Made by a program: the position numbers and the translations under genes
In this document: piece after piece, positions 1 through 64,000 of the stretch
How the letters are laid out: every line of letters begins with the position of its first letter
Numbering within the stretch: position 1 is the first letter of the stretch
Assembly (NCBI RefSeq): GCF_030445035.2
Contig: NC_080695.1
Span: forward strand, 51,415,954 to 51,479,953
Direction: 5' to 3'
From: Dasypus novemcinctus
Taxonomy: Eukaryota; Chordata; Mammalia; Cingulata; Dasypodidae
DNA: 64,000 bases
Notes under the pieces: model-generated
What the model was told of the DNA's origin: nothing
Seen by the model: only the letters and a program-made list of their open reading frames with translations
Database searches by the model: none

Positions 1-1574
1 GAAGTGCTGCCAGGAATCAAAGAATTGGTTATCAGTATGAAAGAGAACGCAGGGGGCAATGAGTATAAGCACACAGGTGTCACTGGTGGAGTTAAGGGTT
101 TGAACATTGAGACATGGAGTGAGGCGGAGGAAGAGCATAGCCATTTGGTGTTATTAGGGGGAATTAGGAACTTGGCGGCTGCATTAGGGGTGTGAGTTAG
201 GCTGCAGAGGGACTGCATGGAGGGGAGAACCTTGCCGCCGATTTTTATTATACAGAGTCCAGTCTGTGAAACTGATTGGAGGGTGAGTCCTCTTTTTGTT
301 TGGTTCCAATTGCAAGAGGTACCAGTGGAGTCTGGGGAGGCGTGATAGGCGCCGTTGGTAGCTATGGCTTCATAGAAGGGAGCCGCGGTGGAGAAGCAGA
401 GCCAGCAACGTTGGGTAAGGTTGGGCTGGGATAAGTTTAAGGAGATAAATGATGCATTGAGGAGGGCTACAAGAGGGTTAGGGGGTGGCAGGGTTTGACG
501 GTGGGGAGGATACTTAGCGATGGAAGGATTTAGGGTGGTAGCGGGAGGAGAAGGAGAAACAGAGGGAGGAGGGGGAGGCCATGTGTGGGGAGGATTGAGA
601 ACTTGATTTGGGCCCACGGCGGGGGGTTGTGTGCGGATTTAATTTTTCTTTATAATGAAAAAGGCACCGTAATCATAGTTGCTCATGTAAAGTCGGGCTC
701 CCCAGGTGCGACCTTGTAGCCAGCCTGCATTTTCAGGGTTTTTGACAGTGAGCATGATGCTGCCCCAGTGACTTTTATCTTTAAAGGAAAAGGAGAGGTG
801 GGGGTCCCTATTGGGAGCTCCCGACCATCCGTGGGCCATGGTTTCGCACCCCCAGGAGGGGCAGTAATAGTGCGCTGGGTCATGGCAGCCTCTGGCTGTG
901 GAAGGGCAAATATAGAAACCCAAGATCTCGTGATTATAGGGGCCTTGGAGGCCTGTAACTGAACTGTACCAGCACCGGTGAGTATTGTGTGTAATGTCTC
1001 GAAGGGAACCACCACTGGCGAAAGGAAGGTTGGCGAGATTACATATGTGCACTGTGAAGGAGGGAGCACCTGCAGTAATGTTATTAGCGAGGAGCTTTTC
1101 CTGCTGCCAAAGAGAGAGTGTCCAGTTAAAGGGCCGATGGCCTATACTAGCCTGGTCCGTAGTGGAGGGGAGCAGAGCTAACATGAAAAACAGGAGAGAG
1201 CATAGATTTTTAGGTTTTTTGTTTGAAGCCAAGGCGCGAACAGCAAGTTGTACTAGCTGTCCGAGGAGGAGGGTGTCATGAGCTGGATCCGCGGCCACAT
1301 TTAGCCTCTCCATCCGATGGGCGAGTGCTCTCATCATCCGTCGTTGGAACCTGCTGCTGGCTGGTGGCGGGTTTGACATTTCTCCCGGGGATCCAGAGCA
1401 GCTGGGAGGCATTTTCTGGAAAGACACAAGCAAACCCTCTGCCTTGGGTGAGAAGGGGACTGGGTCCCTGCCAATTGTTTGTTTCTGGGTCCTTCCAAAA
1501 CACCATCGGGGCAACTGTTGGTGCGTAGGAGGGGCCCCAATGCTTATGGAGGGGGGAAAAACCATTCTTGTCAA
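1..1574 (-). pseudogene. env: ERV env, surface-subunit part, interrupted by one in-frame stop
   Basis: The first open segment (639-1574, minus) overlaps the end of integrase. It contains a basic stretch, then a hydrophobic leader at about residues 123-137 (around NLCSLLFFML), then an ectodomain with potential N-glycosylation sites. A single TAA at 636-638 interrupts it. Past that stop the same frame stays open to the window edge and carries a CWLC motif at 396-407, typical of the SU disulphide-exchange motif of gamma/type-D envelopes, followed by a Cys-rich stretch. The transmembrane subunit would lie outside the window. The true start is unclear because the upstream part of the open segment overlaps pol; several internal Met codons are possible. 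Confidence 0.8.
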
Positions 1575-2106
1575 AGGAGAGGAGGTTCATGTGAATGAGA
1601 CAGGCTGTTATGATGTCGCTTGGCTGATTTTTAGGGTGCAATTCCCTCTCCTTTTGTATTAGAACTTTTAAGTGGCGATGCTGGCATTCAACTACAGCTT
1701 GGCCTTGAGGTTTATATGGGATGCTGAAGTGGTGAGTAATGTTGTAGAGCTGGAGAAATGCAGTGAATGAGGAGCTGCGATACCCAGGCCCATTATCGGT
1801 TTTAACATCCCAAGGAACCCCCATGAATAAGATGGCTTGCCGCGATGCTTTAATGAAATGCTTGGCTGTTTCCCCCAGTAAGGGGACAGCGTAGCAAAGG
1901 TGAGAAAAGGTGTCGACTGTGACATGGACATACTTGAGGCGCCCAAATGATGGCACATGGGTGACGTCTATTTGCCATTGGGAGTTTGGTTTGAGGCGGC
2001 GGGGGTTGACCCCTTGTGGCTGCAACGGTCCAAACGGCAAGAAGGGGGCGCATGTTTTACAGGTGCGCACCAGATGTTTGCAAGTTTCCTTGGGGAGGCC
2101 CGGCAA
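1276..2106 (-). pseudogene. pol: ERV pol, integrase
   Basis: The 276-residue open segment begins with the CxxC half of the zinc-binding domain (CKTC, near residues 16-19). The D,D-35-E catalytic triad is complete: D47 (QIDVTH), D104 (KTDNGPGY) and E140 (VVE), with exactly 35 residues between the second Asp and the Glu. The C-terminal part runs into the region that also encodes the start of env in another frame, an overlap usual for betaretroviruses. It is in the same frame as the RNase H segment upstream (2311-2694) but separated from it by at least one stop between 2106 and 2311, so it cannot be translated as part of an intact Pol. Confidence 0.88.
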
Positions 2107-2310
2107 AAGATGTTTAAGTGAGGCCGCTGAAAAGTGGAACTTAGAATGGAGAAGTTTGGCTTGATTGACTAAGTCTCCGACAGTAGTGGCTATTGTATGG
2201 GTGGAGACGGCTTGGTCGGCAGCAGAGTTACCCGCGGCTAGAGGCCCAGGCAGCCCTGAATGGCTGCAAATATGAGAAATGTACCATGGCTGTGTGCGGA
2301 GCTCGAGCTC

Positions 2311-2694
2311 TCACTGCAAGGCACGGAGTGCCTGATCAATGGGTGTGTCTCGCGGAAAGAAAACAGCATGGGCAATAACTGAACAAACTTGCAGGGCATA
2401 CTGACTATCAGTGAAGATGTTGATGGGCTCATTGCCATGGTGTTGGAAGGCAGTGAGGATGGCTAGTAGCTCGCCCACCTGAACCGATCCGGGATGGGTT
2501 TGGCAGTAAATGGTTGGCAAGTCACCGCTGGGAGAGTAGGCAATATAAGCAAACTTGGTTTTAGAGGCGTCCGTGAAGACAGTAGTGGAGTTGGGGAGAA
2601 GCTTGGAGCTAGGGAAAGGGTGGTATTGTGGGGAGAGGGGGAGCCTTGTGAGGCCCTGGAGCAACTTGTGTGTGGGGGGGGTAATGGCAGTCAA
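2311..2694 (-). pseudogene. pol: ERV pol, RNase H domain
   Basis: This 127-residue open segment carries the RNase H acidic residues in family order: D42 in FTDAS, E75 in VGELLAI and D96 in FTDSQYA. It overlaps the RT segment 2609-3490 in a different frame, so a frameshift separates the connection domain from RNase H. The frame ends near 2311, before integrase. In an active element this domain degrades the RNA strand of the RNA-DNA hybrid. Confidence 0.85.
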
Positions 2695-3490
2695 AGGTCC
2701 CGTGGAAGATTTCTAGAAGAATTTGAGCATGGGGGTTTTCGGAGAAAAGGGCAGTGGTGTGCTTGGCAGTAAGGGGCCAGACGATGGTGTCGGGCTGGCG
2801 CCCGTAAGTGTGGATGCAGAGAGAGAGTAAGTCGAGAGCTAGCTCGATCCAAACGTGGAGAGCTGGGCAGACTTTGGGTAGTTTGCTTTTGGAGGGGTGG
2901 ACCCATTGAAGGGGCCCCTCCTGCCAGAGAGCTCCCATAGGGGTGCCTAAGGTGGCGATGACTAGGGCTAAGATAGGGCGGTCCTGTTTATGGCTCCGGA
3001 GGCAACAACTTCGCAGGGCCTCATTAACGGCTTTGATGGCCTCTCGTGCGGGCGGGGTGATGGGAATCCGCTTAGAGGGAGCGGTGGCCATGGGCCCCGA
3101 GGTTTGAAGCAGCTCAAAAAGCAGCTGCAGTTGAGCAGTGGTGATGGGGAGGGCAGATCTGAGCCAGTTTATGTTGCCACAGAGCTGCTGTAGCTCGGTT
3201 AGTGTGACAGCCTCAGGGGAGCGAATTTGCGGGGAGACAGGACGGATTGTGTCCCGAAGGACGTAGCCCAGAAAGGAAAAGGGAGGCACCTTTTGCACTT
3301 TACCAAGTTGGATGTGCAAGCCTATCTGCTCAAGATTCTTGATGACCGTGGTAACAGTTAGGTCAAGGCGCTCAGGGTCTCTATGGGCGATAAGGATATC
3401 GTCCATGTAATGAATGAAATAGGCAAGGGGCCGAAGAGGCTCAATCGCCACATTGACAAAGTTTTGGCAGGTAGTTGGACTATTTTTCAT
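2609..3490 (-). pseudogene. pol: ERV pol, reverse transcriptase palm/thumb and connection part
   Basis: The YMDD catalytic box of reverse transcriptase is at residues 28-31 (3398-3409). It is followed by the thumb and connection region, with the LGYVL stretch typical of retroviral RT after the YxDD strand. The initial Met is internal to RT, not a real start. The fingers and N-terminal palm lie upstream in another frame (3544-4062), so RT is broken by a frameshift near 3490-3660. Confidence 0.9.
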
Positions 3491-3543
3491 GCCTTGCGGG
3501 AGGACTTTCCATTGAAATCGAGGGTTGGCCCCCGCATGGTTGG

Positions 3544-4062
3544 TTAGAGGGACCGTGAAGGCAAATTTGCAGCGGTCGTCCTGGTGGAGGGGGATCGAGA
3601 AGAAGCAGTCTTGGATATCCAGGACTGAAATATGACAGTCATGGGGGATGGCCGACGGATGTGGAAGGCCGGGCTGGGGGAACCCATGGGAAGGATGTGC
3701 TTGTTAATTTCCCGAAGGTCATGGAGAAGTCGGTATTTGCCTGTGGACTTTTTGTGAATGACAAAAACAGGTGAGTTGTAAGGGCTAGTGGACGGCTCTA
3801 TATGTCCAGCCTCTAGCTGCTCCTGAACCAAGCTGCGGAGGGCAGCAAGTTTGTGGGATGGCAGGGGCCACTGTTCGACCCAAATAGGCTCCTCCGTATC
3901 CCATTGCAGAGGAGTGGGGTCAGGCGGTGTAAGACGAACAGTGGCGCAGACTATTGGGGGGGAACCGTGGTTAAGACGGCTCCGCTCTGCTTTAGAATGC
4001 CCCGCCCCCATAGGATGGCGGTAAGGGCAGACAGGAAGAGTGGCCGGAAGGTACCGGTTCAT
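3544..4062 (-). pseudogene. pol: ERV pol, reverse transcriptase fingers part
   Basis: Residues around 90-125 read like the N-terminal RT core: [13 protein letters not shown] followed by [13 protein letters not shown], the conserved fingers and beta-strand A motif with the first catalytic Asp expected just downstream. After about 3670 the frame no longer resembles RT, so a frameshift lies there; the YMDD part is in a different frame. The segment begins immediately after the protease open frame, with a 4-bp overlap (4059-4062) in another frame. Confidence 0.88.
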
Positions 4063-4421
4063 CCTTCCTCATCTTCCCACGTAAGAGGGTGCCGCACTCG
4101 TTGGGAGTCCAAGTCTCCGGTGGCTCCCTGAACAGGCGGGCCTCTCTGTACTTCCCAATGTTTAGCGTAGCAGGCAGGGAAGCAGGAGACTTCTGCCCCT
4201 GAATCTAGAGTGCCATGGTACCAGTGGTTGTCAATTTTTAGGGCCATAGTAGGTTTGGTTGCCGTAATGGGGACTGACCACATTAGGGCTTTGGCAGCCA
4301 GCATGCCTCTTGGGAGCGGGGCTGAGGCTTGCCCCACTTGGAGTTTAAAGGCTGGCCGGTGGTGCTGGAGCGCGCTCTGCAGTCCCGTGCCCAATGGTAG
4401 CCCCTGCCGCATCGTGGGCAT
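4059..4421 (-). pseudogene. pro: ERV pro, aspartic protease
   Basis: The 120-residue open segment contains the retropepsin active-site motif LDSGAEVSC with DSG at residues 73-75. It overlaps the nucleocapsid frame (4283-4603), which fits expression of pro by ribosomal frameshifting, as in betaretroviruses where gag, pro and pol occupy different frames. No dUTPase module was seen upstream. The downstream part is short, so the flap and C-terminal region may be truncated or shifted. Confidence 0.82.
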
Positions 4422-4603
4422 GGGGTGGCTGGCGCACCAGGTTTAGGAGGGCGCACCACGGGGGAACGCTCTAGAGGGCACTCTCGGGCGAAGTGACCGG
4501 ACTCGCCGCAGTGGAAGCAGCTGGACGCCAGGGCCATGGCTGGGCAAATGAGGCTGTGAGGTCCGCAATGGACTGGCGAATGTCCTTGCAGGCTAAGATC
4601 CAA
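4283..4603 (-). pseudogene. gag: ERV gag, nucleocapsid with two zinc knuckles
   Basis: Two CX2CX4HX4C zinc knuckles are complete: one at residues 29-42 (from CFHCGESGH) and one at residues 62-75 (from CPRCGRGYH). Two knuckles are normal for beta- and lentiviruses and not for gammaretroviruses, which have one. The frame differs from that of capsid (4471-5070), so a frameshift falls at about 4560-4600. The knuckles would bind the genomic RNA packaging signal. Confidence 0.9.
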
Positions 4604-5070
4604 TCATGAATGCCCTTCTCTTTGATGGGGAGTAGGGCTTGTTTACAGGCAGCGGACGCTCCCTCGAGAATGAGCTCCTGGGCCAGGGCCCAGCGAGCCT
4701 GCTCATCGGTGACTTTGCGTTCACAGGTCTCGATGACCCGAGAAACGAAGGCAGCGAATTCCTCGTCAGGCTTCTGGATAAGGCGCGTAAACTTTTCAGC
4801 CTTGACGGTAGAGCAGTTGCGGAAGGCACGAAGCGTGACTTCTCGCAGCTGGAGCCAGAATCCAGCAGGGGCGTTCACATAAACGGAGGGAGGACCGAAC
4901 TGCCCCATGCCGGTAAAGGCTTCAGCAAGGTAATAAACCCCATTGTGGTTATTTTCTGCGACCTGTTGCTCGGCCTGGGCATGGAAGTGGGCCCGCCAGT
5001 CAATGAATTGGCCCAGGGACAGGATGGCCCGTGCGAGGGCGATCCAATCAAAGGGGATGCATAACTGCAT
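4471..5070 (-). pseudogene. gag: ERV gag, capsid
   Basis: The 199-residue open segment contains the capsid N-terminal domain and the major homology region at about residues 99-120 (QKPDEEFAAFVSRV), the strongest hallmark of retroviral capsid C-terminal domains. The preceding part (FIDWRAHFHAQ) fits betaretrovirus-like capsid. It is out of frame with the Pro-rich matrix region upstream and with nucleocapsid downstream. Confidence 0.88.
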
Positions 5071-5158
5071 GGAGATCTCTTCGAGCAGCTGCTGAGCATA
5101 GGGACTCCCGAGGCCGTCTTCTTTGATGGCTGTTCAGAGGCGTTTGACCTCGCTATGC

Positions 5159-5996
5159 TCATGAGGGTATGCTCACCATGGGAGTGGCCTCTGAGGGGTG
5201 GGCGCGATGTTCAAGGGGAAACAAGCCATGGGAGCTGGGACTTCTGGAGGGGAGGAGCCTGGGGGATGTGAGGGGAGTGCTAGGGCCCCAAGGTGGTGGC
5301 AGGCCCGTGCCCCAGGGCGGGGATGCGGACGGAGCAGGAGGGGTGGAAGCGGTCGTTGGTGGACCCCAGGCTGCTGCACCTGAGCCCCAAGATGGCGGAG
5401 CGGAGGTTGCCGCACCCGAGCCCCAAGATGGCAGAGCGGAGGTTGCCATGGGGAGGGGGGGGTAAAGGGACATCCCCTTCTCCGAAGGAGAAGAAGGAGG
5501 AAGTCTGCCATCTTGTAAGTTGTGGTGTGGGGAGGGAGAAGGGTGGGAGGGGGCAGAAGCATCAGTGTTGAGGGTCTTATGGGGCAGCGGTGGGCTGGAA
5601 GAAGATTCCAGGGCGTTATTAAGCTGCGACACAAGCGAAGCGGAGTCTGGGCTATCGTCTTCCTCAGAGTCATTATTTGCAGGAGGGAGATGGCAGGAAT
5701 GAGCTGCCGTGGGGAGCGCAGCGCCCTGAAGGCATGCGCGAATGGAGATGAGTGTAGGAATAAGCCCAGGGGGAAAGCTCTTGTTTTCATGCTCTATGGC
5801 GCTAGAGACGCGATTGATGAGGACGCGGTAGGTTTCGGGGTCCCAGAGGTGACAAGTAGCAAGCCAGGGATTGAAGGGAAGGAGGAGGTCCCAGTAGGCC
5901 TGTAGTTGCTTAACCGAGACTCGACACGTGTGTGTCGAGGAGGCCAGCGAGTGCCCACACTTGCGGGGCTTGGCGGGAGGAGAGCCGGCCGCCCAT
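5159..5996 (-). pseudogene. gag: ERV gag, matrix and proline-rich region
   Basis: The best gag start is the ATG at 5994-5996 (minus). It begins MGGRLSS, an N-myristoylation signal (Gly2, Ser6) as expected for matrix. After about 24 codons that frame stops and the matrix-like sequence (VSVKQLQAYWDLL) continues in another frame, so matrix is frameshifted. The second part is acidic, then strongly Pro/Ser-rich, with short repeats around PSWGSGAA that reflect a tandem DNA repeat at about 5385-5447. The open frame continues to 5159. Confidence 0.78.
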
Positions 5997-6234
5997 GGTT
6001 TACCAGGGGAGCACACCGAGCAGAGCAAGGGTGAGCAGGGGGAGGGCGATTAGCACTGCAAGGAAAAAGAGGAATGCCAGGCGGGGGTTGGAACGGCAGA
6101 GGAGAGAAGCGAGGACTAGGGCACAAAGGGGCGAAAGGAGGAGACAAGGGAAAAGGTTGCTGGGGCTCATGAGCGTCCCGTGGCAGAGTCTCGGAGCCCT
6201 TACCTTCGGAGCGGTGTTGTGGTGGGGTTGCTTT

Positions 6235-6252
6235 GCCCCACGTTGGGCGCCA
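6235..6252 (-). promoter_or_regulatory. Primer binding site for tRNA-Lys
   Basis: Eighteen bases reading TGGCGCCCAACGTGGGGC on the minus strand are complementary to the 3' end of the lysine tRNA with CUU anticodon, including CCA. They lie 2 bp from the LTR edge. A lysine primer is usual for betaretroviruses such as MPMV. The full tRNA partner sequence is seen at 62714-62789. Confidence 0.93.
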
Positions 6253-6392
6253 ATTGTGGGACGTGGGGGTCCTGGGCAGGGGGAAGAAAGCCTCGTGCGG
6301 CCATGGAGGCTTCCCTCGGGGGCTCTGAAGGCGTGGAGGGCGCGCAGACCAGAAAAGCGAGATGCGGAGACAGGCTGATAGCACAAGTCTGC

Positions 6393-6398
6393 TTTATT
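6393..6398 (-). terminator. LTR poly(A) signal AATAAA
   Basis: AATAAA on the minus strand, 18 bp downstream of the TATA box. It is conserved in the second LTR at 62966-62971. Confidence 0.7.
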
Positions 6399-6415
6399 GC
6401 AGAAGGGGACACAGC

Positions 6416-6421
6416 TTTATA
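6416..6421 (-). promoter_or_regulatory. LTR TATA box
   Basis: TATAAA on the minus strand within a stretch shared with the second LTR (62989-62994). Confidence 0.7.
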
Positions 6422-6731
6422 GGGTTAGGGACTGCGTGGAGAGATTTGATAGGTGCGGGCGGGTACTGCTTCCTGATAGGTGATTGTAAGCAGTTGCTAG
6501 GCAGAGGGCTGGCTGAGAGGTTAGGAATAGGGGAGGGGAAAGGGGAAGTGAGAGCTGGCCGGATGTTGGGCTAGGCGGGAGATAGAAAGGGGGAGGGCAG
6601 CGCCGGCCAGCCGTTAGCAGCAAAGGCTTAGTCAGGCATGGTCACCTTATCTAGGCCCAGTGGGCAGAGGCGGTATCACTTCTTGCCACACTGTTTGCTA
6701 CTGTGGCAAGCCGGGCGCCCTTCCTCCCACA

Positions 6732-6737
6732 CATAAC
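6732..6737. repeat. Presumed target-site duplication of the provirus (one copy)
   Basis: CATAAC immediately follows the LTR edge. Six bases is the expected duplication length for this virus group and equals that of the 62.7-kb element. Its partner would be outside the window, so this is inferred. Confidence 0.4.
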
Positions 6738-7099
6738 ATTATACAGGGGTCACATACATCATTCCTTCACCAACACCTTGCACTGTCATGAGACATCTGT
6801 TACATATTATGAAAGAATATTGTCAAAATCTTACTAATTATCATCCTTTTCTCACATTTGGTGTATTTCCCCCAAAACCACCATACTGTTATTTTTTAAT
6901 TATAATTTTTATGACCAAGTTGTAAACTTATAAAACAATCATGCACATGTGCAGAATTTCCAAACAACATCCACCTATCAACACACCACACTGTGGTGAA
7001 ATATTTTTTACAGATAAAATGATATCATCTGATTATACCATATGCATAGTGAGGCCAAACTGAATAAGGGCAATCCTTAATTCACTACAAATGTGTGGC
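6738..7099. other. AT-rich, probably old repeat, no gene
   Basis: No exon or open frame of note. It is AT-rich and adjoins an L1 fragment, so it may be part of an older L1 3' UTR, but no family was recognised with certainty. Confidence 0.4.
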
Positions 7100-7690
7100 T
7101 TAACTTTATCATAGTAACATAGATGTAATAAAATTTGCCATTTTAAAGTATACAATACAGTGGCATTAGTTACGTGTACAATGTGCTAACATCACCACCA
7201 TCCATTACCACAGCTTTTTCATTACCCAAAACAGAAAAGACCCGTTAAGCATTAAGTCCCCATTCTTCTCACCCATAGATCTGGCAACCACTAATCTACT
7301 TTCTGTTTCTGAATTTGCTTATTCTAGACACCTCACATTAGTAGAATCATGCAGTATTTGTCCTTTTGTGTCTGGCTAATTCTACTCAACATGATGTCTT
7401 CCCTATTCATCCATGTTGTAGCAAGTGTTAGGACTTTATTCCTTTTTAGGACTGAGTAATAGTATTCTGTTATAAATATACCACATTTTATTTATCCATT
7501 TTCCATTGGGGAACATGAGGGTTTTTTCCCTTCCTTTTAACTATTGTGAATAATGCTGCCCTAAGCATTGGTGTACACGTATCTGAGTCCCAGCTTTTAG
7601 TTATTTCAGAATATACCTAGAATGGAATTTCCAAGTCATGTTTTGAAGACTCATCAAACTGGTTCCCACAGCAGCTGCACAGGGCTGAAT
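7100..7690 (-). mobile_element. L1 LINE 3'-end fragment
   Basis: The plus strand reads as the complement of the conserved mammalian L1 3' region. It includes the stretch for 'catgcagtatttgtc' and 'catccatgttgt', followed by the region corresponding to 'ccattcatc...gaacatgagg'. The fragment is old and diverged. Confidence 0.75.
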
Positions 7691-7699
7691 TTTTATTTT

Positions 7700-8035
7700 T
7701 TTAGTGAGAATGGGGAAACAGGTGCTCTTTTATGTTGCTAATGTAAATTACTAGTACACTGTTTGCAGGGCATTTTTGTGATATTGATTGAAATCTATTG
7801 AAATTTAGAGTGTACATATTCTTTGTCTTAGTTCCATTCACTTCTACAAATATTTTCTACACATAGACTATGAATATTTTCTGCATGTAGACTTAGTTCC
7901 ATTCACTTCTGTGAATATTTTCTTTACATAGCTGGCAAAGGTTCTGATATTCAAGGATATTCATTGAGTCATGTAATACAAAGGATCAGAAACATTTAGG
8001 GGCGACAATGTTTTTCTAAAAATGTTACTTTTTCA
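7700..8035. other. AT-rich intergenic sequence with a local duplication
   Basis: No gene. A short imperfect tandem duplication lies at about 7832-7925, where the 'ttccattcacttct' and 'aatattttct' words recur two to three times. Confidence 0.45.
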
Positions 8036-8039
8036 TTTT

Positions 8040-8420
8040 TCCTTTATTTTTTAAATGTTGCATTCAAAAAATATGAGGTCCCCATAAACCCCCCATCCCA
8101 CTTACCCCACTCCTCCCACTTTAACAACCTCTTTCATCATCGTGGCACATTCATTGCATTTGGTGAATACATTTCGGAGCACTGCTGCACCACATGGATA
8201 GTGGTTTACATTGTAGTTTACACTCTCCCCCAGTCCACCCAGTTCGCATGGCAGGATATACAATGTCCAGGATCTGTCCCTGCAGTACCACCCAGGAAAC
8301 TCCAAGTCCTGAAAATGCCCCCACATCATATCTCTTCTTCCCTCTCCCTACCCTCAGCAGCTACCATGGCTACTTTCTCCACATCAATGATACAATTTCT
8401 TGGAAGAGGCTTTAAATTAC
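8040..8420 (-). mobile_element. L1 3' UTR fragment, family with gaggtcccc tail
   Basis: Poly-T at the left edge followed by 'atgaggtccccat' and a C-rich run, then the conserved 3' UTR body. Related copies occur at 9.6-9.9, 13.9-14.2, 26.8-27.0, 29.5, 50.7 and 56.8-57.3 kb. Confidence 0.75.
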
Positions 8421-8800
8421 ATAAGTGCTACATCAAAAATATAGGGGATTCCCATATATCCATCCCCACCACTCCCTCACTTTTCCCCCCTAACATCTTT
8501 CCTTATCGTAGTGTACTTGTTACAATTGATGAACATAAATTGAAGCATTGTACTAGCCATGGTGTGTAGTTTTCATTATAGTTTATACTTTTCACTGCCC
8601 AATAGTATAGGTTTTGACAGAATGTATAATGATCGGTATCTGTCATTGCCATGTGATGCAGGACAATTCCATTGTCCCAGAAATATCCATGTTGCACCAA
8701 TTCTTCCTTCTCCTTATCCTCAGAAACTGTGGTGGCCACTGCCTTTATGTCAGTGTTACAGTTTTTCCACTGCTTGAAAAGTAATGTCAACATTAGACCA
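8421..8800 (-). mobile_element. L1 3' UTR fragment, second subfamily
   Basis: Related to the copies at 13.5-13.87 kb and 26.6-26.83 kb. It carries the 'ggggattcccatat' and 'attgaagcattg' words in the same order. Confidence 0.65.
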
Positions 8801-8989
8801 TAATTGCTTTTCCCCCTGATGTTTGTTCATTCCTCAATCTTGAGGATATTGGGATGGTGATGGCCACTCTGTTTCTGCTTGAGAGGGGCTTAGATCCCAT
8901 GGGGTAGATGGGATGGAGCAGCCTTGCTTGCCATTGTAGATACTCTGTGTTTATTGGGTATGGATGTTGTCCATCATCATCCTTTTCTT

Positions 8990-9920
8990 AGTTGTCCTGG
9001 GCAAGTCCAGTGAACTGGAGAGTAGATTTTGCAACTCTGCTGAGATTCAGGCCTCCATCGACTTTTGAAGAGACCAAAGATTGAAGTACCTGGGATATAC
9101 ACTTAATGAATATGGTGCTAAACATGGGTTCAACTAAAAAGGGCAGAAGAGTCATGTGTAGGGAAACCAAAAATGAGTCTAATTCTGTTACATTGGGAAA
9201 CATATATTCCAAGGTAAGGTGCACTGACAGGTGCCAAATTGCTGAGATTGTCTGCCTTGCCTATTGTGTCTAGATGTTTCTAGAGCCCACAAGAACCCCC
9301 TTGCTTGAGGCATTATTTACTGTGGCAGTCAGAGCCTCCAGAGATGACCACACCTGTTTTTAAAAAGTAAGGAGTTTTCTACAACTACAAGCAGGAGAAT
9401 TGCATCCATAACCCATGTGGAATCTAAGCCCCCTCTTGATATAGAGGTGAAGTGGACATAACCATCCCAGGGTCCACAGGCTGGAGGAATAGAGTATGGA
9501 CTGGGATGGACTTACTGATATTGTACTATGGAACTATTGTGATTAGTAATGGAAGAAATTGTAGCACTGATGTGGAGAAAGTGGCCATGGTAGCTGCTGA
9601 GGGTAGGGAGAAGGAATAAGAGCTATGATGTGGGGCATTTTCAGACTTGGAGTTGTCCTGGGTGGTACTGCAGGGACAGATACTGGACATTGTATGTCTT
9701 GCCATGGCCCACTGCATGGACTGGGAGAAAGTGTAAACTACAATGTAAACCATTATCCATGTGGTGCAGCAGAACTCCAAAATGTATTCACCAAAAGCAA
9801 TGAATGTGTCATGATGATGGAAGAGGTTTATGATGTGGGAGGAGTAGGCTGACGGGTTGCAGGGGTATATGGGGCTCTCATATTTTTGGAATGTAACATT
9901 TTTAAAAAAATAAAGAAGGG
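8990..9920 (+). mobile_element. L1 3' UTR, plus orientation with A-rich end
   Basis: The body matches the complement of the copies at 8.04-8.42 and 56.25-57.34 kb. It ends in the 'aatgtaacattt' word and an A-rich tail near 9895-9920. Confidence 0.7.
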
Positions 9921-9929
9921 AAAATATAG

Positions 9930-12060
9930 TAAGGAGTATTCTATATAATATGTGAAGATCTTTAAGGTATATTGTTCAAGGAATATAGGAAGGGAGCAGA
10001 GTGTTATATAGAGTATATTATCATTTGTGCAAATAGAAAATACACCTCATGTGTGTAACTGAAAGGATAGATGAAAACATGGGGAGGAGGATTTGGTGGC
10101 TAGGGAATTCACAAAGGGAGGAAGAAAGATATTATACAATATACTGCTTAGTACTTTAAACATTTTGTACCTTGTACACATATTACAAGTTTCTAAATAT
10201 CCATCCATGATGATAGGGAAAAGAAATTGCAAGTAAGTCACTTGAAATTATATTACCAGGTGATAGGTTTTCTGTATGTATTTGGAAGACATTTCAAGAA
10301 TAAAGCATTTTAATAAATATTTTAATGGAAATACTTATATTTCATATTTTATACAGTTTTATACCTTTGTTTCACTCCCCAATCTATATCCCATGAATAT
10401 TTACATCATTTTTAGTGACTCCATAATATTATTTTGAATTTAGTCTGTGGTGGTCATTTGGGCAGTTTTCAGTATTTTGCTCTTCTAGATATAGAGTGAG
10501 ATGTTATATAATGTCCCAGAGGACATTAAGTATAAAAATATTCCCATTTGTTCAGTGGTTGGCATTAATCATTTATCCTCAGAATACACAAATTGGAAGT
10601 TTCTTAATTTTGTTTAGTTTCCCTCACTGTCAGCAAATTGTTCTAACCATCCTTCCACAGTCCTCCTTCACCTGATGAATTTCAAGGCCTTATTCTGCCC
10701 TCCTCATGGCCACTTAGGCAGTAGCCTAAGACCTTTCCTCTGAGAGATCCTCTTCCTGATCACCCTGAACACTGTTGCTCTCAAAACTGTGTATTCCATT
10801 GTGTCCCTCCCTTGTTCCAAAATCTTAAATGACTCCACCTATCCTGTGGGTTACATTCAACTCTGTTTGGGTTACCTTCAAACCCCAGCTCTACCTACAC
10901 GTGCTCCAACATGACTTCCATGCCTTCTGAAGAAAAAGGCCTGGGTCACCTTCCACTTTCTTGGCTTCAAAGGCAATTTATATCTCACTTTTCCCAGTCC
11001 TTTCTGCCCATTGTCTCATAGAAATAATTCCTTCTGTTTTCCTTGTTTAATACCTTGAATGTAAAAATTATCCATCTTCCTAATTAGATAATATGTTTTT
11101 TGTTTATATGTGTATATGTTTATGTTCAGTGAACACTGAATTTTTCTTAATAGTAAGTGGTATCTACAGATGAATGGGAAGTTCTTATTGACAATACTTA
11201 AAACTGAAGAAGAGGAGTTGGTTTTCCAAGTGTCAAGTCTAGTTCAAAAGGCATTCTGAGGAAGAAGTATGCTCTATGTACAATATACTTGTTTAATCAG
11301 AGATTATGGCACATGAGGTGAAGCTGATAAATAAATATGTACAGGTACAGGATCTTTGAGTTAGTGTCACATAGGCTACATTCAGAAGATGGGATGCACA
11401 CATGGCCACCTACAGTTCACCTGACAGCCCTTTGTTATCAGTAGGTGGCAGAACAGGTAAAGCCAGTGTAGATGCTGCTCTCAGCGCTGTGCAGCAGCTC
11501 ACAAAGGAGCACCTGGGAGGAAGCAGTGGGGGCTGTAATTCTGGAAAAGAAGTAAGGCTATGCAATTTCAATGATTAATGTGTGTGGACTCCTGGTAGAA
11601 GATGGATTTTTTAAAATTAAAATTGAACCGGGTCAACTGATGCCAGAATGTGTTAGAACCACTGAGCCTGCTCATTTGGCCTTGAAATCACTGCAGCCAT
11701 GACCAGTAAGTCCCAGGATATCTTCCCACAGCTATAGAACAAGAACCCAGCCCCTAGGCTTGGATAAAATAGAAAAGTGGGGGACAGTTCCAGGCCCAGA
11801 GCTAGGGTCAGTGGGGCAGGTCAGCTGTGCTCTAAGACTTTGGGCAGGAGAGGAATGAAATCCAGCTTGACCTCTTCACCTGTATCTATGGGCGGTCAGC
11901 CCAAAGTCCCGAAGATTTTACCTAAAAAGACAGTGAAGAGGAAGTGAAAGACGTTCCTGTTTCATGGATTGCTAATTTAGATGCCCTTGTATGAAATGTG
12001 AAGTTAACCACAGTGTAATTACATTCTTGTGAATGGCATTAATTTCTTTCTGTAATTAAT
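9930..12060. other. Intergenic, mostly unassigned
   Basis: No gene recognised. About 10650-11100 resembles an old L2/MIR-type relic, with pyrimidine-rich text followed by 'ccttgtttaataccttgaatg'. The rest has no open frame or repeat I can name. Confidence 0.4.
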
Positions 12061-12063
12061 TGT

Positions 12064-12083
12064 GTGTATATATATATATATAT
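12064..12083. repeat. (TA)n microsatellite
   Basis: Alternating TA run of about 18 bp. Confidence 0.9.
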
Positions 12084-13300
12084 CTGAATTTTATGGCCCT
12101 TTACTCTTTTGGGAAACTGGTCAGACTAGCTTCATTATACAAAGCTTTCCTGCCTGTCTTTTTTATTTCAAACTCAGTCATTTAATGAGTTGTATTTTCT
12201 TTTTCACACCTTTGGCCTTTAACCCAGGCAAAAAAAAACAAAAAAACACACAAAACACATAGTAGTACTGACTGCTTCTTTATTTAGCACTGAAGAAATT
12301 TTTAAAAAGTAAAGGAATAAAGGAAACCAAGGATTTCACTAGACTGTGAAAGCTGTCTGCCTGAAGAATGGCATCTGTGCCTCCAGGTCTCTTGCAAGAA
12401 CAGATCTGAGTGAAGCCACACTCAGCCTATTTATGACCAAATTGATCCTGTGTTTGGAGGTGTTTTCAGGTAAAGATCTTTCATCTCATTCCTTTGTGAG
12501 CAAACATCTGAAGAACATTGTGCCAGAATCTCATCTTTAAGAATTTGTACTTTAGATCTGGAAGTGTAGAGAGGAGCTTGCAACTTGAGGAAAGCTTGGT
12601 GTTTGGCAAAACACAAAGGCCTGCTTAGTTTGGTTTATTTAAATATTTCCCACACTGACCTAGAGTAGAGAATGAGATGTTGCTTAATATTATGATTCCC
12701 ATTATTTATGAAATATCTCAAACATGTAGCAGGGGATCAAATTTTTAGGGATCCGAGACCAGGTCAGGGTATTTTGGTTGGAGAGAGTGGAGTTAAGCGA
12801 ACATGGCAGTCAGGCCCTTCTCTGAATGTGAAAAGGAAAAGTGGCCCAATGATGACTCTGTATGTGTTTGACAAACTGAATGCTAACAGAGGCAGCATGG
12901 GTTGGGGGTGTGTAACTTCTTTGTGTGTCCCCCCTTTTCCCTCCTCCCTTGACTTCCAGTCCTGTTCTCCATTGACAGAAGCAGAATCTCTTAATCTGTA
13001 CATGTAGCTCCTGTTCCCAATGTCCTTTCTCCTTCATCTCTGGGATTTCATGTGATCAGTCCCCTGCTGCTGCTCCACCCATTCTCCTACCTTTACTTGT
13101 GTCTTACTCAGCACCCACATTTTCTGCCCCTGCTTTTCTGACAGTTTCTATGTATGCATCTTGTCCATTCTATGTATAGCCACCCAACCTCTCTTTAGAA
13201 GTCTGTGGGATAAATTCCAAATTCCTTAGAGTGTCATTCAAGACATTTCTGCCTCTCTCCAGCTGCCTTTTCCAGTCTTTCCTGCCCTGTAGCCAGCCTG
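12084..13300. other. Intergenic, nothing recognised
   Basis: No gene, repeat family or long open frame that can be supported. It contains A-rich and pyrimidine-rich patches only. Confidence 0.45.
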
Positions 13301-13309
13301 CCAGGAAAG

Positions 13310-13474
13310 AAAGAGCTACTGTGATGTGCCAAGCTCTCTGCTGAGCACTTTACAAGAATTATATCCTCAAATCCTCTCAATAACCCCATTAAGTGGCTCC
13401 TGTCTTTTTACATTAAAACATCTGAAATTGGGAGCAATTACACAAATTTTCCAATGTTGTACAGCTTATAAGTA
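13310..13474 (+). mobile_element. MIR/L2-type relic interrupted by an L1 insertion
   Basis: Text similar to the ancient 'gtgccaagc..tgctgagcacttta' repeat module. It resumes after 14259 with 'aagcccatgctc', so the L1 at 13490-14244 split it. Confidence 0.55.
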
Positions 13475-14259
13475 GAGAACTAGATTTTATTTTATTTTTT
13501 TCTTTTTAAAATTCATTGTAAACTTTATTTTTAGAGAAGCTTTAGATTACAGGAAAGTTACATCAAAAGTTAGTGGATTCCCATATAACCCCCCCTCCCA
13601 TACACATTTTCCCCCATTATTCACATCTGACATTAGTGAGGTACATTCGTGACAATCGGTGAACCAAATTAAAGCACTGCTACTAATCAACATCTATAGG
13701 TTATGGTTTACACTTTGTGCCGTACAGTTTTATAGGCTTTGACAAATATATGTCACGTATCCGTCATTGCAGTTTCATACAGGACAATTCCAATGAGCTA
13801 AAAATGCCCTGTGTTCCACCTAGCCATCCCTCCCCCTCCTCTTGAACCTCTGGTTACTACTGCCTTTATATCTTAATTCTTTTTTTTTTTTTAAATTTTT
13901 TTATTTTTTATTGACTTTGTAATAATATTACATTAAAAATATATATGTGAGGTCCCATTCAACCCCACCCCCCCACCCCCCCTCTCCCCCCCCCAACAAC
14001 ACTCGTTCCCATCATCATGACACATCCATTGGATTTGGTAAGTACATCTTTGGGCACCTCTGCACCTCATATACATTGGTTCACATCATGGCCCATACTC
14101 TCCTCTATTCCATCATGTAGGCCCTGTGAGGATTTACAATGTCCGGTGATTACCTCTGAAGCACCATCCAGGGCAGCTCCATGTCCCAAAGACGCCTCCA
14201 CCTCTCATCTCTTCCTGCCTTTCCCCATACCCTTTGTCCATTATGAGAACTAGATTTTA
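13475..14259 (-). mobile_element. L1 insertion with 15-bp target duplication and an internal poly(A)
   Basis: GAGAACTAGATTTTA occurs at 13475-13489 and again at 14245-14259 and flanks the whole insert. On the minus strand the insert reads L1 3' UTR (14244 to about 13895), a poly(A) run (13892-13880), a second older L1 3' UTR-like segment (about 13878-13510) and a second A-rich tail next to the target duplication. It could be a single L1 with a 3' transduction, or two nested insertions. Confidence 0.75.
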
Positions 14260-14419
14260 AAGCCCATGCTCTCTCCTCTGCAACATGCTACTTCTTACTC
14301 CTGGGATTCTTCTGAAAATTTGTTCACTGTATTATCCCCATGGTGAATAACTCTTCATTCTTTTCACTTCCCTGAATGTCACCAGTCTTTTAAAGTATAG
14401 ATTGAGTTCCATCCTTTCA

Positions 14420-14655
14420 AGTAGAAACAAATAGGCAGTGCAAAGTTGATGAATTTTGAAGTTAGATAAAATGCGGCTCTGCCACTTATTAGCTGTGTGT
14501 CCTTGGACACATCAGTAACCTCTCTGAATCTCAGTTTTCTCATCTGTAAACTAATCATCATTGCATCAATGTCATATGTGTTTTTTAAGTCAAGGGCTTA
14601 GGACAGTCACACTGCCTGGCACGTTATTAGCATTTGATAACTGTTAGATCTCATC
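14420..14655 (+). mobile_element. MIR SINE
   Basis: Contains the MIR core: 'ctctgccacttattagctgtgtg', 'cctctctgaatctcagttttctcatctgtaaa' and the 'cctggcacgttattag' 3' module, in canonical order. Confidence 0.85.
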
Positions 14656-15045
14656 TACCTTCTATTTGCTTAGAAATATATTCAAGACCACAAGGTAGTT
14701 TCTGTTTGTTTTAACCCCACAGTAGCCACTAATGTCTCTTAACATTTTGCTCTGTTTTCTTCTGTTGGGTGGGAAGCCCTCTGGTTTAGGTCTGATGCCT
14801 CACATAGTTGTTTTTAAGCACTCACTGTAGGGGAAAATGATGGAAATTGGGAGAAGAAATGGTTGGAAATATGACTGTGGAAAAACAGTTTCCTAAGCCA
14901 GGAGATAAGTTCTTCATAAAATGAAGATGGTAGCCAGGATGGGTAGTGGCTTTCTCTCCAGAAGGATTTTGGAATTTGCCTATTTATCTTCCTGCTTATT
15001 CCCCAGGAGTTTGTGGGGTCTGGATGTTCTCCTAGGAGAAGTTAT
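14656..15045. other. Intergenic, nothing recognised
   Basis: No gene or identifiable repeat. Confidence 0.45.
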
Positions 15046-15928
15046 GAAATCCAAGCCATACAGGAAGCAGATGTTGCTCAAGTGGTTGTGTTCCTGTCTA
15101 CCATATTGGAGGTCCAGGGTTCAATTCCTGGGTCCTTCTGGTGAAGGCAAACTGACTCACACAGTGAGCTAGCCCACACACAGTGCTGGCTTATGCAGGT
15201 GTGCTGGCCCATGCAAGAGTGCTGGCCCATGTGGAGAGGTGGTGCAGCAAGATGATGCAACAAAAAGAGATGCAGGGGAGAGACAATAAGAGATGAAGCA
15301 AACCAGGGAGCTGAGGTGGCACATGTGATTGAGCACCTCTCCCCCACTTCAGAAGGTCCCTGGATCAGTTGCCTGTGCTACCTAAAGAGAAGACAAGCAG
15401 GGAAGTCAATTTGGTTCAATGAATAGAGCATCCACCTACTACAAGGGAGGTCCAGGGTTCAAACCCGGGGCCTCCTGACCCTTGTGATGAGCTGGCCCAT
15501 GCCCAATACTGATGCACACAAGGAGTGCCATGTCATGCAGGGGTGTCCCCCTCATAGGGGAGCCCCATGTGCAAGAAGTGCACCCATAAGTGGAGCCACC
15601 TAGTGCAAAAAAAAAAGCACAGCCTCCCCAGGAGTGGTGCCACACACATGGAGAGCTGATACAGCAAGATGACACAATAAAAAGGGACACAGATAAATGG
15701 TGCCACTGAAAAGAATACAAGTGGACACAGAGGAACACACAGCAAATGGACACAGAAAGCAGACACTGGAAGGGGAGGGGAGAGAAATTTTAAAAAATAA
15801 ATCTTTAAAAATAAGAGAAGACAATCAGACACAGAAAACACACAGTGAATAGACACAGAGTACAGACAGTGCAAACAATGGGGTGGGGATAAATAAATAA
15901 ATAAATAAATAAGGAAATACAAGCCATA
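15046..15928 (+). mobile_element. Composite DAS-type SINE insertion within one target duplication
   Basis: A 15-bp near-identical duplication (GAAATnCAAGCCATA) is at 15046-15060 and 15914-15928. Between them are a first tRNA-derived SINE unit (about 15061-15385, without a clear A tail) and a second unit (about 15390-15800). A further 3' module with its own (AAAT)n tail follows at 15892-15912. The tRNA-derived heads contain 'gggttcaa' B-box text. DAS SINEs are characteristic of Xenarthra. Confidence 0.85.
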
Positions 15929-16496
15929 ATGGGGTAGGGGAGAGGGAATGGCTGCTACAGAGGAGTGGGACATCCAGAGCAAGTTTGTTCCACTGGAAAG
16001 CAACTGACAATAAATCCTGAGCCTGGAATCCTCAGAGAATCCTTAGTTTTAAAAATGTTCAATCATTTAACATTTTCATTATTGTCTCCATCGCTGTTGT
16101 CACTGATATGAAGTATCATCCAAAGTAGTGAAGCTGGAAGAAGTTAAAGTATCAAGAATTTTGAGTCCCTAAAATTCCTGTCCGTGGCTTACTTTCTTCC
16201 AGGCCCAGCCCAGCTTACATGGCAGCACTAGAGAAATAGCCTGTGTCCCCACCCAAAAGGGCCTGTTCCAGGACCATCCCATTCAAGGCTGCCCTGCATG
16301 TGCTTGAGATCAACTCAGCAAATATTTACCGAGTAATTCCTCAGTACCAGGTGCTGCAGGAAGCGGTTTTGTTTAAAAGAGTCTTACAACAAAGCTCTGG
16401 TCTGAAAAGCTTGCAGCCCAGCAGTGGAGACAGCCTGGAGGCAACCAGCCATGACCTAGGACAGGGGAATTCCTGCTACATGGGAACACCCACCTG
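15929..16496. other. Intergenic, possible outward continuation of arm A
   Basis: Its partner in arm B would lie beyond 64000, so whether the inverted repeat extends here cannot be seen. No gene recognised. Confidence 0.4.
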
Positions 16497-17054
16497 CTGC
16501 TCTGGAAGGAATTGCAGCAAAGGGCCTTTTTTACCCTGGCTTCCCAGCTAAGTGCCATCCTGGGAGGCCAGGAGTTGCACATCCTTCACCTCTCAGCACC
16601 TCTGTTCAGAAGAACCTGAAGTCCTGCTATGAAGGTGCAGCCCCCAGAGAATAGCGTTGCTGCTTCCTCAGGGGCTATCTGTCCACCCTCTCAGTGTCCT
16701 TTACTGCCCTCATTCCTCAAAGTCTTTGTCCTCCTCTGTCCTAGGTCAAAATAATTGCAAGGGCCTGGGAAAGGCCATTAACTAGCCCTTTTACTCTCTT
16801 TCTTTATCTAGATTCCTTGCTTCTCCTCTCCATGCTGAATCTCAGCTACTTAGACTCCAAAATCTATGGTCTAGTTTTCATTCTTACTTTCTTTAACTAC
16901 ATGCAAATTCACTTTCTAGAGCCTTTTTCTTTCAGTTGGCCCTGTTGTGGGAGGGGGGAGAGGGATTGGGCTTTGTAAACTTCTGCTTAATTCACATAGA
17001 TTTTCTTTATGAGAGGAAGTATCTCAATATTGACTAATTTGCTTGTCATTGAAC

Positions 17055-17341
17055 TTTTTTAAGGATTTATTTATTTATTTATTTCTCCCCTCTCCCCCCC
17101 ACCCCGGTTGTCTGTTCTCTGTGTCTATTTGCTGCATCTTCTTTGTCCACTTCTGTTGTTGTCAGTGGCATGGGAATCTGTGTTTCTTTTTGTTGTTTCA
17201 TCTTGTTGTGTCAGCTCTCTGTGTGTAGCGCCATTCCTGGGCAGGCTGCACTTTCTTTCAAGCTGAGTGCCTCTCCTTATGGGGCACACTCCTTGTGCGT
17301 GGGGCTCTTCTATGCGGGGGACATCCCTTCATGGCACGTGT
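17055..17341 (-). mobile_element. DAS SINE, 5' truncated, only in arm A
   Basis: Complement of the DAS 3' body with a TTTA tail. Arm B at about 63430 lacks it and reads straight through from the left flank to the right flank, so it inserted after the duplication. Confidence 0.85.
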
Positions 17342-17374
17342 GCCATTTAATTTTTAAACTATTTCCTCACTGTG

Positions 17375-17432
17375 AAAATGATGTATATATATGTATATAA
17401 GTACATATATGTACATGTATACATACATATAT
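17375..17432. repeat. (ATGTAT)n-like microsatellite
   Basis: Degenerate ATGTATATAC-type run. The arm B equivalent at about 63355-63405 has a different length. Confidence 0.8.
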
Positions 17433-17989
17433 TTTCCCTGATGCTAAAGATATCTAAGTCCTTGTTGTATTGTGACTGTGCCTATCATTTTTGCAAGAGG
17501 CAGCTCAGATCACATGCAAAAACACCTGTGAAAGAATGAACAATGCCATCAGAAGAGGGGTGGACCAGCAGGTAGCTGAGGGCATGTTTGAAAGGGCTCA
17601 AGAATGGATGCAACTCCAATTTCAGCTCCTGAAGGTAACCTGCATCCAAAACCAGGGGGTGCACTATGGCATGGAAGAAGCAAGGACTGAGGCTGGAAGA
17701 AATAGTCATTATGTGGGTTCATATAGAGCTGGATGACTTCTGCCAAGTGGGCCTGACATGCCCAGGGGGCAGGAGAGGAGGCCTGCCAGCGCTTGCCATT
17801 CTTGCATCACGGCAGTGCTTGCTGGAGTTGGGCTATCTTCTGGGGCTGTGGCTTCATAAACAAAGTCTCCTCATGTCTCCTGTGCTCATCCTGTGTAAAG
17901 AGTCATCGATGTAACAATCCTGGTGACACCTGGTCCTGTGTCTAGGACTTGAACTCTCTTCATCAACTAGTTCATCTTGGCCCCCAGCA

Positions 17990-18135
17990 GCTCTGAGATG
18001 TGGGTAATATTACTGTTCTCATTTCATGGATAAGGAAACTAAGGCACAGACAGGTGTATCCACAGGTCCTGGGGCTAATGGCTGAGGTAGGATTTGGGAC
18101 CAGGTGACCTGGCTTCACGGTCCCAACTATAACCA
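17990..18135 (-). mobile_element. MIR-type relic
   Basis: Contains 'ctcatttcatggataaggaaactaaggcacag', the complement-side MIR core. It is mirrored in arm B at about 62045-62160. Confidence 0.65.
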
Positions 18136-19254
18136 TAATCTTAAGACCAATTTTTTTTAAGGAGAGAAATCCCTTATCGAAATAAAATTTTAGTCATTCA
18201 AAAGATGTCAATAAACAATTATAGGTCAATCTGTATGGTGTGTAGATTTAGAATTCATTTTGTCTGCCTCAGGAGACAGTTCCCAACAGCTTCCTCTGAA
18301 CTAGTACTTCTGTCAGGTATGTTTGGACCATCTTGTCTCAGATCAGGAACTTGGGTCTTACCCGCCCATCCCCCAAATGATATAAATATAAATACCTCGT
18401 CAGAGTCAAAGTTCCTGTTGGCCTTCTCCTTGACCATGTGAGTCTCCAAGTTTGTCTGCTCAGTCCAGGCTGAGCTGACCATCTCGTCTCTCCCAAACCC
18501 CTAAGGAACCTGACTTCCTGCTTGTTTAGAATACCTCTGAACCAGCACCCAGTAACATCCCACACCTGCTTGTACCCAATCCCTTCCTCTACTCCCACCA
18601 CTGCAGCTTTGAAAAACATATTTTTCCTTAATATGTATGTAATATGTAATTTCCTTGAAGGAAATAAAGAGATACTTCATTTCCCAGTAGCAGTTTAGTT
18701 TCAGTGGTTTGACTTATTACCACAAGCTACAAGTACATGCAGAAAATAGGCTGAGCTCGACAGTGGCCAGTCCCATTGGAGTACATAAAAATTAGAATGT
18801 AAGGTGCCCAGGAAAACAATTCCTTTAAAATTAATTACTATCTTGACCATGTGTAATCTTTCTTAAACCACAGAGGTGTAAGAAGTTAAAACTGGGCAAG
18901 ATGATGGAGAATTCCTAGTTGTCATTGGCTTGATTCATGCTAAGAAGTGAGGGGTTTCACCCACCTTTGCTTATACACTATTAGTGCAAACGTCAATACA
19001 GTAAAAAAAAAAAAAAGGCAAATGATAACTTAATATTCTAAAACTAGTTTTGACCTAGTAGATGCCCTTAAGGGACTTCAGAGCACAAAATTTGAGCACT
19101 ACTCTCTTAGACAAATCATTCAAGCAGGTTATTTAACTGAGAAGTAGTGGTGATAGTTCAACCTACCCTGATGCCACTAAGGTTGTCAGGAAGTTTAAGT
19201 AATATTTGAAACTGCTAAAGAAAATGGTAATTATAATATTATTTCTGGGAAGGA

Positions 19255-19410
19255 CCAAAGTAACATGGCTTAATGGCTTGTTTGTTGGGAGACTTGTGTT
19301 CAAGTCCCTGTTAGGCCCAGAATTAATATGACCTTTGACAATTCCTAAACATCTCTAAGATTTCATTCCTCATATCAAAATGAGGGAGAGAAACTAGATT
19401 ACTTCAAATT
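19255..19410 (+). mobile_element. MIR relic
   Basis: Contains 'gagacttgtgttcaagtccctg', 'gacctttgacaa' and 'catctctaagatttcattcctcatat' in MIR order. Mirrored at about 60770-60930. Confidence 0.7.
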
Positions 19411-20399
19411 TTTGACTTCTTTAAACTGATAGAATTATAAGCCCTTCCCTCTTTGTTTTAATATCTTTACCTAAGTAAGATCAAAATGGATTCAGCCTTG
19501 GAGGTGGGTCTAAGTGTTTTATTATTTTTCATTTTAAACTTAGAAATAAATACAGTTCTATTGCTGTTGGCATGGTTTGTGTTTCCTATTTCAAGTGAAG
19601 CATGTGGAGGATTCTTTTAGCCATAATAGAGTATCACAGGGTCCAGTAGCCTTAAACAAGTACAAATGGACACAATTTATGGAATAGCAGCTTTCCTACA
19701 TTGTATAACAGTCAGCACAGGACATGATCCCTGAAAGAAGATGACAAACAAGGTGAGCCCTAGAGAGATTTTCTAGGCCACAGCACAGGGATGTGGAACC
19801 CAAAAAGAGCCTGGTGCTCTCCATGAGTTGTGGAGAATTCAAAATTTTGGGGAGCAAAGGTGGTTAGCAGTCACAAGATAGGGTGCCATAGAGGAGAGAG
19901 CTGGACAGAGGGAAAGCTCCAGAGATATGAAGTGGCCCTTGAGCCTTTGATAAGTACATGCAAGAGAACAAACCACTGTGGATGGGGAAAGAAACACCCA
20001 AAGGAGCAGGCAGAACAGTCCACACAGCTCATGTGGAGCCAGAAGCAGCCTGAGGGGAAAGGCCTCTTTACACACACAACACCAAGGAGAGGACCTCAGT
20101 AGAGGAGTCAAAATAGCTCTAGATGAAAGGTCATTGTGCACCCACCAGCAAGGTTTAAAATGTATGGTAACAGTAGAACACAGACCAGGAGGGGAGAAAT
20201 GAAAGCATATTCTTGTAAGGGTTTAATACTTGATACTTTATACTAGTAGCAAAATGAGTTAGTGTTACTTGACTAGACTGTGATAAATTAAAGATATATA
20301 TTATAAGCCCTAGAGCTATCACTAAAAATCAAATGATATATGTAATAAGGCATTAAAGGAAAGAAAATGCAATATTAGAAAACTACTCAACTCCCCAAA

Positions 20400-21275
20400 A
20401 AAGTCATCAAATAGGAGAAAAGTAATGCAAACCAAAATGTACAAATAGAAGAGCCATGTGGTCTAAATTCTAAAGACTCCAACTAAAAGGCAGAGATGAT
20501 CAGATTAGATAAAAAGCAAGTCCATTTTACTATATGTTATCTATAAGAAACCCACTTTAAACATAAAAATGTGACTAGAGTACAAGTCAAAGAATAGAAA
20601 TATATATACTCTTGAATATTACCCTAAAAAGAATAGTTATATTAATATCAGATGAGGGAGTTGTAGAGAAACAGAACATAGAGGAATCCCATTATTTTTA
20701 AATTTAAGGTTTATATAATCCAAGTATCTTTAAAAAAAATAGAAATACATCTTTAAAAATATCAAAAGAAAAAAGTTTCAGAGTAAGGAGTATTACCAGG
20801 ATTAAAGTAGGCCATTTCACAGTGAAAAAGAGGTGATATCATCAAGAGGACATAATCCTAAATAGTTACATACCAAATAACAATGTTTCAAAATACATGA
20901 AGCAAAAATTGCTAGAACTAAAAGTAAAATTCACCAGACTCTCATTGCAGTTGGAAATTTCAGCATCTCCATTATCTCCATTTGATGATTGAAGGAACAA
21001 GTAGAAAAACCTAACAAGGATATAGAACTTTACCTAATTGTGACTTGTAGGATACTCCTCTCAACCACAGAAGAATACACATTCTTTTCAAGCGTACTTG
21101 GAGTATTTAGCAAGATAGATCGTATCCACCATAAAACAAGTCTCAATGGAGTGAAAAGATGGAAAACATACAGAGTATGTTCACTGACCATAATGGAATT
21201 AAATTCAATATCAATAACATCAAGAAATCTGGGAAACCTCCAAATACCCAGAAACTAAACATCACACTTTGAAAT
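20400..21275 (+). mobile_element. L1 ORF2 fragment
   Basis: Old, stop-riddled L1 ORF2 text. It includes the region for 'aaaaagcaagtccattttactatatg' and 'aagaaacccactttaaacataaa', and a short open piece with residues like SRNLGNLQIPRN. The first part (to 20998) is shared with arm B (59190-59870); the rest exists only in arm A. Confidence 0.75.
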
Positions 21276-21955
21276 AACCCATGGGCCAAGGGAAGACTAC
21301 AGATTCATATCTTGCTGGGTTTACTTCTCTCTCTTCCAAATTTTAGTTTTACCTAAATAAAATTGTATCAAAGCTGTCAGAAGCCAAGGAGTTAACTTTA
21401 GCCAATGCTTAGAGGGCTAGGCAGACTGGTTTTGGCAGTGGAGCTGTTTGTTAATTGCCTGAAGAATGCAGCAAAGACCTGTCTGCCAGAAAGGCACCAC
21501 CCTGGCAGAGTGGAAGAGACTGGGGCAGAGTCCTAGGTCCTGGAAAGGGGCTTCTTATCTGGGTTAGAGACTTAAGGCTGATAGTGATATGATGTCGGAG
21601 AGAAGGTCAGAACTGAAATCAGGCAATAAGGGCATTGGGCACGGAGCTCAAAACCCAAGGGTGGCATCCAGAGGATGACAGAAGGTTGAGGGAAAGGTCT
21701 GATGGTGCAGGAGGTTAGCCTGGGGGACAAAAGTCTTTCACTGTACTCCTTAGTCTATCCCAGCAGCCATGTCATGGTTTCTAATTCACAGCAGGAGAGA
21801 AATTAAATTGCTCAAAACCATGGAGTGGGCTCGGGTGTGCCATTACATACATTAGTTTTTGAAAATACAACTTTAAATGATGGCTCAATAGTCTCATGTA
21901 GAGATGTACTATTATTTCTTTACCCATGATCTTAGTTTTGAACATTAAATGCTGT
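21276..21955. other. Intergenic in arm A, nothing recognised
   Basis: No gene or nameable repeat. Confidence 0.4.
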
Positions 21956-21959
21956 TCTA

Positions 21960-22310
21960 TTTCTCTCCATTGTAAACAACACCTTGAAAAATATGTTATA
22001 CCTAAGTCTCCATCCTCATTTCCAATTTTTTGTTTTTGATCAATTTCTAAGAGTTCCATTACAGGTCCCAAATATAAGAGCATTTTTAAATCTCTTCAGA
22101 AAAGTTGTCCCCTTATTGACAGGGAATGAGAATTCCTGTTTCACTGATCCCTTACCAACAATGGGCATAATTATTTTCTTTGGTGGGTTAATTGGACCTG
22201 ATTTTTTAACTTAGTGCCTTGCATTTCTTGGGTTACTGTTGAAATTAATGAGGTAGAACACTTTCATGTTTAGTTTAATTTCTTCTTAATGAATAGTCCT
22301 TACATGCCAT
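21960..22310 (-). mobile_element. L1 3'-region fragment
   Basis: Complement of the L1 segment with 'catttttaaatctcttcagaaaag' and 'cttaccaacaatgggcata' text. Diverged. Confidence 0.6.
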
Positions 22311-22749
22311 TTCCCTAAGATTCTCCATCACTTTCTTTTCAGCTTGGCCACATCTTAACTGAAAATAACATCTTCAAGAGTTTCCATTTACAGTGGGTCC
22401 ACAGGAAGGTGGATTAAGATTTAGAACATGCCTATGTCAGGGGACACCCTTCAGTCTTCCACAGTGACCCATTCAGGGAGAGGTCTAGAGCCAGGCAAAG
22501 GATCTACCTACAGCAGGGTCTCCCTGAGGCCCAGCCCCAGTGCAGGGCACACAGCAGAGGTGAGAAGGTGGGCTTCTCACCTGGACTCCCCCACCAGGGA
22601 GGCCTGTGAATTGAGGGGACATCTTCCAATCTGGGCTTCAGTGTCCTGGATGGCAAATTAGGGGGTGGGAAGGGGCCTCTGAGACCCTGACTAATCTGAA
22701 ATTCAGGGACTATAAACAGTCCTGGTCACTGCTTTATGGGTGTGGACCT

Positions 22750-23265
22750 TTTAAAGCCTAACTCAGAACAGAACACTTTCCTGTGCAAAGCCCAGCAATG
22801 GCTCCCTATTTCATGGCAGTAAGAACCCAACCCTTCAGCACTTGCCTCAGTGGCTGCCATGGCCCCATGCTGACCCTGGCAGGCTCACCCAGGCTCTCTG
22901 CTCTCCCCAGACCCATTTGGCAAACAGCCTCACCTCCCTCCAGGATCTGCTGAAATTCTACCTTCTTCAGGATACCTTTCTGTCCAACTTATTTATACTG
23001 TGGCTTGAACTCCCCATCCCTGCACTCAGATCCCTCTTTCTTTCCTTGTTTTCCTTTTCTTCACAGTCCTCATTCCCTCATAACACATGATATAATGTTC
23101 TCATTTATTTTGGTTATTCTTTATTGTCTGTCACCAAAAACAAAAATGTAGGCTGGACAAGGGGGTCATCTCTCCTTTGTTCACTGCTGTCTCCCAAGCC
23201 TAGCACATAGTAGGAGATCACTGCATATTTCTTGAATGGATGGATGGGTTAACAAATGAATGAAC
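22750..23265 (+). mobile_element. L2 LINE 3' end
   Basis: Classic L2 order: 'aatggctccctatttcat', a CT-rich body, 'ttcactgctgtctcccaagcctagcacatagtagg' and the tail 'ttgaatggatggatggg'. Confidence 0.85.
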
Positions 23266-23269
23266 AAAT

Positions 23270-24940
23270 ACATGGTTCCTTGAAATCTAAAAGTAGTAAA
23301 ACAGGTATGAATGAATTTAGAATGACACTGTTTTCCACATTTGCTAGTTTTCCCTCCCTCCCTTCCTGGCTGCTAGGTGGGGGAAGGGGCATAAGGACAT
23401 CAGGAAAACTGGGCTGTTGAGATGAAATCACCAACTTCTAAAGTTCATGGGTTTGTGGTTTGACTTTTTCTTTCTTTTTCATTTCTAAGAGGAAAACAAT
23501 GAGCTCTGATTTGGGGAAATTCAAGCCAGATTTGATCTGCATCCCCAGGATTTTTCTTCTTTGATCCTCCTCTCTTGAGTGTTTAGCAAGGGAGGGGCTG
23601 AGGCTGAGCAGGGGCAATGAGAGGAAGGAAGTGATGTGGACAGAGGTGGACAAAGGGAGGGAGACCACAAGCTTCACTGAATCAAAATCATTGCCACATG
23701 CTGGGAGTCTACTAAACTAAAACAGCCAAATGGTAGGCCCTGTGGGAACCTCTACTCCCTTACAGGATTTCTCCCTTGAAGGTAGAGAGATGGGGAGAAG
23801 GAAGGCAGCAGGAGCTGTGCTTTCTTGTTTGAGGCTGGCCTTGGGGAGCAGCTGGATCTTGACAATCACCAGGTCTTCCTGGGGACAGAAGGGAGGACAG
23901 GAACTAGATGAGGCCTGGGTGGACTTGTTGGGAGGACAGGGCAGAGGCTGTGTCTTTGCTCACATGGGGCCCCATCCTCACTTCCACTCCCATCCATGTC
24001 CCAATGTCTACTCAGAATCAGGTTCATATAGCACCTCCTCCAGAAAATTGACCTTGGTGTCACCCCCATACTCCTACTCTCCATTCCAACAGGTCTCCCC
24101 AGTCTCTGAGACTGAGGCTCTCCCCATAAATCTAAAAGGAGGATAGAGCCATGAATGTCCTGCCCAGGTGGGTCTCTCATTTCCACCACACCCACCCACA
24201 CAAGAAGTAACACAGCTGCCCACCTTTCTCCACTTTTGAAAGTGGATCAGTCTCCCTTTTAGGGTAGACTATATCCCTCAGAAAGGGTCCCCTAGTTACT
24301 AGCCATCCCCATTCCCTCTTCCTGAACTACCATGAGGGCCCAGCAGTAGGCAGGACCTGTGCAGGGTTCTGGGCCCCAGAGGAGGGGGACCTGGGGGAGA
24401 GGCTGAGGGACCTCCAAACCCAACCCTCTCTGATGATAGTGGAGAGACAATCGGCCATAATGGACTACTCGGTCACTTGTGGGTTGCCTGACCTAGGATG
24501 GGCCTTACTTCACTCTCCCTCATGGTCTTGCCTGAGGAGAAGCTGCACCCCGCTCAGCCCACACCTCACACACTTTAACAGCCAGGTGACTCTGCTGCCT
24601 CAGCAGAAGACCCAAACTGCAGGCTTATTCTCAACCTCCACATACTAGTCTGAAAGAAGGCCAATGCACCCCAGCTCCCAGGGCAGCTGTGAGGCTCTCA
24701 GGAGATGTGGTGTGCCCACTGCTGAGAGCTCAGGGCTTGGGGAGGGGGCTCTCCTCCCAAAGCTCAGGCAGCTCAAGAAACCATGGAAACATCACCTTAA
24801 ATCATGCTGCCCAGGCACATTCATCCTTTCTAATCCCCAAAACAGACTCAATTCTTTCTCCAGTTTTCCAAAAGGCAAACAAAACAGCACAGACTATTCA
24901 AATCACATGACCAAGGTCTCTTTGTTAATGAAAAGAATTT
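23270..24940. other. Intergenic, nothing recognised
   Basis: Several open frames up to 138 codons exist on both strands, but none shows family motifs or splice support. Confidence 0.45.
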
Positions 24941-24949
24941 AAAAAATAA

Positions 24950-26380
24950 CTTGATATAGTCACAGCTCATAAAACTAAAACTGTACCCATATTCTATTTT
25001 TTACCTTGAGCTTTGATATAGGCCTTCTCTGCCTTTGCTACAAAATTATTACAGTAGTATTGTCAACTATAGTCTATGAGTGACATTAGTTATATTTTCC
25101 CCATGTATCACTATATTCTTAACACTTTGTAGTAGAGTAACATTCTTGTATTTGTATTATTAACCACAATTCTCATCTACAACTGAAATCATTATATTAT
25201 TCAGTCCCTAGGTTATCCTCCAGCAGTCTTTCAGTTAACATTAACCTCCATAGATGACTCCTTTCAGTCACAACATTTATAAACCTGCAGTGTTAGTTAT
25301 ACTCATTTTAATGTTTTACCATCAATTCTACCTCAGTCCACATATTTACAATCCCCCTTATTAAACATTCTACATACATTTAGCATCAGATGACCACCTG
25401 AATGTCCCTCAAATACTTTTCTTGTGCCTCCATGCCAAAGAGGGTCACCACTAAGTAGCTAGCTGTCCAAGCAAGAAACCTGGGAACATCGTATTTTCTC
25501 CTCTGTACTCTTACTCCCAAATCCAACCAGTCATTTGTTCTGCAGATTTCACCACCAGAATCCCTCCCTGGTCTATCTTCCTCAGTTCATGCCCACTACC
25601 ACTTCCCAGTATTGGCCTCATCCTCACTCTTGTGGACCTCTGTGCTCAGTTCCTAGCTATTCTCCTTAATTCCAGTCTTGCCTACTGAGATTCATCCACA
25701 CCAGGCACCTGAATTGTCTGTTAATCTGCACAGCTCAACAGGTACCCCTGCCTCATTTACCATTACTCATTTTGAAGTTTCTTAGTGATATAAACTCATT
25801 TGTCTTTACCTTTCCCCATTTTTGCTCAAGGTCTTTTTTCTAGTTGCATTGTTAATTGGTGCTTGGTAGTGATCCATTGGTGCCAGGGAGTCTCACCCCC
25901 AGGAGTCATGTCCCACCTTGAGGGAAAGTAGTGTATTTGTATGCTAAGTTTGGCTTAGAGAGAGGCCACATTTGAACAACAAAGAGGCCCTCAGGAGGTA
26001 ACTTTTAGACAATAACACTACACTGAGTTTCAATTTCACAAGACAAGGTTCTTTAGTACAATCATCAGTATCAAAGGTCAGACACAGTAGTCCATCCTCC
26101 TTAACCAAGCACCACCCCTGTCTCAGGGGTTCTTACTGTCTCATTAGAGAATGTAGTAGTATTTCCCAGTGTGTCAATTGGATGTTCTTTCAGTTATTGT
26201 TTAGATCTCCACAGACTGTGATAATGCCCCTTGAGCACCTGAGCACATTCAAATGCCTTAACACCATGCTTCAGGTGAACCCCCTCACATACATTCCACC
26301 ATCACTCCCCTACCACAACTGTGATCCTTTTGTGATCCAAAACCTGTCCAAAGATGAAGCCAAGAAAATAACTAAATAAA
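24950..26380 (-). mobile_element. Probable L1 3' UTR-type sequence
   Basis: AT-rich text with 'ctacaactgaaatcattatattattcagtccc' and a later block with 'atgtcccaccttgagggaaa'. The words resemble lineage-specific L1 3' UTRs elsewhere in the window, but the assignment is tentative. Confidence 0.45.
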
Positions 26381-26589
26381 AGGAATAAGAAAATGAAATA
26401 ATAATGAGAGTTTTAGAAATAACACAAAATACAAAATTTGTTTAAAAAATAAAAAGAAATTTAAATAATAAAAAATATATATTTTTAGACATTCTGTCTT
26501 TCAGCCCTGTAAGATTTGTTGTCTTATATGTACAGTCACATATTCTTCCATATAGTCCCCCAGTGACTTTTTACCTTTTCACTTTATCT

Positions 26590-27135
26590 TGAAAGAACCT
26601 TTAGTTACAGAAAAGTCATATATAGAATATAGGGGATTCTTATACACCCAATGCCCTTCCCATTTTCCCTTCCCCCCATTATAACATTTTAGATGTAGAT
26701 GGTTTATTTTTTACAATTGATGTACAAATATTGAAGCATTGCTTTTAACCATGGCCCATGGTTTACATTAAGATTTACATTTTGGACTGTACACTTTTAT
26801 GAATTTTGATGAAATTTGTAAACTACAATGTAAACCACTATCCATGTGGTGCATCAGTGCTCCAAACTGTATTCACCAAATGCAATGTTGTGCCATGATG
26901 ATGAAAGAGGTTGTTGATGTGGGAGGAGTGGGGTGAGTGGGGTGGGGGATATAATGAGACCTCATATTTTTTTAATGTATCATTTAAAAAAAACAAGAAG
27001 GAAAATTAATTAATTAATTAAATGGCCTGTATCCATTATTGCAAGATCATGTAGGACAATTCCAATACTGCAATAATGCCCTATGAAGACTCTATTCTAG
27101 GCTTCCCTCCATCTCTCCTCAGGCATTATGGTAAC
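26590..27135. mobile_element. L1 3' UTR fragments, mosaic
   Basis: About 26590-26815 matches the second subfamily seen at 8.42 kb in minus sense. About 26815-27010 is a plus-sense fragment of the gaggtcccc family ending in an A-rich tail and (TTAA)n. The first subfamily then resumes to about 27135, so the second inserted into the first. Confidence 0.7.
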
Positions 27136-29149
27136 CACTAAGTCTCACTTTTTGAAGAACAAATTTCATCATTACTTGCAATAATATTGAGGGCTTGAAA
27201 TATTGGTCTCTCTTTTAGTAGCCACTGCCTATGTTCTCAGGGGACTCTTGCCCCTCTACTTGGGAACTTTGCATGACTATCCAGGATGGGAATTCAATAT
27301 TTTCCAGTTTATTGTCTGGGGAGCTGCCCAATGGTACAACACAATATGACAAGATGGATACTTACATATTCCATAGAAACCTCCCCCAGGTGCACCCTGT
27401 CTTGTATGCACCCCCATATCCAACATCCTATACCAGTAATTCTCCCCTGAATATTTACCAACACATTCCCAACATTGTAGTTTAAACCACAGACCTTCAA
27501 ATCCCCAGAGTTCACCTGCTCCTCCCCCTGTGTTCAACTGATTGGATGGGACTCCTCCCATGGTTGAAGGCAATCTCCTCAGTTATTTGTGGATGTAACC
27601 AGCACTAGATGCAATCAAGTGATAGCTTAATTACACAAAATACTCTAACAAGCAGGCCAGTGCTTGCTTGACTGCACAACAGCACAGCATAAGCTAGCTA
27701 AGTCCTCACATGGGCTGAACCACCACAGGCACCTATGCACAGAAGGGGAGACTGAGGCCCAGGGTGGGAAGGAGGGCCTTGTCCAAGATCCACAGTGGCT
27801 CCTCTCTTGGGAATGCATTTGTGGCTTCAGAGTGTCTAGCCAGCATTCTGTCTGCATCACAGAAGGGTGCTCATGGTTGGACTCTTCCAGAAGTGGGCAA
27901 ATTAGAGAAAACTCATTTCATAGAACTGTCAAGGGTCCCATGGGGGAAAGCAGGAACCCAGCCTGGATGTTTCTGTGCAACACTGTCCACTTTTCCCTTG
28001 GGAGATAAGGTGAGTGCCCATGAGCCTTAGAGCAGCATTCAGTGTCCTCATGGCCTGTTCCTGCACAGCACACATACCATCCTCAAGGCATATGTGATTT
28101 CCACATTCCTCCTTCCTCCCATTCATCAACAATCATTCTATTACATCCCCAACCTGAGCCAGAGAAAACTGGAGATTCAAGTCTGAGACTCAAGGAGCAT
28201 GTGCCCTGGCCCTTTTCCTCTATGTTGTAAGTCCCTGTGTAACACTTTCTCTGCTAGTCTAAGGATAAATATATGCTCATCTGTCCTGGACCATCCATGG
28301 ATTGCTCCTTCTTGACCTTCATGTTGAGCTCTGTGTTCTCAGCACCTGGCACTACATCTGGCACAGAGCTGGTCTGAGGAATATTTCTTGACTGAACAAT
28401 TATTGGATCATTCTACTTACCATTAAGGGTAAGGGAAAGTTGGCTTTCAACTAGTTGACATGCCAGTGGAGAGGAAAGGAGGACAGGTGAGCCAGGGGCA
28501 GCCCTAGTCCCTACTGTCCAGGGACATCCAGGTTGGAGGGAGAACCCCACAATGAAATAGGGAATCTTTACTTCTGTCCTGAACCATGGGACTGTGCATG
28601 CTAAGAGCAGCACTGACTCAGAGGTGCAAGTGACTCTCCGTGCCCAGGGCTGGTACAAGTGCATTACAGGAGTTGTAAATTGACCAGGAGCAGTGAGGGT
28701 GAGAAGTTCAGGAGGCCGGAAGTGGAGGTCATGCCAGTTGGGAGAAATGGCATGTGCAAATGTGCCAGGCAGGAGACTTCAAGTCCTTTGTGTGGTGGGA
28801 AGTTACAGGGTGGTCTGCAGGGAGGGGCATGCAGGGCTGGATCACTAAGGGCCTTAGTGAGCACTGGCTCCTCCTGCCCATAGGCTCCCTCCTCATCCTC
28901 AGGCTGCAGAGCCTCCTTGCCCTGGTGCTCATGGACAGCCTGGTACAGTCCATCATCCACAGCCAGGACCTGGACATGCTCCAAGCTATGGTGGCTCCCA
29001 GGCACTATGAGCTCCAAGTCCCCATACATTGATGGGAAGGAATATCTCTCTAGAAATCTTTCTACTCTTCTTTTAAACATAATAGACTTTTCAGCTTTAG
29101 AAAAAAATAGAGAGAATACATTCCTACACATGTGGCTTCTCCTTGCAAG

Positions 29150-30200
29150 AAATAGACCAATATTGATACAATTTTTGTAATCAAAACCCATAGTTCACAT
29201 GAGGGTTCACTCTTTGTGTGAACAGTCACGGGTTTTGACAAATGCATCATGCCATGTATCCAGCAATCCATGATCCTACAGAATAATTGTACTGCCCTAA
29301 TAATGCACTGTGCTCCCCCAGTCATCCCACCCACCCAGCCCCCCAAAACCACAGGAACCACTGATCTCTTTACTGTCTCTATAGTTCTGCTTTTTCCACA
29401 GGGTCATGTAGTTGGAATCACACAGAACTGAGCCTTTGCACACTAACTACTTGCATTTAGCAACAGGCCTTGAAGGTTCCTCCATGATTTTTGTGGCTCG
29501 ATACCTCATTTCTTTTGTGTGTGTGTATGTGTCTTTATTTATTTTTTTTAATATTACTTTAAAAAAATATGAGGTCCCCATACACCCCCCACCCTTCTCA
29601 CCCCCCTCCTTCCCCCATAGCAACAATCTTTTTAATGCTGAAATACATGCCATTGTAGGGCTGTGTAGTTTGCTTATCCATTTACTATGATTGGGCATCT
29701 TGGTCACTTCCACTTTTTGGCAGTAATAAATAAAGCCACTGTAAACATTCCTGTGCAGGTTTTGTCATGGACATGATTTTCAACTCTTTGAGGGAATAGC
29801 TTGGAGTGTGAATGCTGGGTCCCATGGTAAACCTCTACCCAGCTTCATAAGAAACTTCCAAACTGTATTCCAAAGTGACTGAACCATTTTGCATCCCTAC
29901 CAGCAACGAATGATTACTCATGTATCACCACATCTTCACAAGAATTTGTTGTTGGAGTTCTGGATTTCACCCCATCGCCTGGAGTATATATTGGAATCGA
30001 ACTGCTTGAATCTGCAAGCCCTTAGTGATTTATGATGTTAAACATCTTTTCTTACACATTTACCATCTACATACCTTCTTTGTTGAAGGGTCTGTTTCAT
30101 TTTTGCTGTTTTCTAATTTCAATGTTTTCCTATTATTGAGTTTTAAGGGTTCTTTGGATATTTTGGTCTTTGGAGCTATTTATACGTCTGTATCAAATAT
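29150..30200 (-). mobile_element. L1 3' region
   Basis: Complement of L1 3' text including 'gggtcatgtagttggaatcac', 'ccaaactgtattccaaagtgac' and 'aaacatcttttcttacaca'. Mirrored in arm B at about 55210-56160 on the plus strand. Confidence 0.8.
29533..29630 (-). mobile_element. Short 5'-truncated L1 insertion, arm A only
   Basis: Poly-T plus about 70 bp of the gaggtcccc tail interrupts the older L1. Arm B (about 55770) has the uninterrupted older sequence. Confidence 0.8.
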
Positions 30201-32055
30201 TTCAGTAAAGACAAGGGTCCCACATGGCAACATCTGGCACTGCAGTCATGTCGGATGAAGCAATCCCAGAGCAATGCTGGGAAGGTAAAGCCTTGTCTGA
30301 CACACTCTCTGGATTTTGGGGTTCAGTGCACAGGTTGGCATGCTCTCTGTGGAACACTATCACACCAACTCTGTGCTAGTCAGCTTTTGTCACATCCTGA
30401 TGACAGGCCACAGAGAGGAACCTGAGTGGGACATCACACACTGGTGCCTAAATTAATCAGCAGATATTTTTTCATGTTTGATGCTACACTGGGATTGGAC
30501 AGCAGGGACACTGACGTGGCCGAGGTTCACTACCTTTGTGTCCCTGCTCTCCCACACCTGTGCTGGGGAACCCTTCTCCCCATGAGCTCAGGAGAATGAG
30601 CACCCAGACAGGCTGGCCATGGGAGCCTCCAGACCATGTGTCCTTGTCCTGGTAACTGGCTGCTCCCATCTGCTGGCCGAGTCCTCCCTCTCCATTTGCC
30701 TGAGTCCCAGCTGCTGGAACAGGCCCCATGCGAGGCACCCTCCTAGTGGAGCTCAGCACAAGCTCTCCATCCATGGCATCACCTCTAGCTCCCTTCGGGC
30801 TCCTGAATGTCCAGCCCCAGCCCACACTACATGCATAGGCACCCTCATCTCCTGGTAGCCCACCCAGGAGCCTGTTGTCAGAGAGTGGGCACACCACCAA
30901 TCTGGGCTGTCTTCATCACTGTCCTGGAACACAGCAGATGCCCAGTTCTGTGGGTCAATCTCACATCCCTGGGGACCCCTCATGTCCCCAGACAACCCTG
31001 TCCAGGTCCTCCTGCCACACCAAAGTCTTTCTGGGTAGCTCTGACCACAGCCTCTTTGATTGGGCAGAGGCTCACTGTGTTACCCTGGTCTCTCTGTACT
31101 GACATATTCTGGGACCCCGTGTCTCTGCAAGGCCCAGGATGAGGAGGCTTTTGCTGCAGATACTAATCAACTACCCAGACTCATCGAGCCCAGCACATCC
31201 ACAGAGGGTCACAGGTCCAGATCTCTCTGGGTTTTGCTGATGAGCCTGAAGACCTGACTCTGACCCCTGAGAAGGGCTCCTTGACCAGACCAGGCTGTCT
31301 GGCCTGAGAGAAGGACCATGCTCAAGAGCAGCTTTCCCTGCCATGTGAGGAGCAGTAGCATGGGAGGTTCAGGTGGCAGGCAGTGCCTGTCCCTCAGGAT
31401 ACAGCTTACCTGGTGGAGTGTCAGGATGGTTTCACAGCCTTGGGGAAAACAAAATAAACTCAAGAAATGGCCTGTACTCTTCATGGTGTGAAGGCAGCCT
31501 AGGGGACTGAAATGTTAAGAAGCACTTGGTCTGGCTACCAGATAGAGCTTTCTGTCACTGAGGAAGGTTGGCATTGTAATGCCTGAGATCTTAACTGTCA
31601 GGACAGATTTCCCCTGAAAGTAAGTGTGGGCTTCCATTGACAAGGTCCTCCTTACTGCTCCTTTCAAAGTCTCAGGGCTGGTAGGAGAGGAGTAATCTGT
31701 GATCCTGGCCACCAACTTGGGAGGACAAAAAGGCATGAACCGAGCCATATCTCCCCATGGCCAATGGTCAGACTGGGCTGGGTGTGAGCACGAAGCAGCA
31801 GCACAGGTTCTCGGGGATGAGGCAGGCTCGGTGGGATAGTGGCCTCCAGAGGGAAGCCAGGATGGGTGGGAGCACATTCCAGGTGGGGAGCTACAGGAGC
31901 ACAGTCATGGGAACAGGGGGGCCCAGGAGAGGACTGAGGGGTGAGAGCCATCTGGTGTCAGGGTGCAGGGCCTGGGGTTGGTTAGCAGGACCCAGCTGCC
32001 AGGCCCTGAGGCCTAGGATTTGCCTTTTATGTAGAGAGCCCAACACTTACCAAAT

Positions 32056-32155
32056 GCTTTTTTTTTTTTTTTTTTTTTGGCAGGTTCCTGGGATTGAAAC
32101 CAGGACCTCTTCATGGGAATTAGGTGGTCACCCACTGAGCTACACTCACTCAATG
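32056..32155 (-). mobile_element. Short tRNA-derived SINE, shared by both arms
   Basis: A T21-type tail followed by about 75 bp with 'gggattgaaaccagga' (complement of a B box) and 'tgagctac'. Mirrored at about 53330-53430, so it predates the duplication. Confidence 0.75.
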
Positions 32156-32259
32156 TTTGACTTTTCAAAATCCCTCGAGCAGCCCATGAAAGGGCCCCGG
32201 ATGCCAAGAGCAGGGCAGAGGTAAGACTCTGCCCACTTCAGCCATCACAGAGCATTGAA

Positions 32260-32590
32260 ATTCCAGCATCTTTATTGAGCACTGATGGTAAACTAGTCCT
32301 TTGTTAACCATTATAATCCTGCCTTTATAAAGTTAGAAAACTGGTGCTCAGAGTGTTCAAACCCTCAACATACCACTTTTTAGTGGTGAGAACTTGGTCA
32401 AGTTCTTTTAGCTCTCTGTACTTCAGCTTCTTTATTTATATTAAAAGAGGGCAATACACTCTGGCTTTCAAATTGTTTTGAGGATGAAGGAAGTTCAAGC
32501 ACTCTAAAGTTAGTGCCTGACGTATCCTAAACTTGCAATAAGTATCAGTGATTGGTATCTGTATTGTGATATTTTGTGATGACTTGTGCA
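32260..32590 (+). mobile_element. MIR-type relic
   Basis: Contains 'cttggtcaagttcttttagctctctgtacttcagcttc' and 'tgaggatgaaggaagttcaa' in MIR order. Mirrored at about 52900-53220. Confidence 0.7.
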
Positions 32591-34543
32591 GGGTCTGCCT
32601 GCCCATCTCTAAGCTGTCAGCTCCATGGAGAAAGAACCTTCTCCAATTTTTCTCCCCATCTCTGGGTTATAACATGGTGGTCCCCTGGAAGGACTAAAGA
32701 AATGAGGCAATGATGGATGAGTTGCTTAGCCATAACTTCACTTACTGATAACAATCATGGCGGAGGGGCCAATAGACCTGAAGTCAGAAGCACTTGGTTC
32801 TAGTCCCTTCCCTACCACTATCTTGGATCGATTTAATCTAAACAAGATCTAAGGCTACCACTGTCACCAATCCTCCGCATTTGCCTTCAGCCAAGCCTGA
32901 CCAAGCTCCAGCTCCATGTACGCGCCACTGCTTGGATGTAGGATGGCTTCTGAAGACTTGGCCCTGCCACCATCAGTGGCCTCACTTGGTGTTCTTGCAA
33001 CAATCATCTTAAACACCTCTCCCCAATGGCTTCTGAGCTCCCCAAGGGCAGGATCCAGTCCCACTCAGCACTGAATCCCAGTGCCCAGTGTGTGCCTTGT
33101 GCACAAAAGGGCTAGGCGGGGTTCGAATGTATAAAGCATGTCTACCCCTTGGAAGTCCACAAGAAGGAGTGAGAAGAGGAAAAGAGCTGGCTGTGATTTA
33201 AGGGCATGAGTATTATAATAAATGGACCTGAAATGTTCTATGGAAACTTGGAGGAGGGAACTATTCATCTGCCTGGGGAATGCCAGGGAAGACTTCTTAG
33301 AAAAGGTGACAAATGAGCTTTGTTCTATATGATGTGGCAGAGGGCACAACTTATGCCTGATGGATGGTAGACAAGGTGATCCTTCAGCACTGACATTCAG
33401 TGACTCTGGAAGTTTGAGATCTTATTAGGCAAGACACATACCAAGGAGGAAGCTCATCTCAGTGCCATTGACTTCTCTTTCATCCAGGGATCCAGCCAAG
33501 GGCAGATGTAGTGGATGAGGACAAGTGTGATGACATTTCAAGGAACTGATCAAATCTCAGGAGGTGGAGAGCCAGGAGTACCTGTTCTTCTGTGTCCCAA
33601 GCTGACTCCTCCTGTGTCCAGGATCAGACATGACACTAGGGATGTTGCAGAGACCCTGGGAACCTCCAGGATGCAGGCATCCCTTGAATCACCACTCCTG
33701 AACCTCAGAAGTCACCCTTGTCTTATTGTCAGCAATGATTTTTGGGAGATGCACAGATAAGATCACTTGGAAATCACATGCACCTATGGACATGGGTTCA
33801 AACAGTCTGTGGGCACCCATTCTTGGCCAAGTTCTGTGTTGCTCAGTAATTTGGTTCAAGAAGCAGGGGCCCAGGCAAACTAGTTCTTGGAGCCCTGGGG
33901 TAAGAATAGAGCAGATGACAGTGGGACAAGACTGAGACAGCAATCCAGGAGTGGGAGTGAGTTTATGAAGATCCCACAGCCCTGCCCAGGGCTGATTTGA
34001 GTTATATTCAATGTTACCTCCATCACCTTCCTGTTTATTCCATGTCTATATCTGTGAATTCAATCTGTTACACAAGACTATGGGGTTTGCAGTGTTTGCC
34101 CCACATTGACTTGGCCATGCCCAGGAAGCAGATGCTAGAATGATTCCCAGTGTATTGGGCAGGAGAGTTGGGAAGCCTCAGAAACTAGTGTGGTGTCACA
34201 AAACTGAAAAGAAAAGGGAGTCAGGTCCGCACCCAGGTGCGTCTCCTCCTAGCCGGGCCCGAGCTGAACACCGGCCTTCCAGGAAGCTGTGGGGAGGGAC
34301 GTGTGGGCAGAACTTTGACCACTTAACAAGATGATTTGGGTGAGGGGGATAGACAGACAGACATGCAGAGGGAGTTTTGTGGAGTTTTTAGTCCTGAGAG
34401 GGCACTGGGAAGGGGACTGAAGGAGGTGACCTCACTGCCTTTGTCACAGACCCAACAGAACTTGGAACCCTGGTAACCAGGCCCCAGATGCCAGAGGCAG
34501 CCCCTTCCCAGCTCACTTGGCAGGAGACGCTCGAGAGAGCAGG

Positions 34544-37500
34544 ATGTTCTCCTGCTGCGTTCGCAGACCCCGAGGCTCAGGCCTCAACCAAAGTAGGAAT
34601 GAGTCCTCTTCCGGTGGCTTTCGAAATTGGTTCAGGCCTCAGCCACAAAGCCCCAGGCCACTGACCAGGAGGTCCCCAAAGGTAACATGGGGTGACCTAG
34701 GAACAGCCAACTGAGCACCTGCCACTACTGAGCTCCTGCCTTGGCAGCCCCATGTCCCATCCACCACCCCGTGTGGGGGAGGCATAAGCAGGGGCCACCC
34801 TGGGAAGCAGCAGGCTGTCAGGGATGGGAACCCAGTAGGTCCTTCCCTGTCACCTGCCAGGCCATGGCTGGAAGGGTGGGAAGGTGTGTCTTGAGGGTGG
34901 CTCTCCTGTGGACCAGTGTTAATCCTGAGCCCTGAACTGTCATCTCCTCTCCAATGGGGCTGCAGGGAAAGGGTGACCCCCATTTGGGCCTGACCTGGAT
35001 CTTGGCTCCAAAGAAGTGCTTCATCCCCTGTGGTTTGGGGAAGGCCTCTCACTGACCCTCTTGTCCCACCTCCTGGGCACTGTGTTTGCAGAACTGCATG
35101 CAGATGGTAGGGGAACAGCTGGAGGAGGGGCTCGTCTACGCCGTCTACATAGAGAAGGTGCAGGTCCGTCGAGGCCCTGGCCAGGGCCAGCGCTGGTACC
35201 AGGTGGGAGTAGGGATCAATGGGGTATGAAACAGCAGGGTGGGGGGGTCCCCAGAGCCTATATCCCATCTGGCACTCCCCACTTTCTCTCCCAGGGCTTT
35301 CTCCCCTGATGTGCCCAATAGCCCACTTCCCAAGGAACCTGGGGCCCCACAACTCCCCACCACACTGCCATTCCATGGACCAGGGGGAGGTCACCTCAAA
35401 AGTTTAAGAACCTCAGAAAGGAGGCCTTAGCAGGGATTTCCCTGCAGGGTGGGCTGCAGGGTGGGCCCACGTCAGATCTGTGTGCATTTGGCTGCTGTAT
35501 TTCTGTTTCCACTCCTTGGCCCCGTGTCCCCGGGCAGCAGTCTTCATGACTGTCCTCCCACACCTGCCCCAAGCCACACAGCTCCTCTCCTTAGGAGGGT
35601 TCTTGCCATCTCCCATGACCATCCTCTTGCCCTTCTCAGGTCAGGAGCTGAGGCCTGACTTGGCTGCCAATATTCCAGAAGCGAGGAGGCTTAGAGCAGC
35701 GGTTTGGCCTTAAGTGCTGCTGGACCTGGAACATTCCTTTCCTTTTCCCTTTCAGCACTGGTGACCTGGGCACCAACCATGGGTCCTAAGCAATATTCCC
35801 TCCCCCCACCCCAGTAGAGGCTCTTTGGAATGGGCAGGGTGGGTAGAGGACACACAGCCCTTTCACCACCAGTGAGCGACACAGGAACTGCCTAAGGCTG
35901 GAGCAGTTCCATCACCACTGGCTGTCTCTGTGGGTGGCAGCATCCCTGCAGCCCATATGGAATTGTCTCTTTGCATTTTCCTTTAGTTTCCTGGTCTTAG
36001 TTCTGGGTGGCAAATGGCATCATGTTGTGGCTTTGGCCCCATGAGCAGTGGAGGAAGTCGTTTACTGACCAGGTGGGTCTGCCGGACCCTGAGGTGTCAG
36101 TTCAGCTCCTCGGCCCTGCAGTGGGGTTTCTCCCCCAGGGACACCCAGGCCCTTGTCCTTTGCCAGGTCTGGAGTCTCACCTTTCAATTACCTCCTCACC
36201 TCCAAATCAAAAGGAGGCCGAGGACCTTTCTCTGCTGGAGGCATGCACGTGACCCTGGCCTCAAGGCGCTGAGGGCTTGGATACAGCAGGACTGCCCAGA
36301 GCCCCAGCCCCACCCGGGGGTCCCCAGCTCTGCCCCTCAGCACATGTGACTCTTCTTCCCACCCTAGAGGATGAATGTCTGGGCCCGCTCGAGGGAGGAG
36401 CACCGCATGGTGCGCATGGTCAAGGCAGGCCCGTGGGAGAACCTGGCCGAGCACCTGGTGCCCGCCTTCCAGGAGGGGGACCTTGTCTTTGTCAAGACCT
36501 TCCTGGGGACATACCGCGTGTTCACCACCACCGAGCAGGTCCTGCACCTGTTGTTCAGAAGGTGAGTGCCCGCCCCGTCCCTGCTGCCTTGACTGCTCTG
36601 CCCCCAACTTACTTGTGTCTCAGAAGTGTCATTTCACCCACCGGCCTCAGTTTCCTCCTTGGACAGGAGGGGGGTCAGGGTACCTATCTGCAGGGTTGAT
36701 TGTAAGGACTAAGAGTGAGGATGCATGGAAAGTGCTTCTCTGAGCCTGGCTCCCTGGGCAGGGAGGCTGGAGGGGCAGGATTGTTCCTTAACAGGGTTTT
36801 CCTCCTCCCAGTAAAGAGGCTCTCAGGCTCCCCCCCTTACTGACCCTGAGTTTCCTCTTTACTAAGGGAGTTTGAGGTCCCTTTTGGGCCTCTGACCTTG
36901 GTGGGTAAGAGGAGGGACCAGTGTAGCCTGTCAGAGGGGTCCAGGCCCACCCTATGCCTGAGAAGGTGCCACTTAGGGCACTTCTTCATCAAGTATATAC
37001 ATCAAGCGTCTACTAGGTACAGGCACTTCCTTAGGCAGCTTCACGCAGTGAACAAAGCCAGCCAAAGTCCATGCCCTTCTGGGTTCCATTGGAGTTGGGG
37101 CTGCAGGCTGTAACAGGTGTCACCTTAAGCAGGGGTATTCTCAAAGAGAGTCAGCCGTGACATGCCACGTCTCCCCTAGATATGGACGGAGCCTCCGTGG
37201 CAGAGACAGGCAAGGAGGAGGCCTGGAAATGAGAAAGTAAGTGCACTTGGTGGGGAGGGTAAGGGGCTCTCCTCTCCAGAGACTAGTGTTGGAGTTTGGG
37301 GGACAGGTGGTAGGGAAGGACTGGGCAGAACACAAAGCCCCACCCATCTTATGAGCTCCCTTGAGAGTAGAGTCCAGAGGGCTTCCCCCTCCACTTGGAA
37401 AGGCGTCAAGGGAAGCTGTGGGTGGGGTCCTGGGGCACTGGCTGCAGAGGACACTTGGCCAGCACAGCCCAATCACACCCCAGGAGCCCAAACACCACCT

Positions 37501-40500
37501 TGTGCAGACCCACAATAGGAGGTGGTGAGCAGCCAGCTCCAAAGCTGCCCTGACCTCACTCCTGTCTGCCTGCATGGATGGCAGGGTGGCTGCACAGCTG
37601 AAATTTGGGAGGTCAGTGTCAGTGGGAAGAAGAGACACACACGATGCATGGCAGAGGATGAGGCAGCTGTGCAGGGCAGAAGTTGCCTGGGGGGAGGGCC
37701 ACGAGGGCCCGGGGGAGGAGGACAGATCTTCTTCCCTTATCACTGACATATTGAAGAAGCTCCCACTATGTGTCCATGCCCGGCTATGGAGAGACCAGTC
37801 AAAACCTCTCCTGTCCTTATGGACCTGATTTTCCAACGGGAGGGTCCCTGGGCAGTGTGGAAGGAAAGGCCCGTGTCTGACTCTGCTGCCCCCTCCTGTC
37901 CTCAGCACCGTCTCCTCGCTGCTGGGCACCTGGATGGACCGGTATGCTGAGGATTTCACAGAACCTACAGGCTCACCCTGCCTCAAGCTGCTGGTGGGCT
38001 ACGCCCAGGTGTATCTTCCTGGCTCTGCCCTGGAGTGCCGAGCCATAGCTCTACTGTCAGGGAGGAACCATCTGGAGCCCATTGAGGCTGAGCCAAAGGG
38101 TGAGGGCGCCTCAGGATGGGAGCATGTGAGCTTGTGGGGTGAGGACCAGGAATGGATCCATAGGCAGGGACTACCAGGGGTTGCCACCAGGTCAGGAACA
38201 AAGAGGAGCCCTGATGTCTGGGAACAGTTTTGGGGACTGGATCTTCCCCAAAAGATAGTGGGAGCTTCAAGTGGGAGCTTAAAGACCCTTAAAGAAATTC
38301 ACGGTTTGGAACTTACCTCTTCTGCAGCTCATTTGTCAGCCCCAGAGCAGCAAATGCCTCCAGGACAACATCCACTGCCAGTTCCACCACCTGTGGCAGT
38401 CACAGGGGCACTTCCAGAGCCTGAAGAAGCTCCATCTCCACCTCTGCTGCCAGCTCCTGAGTTTGTCCCAGTGCTTGGACAACAAATAGAGCCTGAAGCA
38501 TTAGGTGATGTAGCACCAGCTCCGGAGCTGAAGGTGGCTCTAGCACCACCACCACTTCTACCCACAGTGCTAGGGCCTGTGACACCTGTGGAGGTACCAT
38601 CAATGCCGACTCTGATAGTAGAGCCAGCTCCATCCTCAGATGTTGCACCTGCAGCCATGCTGGAAGAAGTCACATCACCATCTCTATCACCAGTTCCTGA
38701 GCTGGAGGCACTCCCACCGCCACCTCCAGAGTCGCCTACACATTTCAAGTCAGTGCCCTTTATGGAACCACAGCCTCTTAACTTGCCTTCAGCAGCAATG
38801 GCTCTTGAGGGGGAGGCAAGTCTGGCACCACCACCAGAGCCAGTGCCAAGGCTCGACCCAGTACTGGGGCAGGCCACACCCCCAGAACCTTCCTGCTCTT
38901 GTACTTTGCCTTTGGAAATCAGGCTGAGTGAGGAGATTGCTAACCTCCTGGCTTTCCCTCCGGAGCTGGTGGCACAGCAGCTGACCCGAATGGATGTGGT
39001 GAGCAGCTGGACATGATAGGGTGGGGCTGGGAGGCTCTTCCTTCTGGGAACTGCTGCCCACCTTACCACCCCTGAATCAGAATCTTAGGATCTGGGTTCA
39101 AACACTGACTCCACTCCCAGAATTTCAACCTGGGCAAGTTTACTACTCCCTAAGCCCATGCTTCACTCCTCTGGAGAGTAGCTATTGGGCAGTAGCCATC
39201 TCTGCCTCATGCACTGACTGGGAACATGACATGAGAGCAAAGAAATAGAAAGCCTGAGGGGGCTTCATCATGGAGGCCTGAAGGAGCTCACTGTGGTGCA
39301 GCCAACCCCATGGGGTCCCACACAGTGCTGGTGCTCTCCATCACATTGACACTAGATAGGCCCTTGTGTGTACTGGGTCCTTAGGCAGGGACCATGCACC
39401 CGACAACATGGCATCCGAGGATGCATTATAATGAGGGTTGATGGTGCTACCTGGGCCTGTGGAAGTCTGAGGCACCTTGGGGGCTGGGGGCTGTGAGATG
39501 GACTTGAAAATGGAGCTCTCTCCCCTGCAGGCCTTGGGGCTGAGGACTCTAGAGTGCTAGGTCCCCTCAGGGAACAATGAACACACCCTGTCCTCAGCCT
39601 GCCAAGCCCCACCTGAGACCACTGGACCCTGGCCTAGGTCAGGAGGGCCTAGGGCATCTGAGCTTGGCATGGTTCCTGACATCCCCTCCTCCCCAGGATC
39701 TCTTCAAGAAGGTGGTGCCCTATCACTGCCTGGGCTCCATCTGGTCCCAGCGTAACAAAAACTGCAAAGAAGAAATGGCGCCCACCGTCCATGCCACCAT
39801 CACCCATTTCAACCGGGTGATAAACTGTGTCATGTCCACCTGCATCGGGAACCAGAGCATGAAGGACCCAGCCAGGGCCAGGGTGGTGGAGCACTGGATC
39901 GAGGTGGCCAGGGTATGTTCAAGGGGCTCTCTCTGGTGTCCTGAAACCCCACTTTATACTTATTGGCTCTCAGGACCACAGGCCCTCCTGGCCTGTAGCA
40001 CAGTCCTGCACTATCCTCCCTTCCAAACAAGGCTACCCCTTCAGGACGACTGTGGGTGTCACTCTGTGTCCATGATGTGCCTCAGGGCCTCCGTCAGTGT
40101 CTCTCTCATCCTGGGAGTGGATATCAGCTGTGGGAGCTGAAGCTGGAGCAGGGGGACACCCACACCCACTCTCATGGTGAATCTGTCTCCCTCCCAGGAG
40201 TGCCGAATCCTCCATAACCAATCGTCCTTCTATGCCGTCATCTCTGGTCTCCAGAGCTATCCACTCCTCTGTCTATTGAAGACATGGGAGGAAGTTTCCA
40301 GGTGGGCAGGCCTCTCTCTAGGGGACATAAGATTGGGCGAGGGACCTGGGGAAATTGCCACTTAGGGAGTCTGGGAGGCAGCAGCTCCTGGGTAGGGCCA
40401 GAAAGATTGTAGCTCTAGGTCTCCATATCACCTGAGGTGAGCTGTTTTGCCTCAACACCACTTCCCTCCTCCGTCCCTTATGGAGTGGAGCCAAATGGGA

Positions 40501-42692
40501 GCATGTTAAGTGTTTGCTTCTCAGCAACACACTCTGTCCAAATGAAAAAAGCATGTGCAAAAAGAGCTGCTCATGGAAAGGGATGGGAGTCCCTGCTGTG
40601 CACACATGAGAGCTCAGCTCACTAGTCCACACTGTCCTGCTGTGCTCAGATTTACAAAGTTTCAACACCACCCAGCCAGGCAGCCCGAGTCCCAAGCAGC
40701 TAAAAGAAGGTGGTTCAGCCCTTACTCCCTCCCCCCCACTCCCACCTTTTCCTTCCTTCTTGCCCTCCCCCAGGGACAGCTTCTGCCTCTTTCTGACTCT
40801 GTCAGAGATTTACTGGAAGGAGCACAACCTCTCCCATGGCAGTGAGCTGATCATCAAGGTAAAGAGGAGGCTGGGGTCAGGGCTCAGGAGGTGGGGTGGT
40901 TAGTTTTTCACTGAAAGTTTCTGTGAAAACATCCAGCCTGGCCTATTCTGGAAGAAGATGAAGAAGGATGTTTGGCTCATGGGCAGGGGGAGGGGATCAT
41001 TTTAGGACTCAGTGCTGTGTCCTCACACCACGGATGAAAAAACGGGCTCAAGAGAGCAGTCCTCATGCACAAGGTCATGCTGGGGACATTGTGCATGTGG
41101 TGGCAGCAGATTTCCCTCAGTCCACTATTCCCAGGTGCTCAAGACCCACGGGACAATGGGTGAGGGGGAGGGCCTCACTGACCTCATTCTCCACCCTGGC
41201 AGAGGTCCATCTCTAAATTCTCCACCCTGGAGGCAAATCCCCAAATAGTCCAGAGGCAGCATCAGCAGCAAGAGAGGGTGAGTGTGCCTGAAGCCAAAGG
41301 AGTTGGGGTGAGGTGGCCTCCAAATCAGGATGGGGGTCCTTCTCACGCCTGCCCCTCCAGTCCACTGAGCCTGGAAAGCCTCCCTTCAATGTCCCTTCTC
41401 CTGGCCTTAGGACGGTGAGCTGTGGGAATCCTGTGGGTCTCCTTGCAGCCAGTCAGAGCAAGAACCTTGAGGAGCTGACTCAGGGTGGCTGGAGGAGGGG
41501 AGGGGTACACATGGTTACTGAAGAAAAGTCAGTCCTGGGAGGTGGCTTCAGAGAAATTTGGGGTCTTTGGAGACTTTAAGGGGAACTTAAGGGTTACAGC
41601 AAAGTGTCCTAGAGGAAGGCTGGGTGGTCCCTGGAGTCTGAGACTGAGGAGTTTCCCAAGTGGTGTCTTGGGGGCACCTGAGAGCCTGTGCTCATCCCCA
41701 CCCTATCCAATGCCACAGGGTGACATCCAAGGTGTGGTCCCATGCCTGAGAACTTTCCTCACAGAATTTTTGCTTTTGGAGTATGCCATGCCAGAGTATC
41801 TGGATGTGAGTTGTTCGGGGGCCAGGGTAGGGTGGGAAAGGGGCCCTGAGGCTTGGGTGGACAGGTCCTTCTGTGAGCCCTGAGCTCTCAGCAGTGAGCA
41901 CATCATGTCTCCTGGGAGCCTCACAGATGCCCTGGGAGCTGGGGTGCCATGAACTTCTTACAGAAGAGTAGATGGAGGCTGGTCCAAGGGGCCTTCTCTC
42001 CATTGGTTCATCACAACTTGGACTGGAAGGTCTCTGTCACCACTCCCAGTCCCCACTAAAGGAAGCGAGGGGCTTGCCTGAGTCCATCTGTGGTCTGGGC
42101 TGCCCAGTGCATGTTGAACCTGCAGTAGTAAAGCATGACAGGGGCAGAGGGGCAATGGGCTTGGCAATGGCTAGGAGCCCCTTTATGATGAATGCAAATT
42201 CTCTGCCTTCCAGGGAAGGAAGATCAATTTCGAAAAAAAAAGGAAGGTGAGTAGCTGTGGCCATCACTACAGGGGTGGGGCTGGGGTGGGGTCAGGGTAA
42301 TAAACAGAGACCCTCCTGGGCAGGACCCCCCAGGGCTGCTCATAGCTTCCTCTGAAATTGAGGGGGATAGTGGGTGGGGTTGTGCATGGGATGAAGAACA
42401 ACTTCTAGGAGGATGAGCTGTGTGAAGTCAGCCCTGAGGGCAGGCAGAGCCTGGAAGGGAGTGAAGAGGTGGGGGATCCACAGGACTAAAACCAGCCCCT
42501 GGACCCCGTCCCACCCAGCAAGCCCACCCAGGTTTTGATGATACATCTTCCTTTCCTTGGCCCCAGGAATACCAGATGGTGGAGGAGCTCCAGCAGCTCC
42601 AGGCGGGCTGCTGCTATGAGGCCCTTGTGCCACATGAATCATTTGGAGCCTGGTTTGCAGCCATGGAGCAGCTCAGTGAGAAGGACCAGTGA
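34544..42692 (+). CDS. RALGDS-family RalGEF without RA domain, 13 exons, about 696 aa
   Basis: Predicted guanine nucleotide exchange factor for Ral GTPases. Exons: 34544-34681, 35092-35202, 36368-36561, 37180-37236, 37906-38099, 38328-38998, 39697-39912, 40198-40301, 40774-40858, 41203-41277, 41719-41805, 42214-42246, 42567-42692. All introns are GT-AG and all phases agree, with no internal stop. The start is MFSCC, the first ATG, with A at -3. Exons 2-5 form the REM (RasGEF N-terminal) domain (VPAFQEGDLVFVKTFLGTYR; LLGTWMDRYAEDF). Exon 6 adds a Pro/Ala/Glu-rich linker, residues about 235-430. Exons 6-13 form the RasGEF catalytic domain (FPPELVAQQLT, DLFKKVVPYHCLG, VVEHWIEVAREC, FYAVISGLQS). 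It stops at SEKDQ, where RALGDS would continue to an RA domain. Domain content resembles RGL4/Rgr; the exon 7 text is closer to RALGDS. Family membership is secure; orthology is not. Confidence 0.9.
36368..38099 (+). other. REM (RasGEF N-terminal) domain exons 3-5
   Basis: Exon 3 (36368-36561) encodes the AEHLVPAFQ and GTYRVFTTTEQVLHLLF motif of REM domains. Exon 4 (57 bp) encodes a Gly/Arg-rich link. Exon 5 encodes LLGTWMDRYAEDFTEP and the CLKLLVGYAQVYLPGSALECRA helix pair. The REM domain stabilises the catalytic hairpin in RasGEFs. Confidence 0.88.
38328..38998 (+). other. Large exon 6: proline-rich linker and start of RasGEF domain
   Basis: 671 bp, phases 1 and 0. The first about 190 residues are an irregular Pro/Ala/Glu/Leu repeat with words such as LPEPE, PAPEF and EPAPSS. 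The last 20 residues (around FPPELVAQQLTRMD) are the conserved entry to the catalytic domain. The antisense strand is also open for 246 codons, a by-product of the biased composition. Confidence 0.85.
39697..42692 (+). other. RasGEF (CDC25) catalytic domain exons 7-13
   Basis: Exon 7 holds the first structurally conserved region (LFKKVVPYHCLGSIWSQ) and the FNRVINCVMSTC helix. Exon 8 holds the central FYAVISGLQS and LLKTWEEVSR motifs. Exon 11 holds VVPCLRTFLTEF, where the usually conserved Gly of PxLGxFLT is Arg626 and the preceding aromatic is Cys624. Exon 12 holds GRKINFEKKRK. Exon 13 ends in SFGAWFAAMEQLSEKDQ then TGA. Confidence 0.85.
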
Positions 42693-42695
42693 GGC
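42690..42695 (+). other. Stop codon overlapping an ancestral splice-donor-like site
   Basis: The TGA lies inside CA|GTGAGG. In RALGDS the reading frame continues here into the next exon, so this probably was the ancestral splice donor. With no RA exons downstream on this strand, read-through into the intron gives the stop. Confidence 0.6.
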
Positions 42696-42998
42696 CAGGA
42701 CAGAATCAGGCCATAGTAGGAGCGGGATGGTCCTGGTGGCTCCTGGGTCACCATAAGACCCTGCAGTTGGCTCCTTTCATGTTTTGAAAACCTGTCCTGT
42801 GGGTTTGGGTCCATTCCTTGCTCTCCAGGATGCAAGAATTGTCAGGGACCTCTCATGCATTTCCTGTCCAAGACCTGGACTCACACATACCTCCCAGGTG
42901 CCCTCTTCTCTTTCCATGTAAAATAGCATTTAGAGACCAAAATCTACACATGAGAGGAGGATTTTGCTACCAGATTTTCTTTACTTACAGGCCTGTTC

Positions 42999-43004
42999 AA
43001 TAAA
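42999..43004 (+). terminator. Poly(A) signal AATAAA for the RalGEF gene
   Basis: AATAAA 307 bp after the TGA, giving a compact 3' UTR. It lies in the left half of a hairpin whose right half carries the opposing signal. Confidence 0.7.
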
Positions 43005-43022
43005 GAGAGCTAGAAGCTCTTT

Positions 43023-43028
43023 TTTATT
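43023..43028 (-). terminator. Poly(A) signal AATAAA for the minus-strand RA exons
   Basis: AATAAA on the minus strand about 150 bp past the TAA at 43179-43181. Confidence 0.65.
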
Positions 43029-43354
43029 TATCGAGAAAGTGGGTTATTTCAGACATAGATCAGGGACATATCAGGGAAGTGCCTGCCTGGCCTGGCCCAC
43101 TGAGGTTGGGGTGAGCAAAACTACTTGGCCAGGCAGACCTGGGAAGGGGGACCCTGAGCTGGCAGACATCAGGGCCATTTAGAATTTCCCCTTTTGGAAC
43201 TTGGGTCCCTTCTGCATACTCCCCAGAAGGGCTGAGATAGCTCTGTCCTTCACCTTGGCATCCACAGGTGTGTTTTGCTTCAGGAGAAGAAAATGGTGAT
43301 GGGCTGAGGGATCCATAGTGTAGTAAACTTTTGCACTGTGTGGGATCTGCAGCA

Positions 43355-44721
43355 CTGGGGGGTGGGATAGAAGGGTGGTCAGCTGTGCCCTGGAGGCCCC
43401 AGGACACCCCAACACTTGTGCCCACATGAGAGAAGGCCCCAGCCAGGGACCTTAATTCCCTATTCCAACTCCAGGACCATAAAGGAGCCCTGGGAGTGAC
43501 ACCTGCCTGAAGGAAAGACTCTGCAGAGGTGCAGCTAACAATGAAGGACACTTAATTAAAGAGTGACTCTGACTCTAACTGCCATCCTCAGAATGGAGCT
43601 GCCATGAGGTCATGTACTCTCACCCCCATGCCCTGCCAGCTGCACTGCTCAGGATCTAGGGGCTGAAATTGACTTTCTAGAACCCAGTGCACATACACCA
43701 AATCCAGCACTACCCAGGACAAGAACACTAAGGCCCAGCAAAGACCACCTGAGCCAGGCCTTCTGAGCGGGATCCTAAAGTATTTACACTTTGACCCTAT
43801 TTTCCAACTGTCTTTGTGGCCTAGAACAAGCTAGAAAGAAACACCAGGCTGGAGTTCATGCTCTGGCTTCAGTGACATGGTGACTCATCTCCTTTCTTAA
43901 TTGCTCCAGTCCTCAGTCTTCCTGTTCTGTAGGACAGGTCCTTCTGCCCTATTTCACACCTCCCAGCTGCAATTTCTCATTTGAAAGATGGGAGAGGATT
44001 TCGAACCTCCTTCTAGGAAAGGTGGGAGTTATTTTACTTTGCCTGGGTTAATGGCTGGGAGAGGAGGATCAGCTCACTGAGAATAAGTTACCCTTACTGT
44101 GCACAGGCATGCTATGTGTGCATTCGATGCTGGATTTTCTCTCCCCTATGGGGATAAGGAGCAGGCCCAGGAGTGTGATTAACTGATCTAAGGGCTCAGA
44201 GTCAGGAAGTCTGGCTCTGCGTCAGTGCTATTCTGGATTCTTTCACTTCCCCACTTCCTAGAATACTGAGGTGGCTCCCTCAAGCCTCCAAAGGGGATCG
44301 AGGAGACTTTGTCTAGTTTTCACTATCATAACAAGATGGTCTGTGCATATTTGGCACTTGTGTCCATCAGTCATGGTGCTTTTGGAGGTGCAGTATCACA
44401 GAACACCCTTCAAGTTGAGCCCCTCTTCTTCACCATCTTGCAAAAAGCCCTTTCTTTGGGAACTTCAATGGTGTTACCTTTGATCTAGGTTCCCAATGCC
44501 TGGGTCACATCCAGGGAAGGGTACACAGGGAGATAGAGCAGGTAGGGAGAAGGTGCTGTGGGCCCTGTGGGCTGCCATCAGCACCTTGTTTTTGTACAGG
44601 GTGCCTTCTCACCCTGCTGTCAGGTATACTGGAACCAGTGGGCCTCGGATCTTTAGGCTGTGGACAGGGCTCATGCCTACCCCCTCCAACACCACCCTCT
44701 CCAACACTCCTCCTGACTTAC
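43355..44721. other. Intron of the minus-strand RA segment
   Basis: Non-coding between the last two RA exons; no repeat recognised with confidence. Confidence 0.6.
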
Positions 44722-44836
44722 TTCGATTGTCTGATATGATTTGCACCAGATTGTAGTCTTCGGGCTTGTCTTGATGCAGGTTGTGTTCTTCCAGGGCCTT
44801 GCTGATCATGGCTAGAGCCCTATCTTGGCTGGTCAC

Positions 44837-46083
44837 CTGTGGTGGATCAGGGACAGACTCTCAGGGCCTGAGTCCTGGAGCCTGATCCCTCACAGTGCAG
44901 CTGCCAGAAATCCTATGGGCCAAGTCTATTCAGGGTGGGGTCTATAGGGGCCACATGCTCTTCCCTTGGACCCACAAGAGATCATGGAATGAGGCCAAGA
45001 ACTCAGGGGCCAAAGAGTGACCATGCAACAGACTGTGGGAACTGAGGAGTGAAATCTGGCCCTCACGCTCTCAATTCTTGCCTCCCAATCATGGGAAATG
45101 GTGTTCCCCTGCCATGCCTCTGACCCTCCAGGACCCCTCCAGATAGCAGTGAACACCAGGAAATAGCACACATCCAGTGTGAACCCAAATGTCAGAGAGG
45201 AGGAGGGGCTGAATGATACGCTACAGGTCAGCAGGACTGCCCTGGGCTCCAGGATGCAATTGTGATCAGCAAGGTCTAGAATGCAGTTACCTTGAAATGA
45301 TGGCCAATCTGGAGGCAGGATCAGGACATGGGTCAGACAAGGGAGAGCTTAGTGAAACTACCCCTGCTCCTGGCCACAAGAGAGGAGCACCCGGGGTGGT
45401 TATGGAACAAGGCTCTTAGGCCCAGTCTCTGTGCAGGGGCCAGGCGTGGCTCCATATGCACATCCCATCCAGCATCTACCCCTGCTCACACCTTCATGGC
45501 CACTGTCCTGGGGCAGACGCTGTTGTCCATGCTGGTCACAGCAGCAGCCCTAACTGGCTGGTATCTGCATGCATCAGCTCAACCTCCACTTTGAGGCCAA
45601 AAGTCACCTGCTATCCCTGTTCTCCTCTGACCCTTCAGTGGCTCTGTCTCCCCCCATGAGAAAGTCAAGCTCTGTCTAGCAGTCACAGGGCCTGATGTGA
45701 CCCACACCTCTTTGGACCCACCTCTTCCCCTTGGTTCCTGTTCCTTCAGGCCCTGGGCTCCTGGCTGATCCAGGGGCTGCCCAGCACATGTCTTCCTTGG
45801 GCCTGGTGGGCTGTCCCCTCCCTGATCCTCTCTGGGGCCACCTCAGCAAGCTCTTCCCAGGCCGTGCTCACTCCACGTGCCAGCCTCAGCCCCTATGTCC
45901 ACTATCCTTAGCCCTGACTGCCATTGAACTCACACTCTTCCTGCCTCTGGAGGTGGTTGTCTGTCTTTCACCATCCACCAGGAAGTCTGCTCCATGAAGG
46001 CAGGGAGGGAACATGCTCTTCCTTATGTGTCAACTGCCTGAACCACTGAGGGGCCCCAGGGGATTTCCACATGCCCAGCTCAC
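44837..46083. other. Intron of the minus-strand RA segment
   Basis: Non-coding. Short open frames on the plus strand have no family motif. Confidence 0.6.
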
Positions 46084-47179
46084 CAGGATACTCTTGTACT
46101 TGACGTTGTCCTCATACAGGCTGACATGGACAATGCCGCAGGGCCCCCCTTGCCATTTATAGAACACGCGTGAGTAACCATGCATGTGGTTGGTCTGCAT
46201 GGCCCTGGATTGGATGGAGGGAGATGAAGAAGGCATTCCTCCAGATGCTGATGTGACTATGGACGAGTTCTGTGATGGGGAATACAAAGATAAGCAGAAG
46301 GTCTGGAAGCTCAGGGCAGCCCTGGGCTGCTCTAGAAGCTCCTATCAGTTCTAGAAGTTCTTTAGCAGTCAACAATCATCAAGACCTTTGTGGATGGGGG
46401 TGGCAAACAGGCACAGGGAAGGGAGGGTGAGGGGAGGGCCAACACGGAGAGGAGGTGGGCATTCACTTTAAATTCCTGGCCATCTTTGGAATCTGAGACA
46501 TGGTCCAGGTGGATTTTACCTTAGAACTGGAGGCATCAGCTGTATGTATAGGACACGAGTCAGCTGCATCCCTGCTGCTGCAGCCTTGGCTCCACCTGTG
46601 CTGGACACTGGAGTGGATGGTGCTGACACCACTGGATTCAGGGACATGGTGGCTGGAAATGAGGGTCAGCTTACTTTGGGGGCTTCCCCCAGGATGCAAA
46701 CAAATCCCTACACAGCTCCCACTGCACCCTGCTAAATGCTCTGACTACCTCAGAGATCATGCAGCATCATCCCATTTCACAGAATAGGAAACAGGCCCAG
46801 AGATGTGGCAACTTGCCCCAGTCACAGGGTTGTTTTGGTATAGAGCTGAGATCCTGTGGCTAAATCATCAGTCTTCCCAAGCCCATGCTTAGCCTGATGG
46901 TTCCCTGAGTCCAAAGACAACCCGCACTTAATGCCCAGGACAGGGAAATCACTTTTTGCTCTAAAGCTTGATGCTTTCCGGTAGGTGTTTGGCTTTGAAT
47001 CTCTTACTGGCCAACTGGGATGGGGGCTCTAGCTCCTGAGACAGGTGCTAGCTACAGCACAGAGTGGCAGCTGTGAGCTTCCCAGAGCCACACCTCATGT
47101 ATCCCTCCCGGTGCCCACACAGCAACTGTCATTTACATGCCCCAGATGTCTTCAGGTAAAGGTCTTATGGTCAAATCTG

Positions 47180-48200
47180 GAACATTTGGTATCATCATAG
47201 CCAGAAAATACCAACAACTCCAATGGCCATAAATGATGAAGGCTTACAGAGAACGTAGTTTATGCATCAAATGGGATATTCTCAGCCATAAGACATAATG
47301 AAGTAGAGATACATGCTGGAACGGAAGGGGCCTGAAGAACATAATGGTAAGTGAAAGAAGCTGGACACTAGTGGCCACTTACAGGATTCCTTTGGTATGA
47401 AGGTTCCACATTGGGCAAATCCACACAGAGAAGATAGATTAGTGGTTGCTAGGGGCTGGGTTGAGGGTCGTAGGGGGGAAGTTATTACTCTTGGGTCCAG
47501 GATTTCACTTGGAATTATTGAAACTTTTCTGCGATTAGGTAGTCGTTATGGTTTTACAACCTTCTGAATACACTAAATACTCTGACAATGGCCCTTTAAA
47601 AGGCTAAAGTTATGTTATGTTAATTTTTTAAAAAAGATTTATTTTATTACTCTCCCCTTTCATCCTCCCCTCCTCTCTGTGTCCATTCGTGTGTGTTCTG
47701 AGGCTGCTTGCATTCTCCGCGGCACTGGGAATCTGTCTCTTTTTTTTTTTAATTAATCACAGATTATTTTTTTAAGATTTATTTCTCTCCCCTTCTCCCC
47801 CCTCACCCCAGTTGTTTGTTCTCTGTGTCTATTTGCTGCATGTTCTTTGTCCACTTCTCTTGTTGTCAATGGCATGGGAATCTGTCTTTTTGTTGTGTCA
47901 TCTTGCTATGTCTGCTCTCCTTGTGGGTGGCCCCACTCGTGGGTGGGCTGCACTTTCTTCATGTGGGGCAGCTCAATATGGGGTGCACTCCTTGATCGTG
48001 GGGTTCCCTATGTGGGGGACACCCCTGCATGGCATGGCACTCCTTGTAGCAGTGCTGCATGTGGTCCGGCTCACCATATGGCCAGGAGGCCCTGGGTTGG
48101 AACCGTGGACCTCCCATGTAGTAGGCAGGCACTCTATCAGTTGAGCCATGCCCATTTCCCTGGTGTGTTAATTATATCTCAATAAGACTGATGTGAAGTT
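47180..48200 (+). mobile_element. L1 3' region, split by a SINE
   Basis: Contains 'cagccataagacataatgaa', 'gttgctaggggctgggttgag' and, after the SINE, 'taattatatctcaataagactg', the ancestral L1 order. Confidence 0.85.
47618..48173 (-). mobile_element. DAS SINE with a second partial module, inside L1
   Basis: TGTTAATT is duplicated at 47618-47625 and 48166-48173. In minus sense the insert reads: full DAS head with tRNA-like B-box text (about 48160-48070), body, A-rich tail (about 47760), then a second truncated body (about 47735-47640) and its own tail. Both modules lie inside one target duplication. Confidence 0.85.
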
Positions 48201-50593
48201 CATACTGGAAGTCCATAATATAGTTTGCCCTGAGTGGGCCTGGACAGCTTGTGAAATAGACAAACACCTGCACATTCACCCCTGGGCTTAAGAAAGCCTC
48301 AGGGGCTTTCAGAGACTAGAGGATTGGGGAGTGGCCAGGTGAGTGGCTCTGACCCTGGCTCTGATCTTCACCCTGGACTGCATCTGTCCCCACCCACTCC
48401 CCACCCTGGCTGGCTCCTGGGAATGGCATCTCCCCTCATTTATTTTGTGTGGAGCTCAAAGAGTAACTTCTCCTTACCCTGAGCTTCTGTGCAAGCTGTT
48501 TGATTCTGTGAGTCTGCCACAGGGAAGAAAATGTCTTTGTGGGAATTTGTGAAACAGCAGGTGGTGACAGTTGTCAGGCACTACTGTACTGGTTGGTAAA
48601 CTACCATGGCCTTGAGTCCCCCAAGCACCAGCCTAGACTCCCTGCCCCTTTTTTGGGACCCCAGGACCTCCCTATGATCTGTCACCTAAAAGGTTCATGC
48701 TTCATGGCAGGGGCCTCAGGACCCCGACCAGGACTGGTTTTCTTTGTCTTGACCAAGCTGCCTGCCTAGCTCCTTGTGTGCCTCTGCCCACTCTCAGCCT
48801 TGTCCTGACTACCTCAAAACTAAATCTGTAGCTGTGGGACTACAGAGAAAATCCATCCACAATTCAGAAAAACAAAGGAAAGAAGGTACTCTCAGGCCCT
48901 AAAATTTCTTAATCTCACACTGGTCCCTGATCTTCTCCTTCCTGCTCCCCCTCACTCAGGCCTTTAGGTTCCCCTTGGGCTGAGAGGCCCCTGACCAGGC
49001 AGTTCCTTCCCTGCCTCTTCCTCTCCTCCAGCCTCCAGAACCCCAGGAGGCCACATCACTGCTGAGGAAATCCCTCCACACTGGGGTACTCTTGGCAGCA
49101 GCCTCAGTCAATCCCTCACCACAGGTGTGACCCCCAATCCAGTCTTCCTGGGGTTTCTGCTCACCCACCCCCAGCCTCACAGAGCAGGCTGGCCTGTGCT
49201 TCAGTGGAATTTGTTCTGTCTCTCCCCAAACAGGGTGGTAATGATGAATTCATCCTTGCCTGTTGCACAAATCTGGGGCAAGTTTTGTTTTGACAACACC
49301 CAGTGTGTCTAGGGTCTTTGTCTATTCTGATAGGCTAGGATGAAATATGCTGATTACCACCCCAATACAAGAAAGTTTACACACACACTCACATAGGACC
49401 ATGGGGAACGGACAGAGAAAGGAGCCAGCCTTGCCAAGAATTCATTTTAAAGAAACCTCTGTCCTCTCAAGAAAGCATTGCACTGTTGCTATCTTAATTT
49501 TCAAGCTACTGTAAACCTTTTCTTTCATTTGACCCATGAACCCTGTGAAAAATATTTGGATAGACCTTCACTTTGACACATTGCTTTTTTTAAAAGCTGT
49601 TTCCAGAGAGCCCACTTATTCCTAGCAAATACCAAAGTCTACATTTTCTTTCCCATCTTACTTGTGAAGAAATGTGAGGCCCAGGGAATGAAAGAGACAC
49701 ATCAGAGTCTCAGCAGAGAGAAGAGGAGCTGCCTTGGGAACGTGGGCTTCTAAGCCACAAGCTCCATTTTCCTTTTCCACCGTAGAAATAGACAAGTGTG
49801 GCTCACAGGCAAGTGTGGCTAAAAGAACCCAAATTTAATGTAGATGATTTCTGTTTTTACCATGCCTTCTTCTATCCTATGTTTGAAAAAGCAAAGCCAT
49901 TTCAGGTCATTGTGAGGCCAGGAAGAATGAAAGAACCTAGTGGCCACATCAGGAAGTCACAGTTGCCAGGAAATAACAGGTGGGGGCATCAGGGAGCTAA
50001 TTGGAACCAGGAGCCCCACCAAGGTTGCCCTTTGGCCTACAGGTTAAAAAACAAGATGGCGTGGCCCTAGTGCTCACTCTGCTGGCCAAAGCCTATCCAA
50101 ACTTTAACTGCTCATGTCTAGGAGGCACCAAGGCCTCCTGGGGGTGATGGGTGGTTGTTTGCAGAAGGGCCCCAGAAAGACCCTGTGTCCCCAAGAAGGG
50201 GAGGGAAGGTAACTTAGGAAAGGAGTTTTCCATGGTCGGTGGAAGAAAGAGCAGTTGCATGTGTGCTGGAGGTGGATTCAGTGGTCTATGTGGGTGGGGG
50301 TCAGTCCCCAATGCCCCCAGATGTTTCAAGGGTTGTGGGAAAAACAATGACCACTTCCACTATACAAACAATGAAATGTAACATTTTTAAGCACCTAAAG
50401 GAAGGGCGTGGCTAATAAACATGGCTTGCAAGCTGAACAGATGAAGGAGCCAAGAAGTAAGGTGAGAAAGTCAGTTAAGAGAGAGAAAAGGTACAGTGAG
50501 GCAGGGAGGAGAAGGTGGGGCGTGAGAGGAGCTGAGCTGGTGTCCATGGGAGACAGAGAAAAAGAGAACAGCCAGGCACCAGTCTCCTTGTCC
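48200..50593. other. Intergenic between RA exons and arm B
   Basis: No gene recognised. The minus strand was searched for the missing REM and GEF exons of the RALGDS family without finding any. Confidence 0.5.
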
Positions 50594-50655
50594 CACTGTC
50601 ATCTGCCCTATTCTTACCCCAGGGCTACAAGAACTAGTTTGCCTGGGCCCCTGCT

Positions 50656-51652
50656 TCTTTTTTTTTTTTTTTTTTTTCCTTTTTTCTTAATTGATTTTGT
50701 AATAATATTACATTAAAAATATATATATATGAGGTCCCATTCAACCCTACCACCCCCACCCCACCTCTCCCCCCCACCAGCAACACTCCTTCCCATCATC
50801 ATGACACATCCATTGCATTTGGCAAGTACATCTTTGGGCACCTCTGCACCTCATGGTCAATGGTCCACATCATGGCCCATACTCTCCCCCATTCCATCCA
50901 GTGGGCCCTGTGAGGATTTACAATGTCCAGTGATTGCCCCTGAAACACCATCCAGGGCAGCTCCATGTCCCAAAGACGCCTCCACCTCTCATCTCTTCCT
51001 GCCTTTCCCCATACCCATCAGCCATCATGTTCACTTTTCTCAATCCAATGCCACCTTTTCTATGTGGACATTGGATTGGTTGTGTCCATTGCACCTCTAT
51101 GTCAAGAGGAGGCTCAGATTCCACATGGATGCTGGATGCAATCCTCCCACTTTCAGTTGTAATCACTCTAGGCTCCATGGTGTGGTGGTTCTCCTCCTTC
51201 AACTCCATCTTAGCTGAGTGTGGTGAGCCCAATAAGTCAGATTGTAGGTGCTGGAGTCTGTTGAGGCTCAGGACCTGGCTATCACATTGTCAGTCCAGAG
51301 ATTCAAATCCCCTAAATATATCTTAAACCCCAACACTAACTGCACCTCCAGCACATTAGCATGAAAGTCTTATGAAGAGAGATCCCATCTGAGTCAAGAT
51401 TCATCACACATAAACACCAGCTCCAAAGAGGGGCCATCTGACCTGGTAGTTAACCCCATCGGCCATGACCATAACTCCCATGGGTCTCTTTAGCCCTCGA
51501 AGGAACCGATATCTGGGGGTTGTATCTGCTTTATCTGTCTCTCAGACTCTGCTCAGTTGTGCATAAGGGCAATCCTTCTGACAGCCTCCAGACTCTTTTT
51601 TAGAGACTCGTAGCCATATAAACTCATTTCTCCTTTCCATTTCCCCCTGGGC
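50656..51652 (-). mobile_element. L1 3' UTR insertion, arm B only
   Basis: T21 run at 50658, the 'gaggtcccattcaaccc' tail and about 1 kb of 3' UTR body. Arm A homology resumes on both sides (33836 and 33858), proving a post-duplication insertion. Confidence 0.85.
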
Positions 51653-52899
51653 AACGTAGAATTTGACCAAGAGTGGGTGCCCAGGGACTTTTGAACCCAT
51701 GCTCATAGGTGAATGGGTTTTCCAAGTGATCTTATCTGTGCATCTCCCTAAAACCATTGCTGACAATAAGACAAAGGTGGCTTCTGAGGATCAGGAGTTG
51801 TGATTCAAGGGGTGCCTGCATCCTGGAGGTTCCCAAGGTCTCTGCAACATCCCTAGTGTCATGTCTGATCCTGGACACAGGAGGAGTCAGCTTGGGACAC
51901 AGAAGAACAGGTACTCCTGGCTCTCCACCTCCTGAGATTTGATCGGTTCCTTGAAATGTCATCACACTTGTCCTCATCCACTATGTCTGCCCTTGTCTGG
52001 AACCCTGGATAAAAGAGAAGTCGATAGCACTGAGATGAGCTTCCTTCTTAGTATTTATTTTGCTTAATAAGACCTCACACTTCCAGACTGAATGTCAGTG
52101 CTGAAGGATCTCCTTGTCCTCCATTCATCAGGCATAAGGAATGTCCTCTGGCACATTCAGTGGGACAAAGCTCATTTGTCACCTCTTCTAGGGAAATTTC
52201 CCTGGCATTCCACAGGCAGCATGAACAGTTTCCTCCTCCAAGTTCCCATAGAACATTTCAGGTCCATTTATTAGAATACTCATGCCCTTGAATCATGGAC
52301 AGTTGTTTTCCTCTTGTTGTTCCTTCCTGTGGACTTCCAAGAGGTTGTCATGCTTTATCCATTCAAACCCCTCCTAGCTCTGGTGTACACAAGGCACCTG
52401 CTGGGCACTGGGATTCAGTGCTGAGTGGGACTGGATCCTGTCCTTGGGGAGCTCAGAAGCCATTGGGGAGGGATGTTTAGATTCCCTGCAGCAAGAACAC
52501 CGAGTGAGGCCTCTGCTGATGGCAGGACCGGGTCCTGGGAGCCATCCTGCATCCATGCAGAGGAGCCTACATGGAGCTGGAGCTTGGTCAGCCCTGGCTG
52601 AGGGCAAATGTGGAGGCTTGGTGGCAGTGGTAGCCTTAGATCTTGTTTAGGTTAACTCAATCCAAGACAGTGGTAGGGAAGGGACTACAAAGAGTACTCC
52701 TGACCTCAGGTCTATTGGCCACTCCAGCATGATTGTTACCAGTAAGTGAAGTTATAGCTAAGCAATTCATCCATCATTTGCCTCATTTCTCTAGTCCTGC
52801 CAGGGGCCCACCATGTTACAGCCCAGAATTGGGAAAAAAATTGGAGAGGGTTCTTTCTCCATGGAGCTGACAGCTTAGAGATGGGCAGGCAGACCCTGC

Positions 52900-53225
52900 A
52901 CAAGTCATCACAAAATATCATAATATAGATACCAATCACTGATACTTACTGGGAGTTTAGGATATGTCAGGCACTAACTTTAAAGTGCTTGAACTTCATC
53001 ATCAAAACAATTTGGAAGCCAGAGTGTACTGCCCTCTTTTAATATAAATAAGGAAGCTGAAGTACAGAGAGGTAAAGGAACTTGATCAAGTTCTCATCAC
53101 TGAGAAGTGGTACACTGAGGGTATGAACACTCTGAGCCCCAGTTTTCTAACTTTATAAAGGCAGGATTGCAATGGTTAACAACAGGATTGGTTTAGCATC
53201 AGTGCTCTATAGTGATGCTGGAATT
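52900..53225 (-). mobile_element. MIR-type relic (arm B copy)
   Basis: Reverse complement partner of 32260-32590. Confidence 0.65.
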
Positions 53226-53329
53226 TCAATGCTCTGCGATGGCTGAAGTGGGCAGAGTCTTACCTCTGCCCTCTTCTTGGCATCCTGGGCCCTTTCATGT
53301 TCTGCTCAAGGGATTTTAAATAGTCAGAC

Positions 53330-53432
53330 ATTGAGTGAGTATAACTCAGTGGGTGACCACCTGTTCCCCATGAAGAATTCCTGGGTTTAATCCCAGGAAC
53401 CTGACAAAAATAAAAATAAAAAAAAGCATTTG
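53330..53432 (+). mobile_element. Short tRNA-derived SINE (arm B copy)
   Basis: 'taactcagtgggtgaccacc' followed by 'tgggtttaatcccagga' and an A-rich tail. Partner of 32056-32155. Confidence 0.75.
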
Positions 53433-55209
53433 GTAAGCTTTGGGCTCTAAATAAAAGGGAAATCCTAGGCCTCAGGGCATGGCATCTGGGTCCTCCTGAC
53501 CACCCTAAGGCCCTGTACCCCTGCACCAGATCGCTCTCACCCCTCAATCCTCTCCTGTGCCTCCCTGTTCCCATGACTGTGCTCCTGTGTTTCCCCACCT
53601 GGAATCTGTTCCTACCCCTGCCACCCTCCTTCTGGAGGCCACTATCCTGCTGAGCCCACCTTATCCCCGGGACCCTGTGCTGCTTCTTCATGCTAACACC
53701 CAGCCCAGTCTGACCATTGGCCATGGTAAGAGATGTCTCAGTTCATGCCTTCTTGTCCTCCTAAGTTGGTGGCCAGGATCACTGAGTACTCCTCTCCCAC
53801 CAGCCCTGAGACTCTGAAAGAAACAATAAGGAGGACCTTGTCAACGGAAGGCCACACTTGCTTTCAGGGGAAAATCTGGCCTTTCAATTAACATCTCAGG
53901 TATTACAATTTTCCAACCTTCCTCAGTGACAGAAAGCTCTATGTGGTAGCCAGATTAAGTGCTTCTTAACATTTCGGTCCCCAAGGCTGCCTTCATACCA
54001 TGGAGAGTACAGGACATTTCTTGTGTTTATTTTCTTTTCCCCAAGGCTGTGAAATCGTCCTGACACTCCACCAGGTAAGCTGTTTCCTGAGGGACTGGTG
54101 CTGCCTGTCACCTGAACCTCCAGTGCTCCTTCCCCCACATGGCAGGGAAAGCTGCTCTTGAGCCTGGTCCTTCTCTTAGGGCAGACAGCCTGGCCTGGTC
54201 AAGGGGCCATTCTTATGGGTCAGAGTCAGGTCTCCAGGCTCATCAGCAAATCCCAGGAAGATTTGGCCCTGTGACCCTCTGTGGATGTGCTGGGCTCGAT
54301 GAGTCTGGGTTGTTGATTAGGCTCTGCAGCAAAAACCACCTCATCCTGGGCCTCGCTGAGACACGGGGTCCCAGGATGTTTCAGCACAGAGAGACCAGGG
54401 TAACTCAGTGAGCCTCTGCCCAATCAAAGAGGCTGTGGGCAGAGCTACCCGGAAAGACTTTGGTGTGGCAAGAAGACCTGGACAGGGTTGTCTGTGGACA
54501 TGAAGTGGTCTGGAGGGATGTGAGATTGTCCCACAGAGCTGGGCATCTGCAGTGTTCCAGGACAGTGAAGACAGCCCAGATTATTGGTGTGCCCACACTG
54601 ACAACAGGCTACTGGGTGGGCTTCCAGAGAAGACGGTGCCTACCCATGCAGTGTGGGCTGGGAATGGACATTTTGGAGCTCCAAGGAAGCTAGACATGAT
54701 GCCCCTGAGAGCTTGTGCTGAGCTCCACTAGGAGGATGGGAGTGACCAGTTAGCAAGACAAGGACACATGGTTGGAGGCTCCCATGGCCAGCCTTCCTGG
54801 GAGCTCATTCTCCTGAACTTGTGGGGAGAAGGGCTCTCCAGCACAGGAGTGGGGGAGCAGGGGGGAAAAGATGTTGTGCTTGGGCCATCTCTGGGTTCCC
54901 AGGGAGGCCTTTAAGGGATCCATTTCTTGCTGTCCATCCCCAGTGTAGTATTTACCTGCTGATTAATTTAGGTGCCGGTATGTGATGTCCTACTCAGGTT
55001 CTTCTCTCTGTGGCCTGATATCAAGATGTGACAAAAGCTGACTAGCACAGGGTTTGTGTGATAATGGCCCACAGACAGCATGCCAAACCATGCACTGAAT
55101 CCCCAAATCCAGAGAATACGCCAGGCCAGGCTGTACCTCCCCAGGATTGCTCCGGGGTTGCTTCATCTCACATGACTGCTGTGCCAGTTGTTTCCACATG
55201 GAACCCTTG

Positions 55210-56165
55210 TCTTTACTGAAATATTTTAAACTGACTTATAAAGTGTTGCAAAGACCAAAATATCCAAAGAACCATTAAAACTCAATAATAGGAAAACAAT
55301 GACATTAGAAAAAGACCCTTCAACAAAGATTGCATAGAGATGGTAAGTGTGTAAGAAAAGATGTTCAACATCATGTGTCACTAAGGGAATGCAGATTAAA
55401 CAATTCCATTAAACTATACTCCAGTCAATGGGCTGAAATACAGAACTCTGGCAACAAACACTGGTGAAGACGTGGTGCAAAAGGAGCACTCATTCATTGC
55501 TGATGGGGCTGCAAAATACTTCAGTCACTTTGGAACCCAGTTTGGCATTTTCTTACAAAGCTGAATAGAGGCTTACCATAGGACACAGCATTCATACTCG
55601 TTATAATTTCCTCAAAGATTTGAAAATCATATCCATGCTAAAACCTGCACAGGAATGTTTACAGTGGTATTATTAATAACTGCTAAAAATTGGTAGTGAC
55701 CAAGATGCCCAATAATACTTAATAGATAAACAAAATGCACAGCCCTACAATGGGGTATATTTCTGCATTAAAAAGAAATGTGTTGTGAAGCCACAAAAAT
55801 CATAGAGGAACCTTCAAGGCCTGTTGCTAAATGAAAGTAGTCAGTCTGCAAAGGGTCAAAGCTCTGCATTTCCAACTACATGACCCTGTGGAAAAAGCAG
55901 AACTATAGCGACAGTAAAGAGATCAGTGGTTCCTGTGGTTTTGGGGGGCTGGGTGGGTGGATGACTGGGGGGAGCACGGTGCATTATTAGGGTAGTGCAA
56001 TTAATCTGTAAGCTCATGGATTGCTGGATACATGGCATGATGCATTTGTCAAAACCCGTGTAACTGTTCACACAAAAAGTGAACCCTCATGTGAACTATG
56101 GGCTTTGGTTACAAAAATTTTATCAATATTGGTTCATTTCCTGCAAGTTAATATTAAGAGAAACT
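55210..56165 (+). mobile_element. L1 3' region (arm B copy)
   Basis: Plus-sense partner of 29150-30200, with 'gaacattaaaactcaa' and 'actttggaacccagtttgg' text and no internal short L1 insertion. Confidence 0.8.
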
Positions 56166-56241
56166 GCATGTGTAGGGGTGGTATAGAGGAACTCTGCTTT
56201 CTTGGTATTTTTCCTGTAAAGCTGAAAAATCTATTATGTTT

Positions 56242-57391
56242 AAAAGAAGATGTAGATGTAGGCACTCTCGGTTCCCTGGTGACTGACCATCTTTACTCCC
56301 TGTTAGCTGACCTGGGTTAAGTCCAATGAACCAGAGAGTAGTAGTTCCAACTCTGCTGAGGCTCAGGACTCAGCTGCAACATGGACAGTCCAGAGATTCA
56401 AGTCTCCTGAGTATACATCAACCCTAGCACCAACCACCGGTTCAGTAAAAGTGAAAGAAGAGGCATGTGTAGTAAGGTCACATCTTAGTCCAACTCCAAT
56501 CACACTCAGAAATACAAATTCCAAAGTAGGGTTCACTGACATGGCACTGAACTCCAGAGCCATGTGCCATGCCCTGTGGGTCTCTGAAGCCCTCAGGAGA
56601 ACCAGTACCTGGGATTGTACTTACTTTGGCTGTCTCTGGGTTCTCACTGAGGCGTGAGTAACCCCGACCCCTCTGATGACTTCCCAACTCTTTTTTGGAA
56701 ACTTTTAGTAATACCAACTCTTTCGTCTTTGCCATTTTCCACTTTTAATTCAAGGTCAAAAAGAAGTTGTTGTTTTTTCTTTATTTTTTTTTTAATATTA
56801 CATTTAAAAAATATAAGAGGTCCCCATATACCCTCATCCCCATCACATCACCCCACTCCTCCCACATAAACAACCTCTTTCATTATTGTGGCACATTCAT
56901 TGCATTTAATGAATACATTTTGGACACTGATGCACCACATGGATAATGGTTTACACTGTAGTTTATACTCTCCCCCAGGCCACACAGTGGGCCATGGCGG
57001 GACATACAATGTCCAGCAACTGTCCCTTTAGTACCACCCCGCAAAACTCCAAGCCCTGAAAATGTCCCCACATATTTCTTCTTCCCTCTCCCTACCCTCA
57101 GCAGCTACCATGAACACTTTCTCCACATCAGTGCTACAATTTCTTCCATTACTAATCACACTAGTTCCATAGTACAATATCAATAAGTCCACTCTAGTCC
57201 ATACTCTATTCCTCCATCCTGTGGAACCTGGGATGGTTATGTCCACTCCATACCTGTATCGAGAGGAGGCTTAGATTCCACATGGATGATGCATGTAATT
57301 CTCCTGCTTGCAGTTGTAGGCACACTTGGCTCCATATTAACTTCAAAAAAGATATTAAGGAAATAAAATAAAATTAAAAAAAAAAAAGAAG
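56242..57391 (-). mobile_element. Two adjacent L1 3' UTR blocks separated by target-like repeats, arm B only
   Basis: AAAAGAAG occurs at 56242-56249, 56759-56766 and 57384-57391. The block 56250-56757 matches the upstream part of the L1 3' UTR seen at 51.23-51.65 kb. The block 56767-57383 matches the terminal part with the gaggtcccc tail and poly-T at about 56773. Arm A has no insertion here (29.07 kb). Confidence 0.7.
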
Positions 57392-59189
57392 TGGTAGAAA
57401 GTTCCCTAGAGATATATTCCTTCCTAACTATTTTATGGGGAATAGGACCTCAGTGCCTGGGAGCCACTGTAGCTTGGAGCATGTTCAGGCCCTGGCTGTG
57501 GATAACAGGCTGTACCATGCTGTCCATGAGCACCAAGGCAAGGAGGCTCTGCAGCATGAGGATGAGGAGGGAGCCTGTGGGCATTGGGAGCCAGTGTTCC
57601 CTAAGGCCCTTAGTGATCCAGCCCTGCATGTCCCTCACTACACACCACCTTCTAACCTCCCCCCACACCACACAAAGGACCTGCAGTCTTCTACCTGGCT
57701 CATTTGCTCAGGCCATTTCTCCCCCATAGTGTGACTTTCCTTCCTTTCTGCTGACCTCCTCCTCACCCTCCCTGGTCCAGTTTAAATGTCAACACTGTAA
57801 ATCACTCACACGTACCCTGGGCATGGAGAGTCACTTGCAACTCTGAGACAGTGCTGCTCCTAGCATGTCCAGCCCCATGTTTCAGGAAAGAAGTAATGAT
57901 TCCCTATTTTGGTTGGGATTCTCCCTCCAACCTGGATGTCCCTGGACAGAGGGCTGCACCTCACTCACCTCTCCTCCCTTCCTCCCCAATGGCATGTCAA
58001 TTACTTGAAAACCAACTTTCTCTAATCCTTGATGGTGAGTAGAATGCTCCACTAACTGTTCAGTCAAGAAATATTCCTCAGACCATCTCTGTGCCAGATG
58101 TGGGGCCAAGTGCTGAGAGCACAGAGCTAAACATGAATGTGAAGAAGGATGGTCCAGGACAGTTGAGCATATATGTATCCGTAGACCAGGAGAGAAAATG
58201 GTCACAGAGAGACTCACAACATAGAGAAAAAAAGCAAGTGCACCTGCTCCATGAGTCTCAGACTCGAATCTCCAGTATTCTCTGGCTCAGGTTGGGGATG
58301 TAATAGAGTGATTGTTGATGAAGTGGGAGGAAGGAGGAATGTGGAAATCTCATATGTCTGGAGGATAGCATGTGTAATGGGTGGGTACGGATCACGAGGA
58401 TACTGAAGGACATTCTACAGCTCATGGACAGGAATGTCCATGGGCTCCTGAGGGAAAAATGGACAGTGTTGAGAAGAAGCATCCAGATCAGACTTCTGCC
58501 TCCCCCATTGGACTCTTGACAGTTGACAAAAATGATTTTTTTCTAATTCCCCAACTTCTTGGAAGAGTTAAACCATGAGCAGCCTGCTGTGAAGCAGTCA
58601 GAATGCTGGTCAAACCCTCTGAAGCCAAAAGTGTAATCCCATTAAAGGAACCACTGTGCATCTTGGAAAAGTCCCTCCTTCCCACCATGGGCCTCAGCCT
58701 CCCCTTCTGTGCATAGCTGCCTGTGGTGGTTCAGCTCATGTGAGGACTTGGCTAGCTTATGCTGTGCTGTTGTGCAGTCAAGCAAGCACTGGCCTGTTTG
58801 TTAGAGTATTTTGAAGATTGAAGCTATCAGTTAATTGCATCTAGGGGTGATTACATTTACAATTAACAGAGGAGATTGCCTTCAACCATGAGAGGAGTCT
58901 CATTGAATCAAGTGAACACAGGGGAAGGAGCAGGTGAACTGCAGATTTGCAGGTCTCTGGTTTAACTACAATTTTGGAAATGTTCTTTTGGCAAATATGA
59001 AGGGGAGGATTACTGGTATAGGGTGTTGGATGTGGGGGGTATAAAAGATATGGTGCACCTGCAGGGGGGCGTCTGTGGAATATGTAAATGTTCATCTTGT
59101 CATATTGTGTTACATCAGTGGGCAGTGCCTCACGCAATAAACAGGAAAATATTGAACTCCCATCCTGAGAGTCATGAAATGTTCTTTTA

Positions 59190-59870
59190 ATCATCAAATG
59201 GAGATGCTGAAATTTCCAACTGCAACGTGAGTCTGGCTAACTTTACATTTAGTTCTAGCAATGTTTGCTTCATGTATTTTGAAACATTGTTATTTGGTAT
59301 GTAACTATTTAGGATTATGTCCTCTTGATGATATAACCACTTTTTCACTATAAAATGGTCTTCTTTACTCCTAGTAAATCTTCTTATTCTGAAACTTATT
59401 TCATATGATATTTTTAAAAATATATTTTTTATTTTTTAAAAGATACTTAGATTTTATAAACCTTACATTAAAAATTAAGGGGATTCCTATATGTGCTGCT
59501 AACCACAACTCCCTCAACTGATATTAATTTTCAGATTAATATTCCAAAGTATATATATATATATATATACATTTCTATTCTTTGGCTTTTACTCTAGCCA
59601 CATCTTTTTACTTAAAGTGGGTTTCTTATAGATAACATATAATAAAAGGGACTTGCTTTTTTATCTAACCTGATCATCTCTGCCTTTTAGTTGGTGTCTT
59701 TAGAATTTAGATCATCTGGCTGTTTTCTATTTGTACTTTTAGGTTTTCATTACTTTTGTCCTCTTTTGATGACTTTTTGGGGAATTGAGTATTTTTCCAA
59801 TATTGCATCTCCTCTCCTTCATTGACTTGTTAGATATATCATTTGATTTTTTAATTATAACTCTAGGGCT
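59190..59870 (-). mobile_element. L1 ORF2 fragment (arm B copy, truncated)
   Basis: Partner of 20300-20998; the continuation seen in arm A is deleted here. Contains a (TA)n run at about 59550-59568. Confidence 0.7.
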
Positions 59871-60769
59871 TATAATATACATCTTTAACTTATCACAGTC
59901 TATTCGAGTAATATTAACTCACTTTATAACTGGTATAAAGTATCAACTATTGAACCCTTACAAGAATATATTTCCATTTCTCCCCTCCTGGTCTGTGTTC
60001 TACTGTCACCAAATGTTTTAAACCTCACTAGGTGGGTCAACAATGGCCTTACATCTAGAGCTATTTTGGCTCCTCTACTGAGGCCCTCTCCTTGATGTTG
60101 TGTGTGTAAAGAGGCCTTTGTGTGGGCTGCTCTGAGCTGTGTGGTTCCACATGAGCTGTGTGGACTGCTCTGCCTGTTCCTTTGGGTGGTTTGTTCCCCA
60201 TCCATGGTTGTTTCCTCTCATGCATGTACTTATCAAACACTCAAGGGGGACTCCTTCATATCTCTGGAGCTTTCACTCTGTCCAGCTCTCTCCTCAATGG
60301 CACACTATCCTGTGAATTCTAATCACCTTGGCTCCCCAAAATTTTGAATTCTGCTCATCTCAGGGAGAGCACCAGGCTCTATTTGGTTCCCCTCTCCCAG
60401 TGCTATGGCCTAGAAAATCTCTCTAGGGCTCATCTTGTTTGTCTATCTTCTTTCACTGTCCTGTGCTGACTATTATCCAATGTAGGAAAACTGCTGTTCC
60501 ATAACTTGTGTCCATTTGTAGTTGTTTAAGGCAACTGGACCCTGTGACTGTATTATGGCTGATAGAATCTTCCACATCCCTAACTTGTATAGGAAAAGCA
60601 AAACTATGCCAACAGCAATAGAACTGTATTTGTTTCTAAGTTTAAAATGAAAAGGAATAAAATTCCTAGATCCACCTCCATGGCTGAATCCATTTTTAGT
60701 TTACTTAGATAAAGATATTAAAACAAAGAGGAAAGGGTTTATAATCTTATTTGTTTAAAGGGGTCAAAA

Positions 60770-60930
60770 CTTTTGAAATAATCCAGTTCATCTCCCTCAT
60801 TTTGAATATGAGGAATCAAATCTTAGAGAAGTTAAGGAATTGTCAAAGGTCACCTTAATTCTGGGCCTCACAGGGAGTAGAACACAAGTCCCCCAACAAA
60901 CAAGCCATTAAACCATGTTACTTCTGTCGT
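60770..60930 (-). mobile_element. MIR relic (arm B copy)
   Basis: Partner of 19255-19410. Confidence 0.65.
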
Positions 60931-62692
60931 GCCCAGAAATATTATTATAATTACCATTTTCTTTAGCACTTTAAAATATTACTTAAACATCCTGACAACC
61001 CTAGTAGCATCAGGGTATGTAGAGCTATTACCACCTCTTTTCAGTTAAATAACCTGATTAATGACTTGTCTAAGACAGCAGTGCTCAAATTTTAGGCTCT
61101 GAAGCTCCTTTAGGGAATCTGCTAGGTCAAAACAATTTTTAGAAGAGTAAGTTATCATTTGACTTTTTTCTTTTTTTATCATGTTGACATTGGCACTAAT
61201 AGTGTAAAAGCAAAGATGGGTGAAACCCCTTGCATCTCAGCATTAATCAAGCCAATTACAACTAGGAAGTCTCTTTGGTCTTGCCCAGTGTTAACTTCCT
61301 ACATCTCTGTGGTTTAAGATAGATTGCACATGGTCAGTATAGTAATTTGTTTTTTCAAGGAATTGTTTTCTTTGGCACCTGAAGTTCCGATTTTATGTAC
61401 TACAATGGAACCGACCACTGTGGCGTTAAGCCTATTTTCTGCATGTACTTGTGGATTGTGGTAATTAGGTAAATGACTGCTACTGGGAAATGAAGTAACT
61501 CTTTGCTTCCTCCAAGGGAAATTACATGCTTTGTATTAAGGAAAAGTATGTTTTTCAAAGCTACAGTGGTGGGAGTAGGGGAAGGGATTGGGCAGAGGCA
61601 GATTTGGGATGCTACTGGATGCTGATTCAGAGGTATTCTAAACTAATGGCAAGTCAGGCTCCTTGAGTGTTTGGGAGAGACGAGATGATCAACTCAGCCT
61701 GGTCTGAGCAGACAAATTTGGAGACTCATGTCAACAGTAGCTTCGACTCTGACAAGGAATTTATATTTATATCATTTGGGGGATGGGCAGGCAAGCCCCA
61801 AGATCCTGAGCTGAGGCAAGATGGTCCAAACATACCTGACAGAAGTATTAGTTCAGAGGAAGCTGTTAGAAACTGTCTCCTGAAGGAGACAAAATGAATT
61901 CTAAGTTGATACACCATCACTGATTGACCTATAATCATTTATTGACATTTACTGAATGATTAAAATTTTATGTCAATAAGGGATTTCCTGCTTTAAAAAA
62001 ATTGGTCTTGAGATTTTGGTTATACTTGGGACCCAGAAGCCAGGTCACTTGGTCCCAAATCCTAGCTCAGCCATTAGCTGCAGGACCTGTGGATACACCA
62101 CTCTGTGCCCTAGTTTCCCTTATCCATGAAATGCGAACTGTAATATTACCCACATCTCAGAGCTGCTGGGGGCCGAGATGAACTAGCTGATTAAGAGATT
62201 TCCAGTCCTAGACACAGGACCAGGTGTCACCAGGATTGTAATGTGGATGACTCATTAGACAGGAAGGGCAAAGGAGACATGGAGAGACTGTGTTTCTGAA
62301 GCCACAGCCCCGGAAGAGAGCCCGACTCCAGCACACACTGCAGTGATGCAAGAATGGCAAGCGCTGGCAGGCCTCCTCTCCTGCCCCCTGGGCATGTCAG
62401 GCCCACTTGGCTGAAGTCATCCAGCTCTATGTGGACCCACATAATGACTGTTTCTTCCAGCTTCTGTCCCTGCTTCTTCCACACCATAGTGCACCCCCTG
62501 GTTTTGGATGCAGGTTACCTTCAGGAGCTGAAATTGGAGTTGCATCTGCTTTTGAGCCCTTTCAAACACGCACTCAGCCACCTGCTGGTCCACCCCTCTT
62601 ATGATGGCATTGTTCATTCTCTCACAGGCTTTTGTGCAAGTGATCTGAGCTGCCTCTGCAAAAATGATAGCCACAGTCACACTACAGCAAAG

Positions 62693-62698
62693 ACCTAG
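62693..62698. repeat. Target-site duplication ACCTAG, left copy
   Basis: Identical to 63326-63331. Arm A has a single related site (CTAAGT on its strand, near 17452). Confidence 0.92.
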
Positions 62699-62713
62699 TG
62701 TGGGAGGAAGGGC

Positions 62714-62789
62714 ACCCGGCTAGCTCAGTCGGTAGAGCATGGGACTCGTAATCCCAGGGTCATGGGTTCGAGCCCCACATTGGGCGCCA
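62714..62789 (+). pseudogene. Complete tRNA-Lys (CUU-type) sequence with genomic CCA, inside an LTR element
   Basis: 76 bp: full-length tRNA-Lys plus CCA. A box, B box (GGGTTCGAGCC), D, anticodon and T arms are all present. Differences from the usual gene visible here are A instead of G at position 1, anticodon CGT instead of CTT, and A instead of G in the T stem. The encoded CCA and its 2-bp distance to an LTR show it was copied from a mature primer tRNA, not a chromosomal tRNA gene. Confidence 0.9.
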
Positions 62790-62791
62790 GT

Positions 62792-63325
62792 TGCGTCTGG
62801 GGTTTGTTTAACCCCGACTCTGACGGGAGGGTCTGGAGGGGTCAGGCTAGACCGCAGCGGCATCTGAGGCTGCGGCAGACAGCCTCAGAGGGGCTCTCAG
62901 GTGTGGAGGACACACGGCAAGGGGAGGAAGAAAGCTGCGGAGACCAGGTCTGTGCGCAAGTCTGGTTTATTGCGGAAGGGGATATGGCTTTATAGGGTTA
63001 GGGACTGCGTGGAGAGATTTGATAGGTGCGGGCGGTTACTGCTTCCTGATAGGTGATTGTAAGCAGTTGCTAGGCAGAGGGCAGGGGGAGAGGTTAGGAA
63101 TGGGGGAGGGGAAAGGGGAAGTGAGAGCCAACCAGATGTTAGGCTAGGCGGGAGATAGTGGGAGGTGACCGTTATTGATGTATCTTGCCCGGGTAGGCTG
63201 AGGGCGCTTCGCCCGTACCAGGCTGAGGGCGTGGTCGCCCATTCCAGCCACCCTGAACTGTGGCTTCAGGCTGTGCACACGCCTGTTGCCAGGTCAGCTT
63301 AGCAATGGTGGCTCGCACTCCCACA
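62792..63325 (-). mobile_element. Solo LTR related to the 6.3-kb provirus (534 bp)
   Basis: Starts TG at 62792 and ends TCCCACA at 63325. The core around TATAAA (62989-62994) and AATAAA (62966-62971) to about 63155 is nearly identical to the other LTR. U5 and distal U3 differ, and its own U3 begins TGTGGGAGTGCGAGCC, so it is a different subfamily. Confidence 0.9.
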
Positions 63326-63331
63326 ACCTAG
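63326..63331. repeat. Target-site duplication ACCTAG, right copy
   Basis: Pairs with 62693-62698. Confidence 0.92.
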
Positions 63332-64000
63332 ATATCTTTAGCATCAGGGAAAAATATGTGTGTATACACGTACATGTATGTACCTATATACATACATATA
63401 TATACCATTTCCACAGTGATGGAAATAGTTTAAAAATACAATGGCACAAGCAAATAACTCTCTCAATATTGAGATAATAACTATCATTCAGAAAATCTGT
63501 GCGAACTAAGCAGAAATTTACAAAATCCAATCCCTCTCTCCTCTTCCACAATGGGGCCACCAAAAGAAAAAAAGGCTCTGGAAAGTGAATTTACATGTAC
63601 TTAAAGAACGTAAGAATGAAGCATAGACTTCAGAATTTGGAGTCTAAGTAGCTGAGATTCAGCATGGAGAGGAGAAGCAAGGAATCCAGATAAAGAAAGC
63701 AAGTAAAAGTGTTTGTAATTGGCCTTTCCCCAGGCCCTTTCAATTATTTTGACCTAAGACATGGGAGGACAAAGACTTTGAGGAACGAGGGCAGTAAAGG
63801 ATGCTGACAGGCTGAACAGATAGCCCCTGAGGAAGCAGGGACACTGTTCTCTTGAGGCTGCACCTTCATAGCAGGATTTCAGTACCTTCTGAACAGAGGT
63901 ACTGAGAGACTAAGGATGTTGTCTCCCAGCCTCCCAGGATGGCACTTACCTGGGAAGCCAGGGTAAAAAAGGCCCTTTGCTGCAATTCCTTCCAGAGCAG

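Follow-up and report, generated by a model that had tools for sequence, protein, structure and literature searches.

How could a whole tRNA and a retroviral LTR come to occupy a mammalian genome as one insertion? The window, the complete stretch of 64,000 nucleotides from Dasypus novemcinctus analysed here, contains such a unit near its right end (Table 1), which the earlier note read as the fusion of a whole primer tRNA with an LTR, integrated in one piece. Our analysis supports this reading. The described order of a tRNA-Lys with CCA, two base pairs and an LTR is borne out by ARAGORN, which calls a tRNA at 62714–62789, by Rfam (RF00005, 44.6 bits, 62714–62786) and by the positions of the spacer and LTR. 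The two-base gap equals that between primer site and LTR in the related provirus at ~6.25 kb, as had been claimed, its bases being AT there and GT in the unit. CCA is added post-transcriptionally to mature tRNA, and its presence therefore reveals that the tRNA copy originated from RNA. Three stem pairs of the copy (1-72, 7-66 and 49-65) are broken, each through a G>A change beside a C; the change at G1, which lies within the overlap described below, is probably the result of CpG decay.

Table 1 Features of the tRNA-LTR unit and of related sequences in the window
Feature	Position	Strand	Remark
LTR of related provirus	6255..6731	-	source type of the U3 tip
Primer binding site (PBS) of that provirus	6235..6252	-	ordinary, 18 nt, Lys1,2 type
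Empty target site ACTTAG	17454..17459	-	inverted duplicate (arm A)
Left target-site duplication ACCTAG	62693..62698	+	
U3 tip TGTGGGAGGAAGGGC	62699..62713	+	15/15 identical to tip of provirus LTR 6255-6731; inverted relative to the unit's LTR
8-base overlap of U3 tip and tRNA 5' end	62714..62721	+	now ACCCGGCT; GCCCGGCT in provirus tip
Complete tRNA-Lys (1,2 type) copy	62714..62786	+	ARAGORN, Rfam; anticodon now CGT
CCA	62787..62789	+	ends the tRNA copy
2-bp spacer GT, primer to LTR	62790..62791	+	
534-bp LTR	62792..63325	-	U5 end at 62792, U3 tip at 63325
Right target-site duplication ACCTAG	63326..63331	+	

The target site indicates that both parts entered together. The exact 6-bp duplication that had been noted encloses the tRNA as well as the LTR, and in arm A, the inverted duplicate of this region, the flanks of the unit are present with a single ACTTAG in place of a repeated hexamer, while the insert is absent. 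The claim that this is not a solo LTR beside a tRNA gene holds on the same grounds. A tRNA gene would lack an encoded CCA and be followed by a T run, whereas CCA is present here and the first TTTT lies at 63747, outside the unit. One might still suppose that a tRNA gene or a LINE-made tRNA retrocopy was already at the site and that the LTR landed beside it, as tRNA retrocopies with CCA are known in mammals. The location of the tRNA inside the duplication, the lack of either part in arm A and the continuation of all 30 genomic copies into NN-TG (see below) leave this explanation with next to no credibility. The two arms, spanning 17454–33846 and 51647–62698, are ~79–88% identical.

The composition given in the earlier note, tRNA-CCA-GT-LTR, was correct as far as it went, but it overlooked the U3 tip at 62699–62713, which provides the tRNA side with an integrase end. 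Both flanks of the unit thus carry a U3 integrase end, with tips that face outward and share an exact 8-bp inverted repeat. Within the window, the 15-mer of the left tip occurs only in the unit and in the provirus LTR, and the joined U3-tip/tRNA pattern has two matches, compared with none in 100 shuffles. The provirus U3 tip reads TGTGGGAGGAAGGGC-GCCCGGCT-TGCC and the tRNA-Lys start reads GCCCGGCT-AGC, so that the 8-base overlap begins precisely at tRNA base 1. Because the tip of the unit's own LTR diverges from the left tip beyond eight bases, the left tip derives from another LTR and a second template is needed, a requirement that counts against the mechanism proposed below. This is what would be expected if two different genomes had shared a particle; strand transfer between two genomes has been discussed for HIV-1 (PMC5651808). 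The same divergence led us to reject a simple fold-back within one LTR for this unit. We also rejected the idea that the 15 bases 5' of the tRNA are a pre-tRNA leader, as they are identical to the LTR U3 tip, and a derivation of the A-type U3 tip from tRNA outside the overlap, as 229 of 1000 shuffles score as high.

Like an ordinary solo LTR, the unit has TG...CA ends, one LTR and a 6-bp duplication. Unlike a solo LTR, whose two ends are U3 and U5, it also includes a tRNA and an additional U3 tip in inverted orientation, and its U5 end is internal, beside the tRNA. The TG...CA ends and the 6-bp duplication ACCTAG are those of a class II (betaretrovirus-like) LTR insertion. The related provirus, which occupies 1–6731 on the minus strand and extends past the left window edge, agrees with this class in having gag, RT, integrase and a Lys1,2-type PBS, its LTR matching that of the unit at 90% identity over the middle 226 bp only. 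Pfam places Gag_p24, RVT_1, RNase_H, rve and a TLV_coat-type env in separate reading frames of its minus-strand sequence (1–6250), and its tRNA match ends after the 18 nt of the PBS. A DAS-like SINE suggests that the host is an armadillo, a lineage from which an endogenous betaretrovirus has been described (Malicorne 2016, cited by PMC10536682 and PMC8877266). The CpG observed/expected ratio is 0.55 in the unit and 0.52 in the provirus LTR, against 0.16 in the window, and both therefore look young relative to their surroundings.

The LTR, the primer spacing and a complete cognate tRNA with its CCA, all present in the unit, are the elements of a read-through product. We favour the interpretation, with a probability of roughly 0.83, that the unit is an aberrant plus-strand strong-stop product, generated by tRNA read-through, a template switch to a U3 tip, and integration. 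Plus-strand DNA would have copied U3-R-U5, the 2-nt spacer and then the whole primer tRNA to its 5' end, past m1A58. The new 3' end, the complement of GCCCGGCT, would be positioned to pair with this octamer within the U3 tip of an A-type LTR, the switch template probably being RNA or plus-strand DNA of a co-packaged genome. Extension to the U3 terminus would create U3 att sites at both ends, and integrase would insert the molecule with a 6-bp duplication. Copying of unmodified tRNA reaches the tRNA 5' end, and extension proceeds past A58 in TRMT6-mutant cells (PMC13191261); MMTV-type integration has a spacing of 6 bp (PMC9410886). At other loci, the read-through end took different routes: a U5 tip, a second tRNA, snap-back onto the LTR, a raw end, or a tRNA end with a T before it, which makes the LTR end in CA.

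To place the unit in its genomic context, we searched the host assembly (3.61 Gb, 546 contigs; the window lies on contig C37) with the tRNA 3' half plus CCA, allowing ≤3 mismatches and setting no condition on downstream bases. The pattern matches 30 places, its reversed control none, and 30/30 continue as NN-TG into an LTR, for which the chance is 1 in 16 each. They reduce to 25 insertions in about nine LTR groups by pairwise similarity, or eight if L060 joins the window's group at 72%; a 26th insertion (L020), missed by the main pattern through a 1-base deletion, is excluded from all counts. Five of the places, all on C37, are the window insertion itself: they share flank and duplication and are 99.2–99.5% identical over 3 kb, and thus represent one event copied to five by segmental duplication. 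The flanks likewise occur five times on C37 at this identity, which dates the duplication of the region as recent. L054 and L055 belong to a single provirus, as its two LTRs. The earlier note had weighed a mobile family against a single aberrant event; the window insertion did happen once, but it is accompanied by 24 further insertions of the same kind, with different LTRs, junctions and targets.

The U3-tip/tRNA junction of the window unit is found at six places genome-wide, corresponding to two insertions, namely the five C37 paralogues and L062; the LTR, the tRNA start or the left side sets the other 23 insertions apart. Inheritance could also account for a junction common to two insertions. 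The unit might then be the solo LTR of a propagating lineage that already carried the tRNA and the second tip, the fusion being ancestral and mobilised later. Heritable tRNA-bearing LTRs do exist, as L054/L055 carry the tRNA in both LTRs, and L062 has the window's junction at another site. Given that the junction is limited to these two insertions, and that their LTRs are only ~89.6% identical over the aligned part, we regard an ancestral lineage as improbable and retain read-through with template switching as the explanation of the window unit.

The dinucleotide between tRNA and LTR is GT in the window's LTR group (L043, L062 and the C37 copies), CT in L042, L064, L066 and L067 with AA in the similar L047, GA in L057, L058, L059 and L065, and GC, AC or GT in the largest group (L039, L041, L045, L046, L053–L056 and L063). 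Ordinary PBS-NN-TG junctions number at least 3684 (≤1 mismatch), which makes read-through units a small minority; repeat counts in the assembly are lower bounds. Seven PBS/LTR junctions spaced ~3.5 kb apart at C1:59603414-59624376 form an apparent tandem array of proviral sequence. A Lys3 pattern matches eight places, including L075, a Lys3 unit that starts at about base 37-38, and one place inside unit L039. With ≤3 mismatches, no ordinary tRNA-Lys-CTT gene was recognised: all 14 places examined out of 15 are catalogued ERV-linked units, the 15th being C37:70615347, and such genes may be missing from the sequence searched. A pattern scan of IMG/VR, a collection that may omit records near the window's genome, gave 0 matches.

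On the tRNA side, the 25 insertions end in several ways. Three end in a U3 tip (the window unit, L062 and L043) and four in a U5 tip (L041, L059, L063 and L065). In two, the tRNA end is itself the LTR terminus (L053 and L054/L055), and three have the order LTR-tRNA-LTR, with a palindrome in L056, an inverted piece in L045 and a direct piece in L046. A second tRNA, Lys3, is found in L039, and the remaining 12 meet other DNA directly (L040, L042, L044, L047, L057, L058, L060, L061, L064, L066, L067 and L068). L056 (C47:132966638) is a palindrome of more than 1.2 kb in which LTR and internal sequence surround a central tRNA, the form that snap-back of a read-through strand would be expected to give. 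At L039 (C1:209430251), a Lys3 3' half is joined to a complete Lys1,2 tRNA and LTR, and a perfect 69-bp direct repeat flanks the whole.

Duplication state was assigned for 14 of the 25 insertions. Exact 6-bp duplications flank five: the window unit, L062 (CTGGTT, with the same architecture), L059 (CCAAAC), L065 (ATAGAG) and L054/L055 (ACTGGG). L063 has a 5/6 match and L040 two competing 6-mers. For L059, which has a second, more distant match, we chose the nearer one on the basis of what we take to be L1-like sequence running across that site. Weak six-base matches for L057, L058 and L066 were rejected as duplications, since either the start of the unit or the end of the LTR was out of place. 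Where a viral or CA tip goes together with a determined repeat, this repeat is ~6 bp in six units and of another kind in one. This exception, L043, counts against our preferred mechanism: it has U3 tips on both sides and yet is flanked by repeats of 198 bp, so that a 6-bp duplication does not follow from two U3 tips in every case. The junction of L043 differs from that of the window unit and consists of a 32-nt tip followed by the tRNA from base 17.

Such cases raise the question of whether host repair rather than integrase attached the LTR-tRNA molecule to a DNA break. In some relatives, tRNA ends adjoin other DNA either with long direct repeats (L039, 69 bp; L042, 73 bp; L064, 44 bp) or with no repeat found (L047, L066 and L067), and for a tRNA-Gly beside a provirus in an HIV clone, the authors gave an integrase-independent model as well (PMC12220202). 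For the window unit, the exact 6-bp duplication, the TG...CA ends and the empty site with one target copy make repair very improbable, and joining by integrase remains the favoured reading.

If the tRNA was copied past its modified bases, traces of those bases might be visible in the copies. We compared 25 tRNA copies with two Lys isodecoders, which were not seen as genes here; one of them is matched without mismatch by L046 from base 6 and by L040 from base 39. The comparison excludes positions 29 and 41, at which the two isodecoders are not identical, as well as the hand-set template-switched starts of L041, L043, L064 and L065. The 25 copies contain 41 CpG-type and 17 other changes. Position 58 is changed from A to T in 5/25 (L057, L059, L061, L066 and L068) against an expected 0.20 (P = 2.2e-6; 1.6e-4 after correction for 73 sites); as L057 and L059 belong to one LTR group, the number of events may be four. 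Base 58 carries m1A, the usual stop of plus-strand synthesis (PMC13191261), and reverse transcription leaves misincorporations at m1A58 (PMC9021294, PMC12140624). Judged from the sequences, the genome-wide A58>T excess is as would be expected from copying methylated RNA. In the window copy, base 58 is A and this footprint is absent, which counts against the proposed mechanism, as does the next most changed position: the non-CpG change G66>T in the acceptor stem of three copies (L065, L066 and L068) is not accounted for by the model. The tRNA ends near bases 37-40 in L040, in L075 and in the Lys3 part of L039, consistent with a stop at modified A37.

In one case, tRNA capture became heritable. 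L054 has the order PBS-GC-TGCCTGGCTAGC...tRNA...CCA-GC-LTR, and in L055 the same tRNA-bearing LTR faces other DNA instead. Over 1017 bases the two stretches show 2 differences, and ACTGGG lies at both outer ends. Two near-identical tRNA-bearing LTRs imply that the tRNA was in the RNA template, and the duplication suggests that the end ...GCTAGCCAGGCA served integrase; its final A could be one untemplated base added after the complement of G1. A tRNA-LTR terminus beside a PBS was found in L053 and L054 only, a third match being of another kind.

The LTRs of the largest group (L053/L041) end in TGCGGCGGCTTGCTCGGTCGGTAGAG or close to it. Bases 6-26 of this tip align ungapped to tRNA bases 4-24, with 20/21 identities in L053 and 19/21 in L041. 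The tip score was reached by 0, 1, 2 and 5 of 2000 shuffles for four of the six tips tested in this group, by 31 and 62 for the remaining two (L039 and L063), and by 488 to 1991 for 17 tips of other LTR groups. The commonest tip occurs at no fewer than 10,065 places (≤3 mismatches) and matches the tRNA at 19/21 by eye, the shuffle figures coming from other tips; it lay at an LTR edge in 5/5 copies viewed, with a PBS as neighbour in two of them and other DNA in three. On balance, we lean towards tRNA capture as a recurrent route to new LTR ends, in which L054/L055 integrated through a tRNA-made end and the U5 tip at ~10,000 places goes back to an older capture. An alternative is selection for pairing with the primer, since viral RNA at the tip would be complementary to the tRNA. 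In the LTR group with the tRNA-like tip, PBS-like sites are paired 59 nt apart (L032, L035; C1:4789664/4789723, 120365115/120365174, 123157975/123158034 and 123162587/123162646), with the U5 tip and tRNA 3' end repeated beside the PBS.

Several known products resemble these units in part. Full-length plus-strand strong-stop DNA of HIV-1 (P1), made on unmodified tRNA in vitro and in TRMT6-mutant cells, likewise copies the tRNA past A58 to its 5' end; it is described there as a dead end (PMC13191261), whereas the armadillo units switched template, integrated in the germline and recur. An MMLV circle with tRNA-Gly between its LTRs (Colicelli and Goff 1986, via PMC12220202) also keeps a primer-like tRNA at the U5 end, but unlike the window unit it is a cloned circle with a non-cognate tRNA missing four 5' bases, and has neither duplication nor inheritance. 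An HIV provirus beside a reverse-transcribed tRNA-Gly (PMC12220202) likewise has a CCA-bearing tRNA copy adjacent to a proviral end; that case is one cell clone, with a non-cognate tRNA that lacks five 5' bases and lies outside the integrase duplication. Junctions of HIV-1 2-LTR circles (PMC5618025) retain primer-derived sequence at the U5 end, in their case short primer/PBS remnants in unintegrated circles. Among the titles and abstracts listed from open-licence papers, we found no report of germline tRNA-LTR units.

The m1A58 modification is held to end plus-strand strong-stop DNA at the primer binding site. The loci described here would be a natural record of failures of this stop, with base 58 as a mutation hotspot and truncations close to base 37, and would reveal the later fate of the read-through strand. 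Should captured tRNAs turn into LTR ends, host RNA would supply new viral integration sites together with a longer complement to the primer. The search is applicable to any mammal with Lys-primed endogenous retroviruses.
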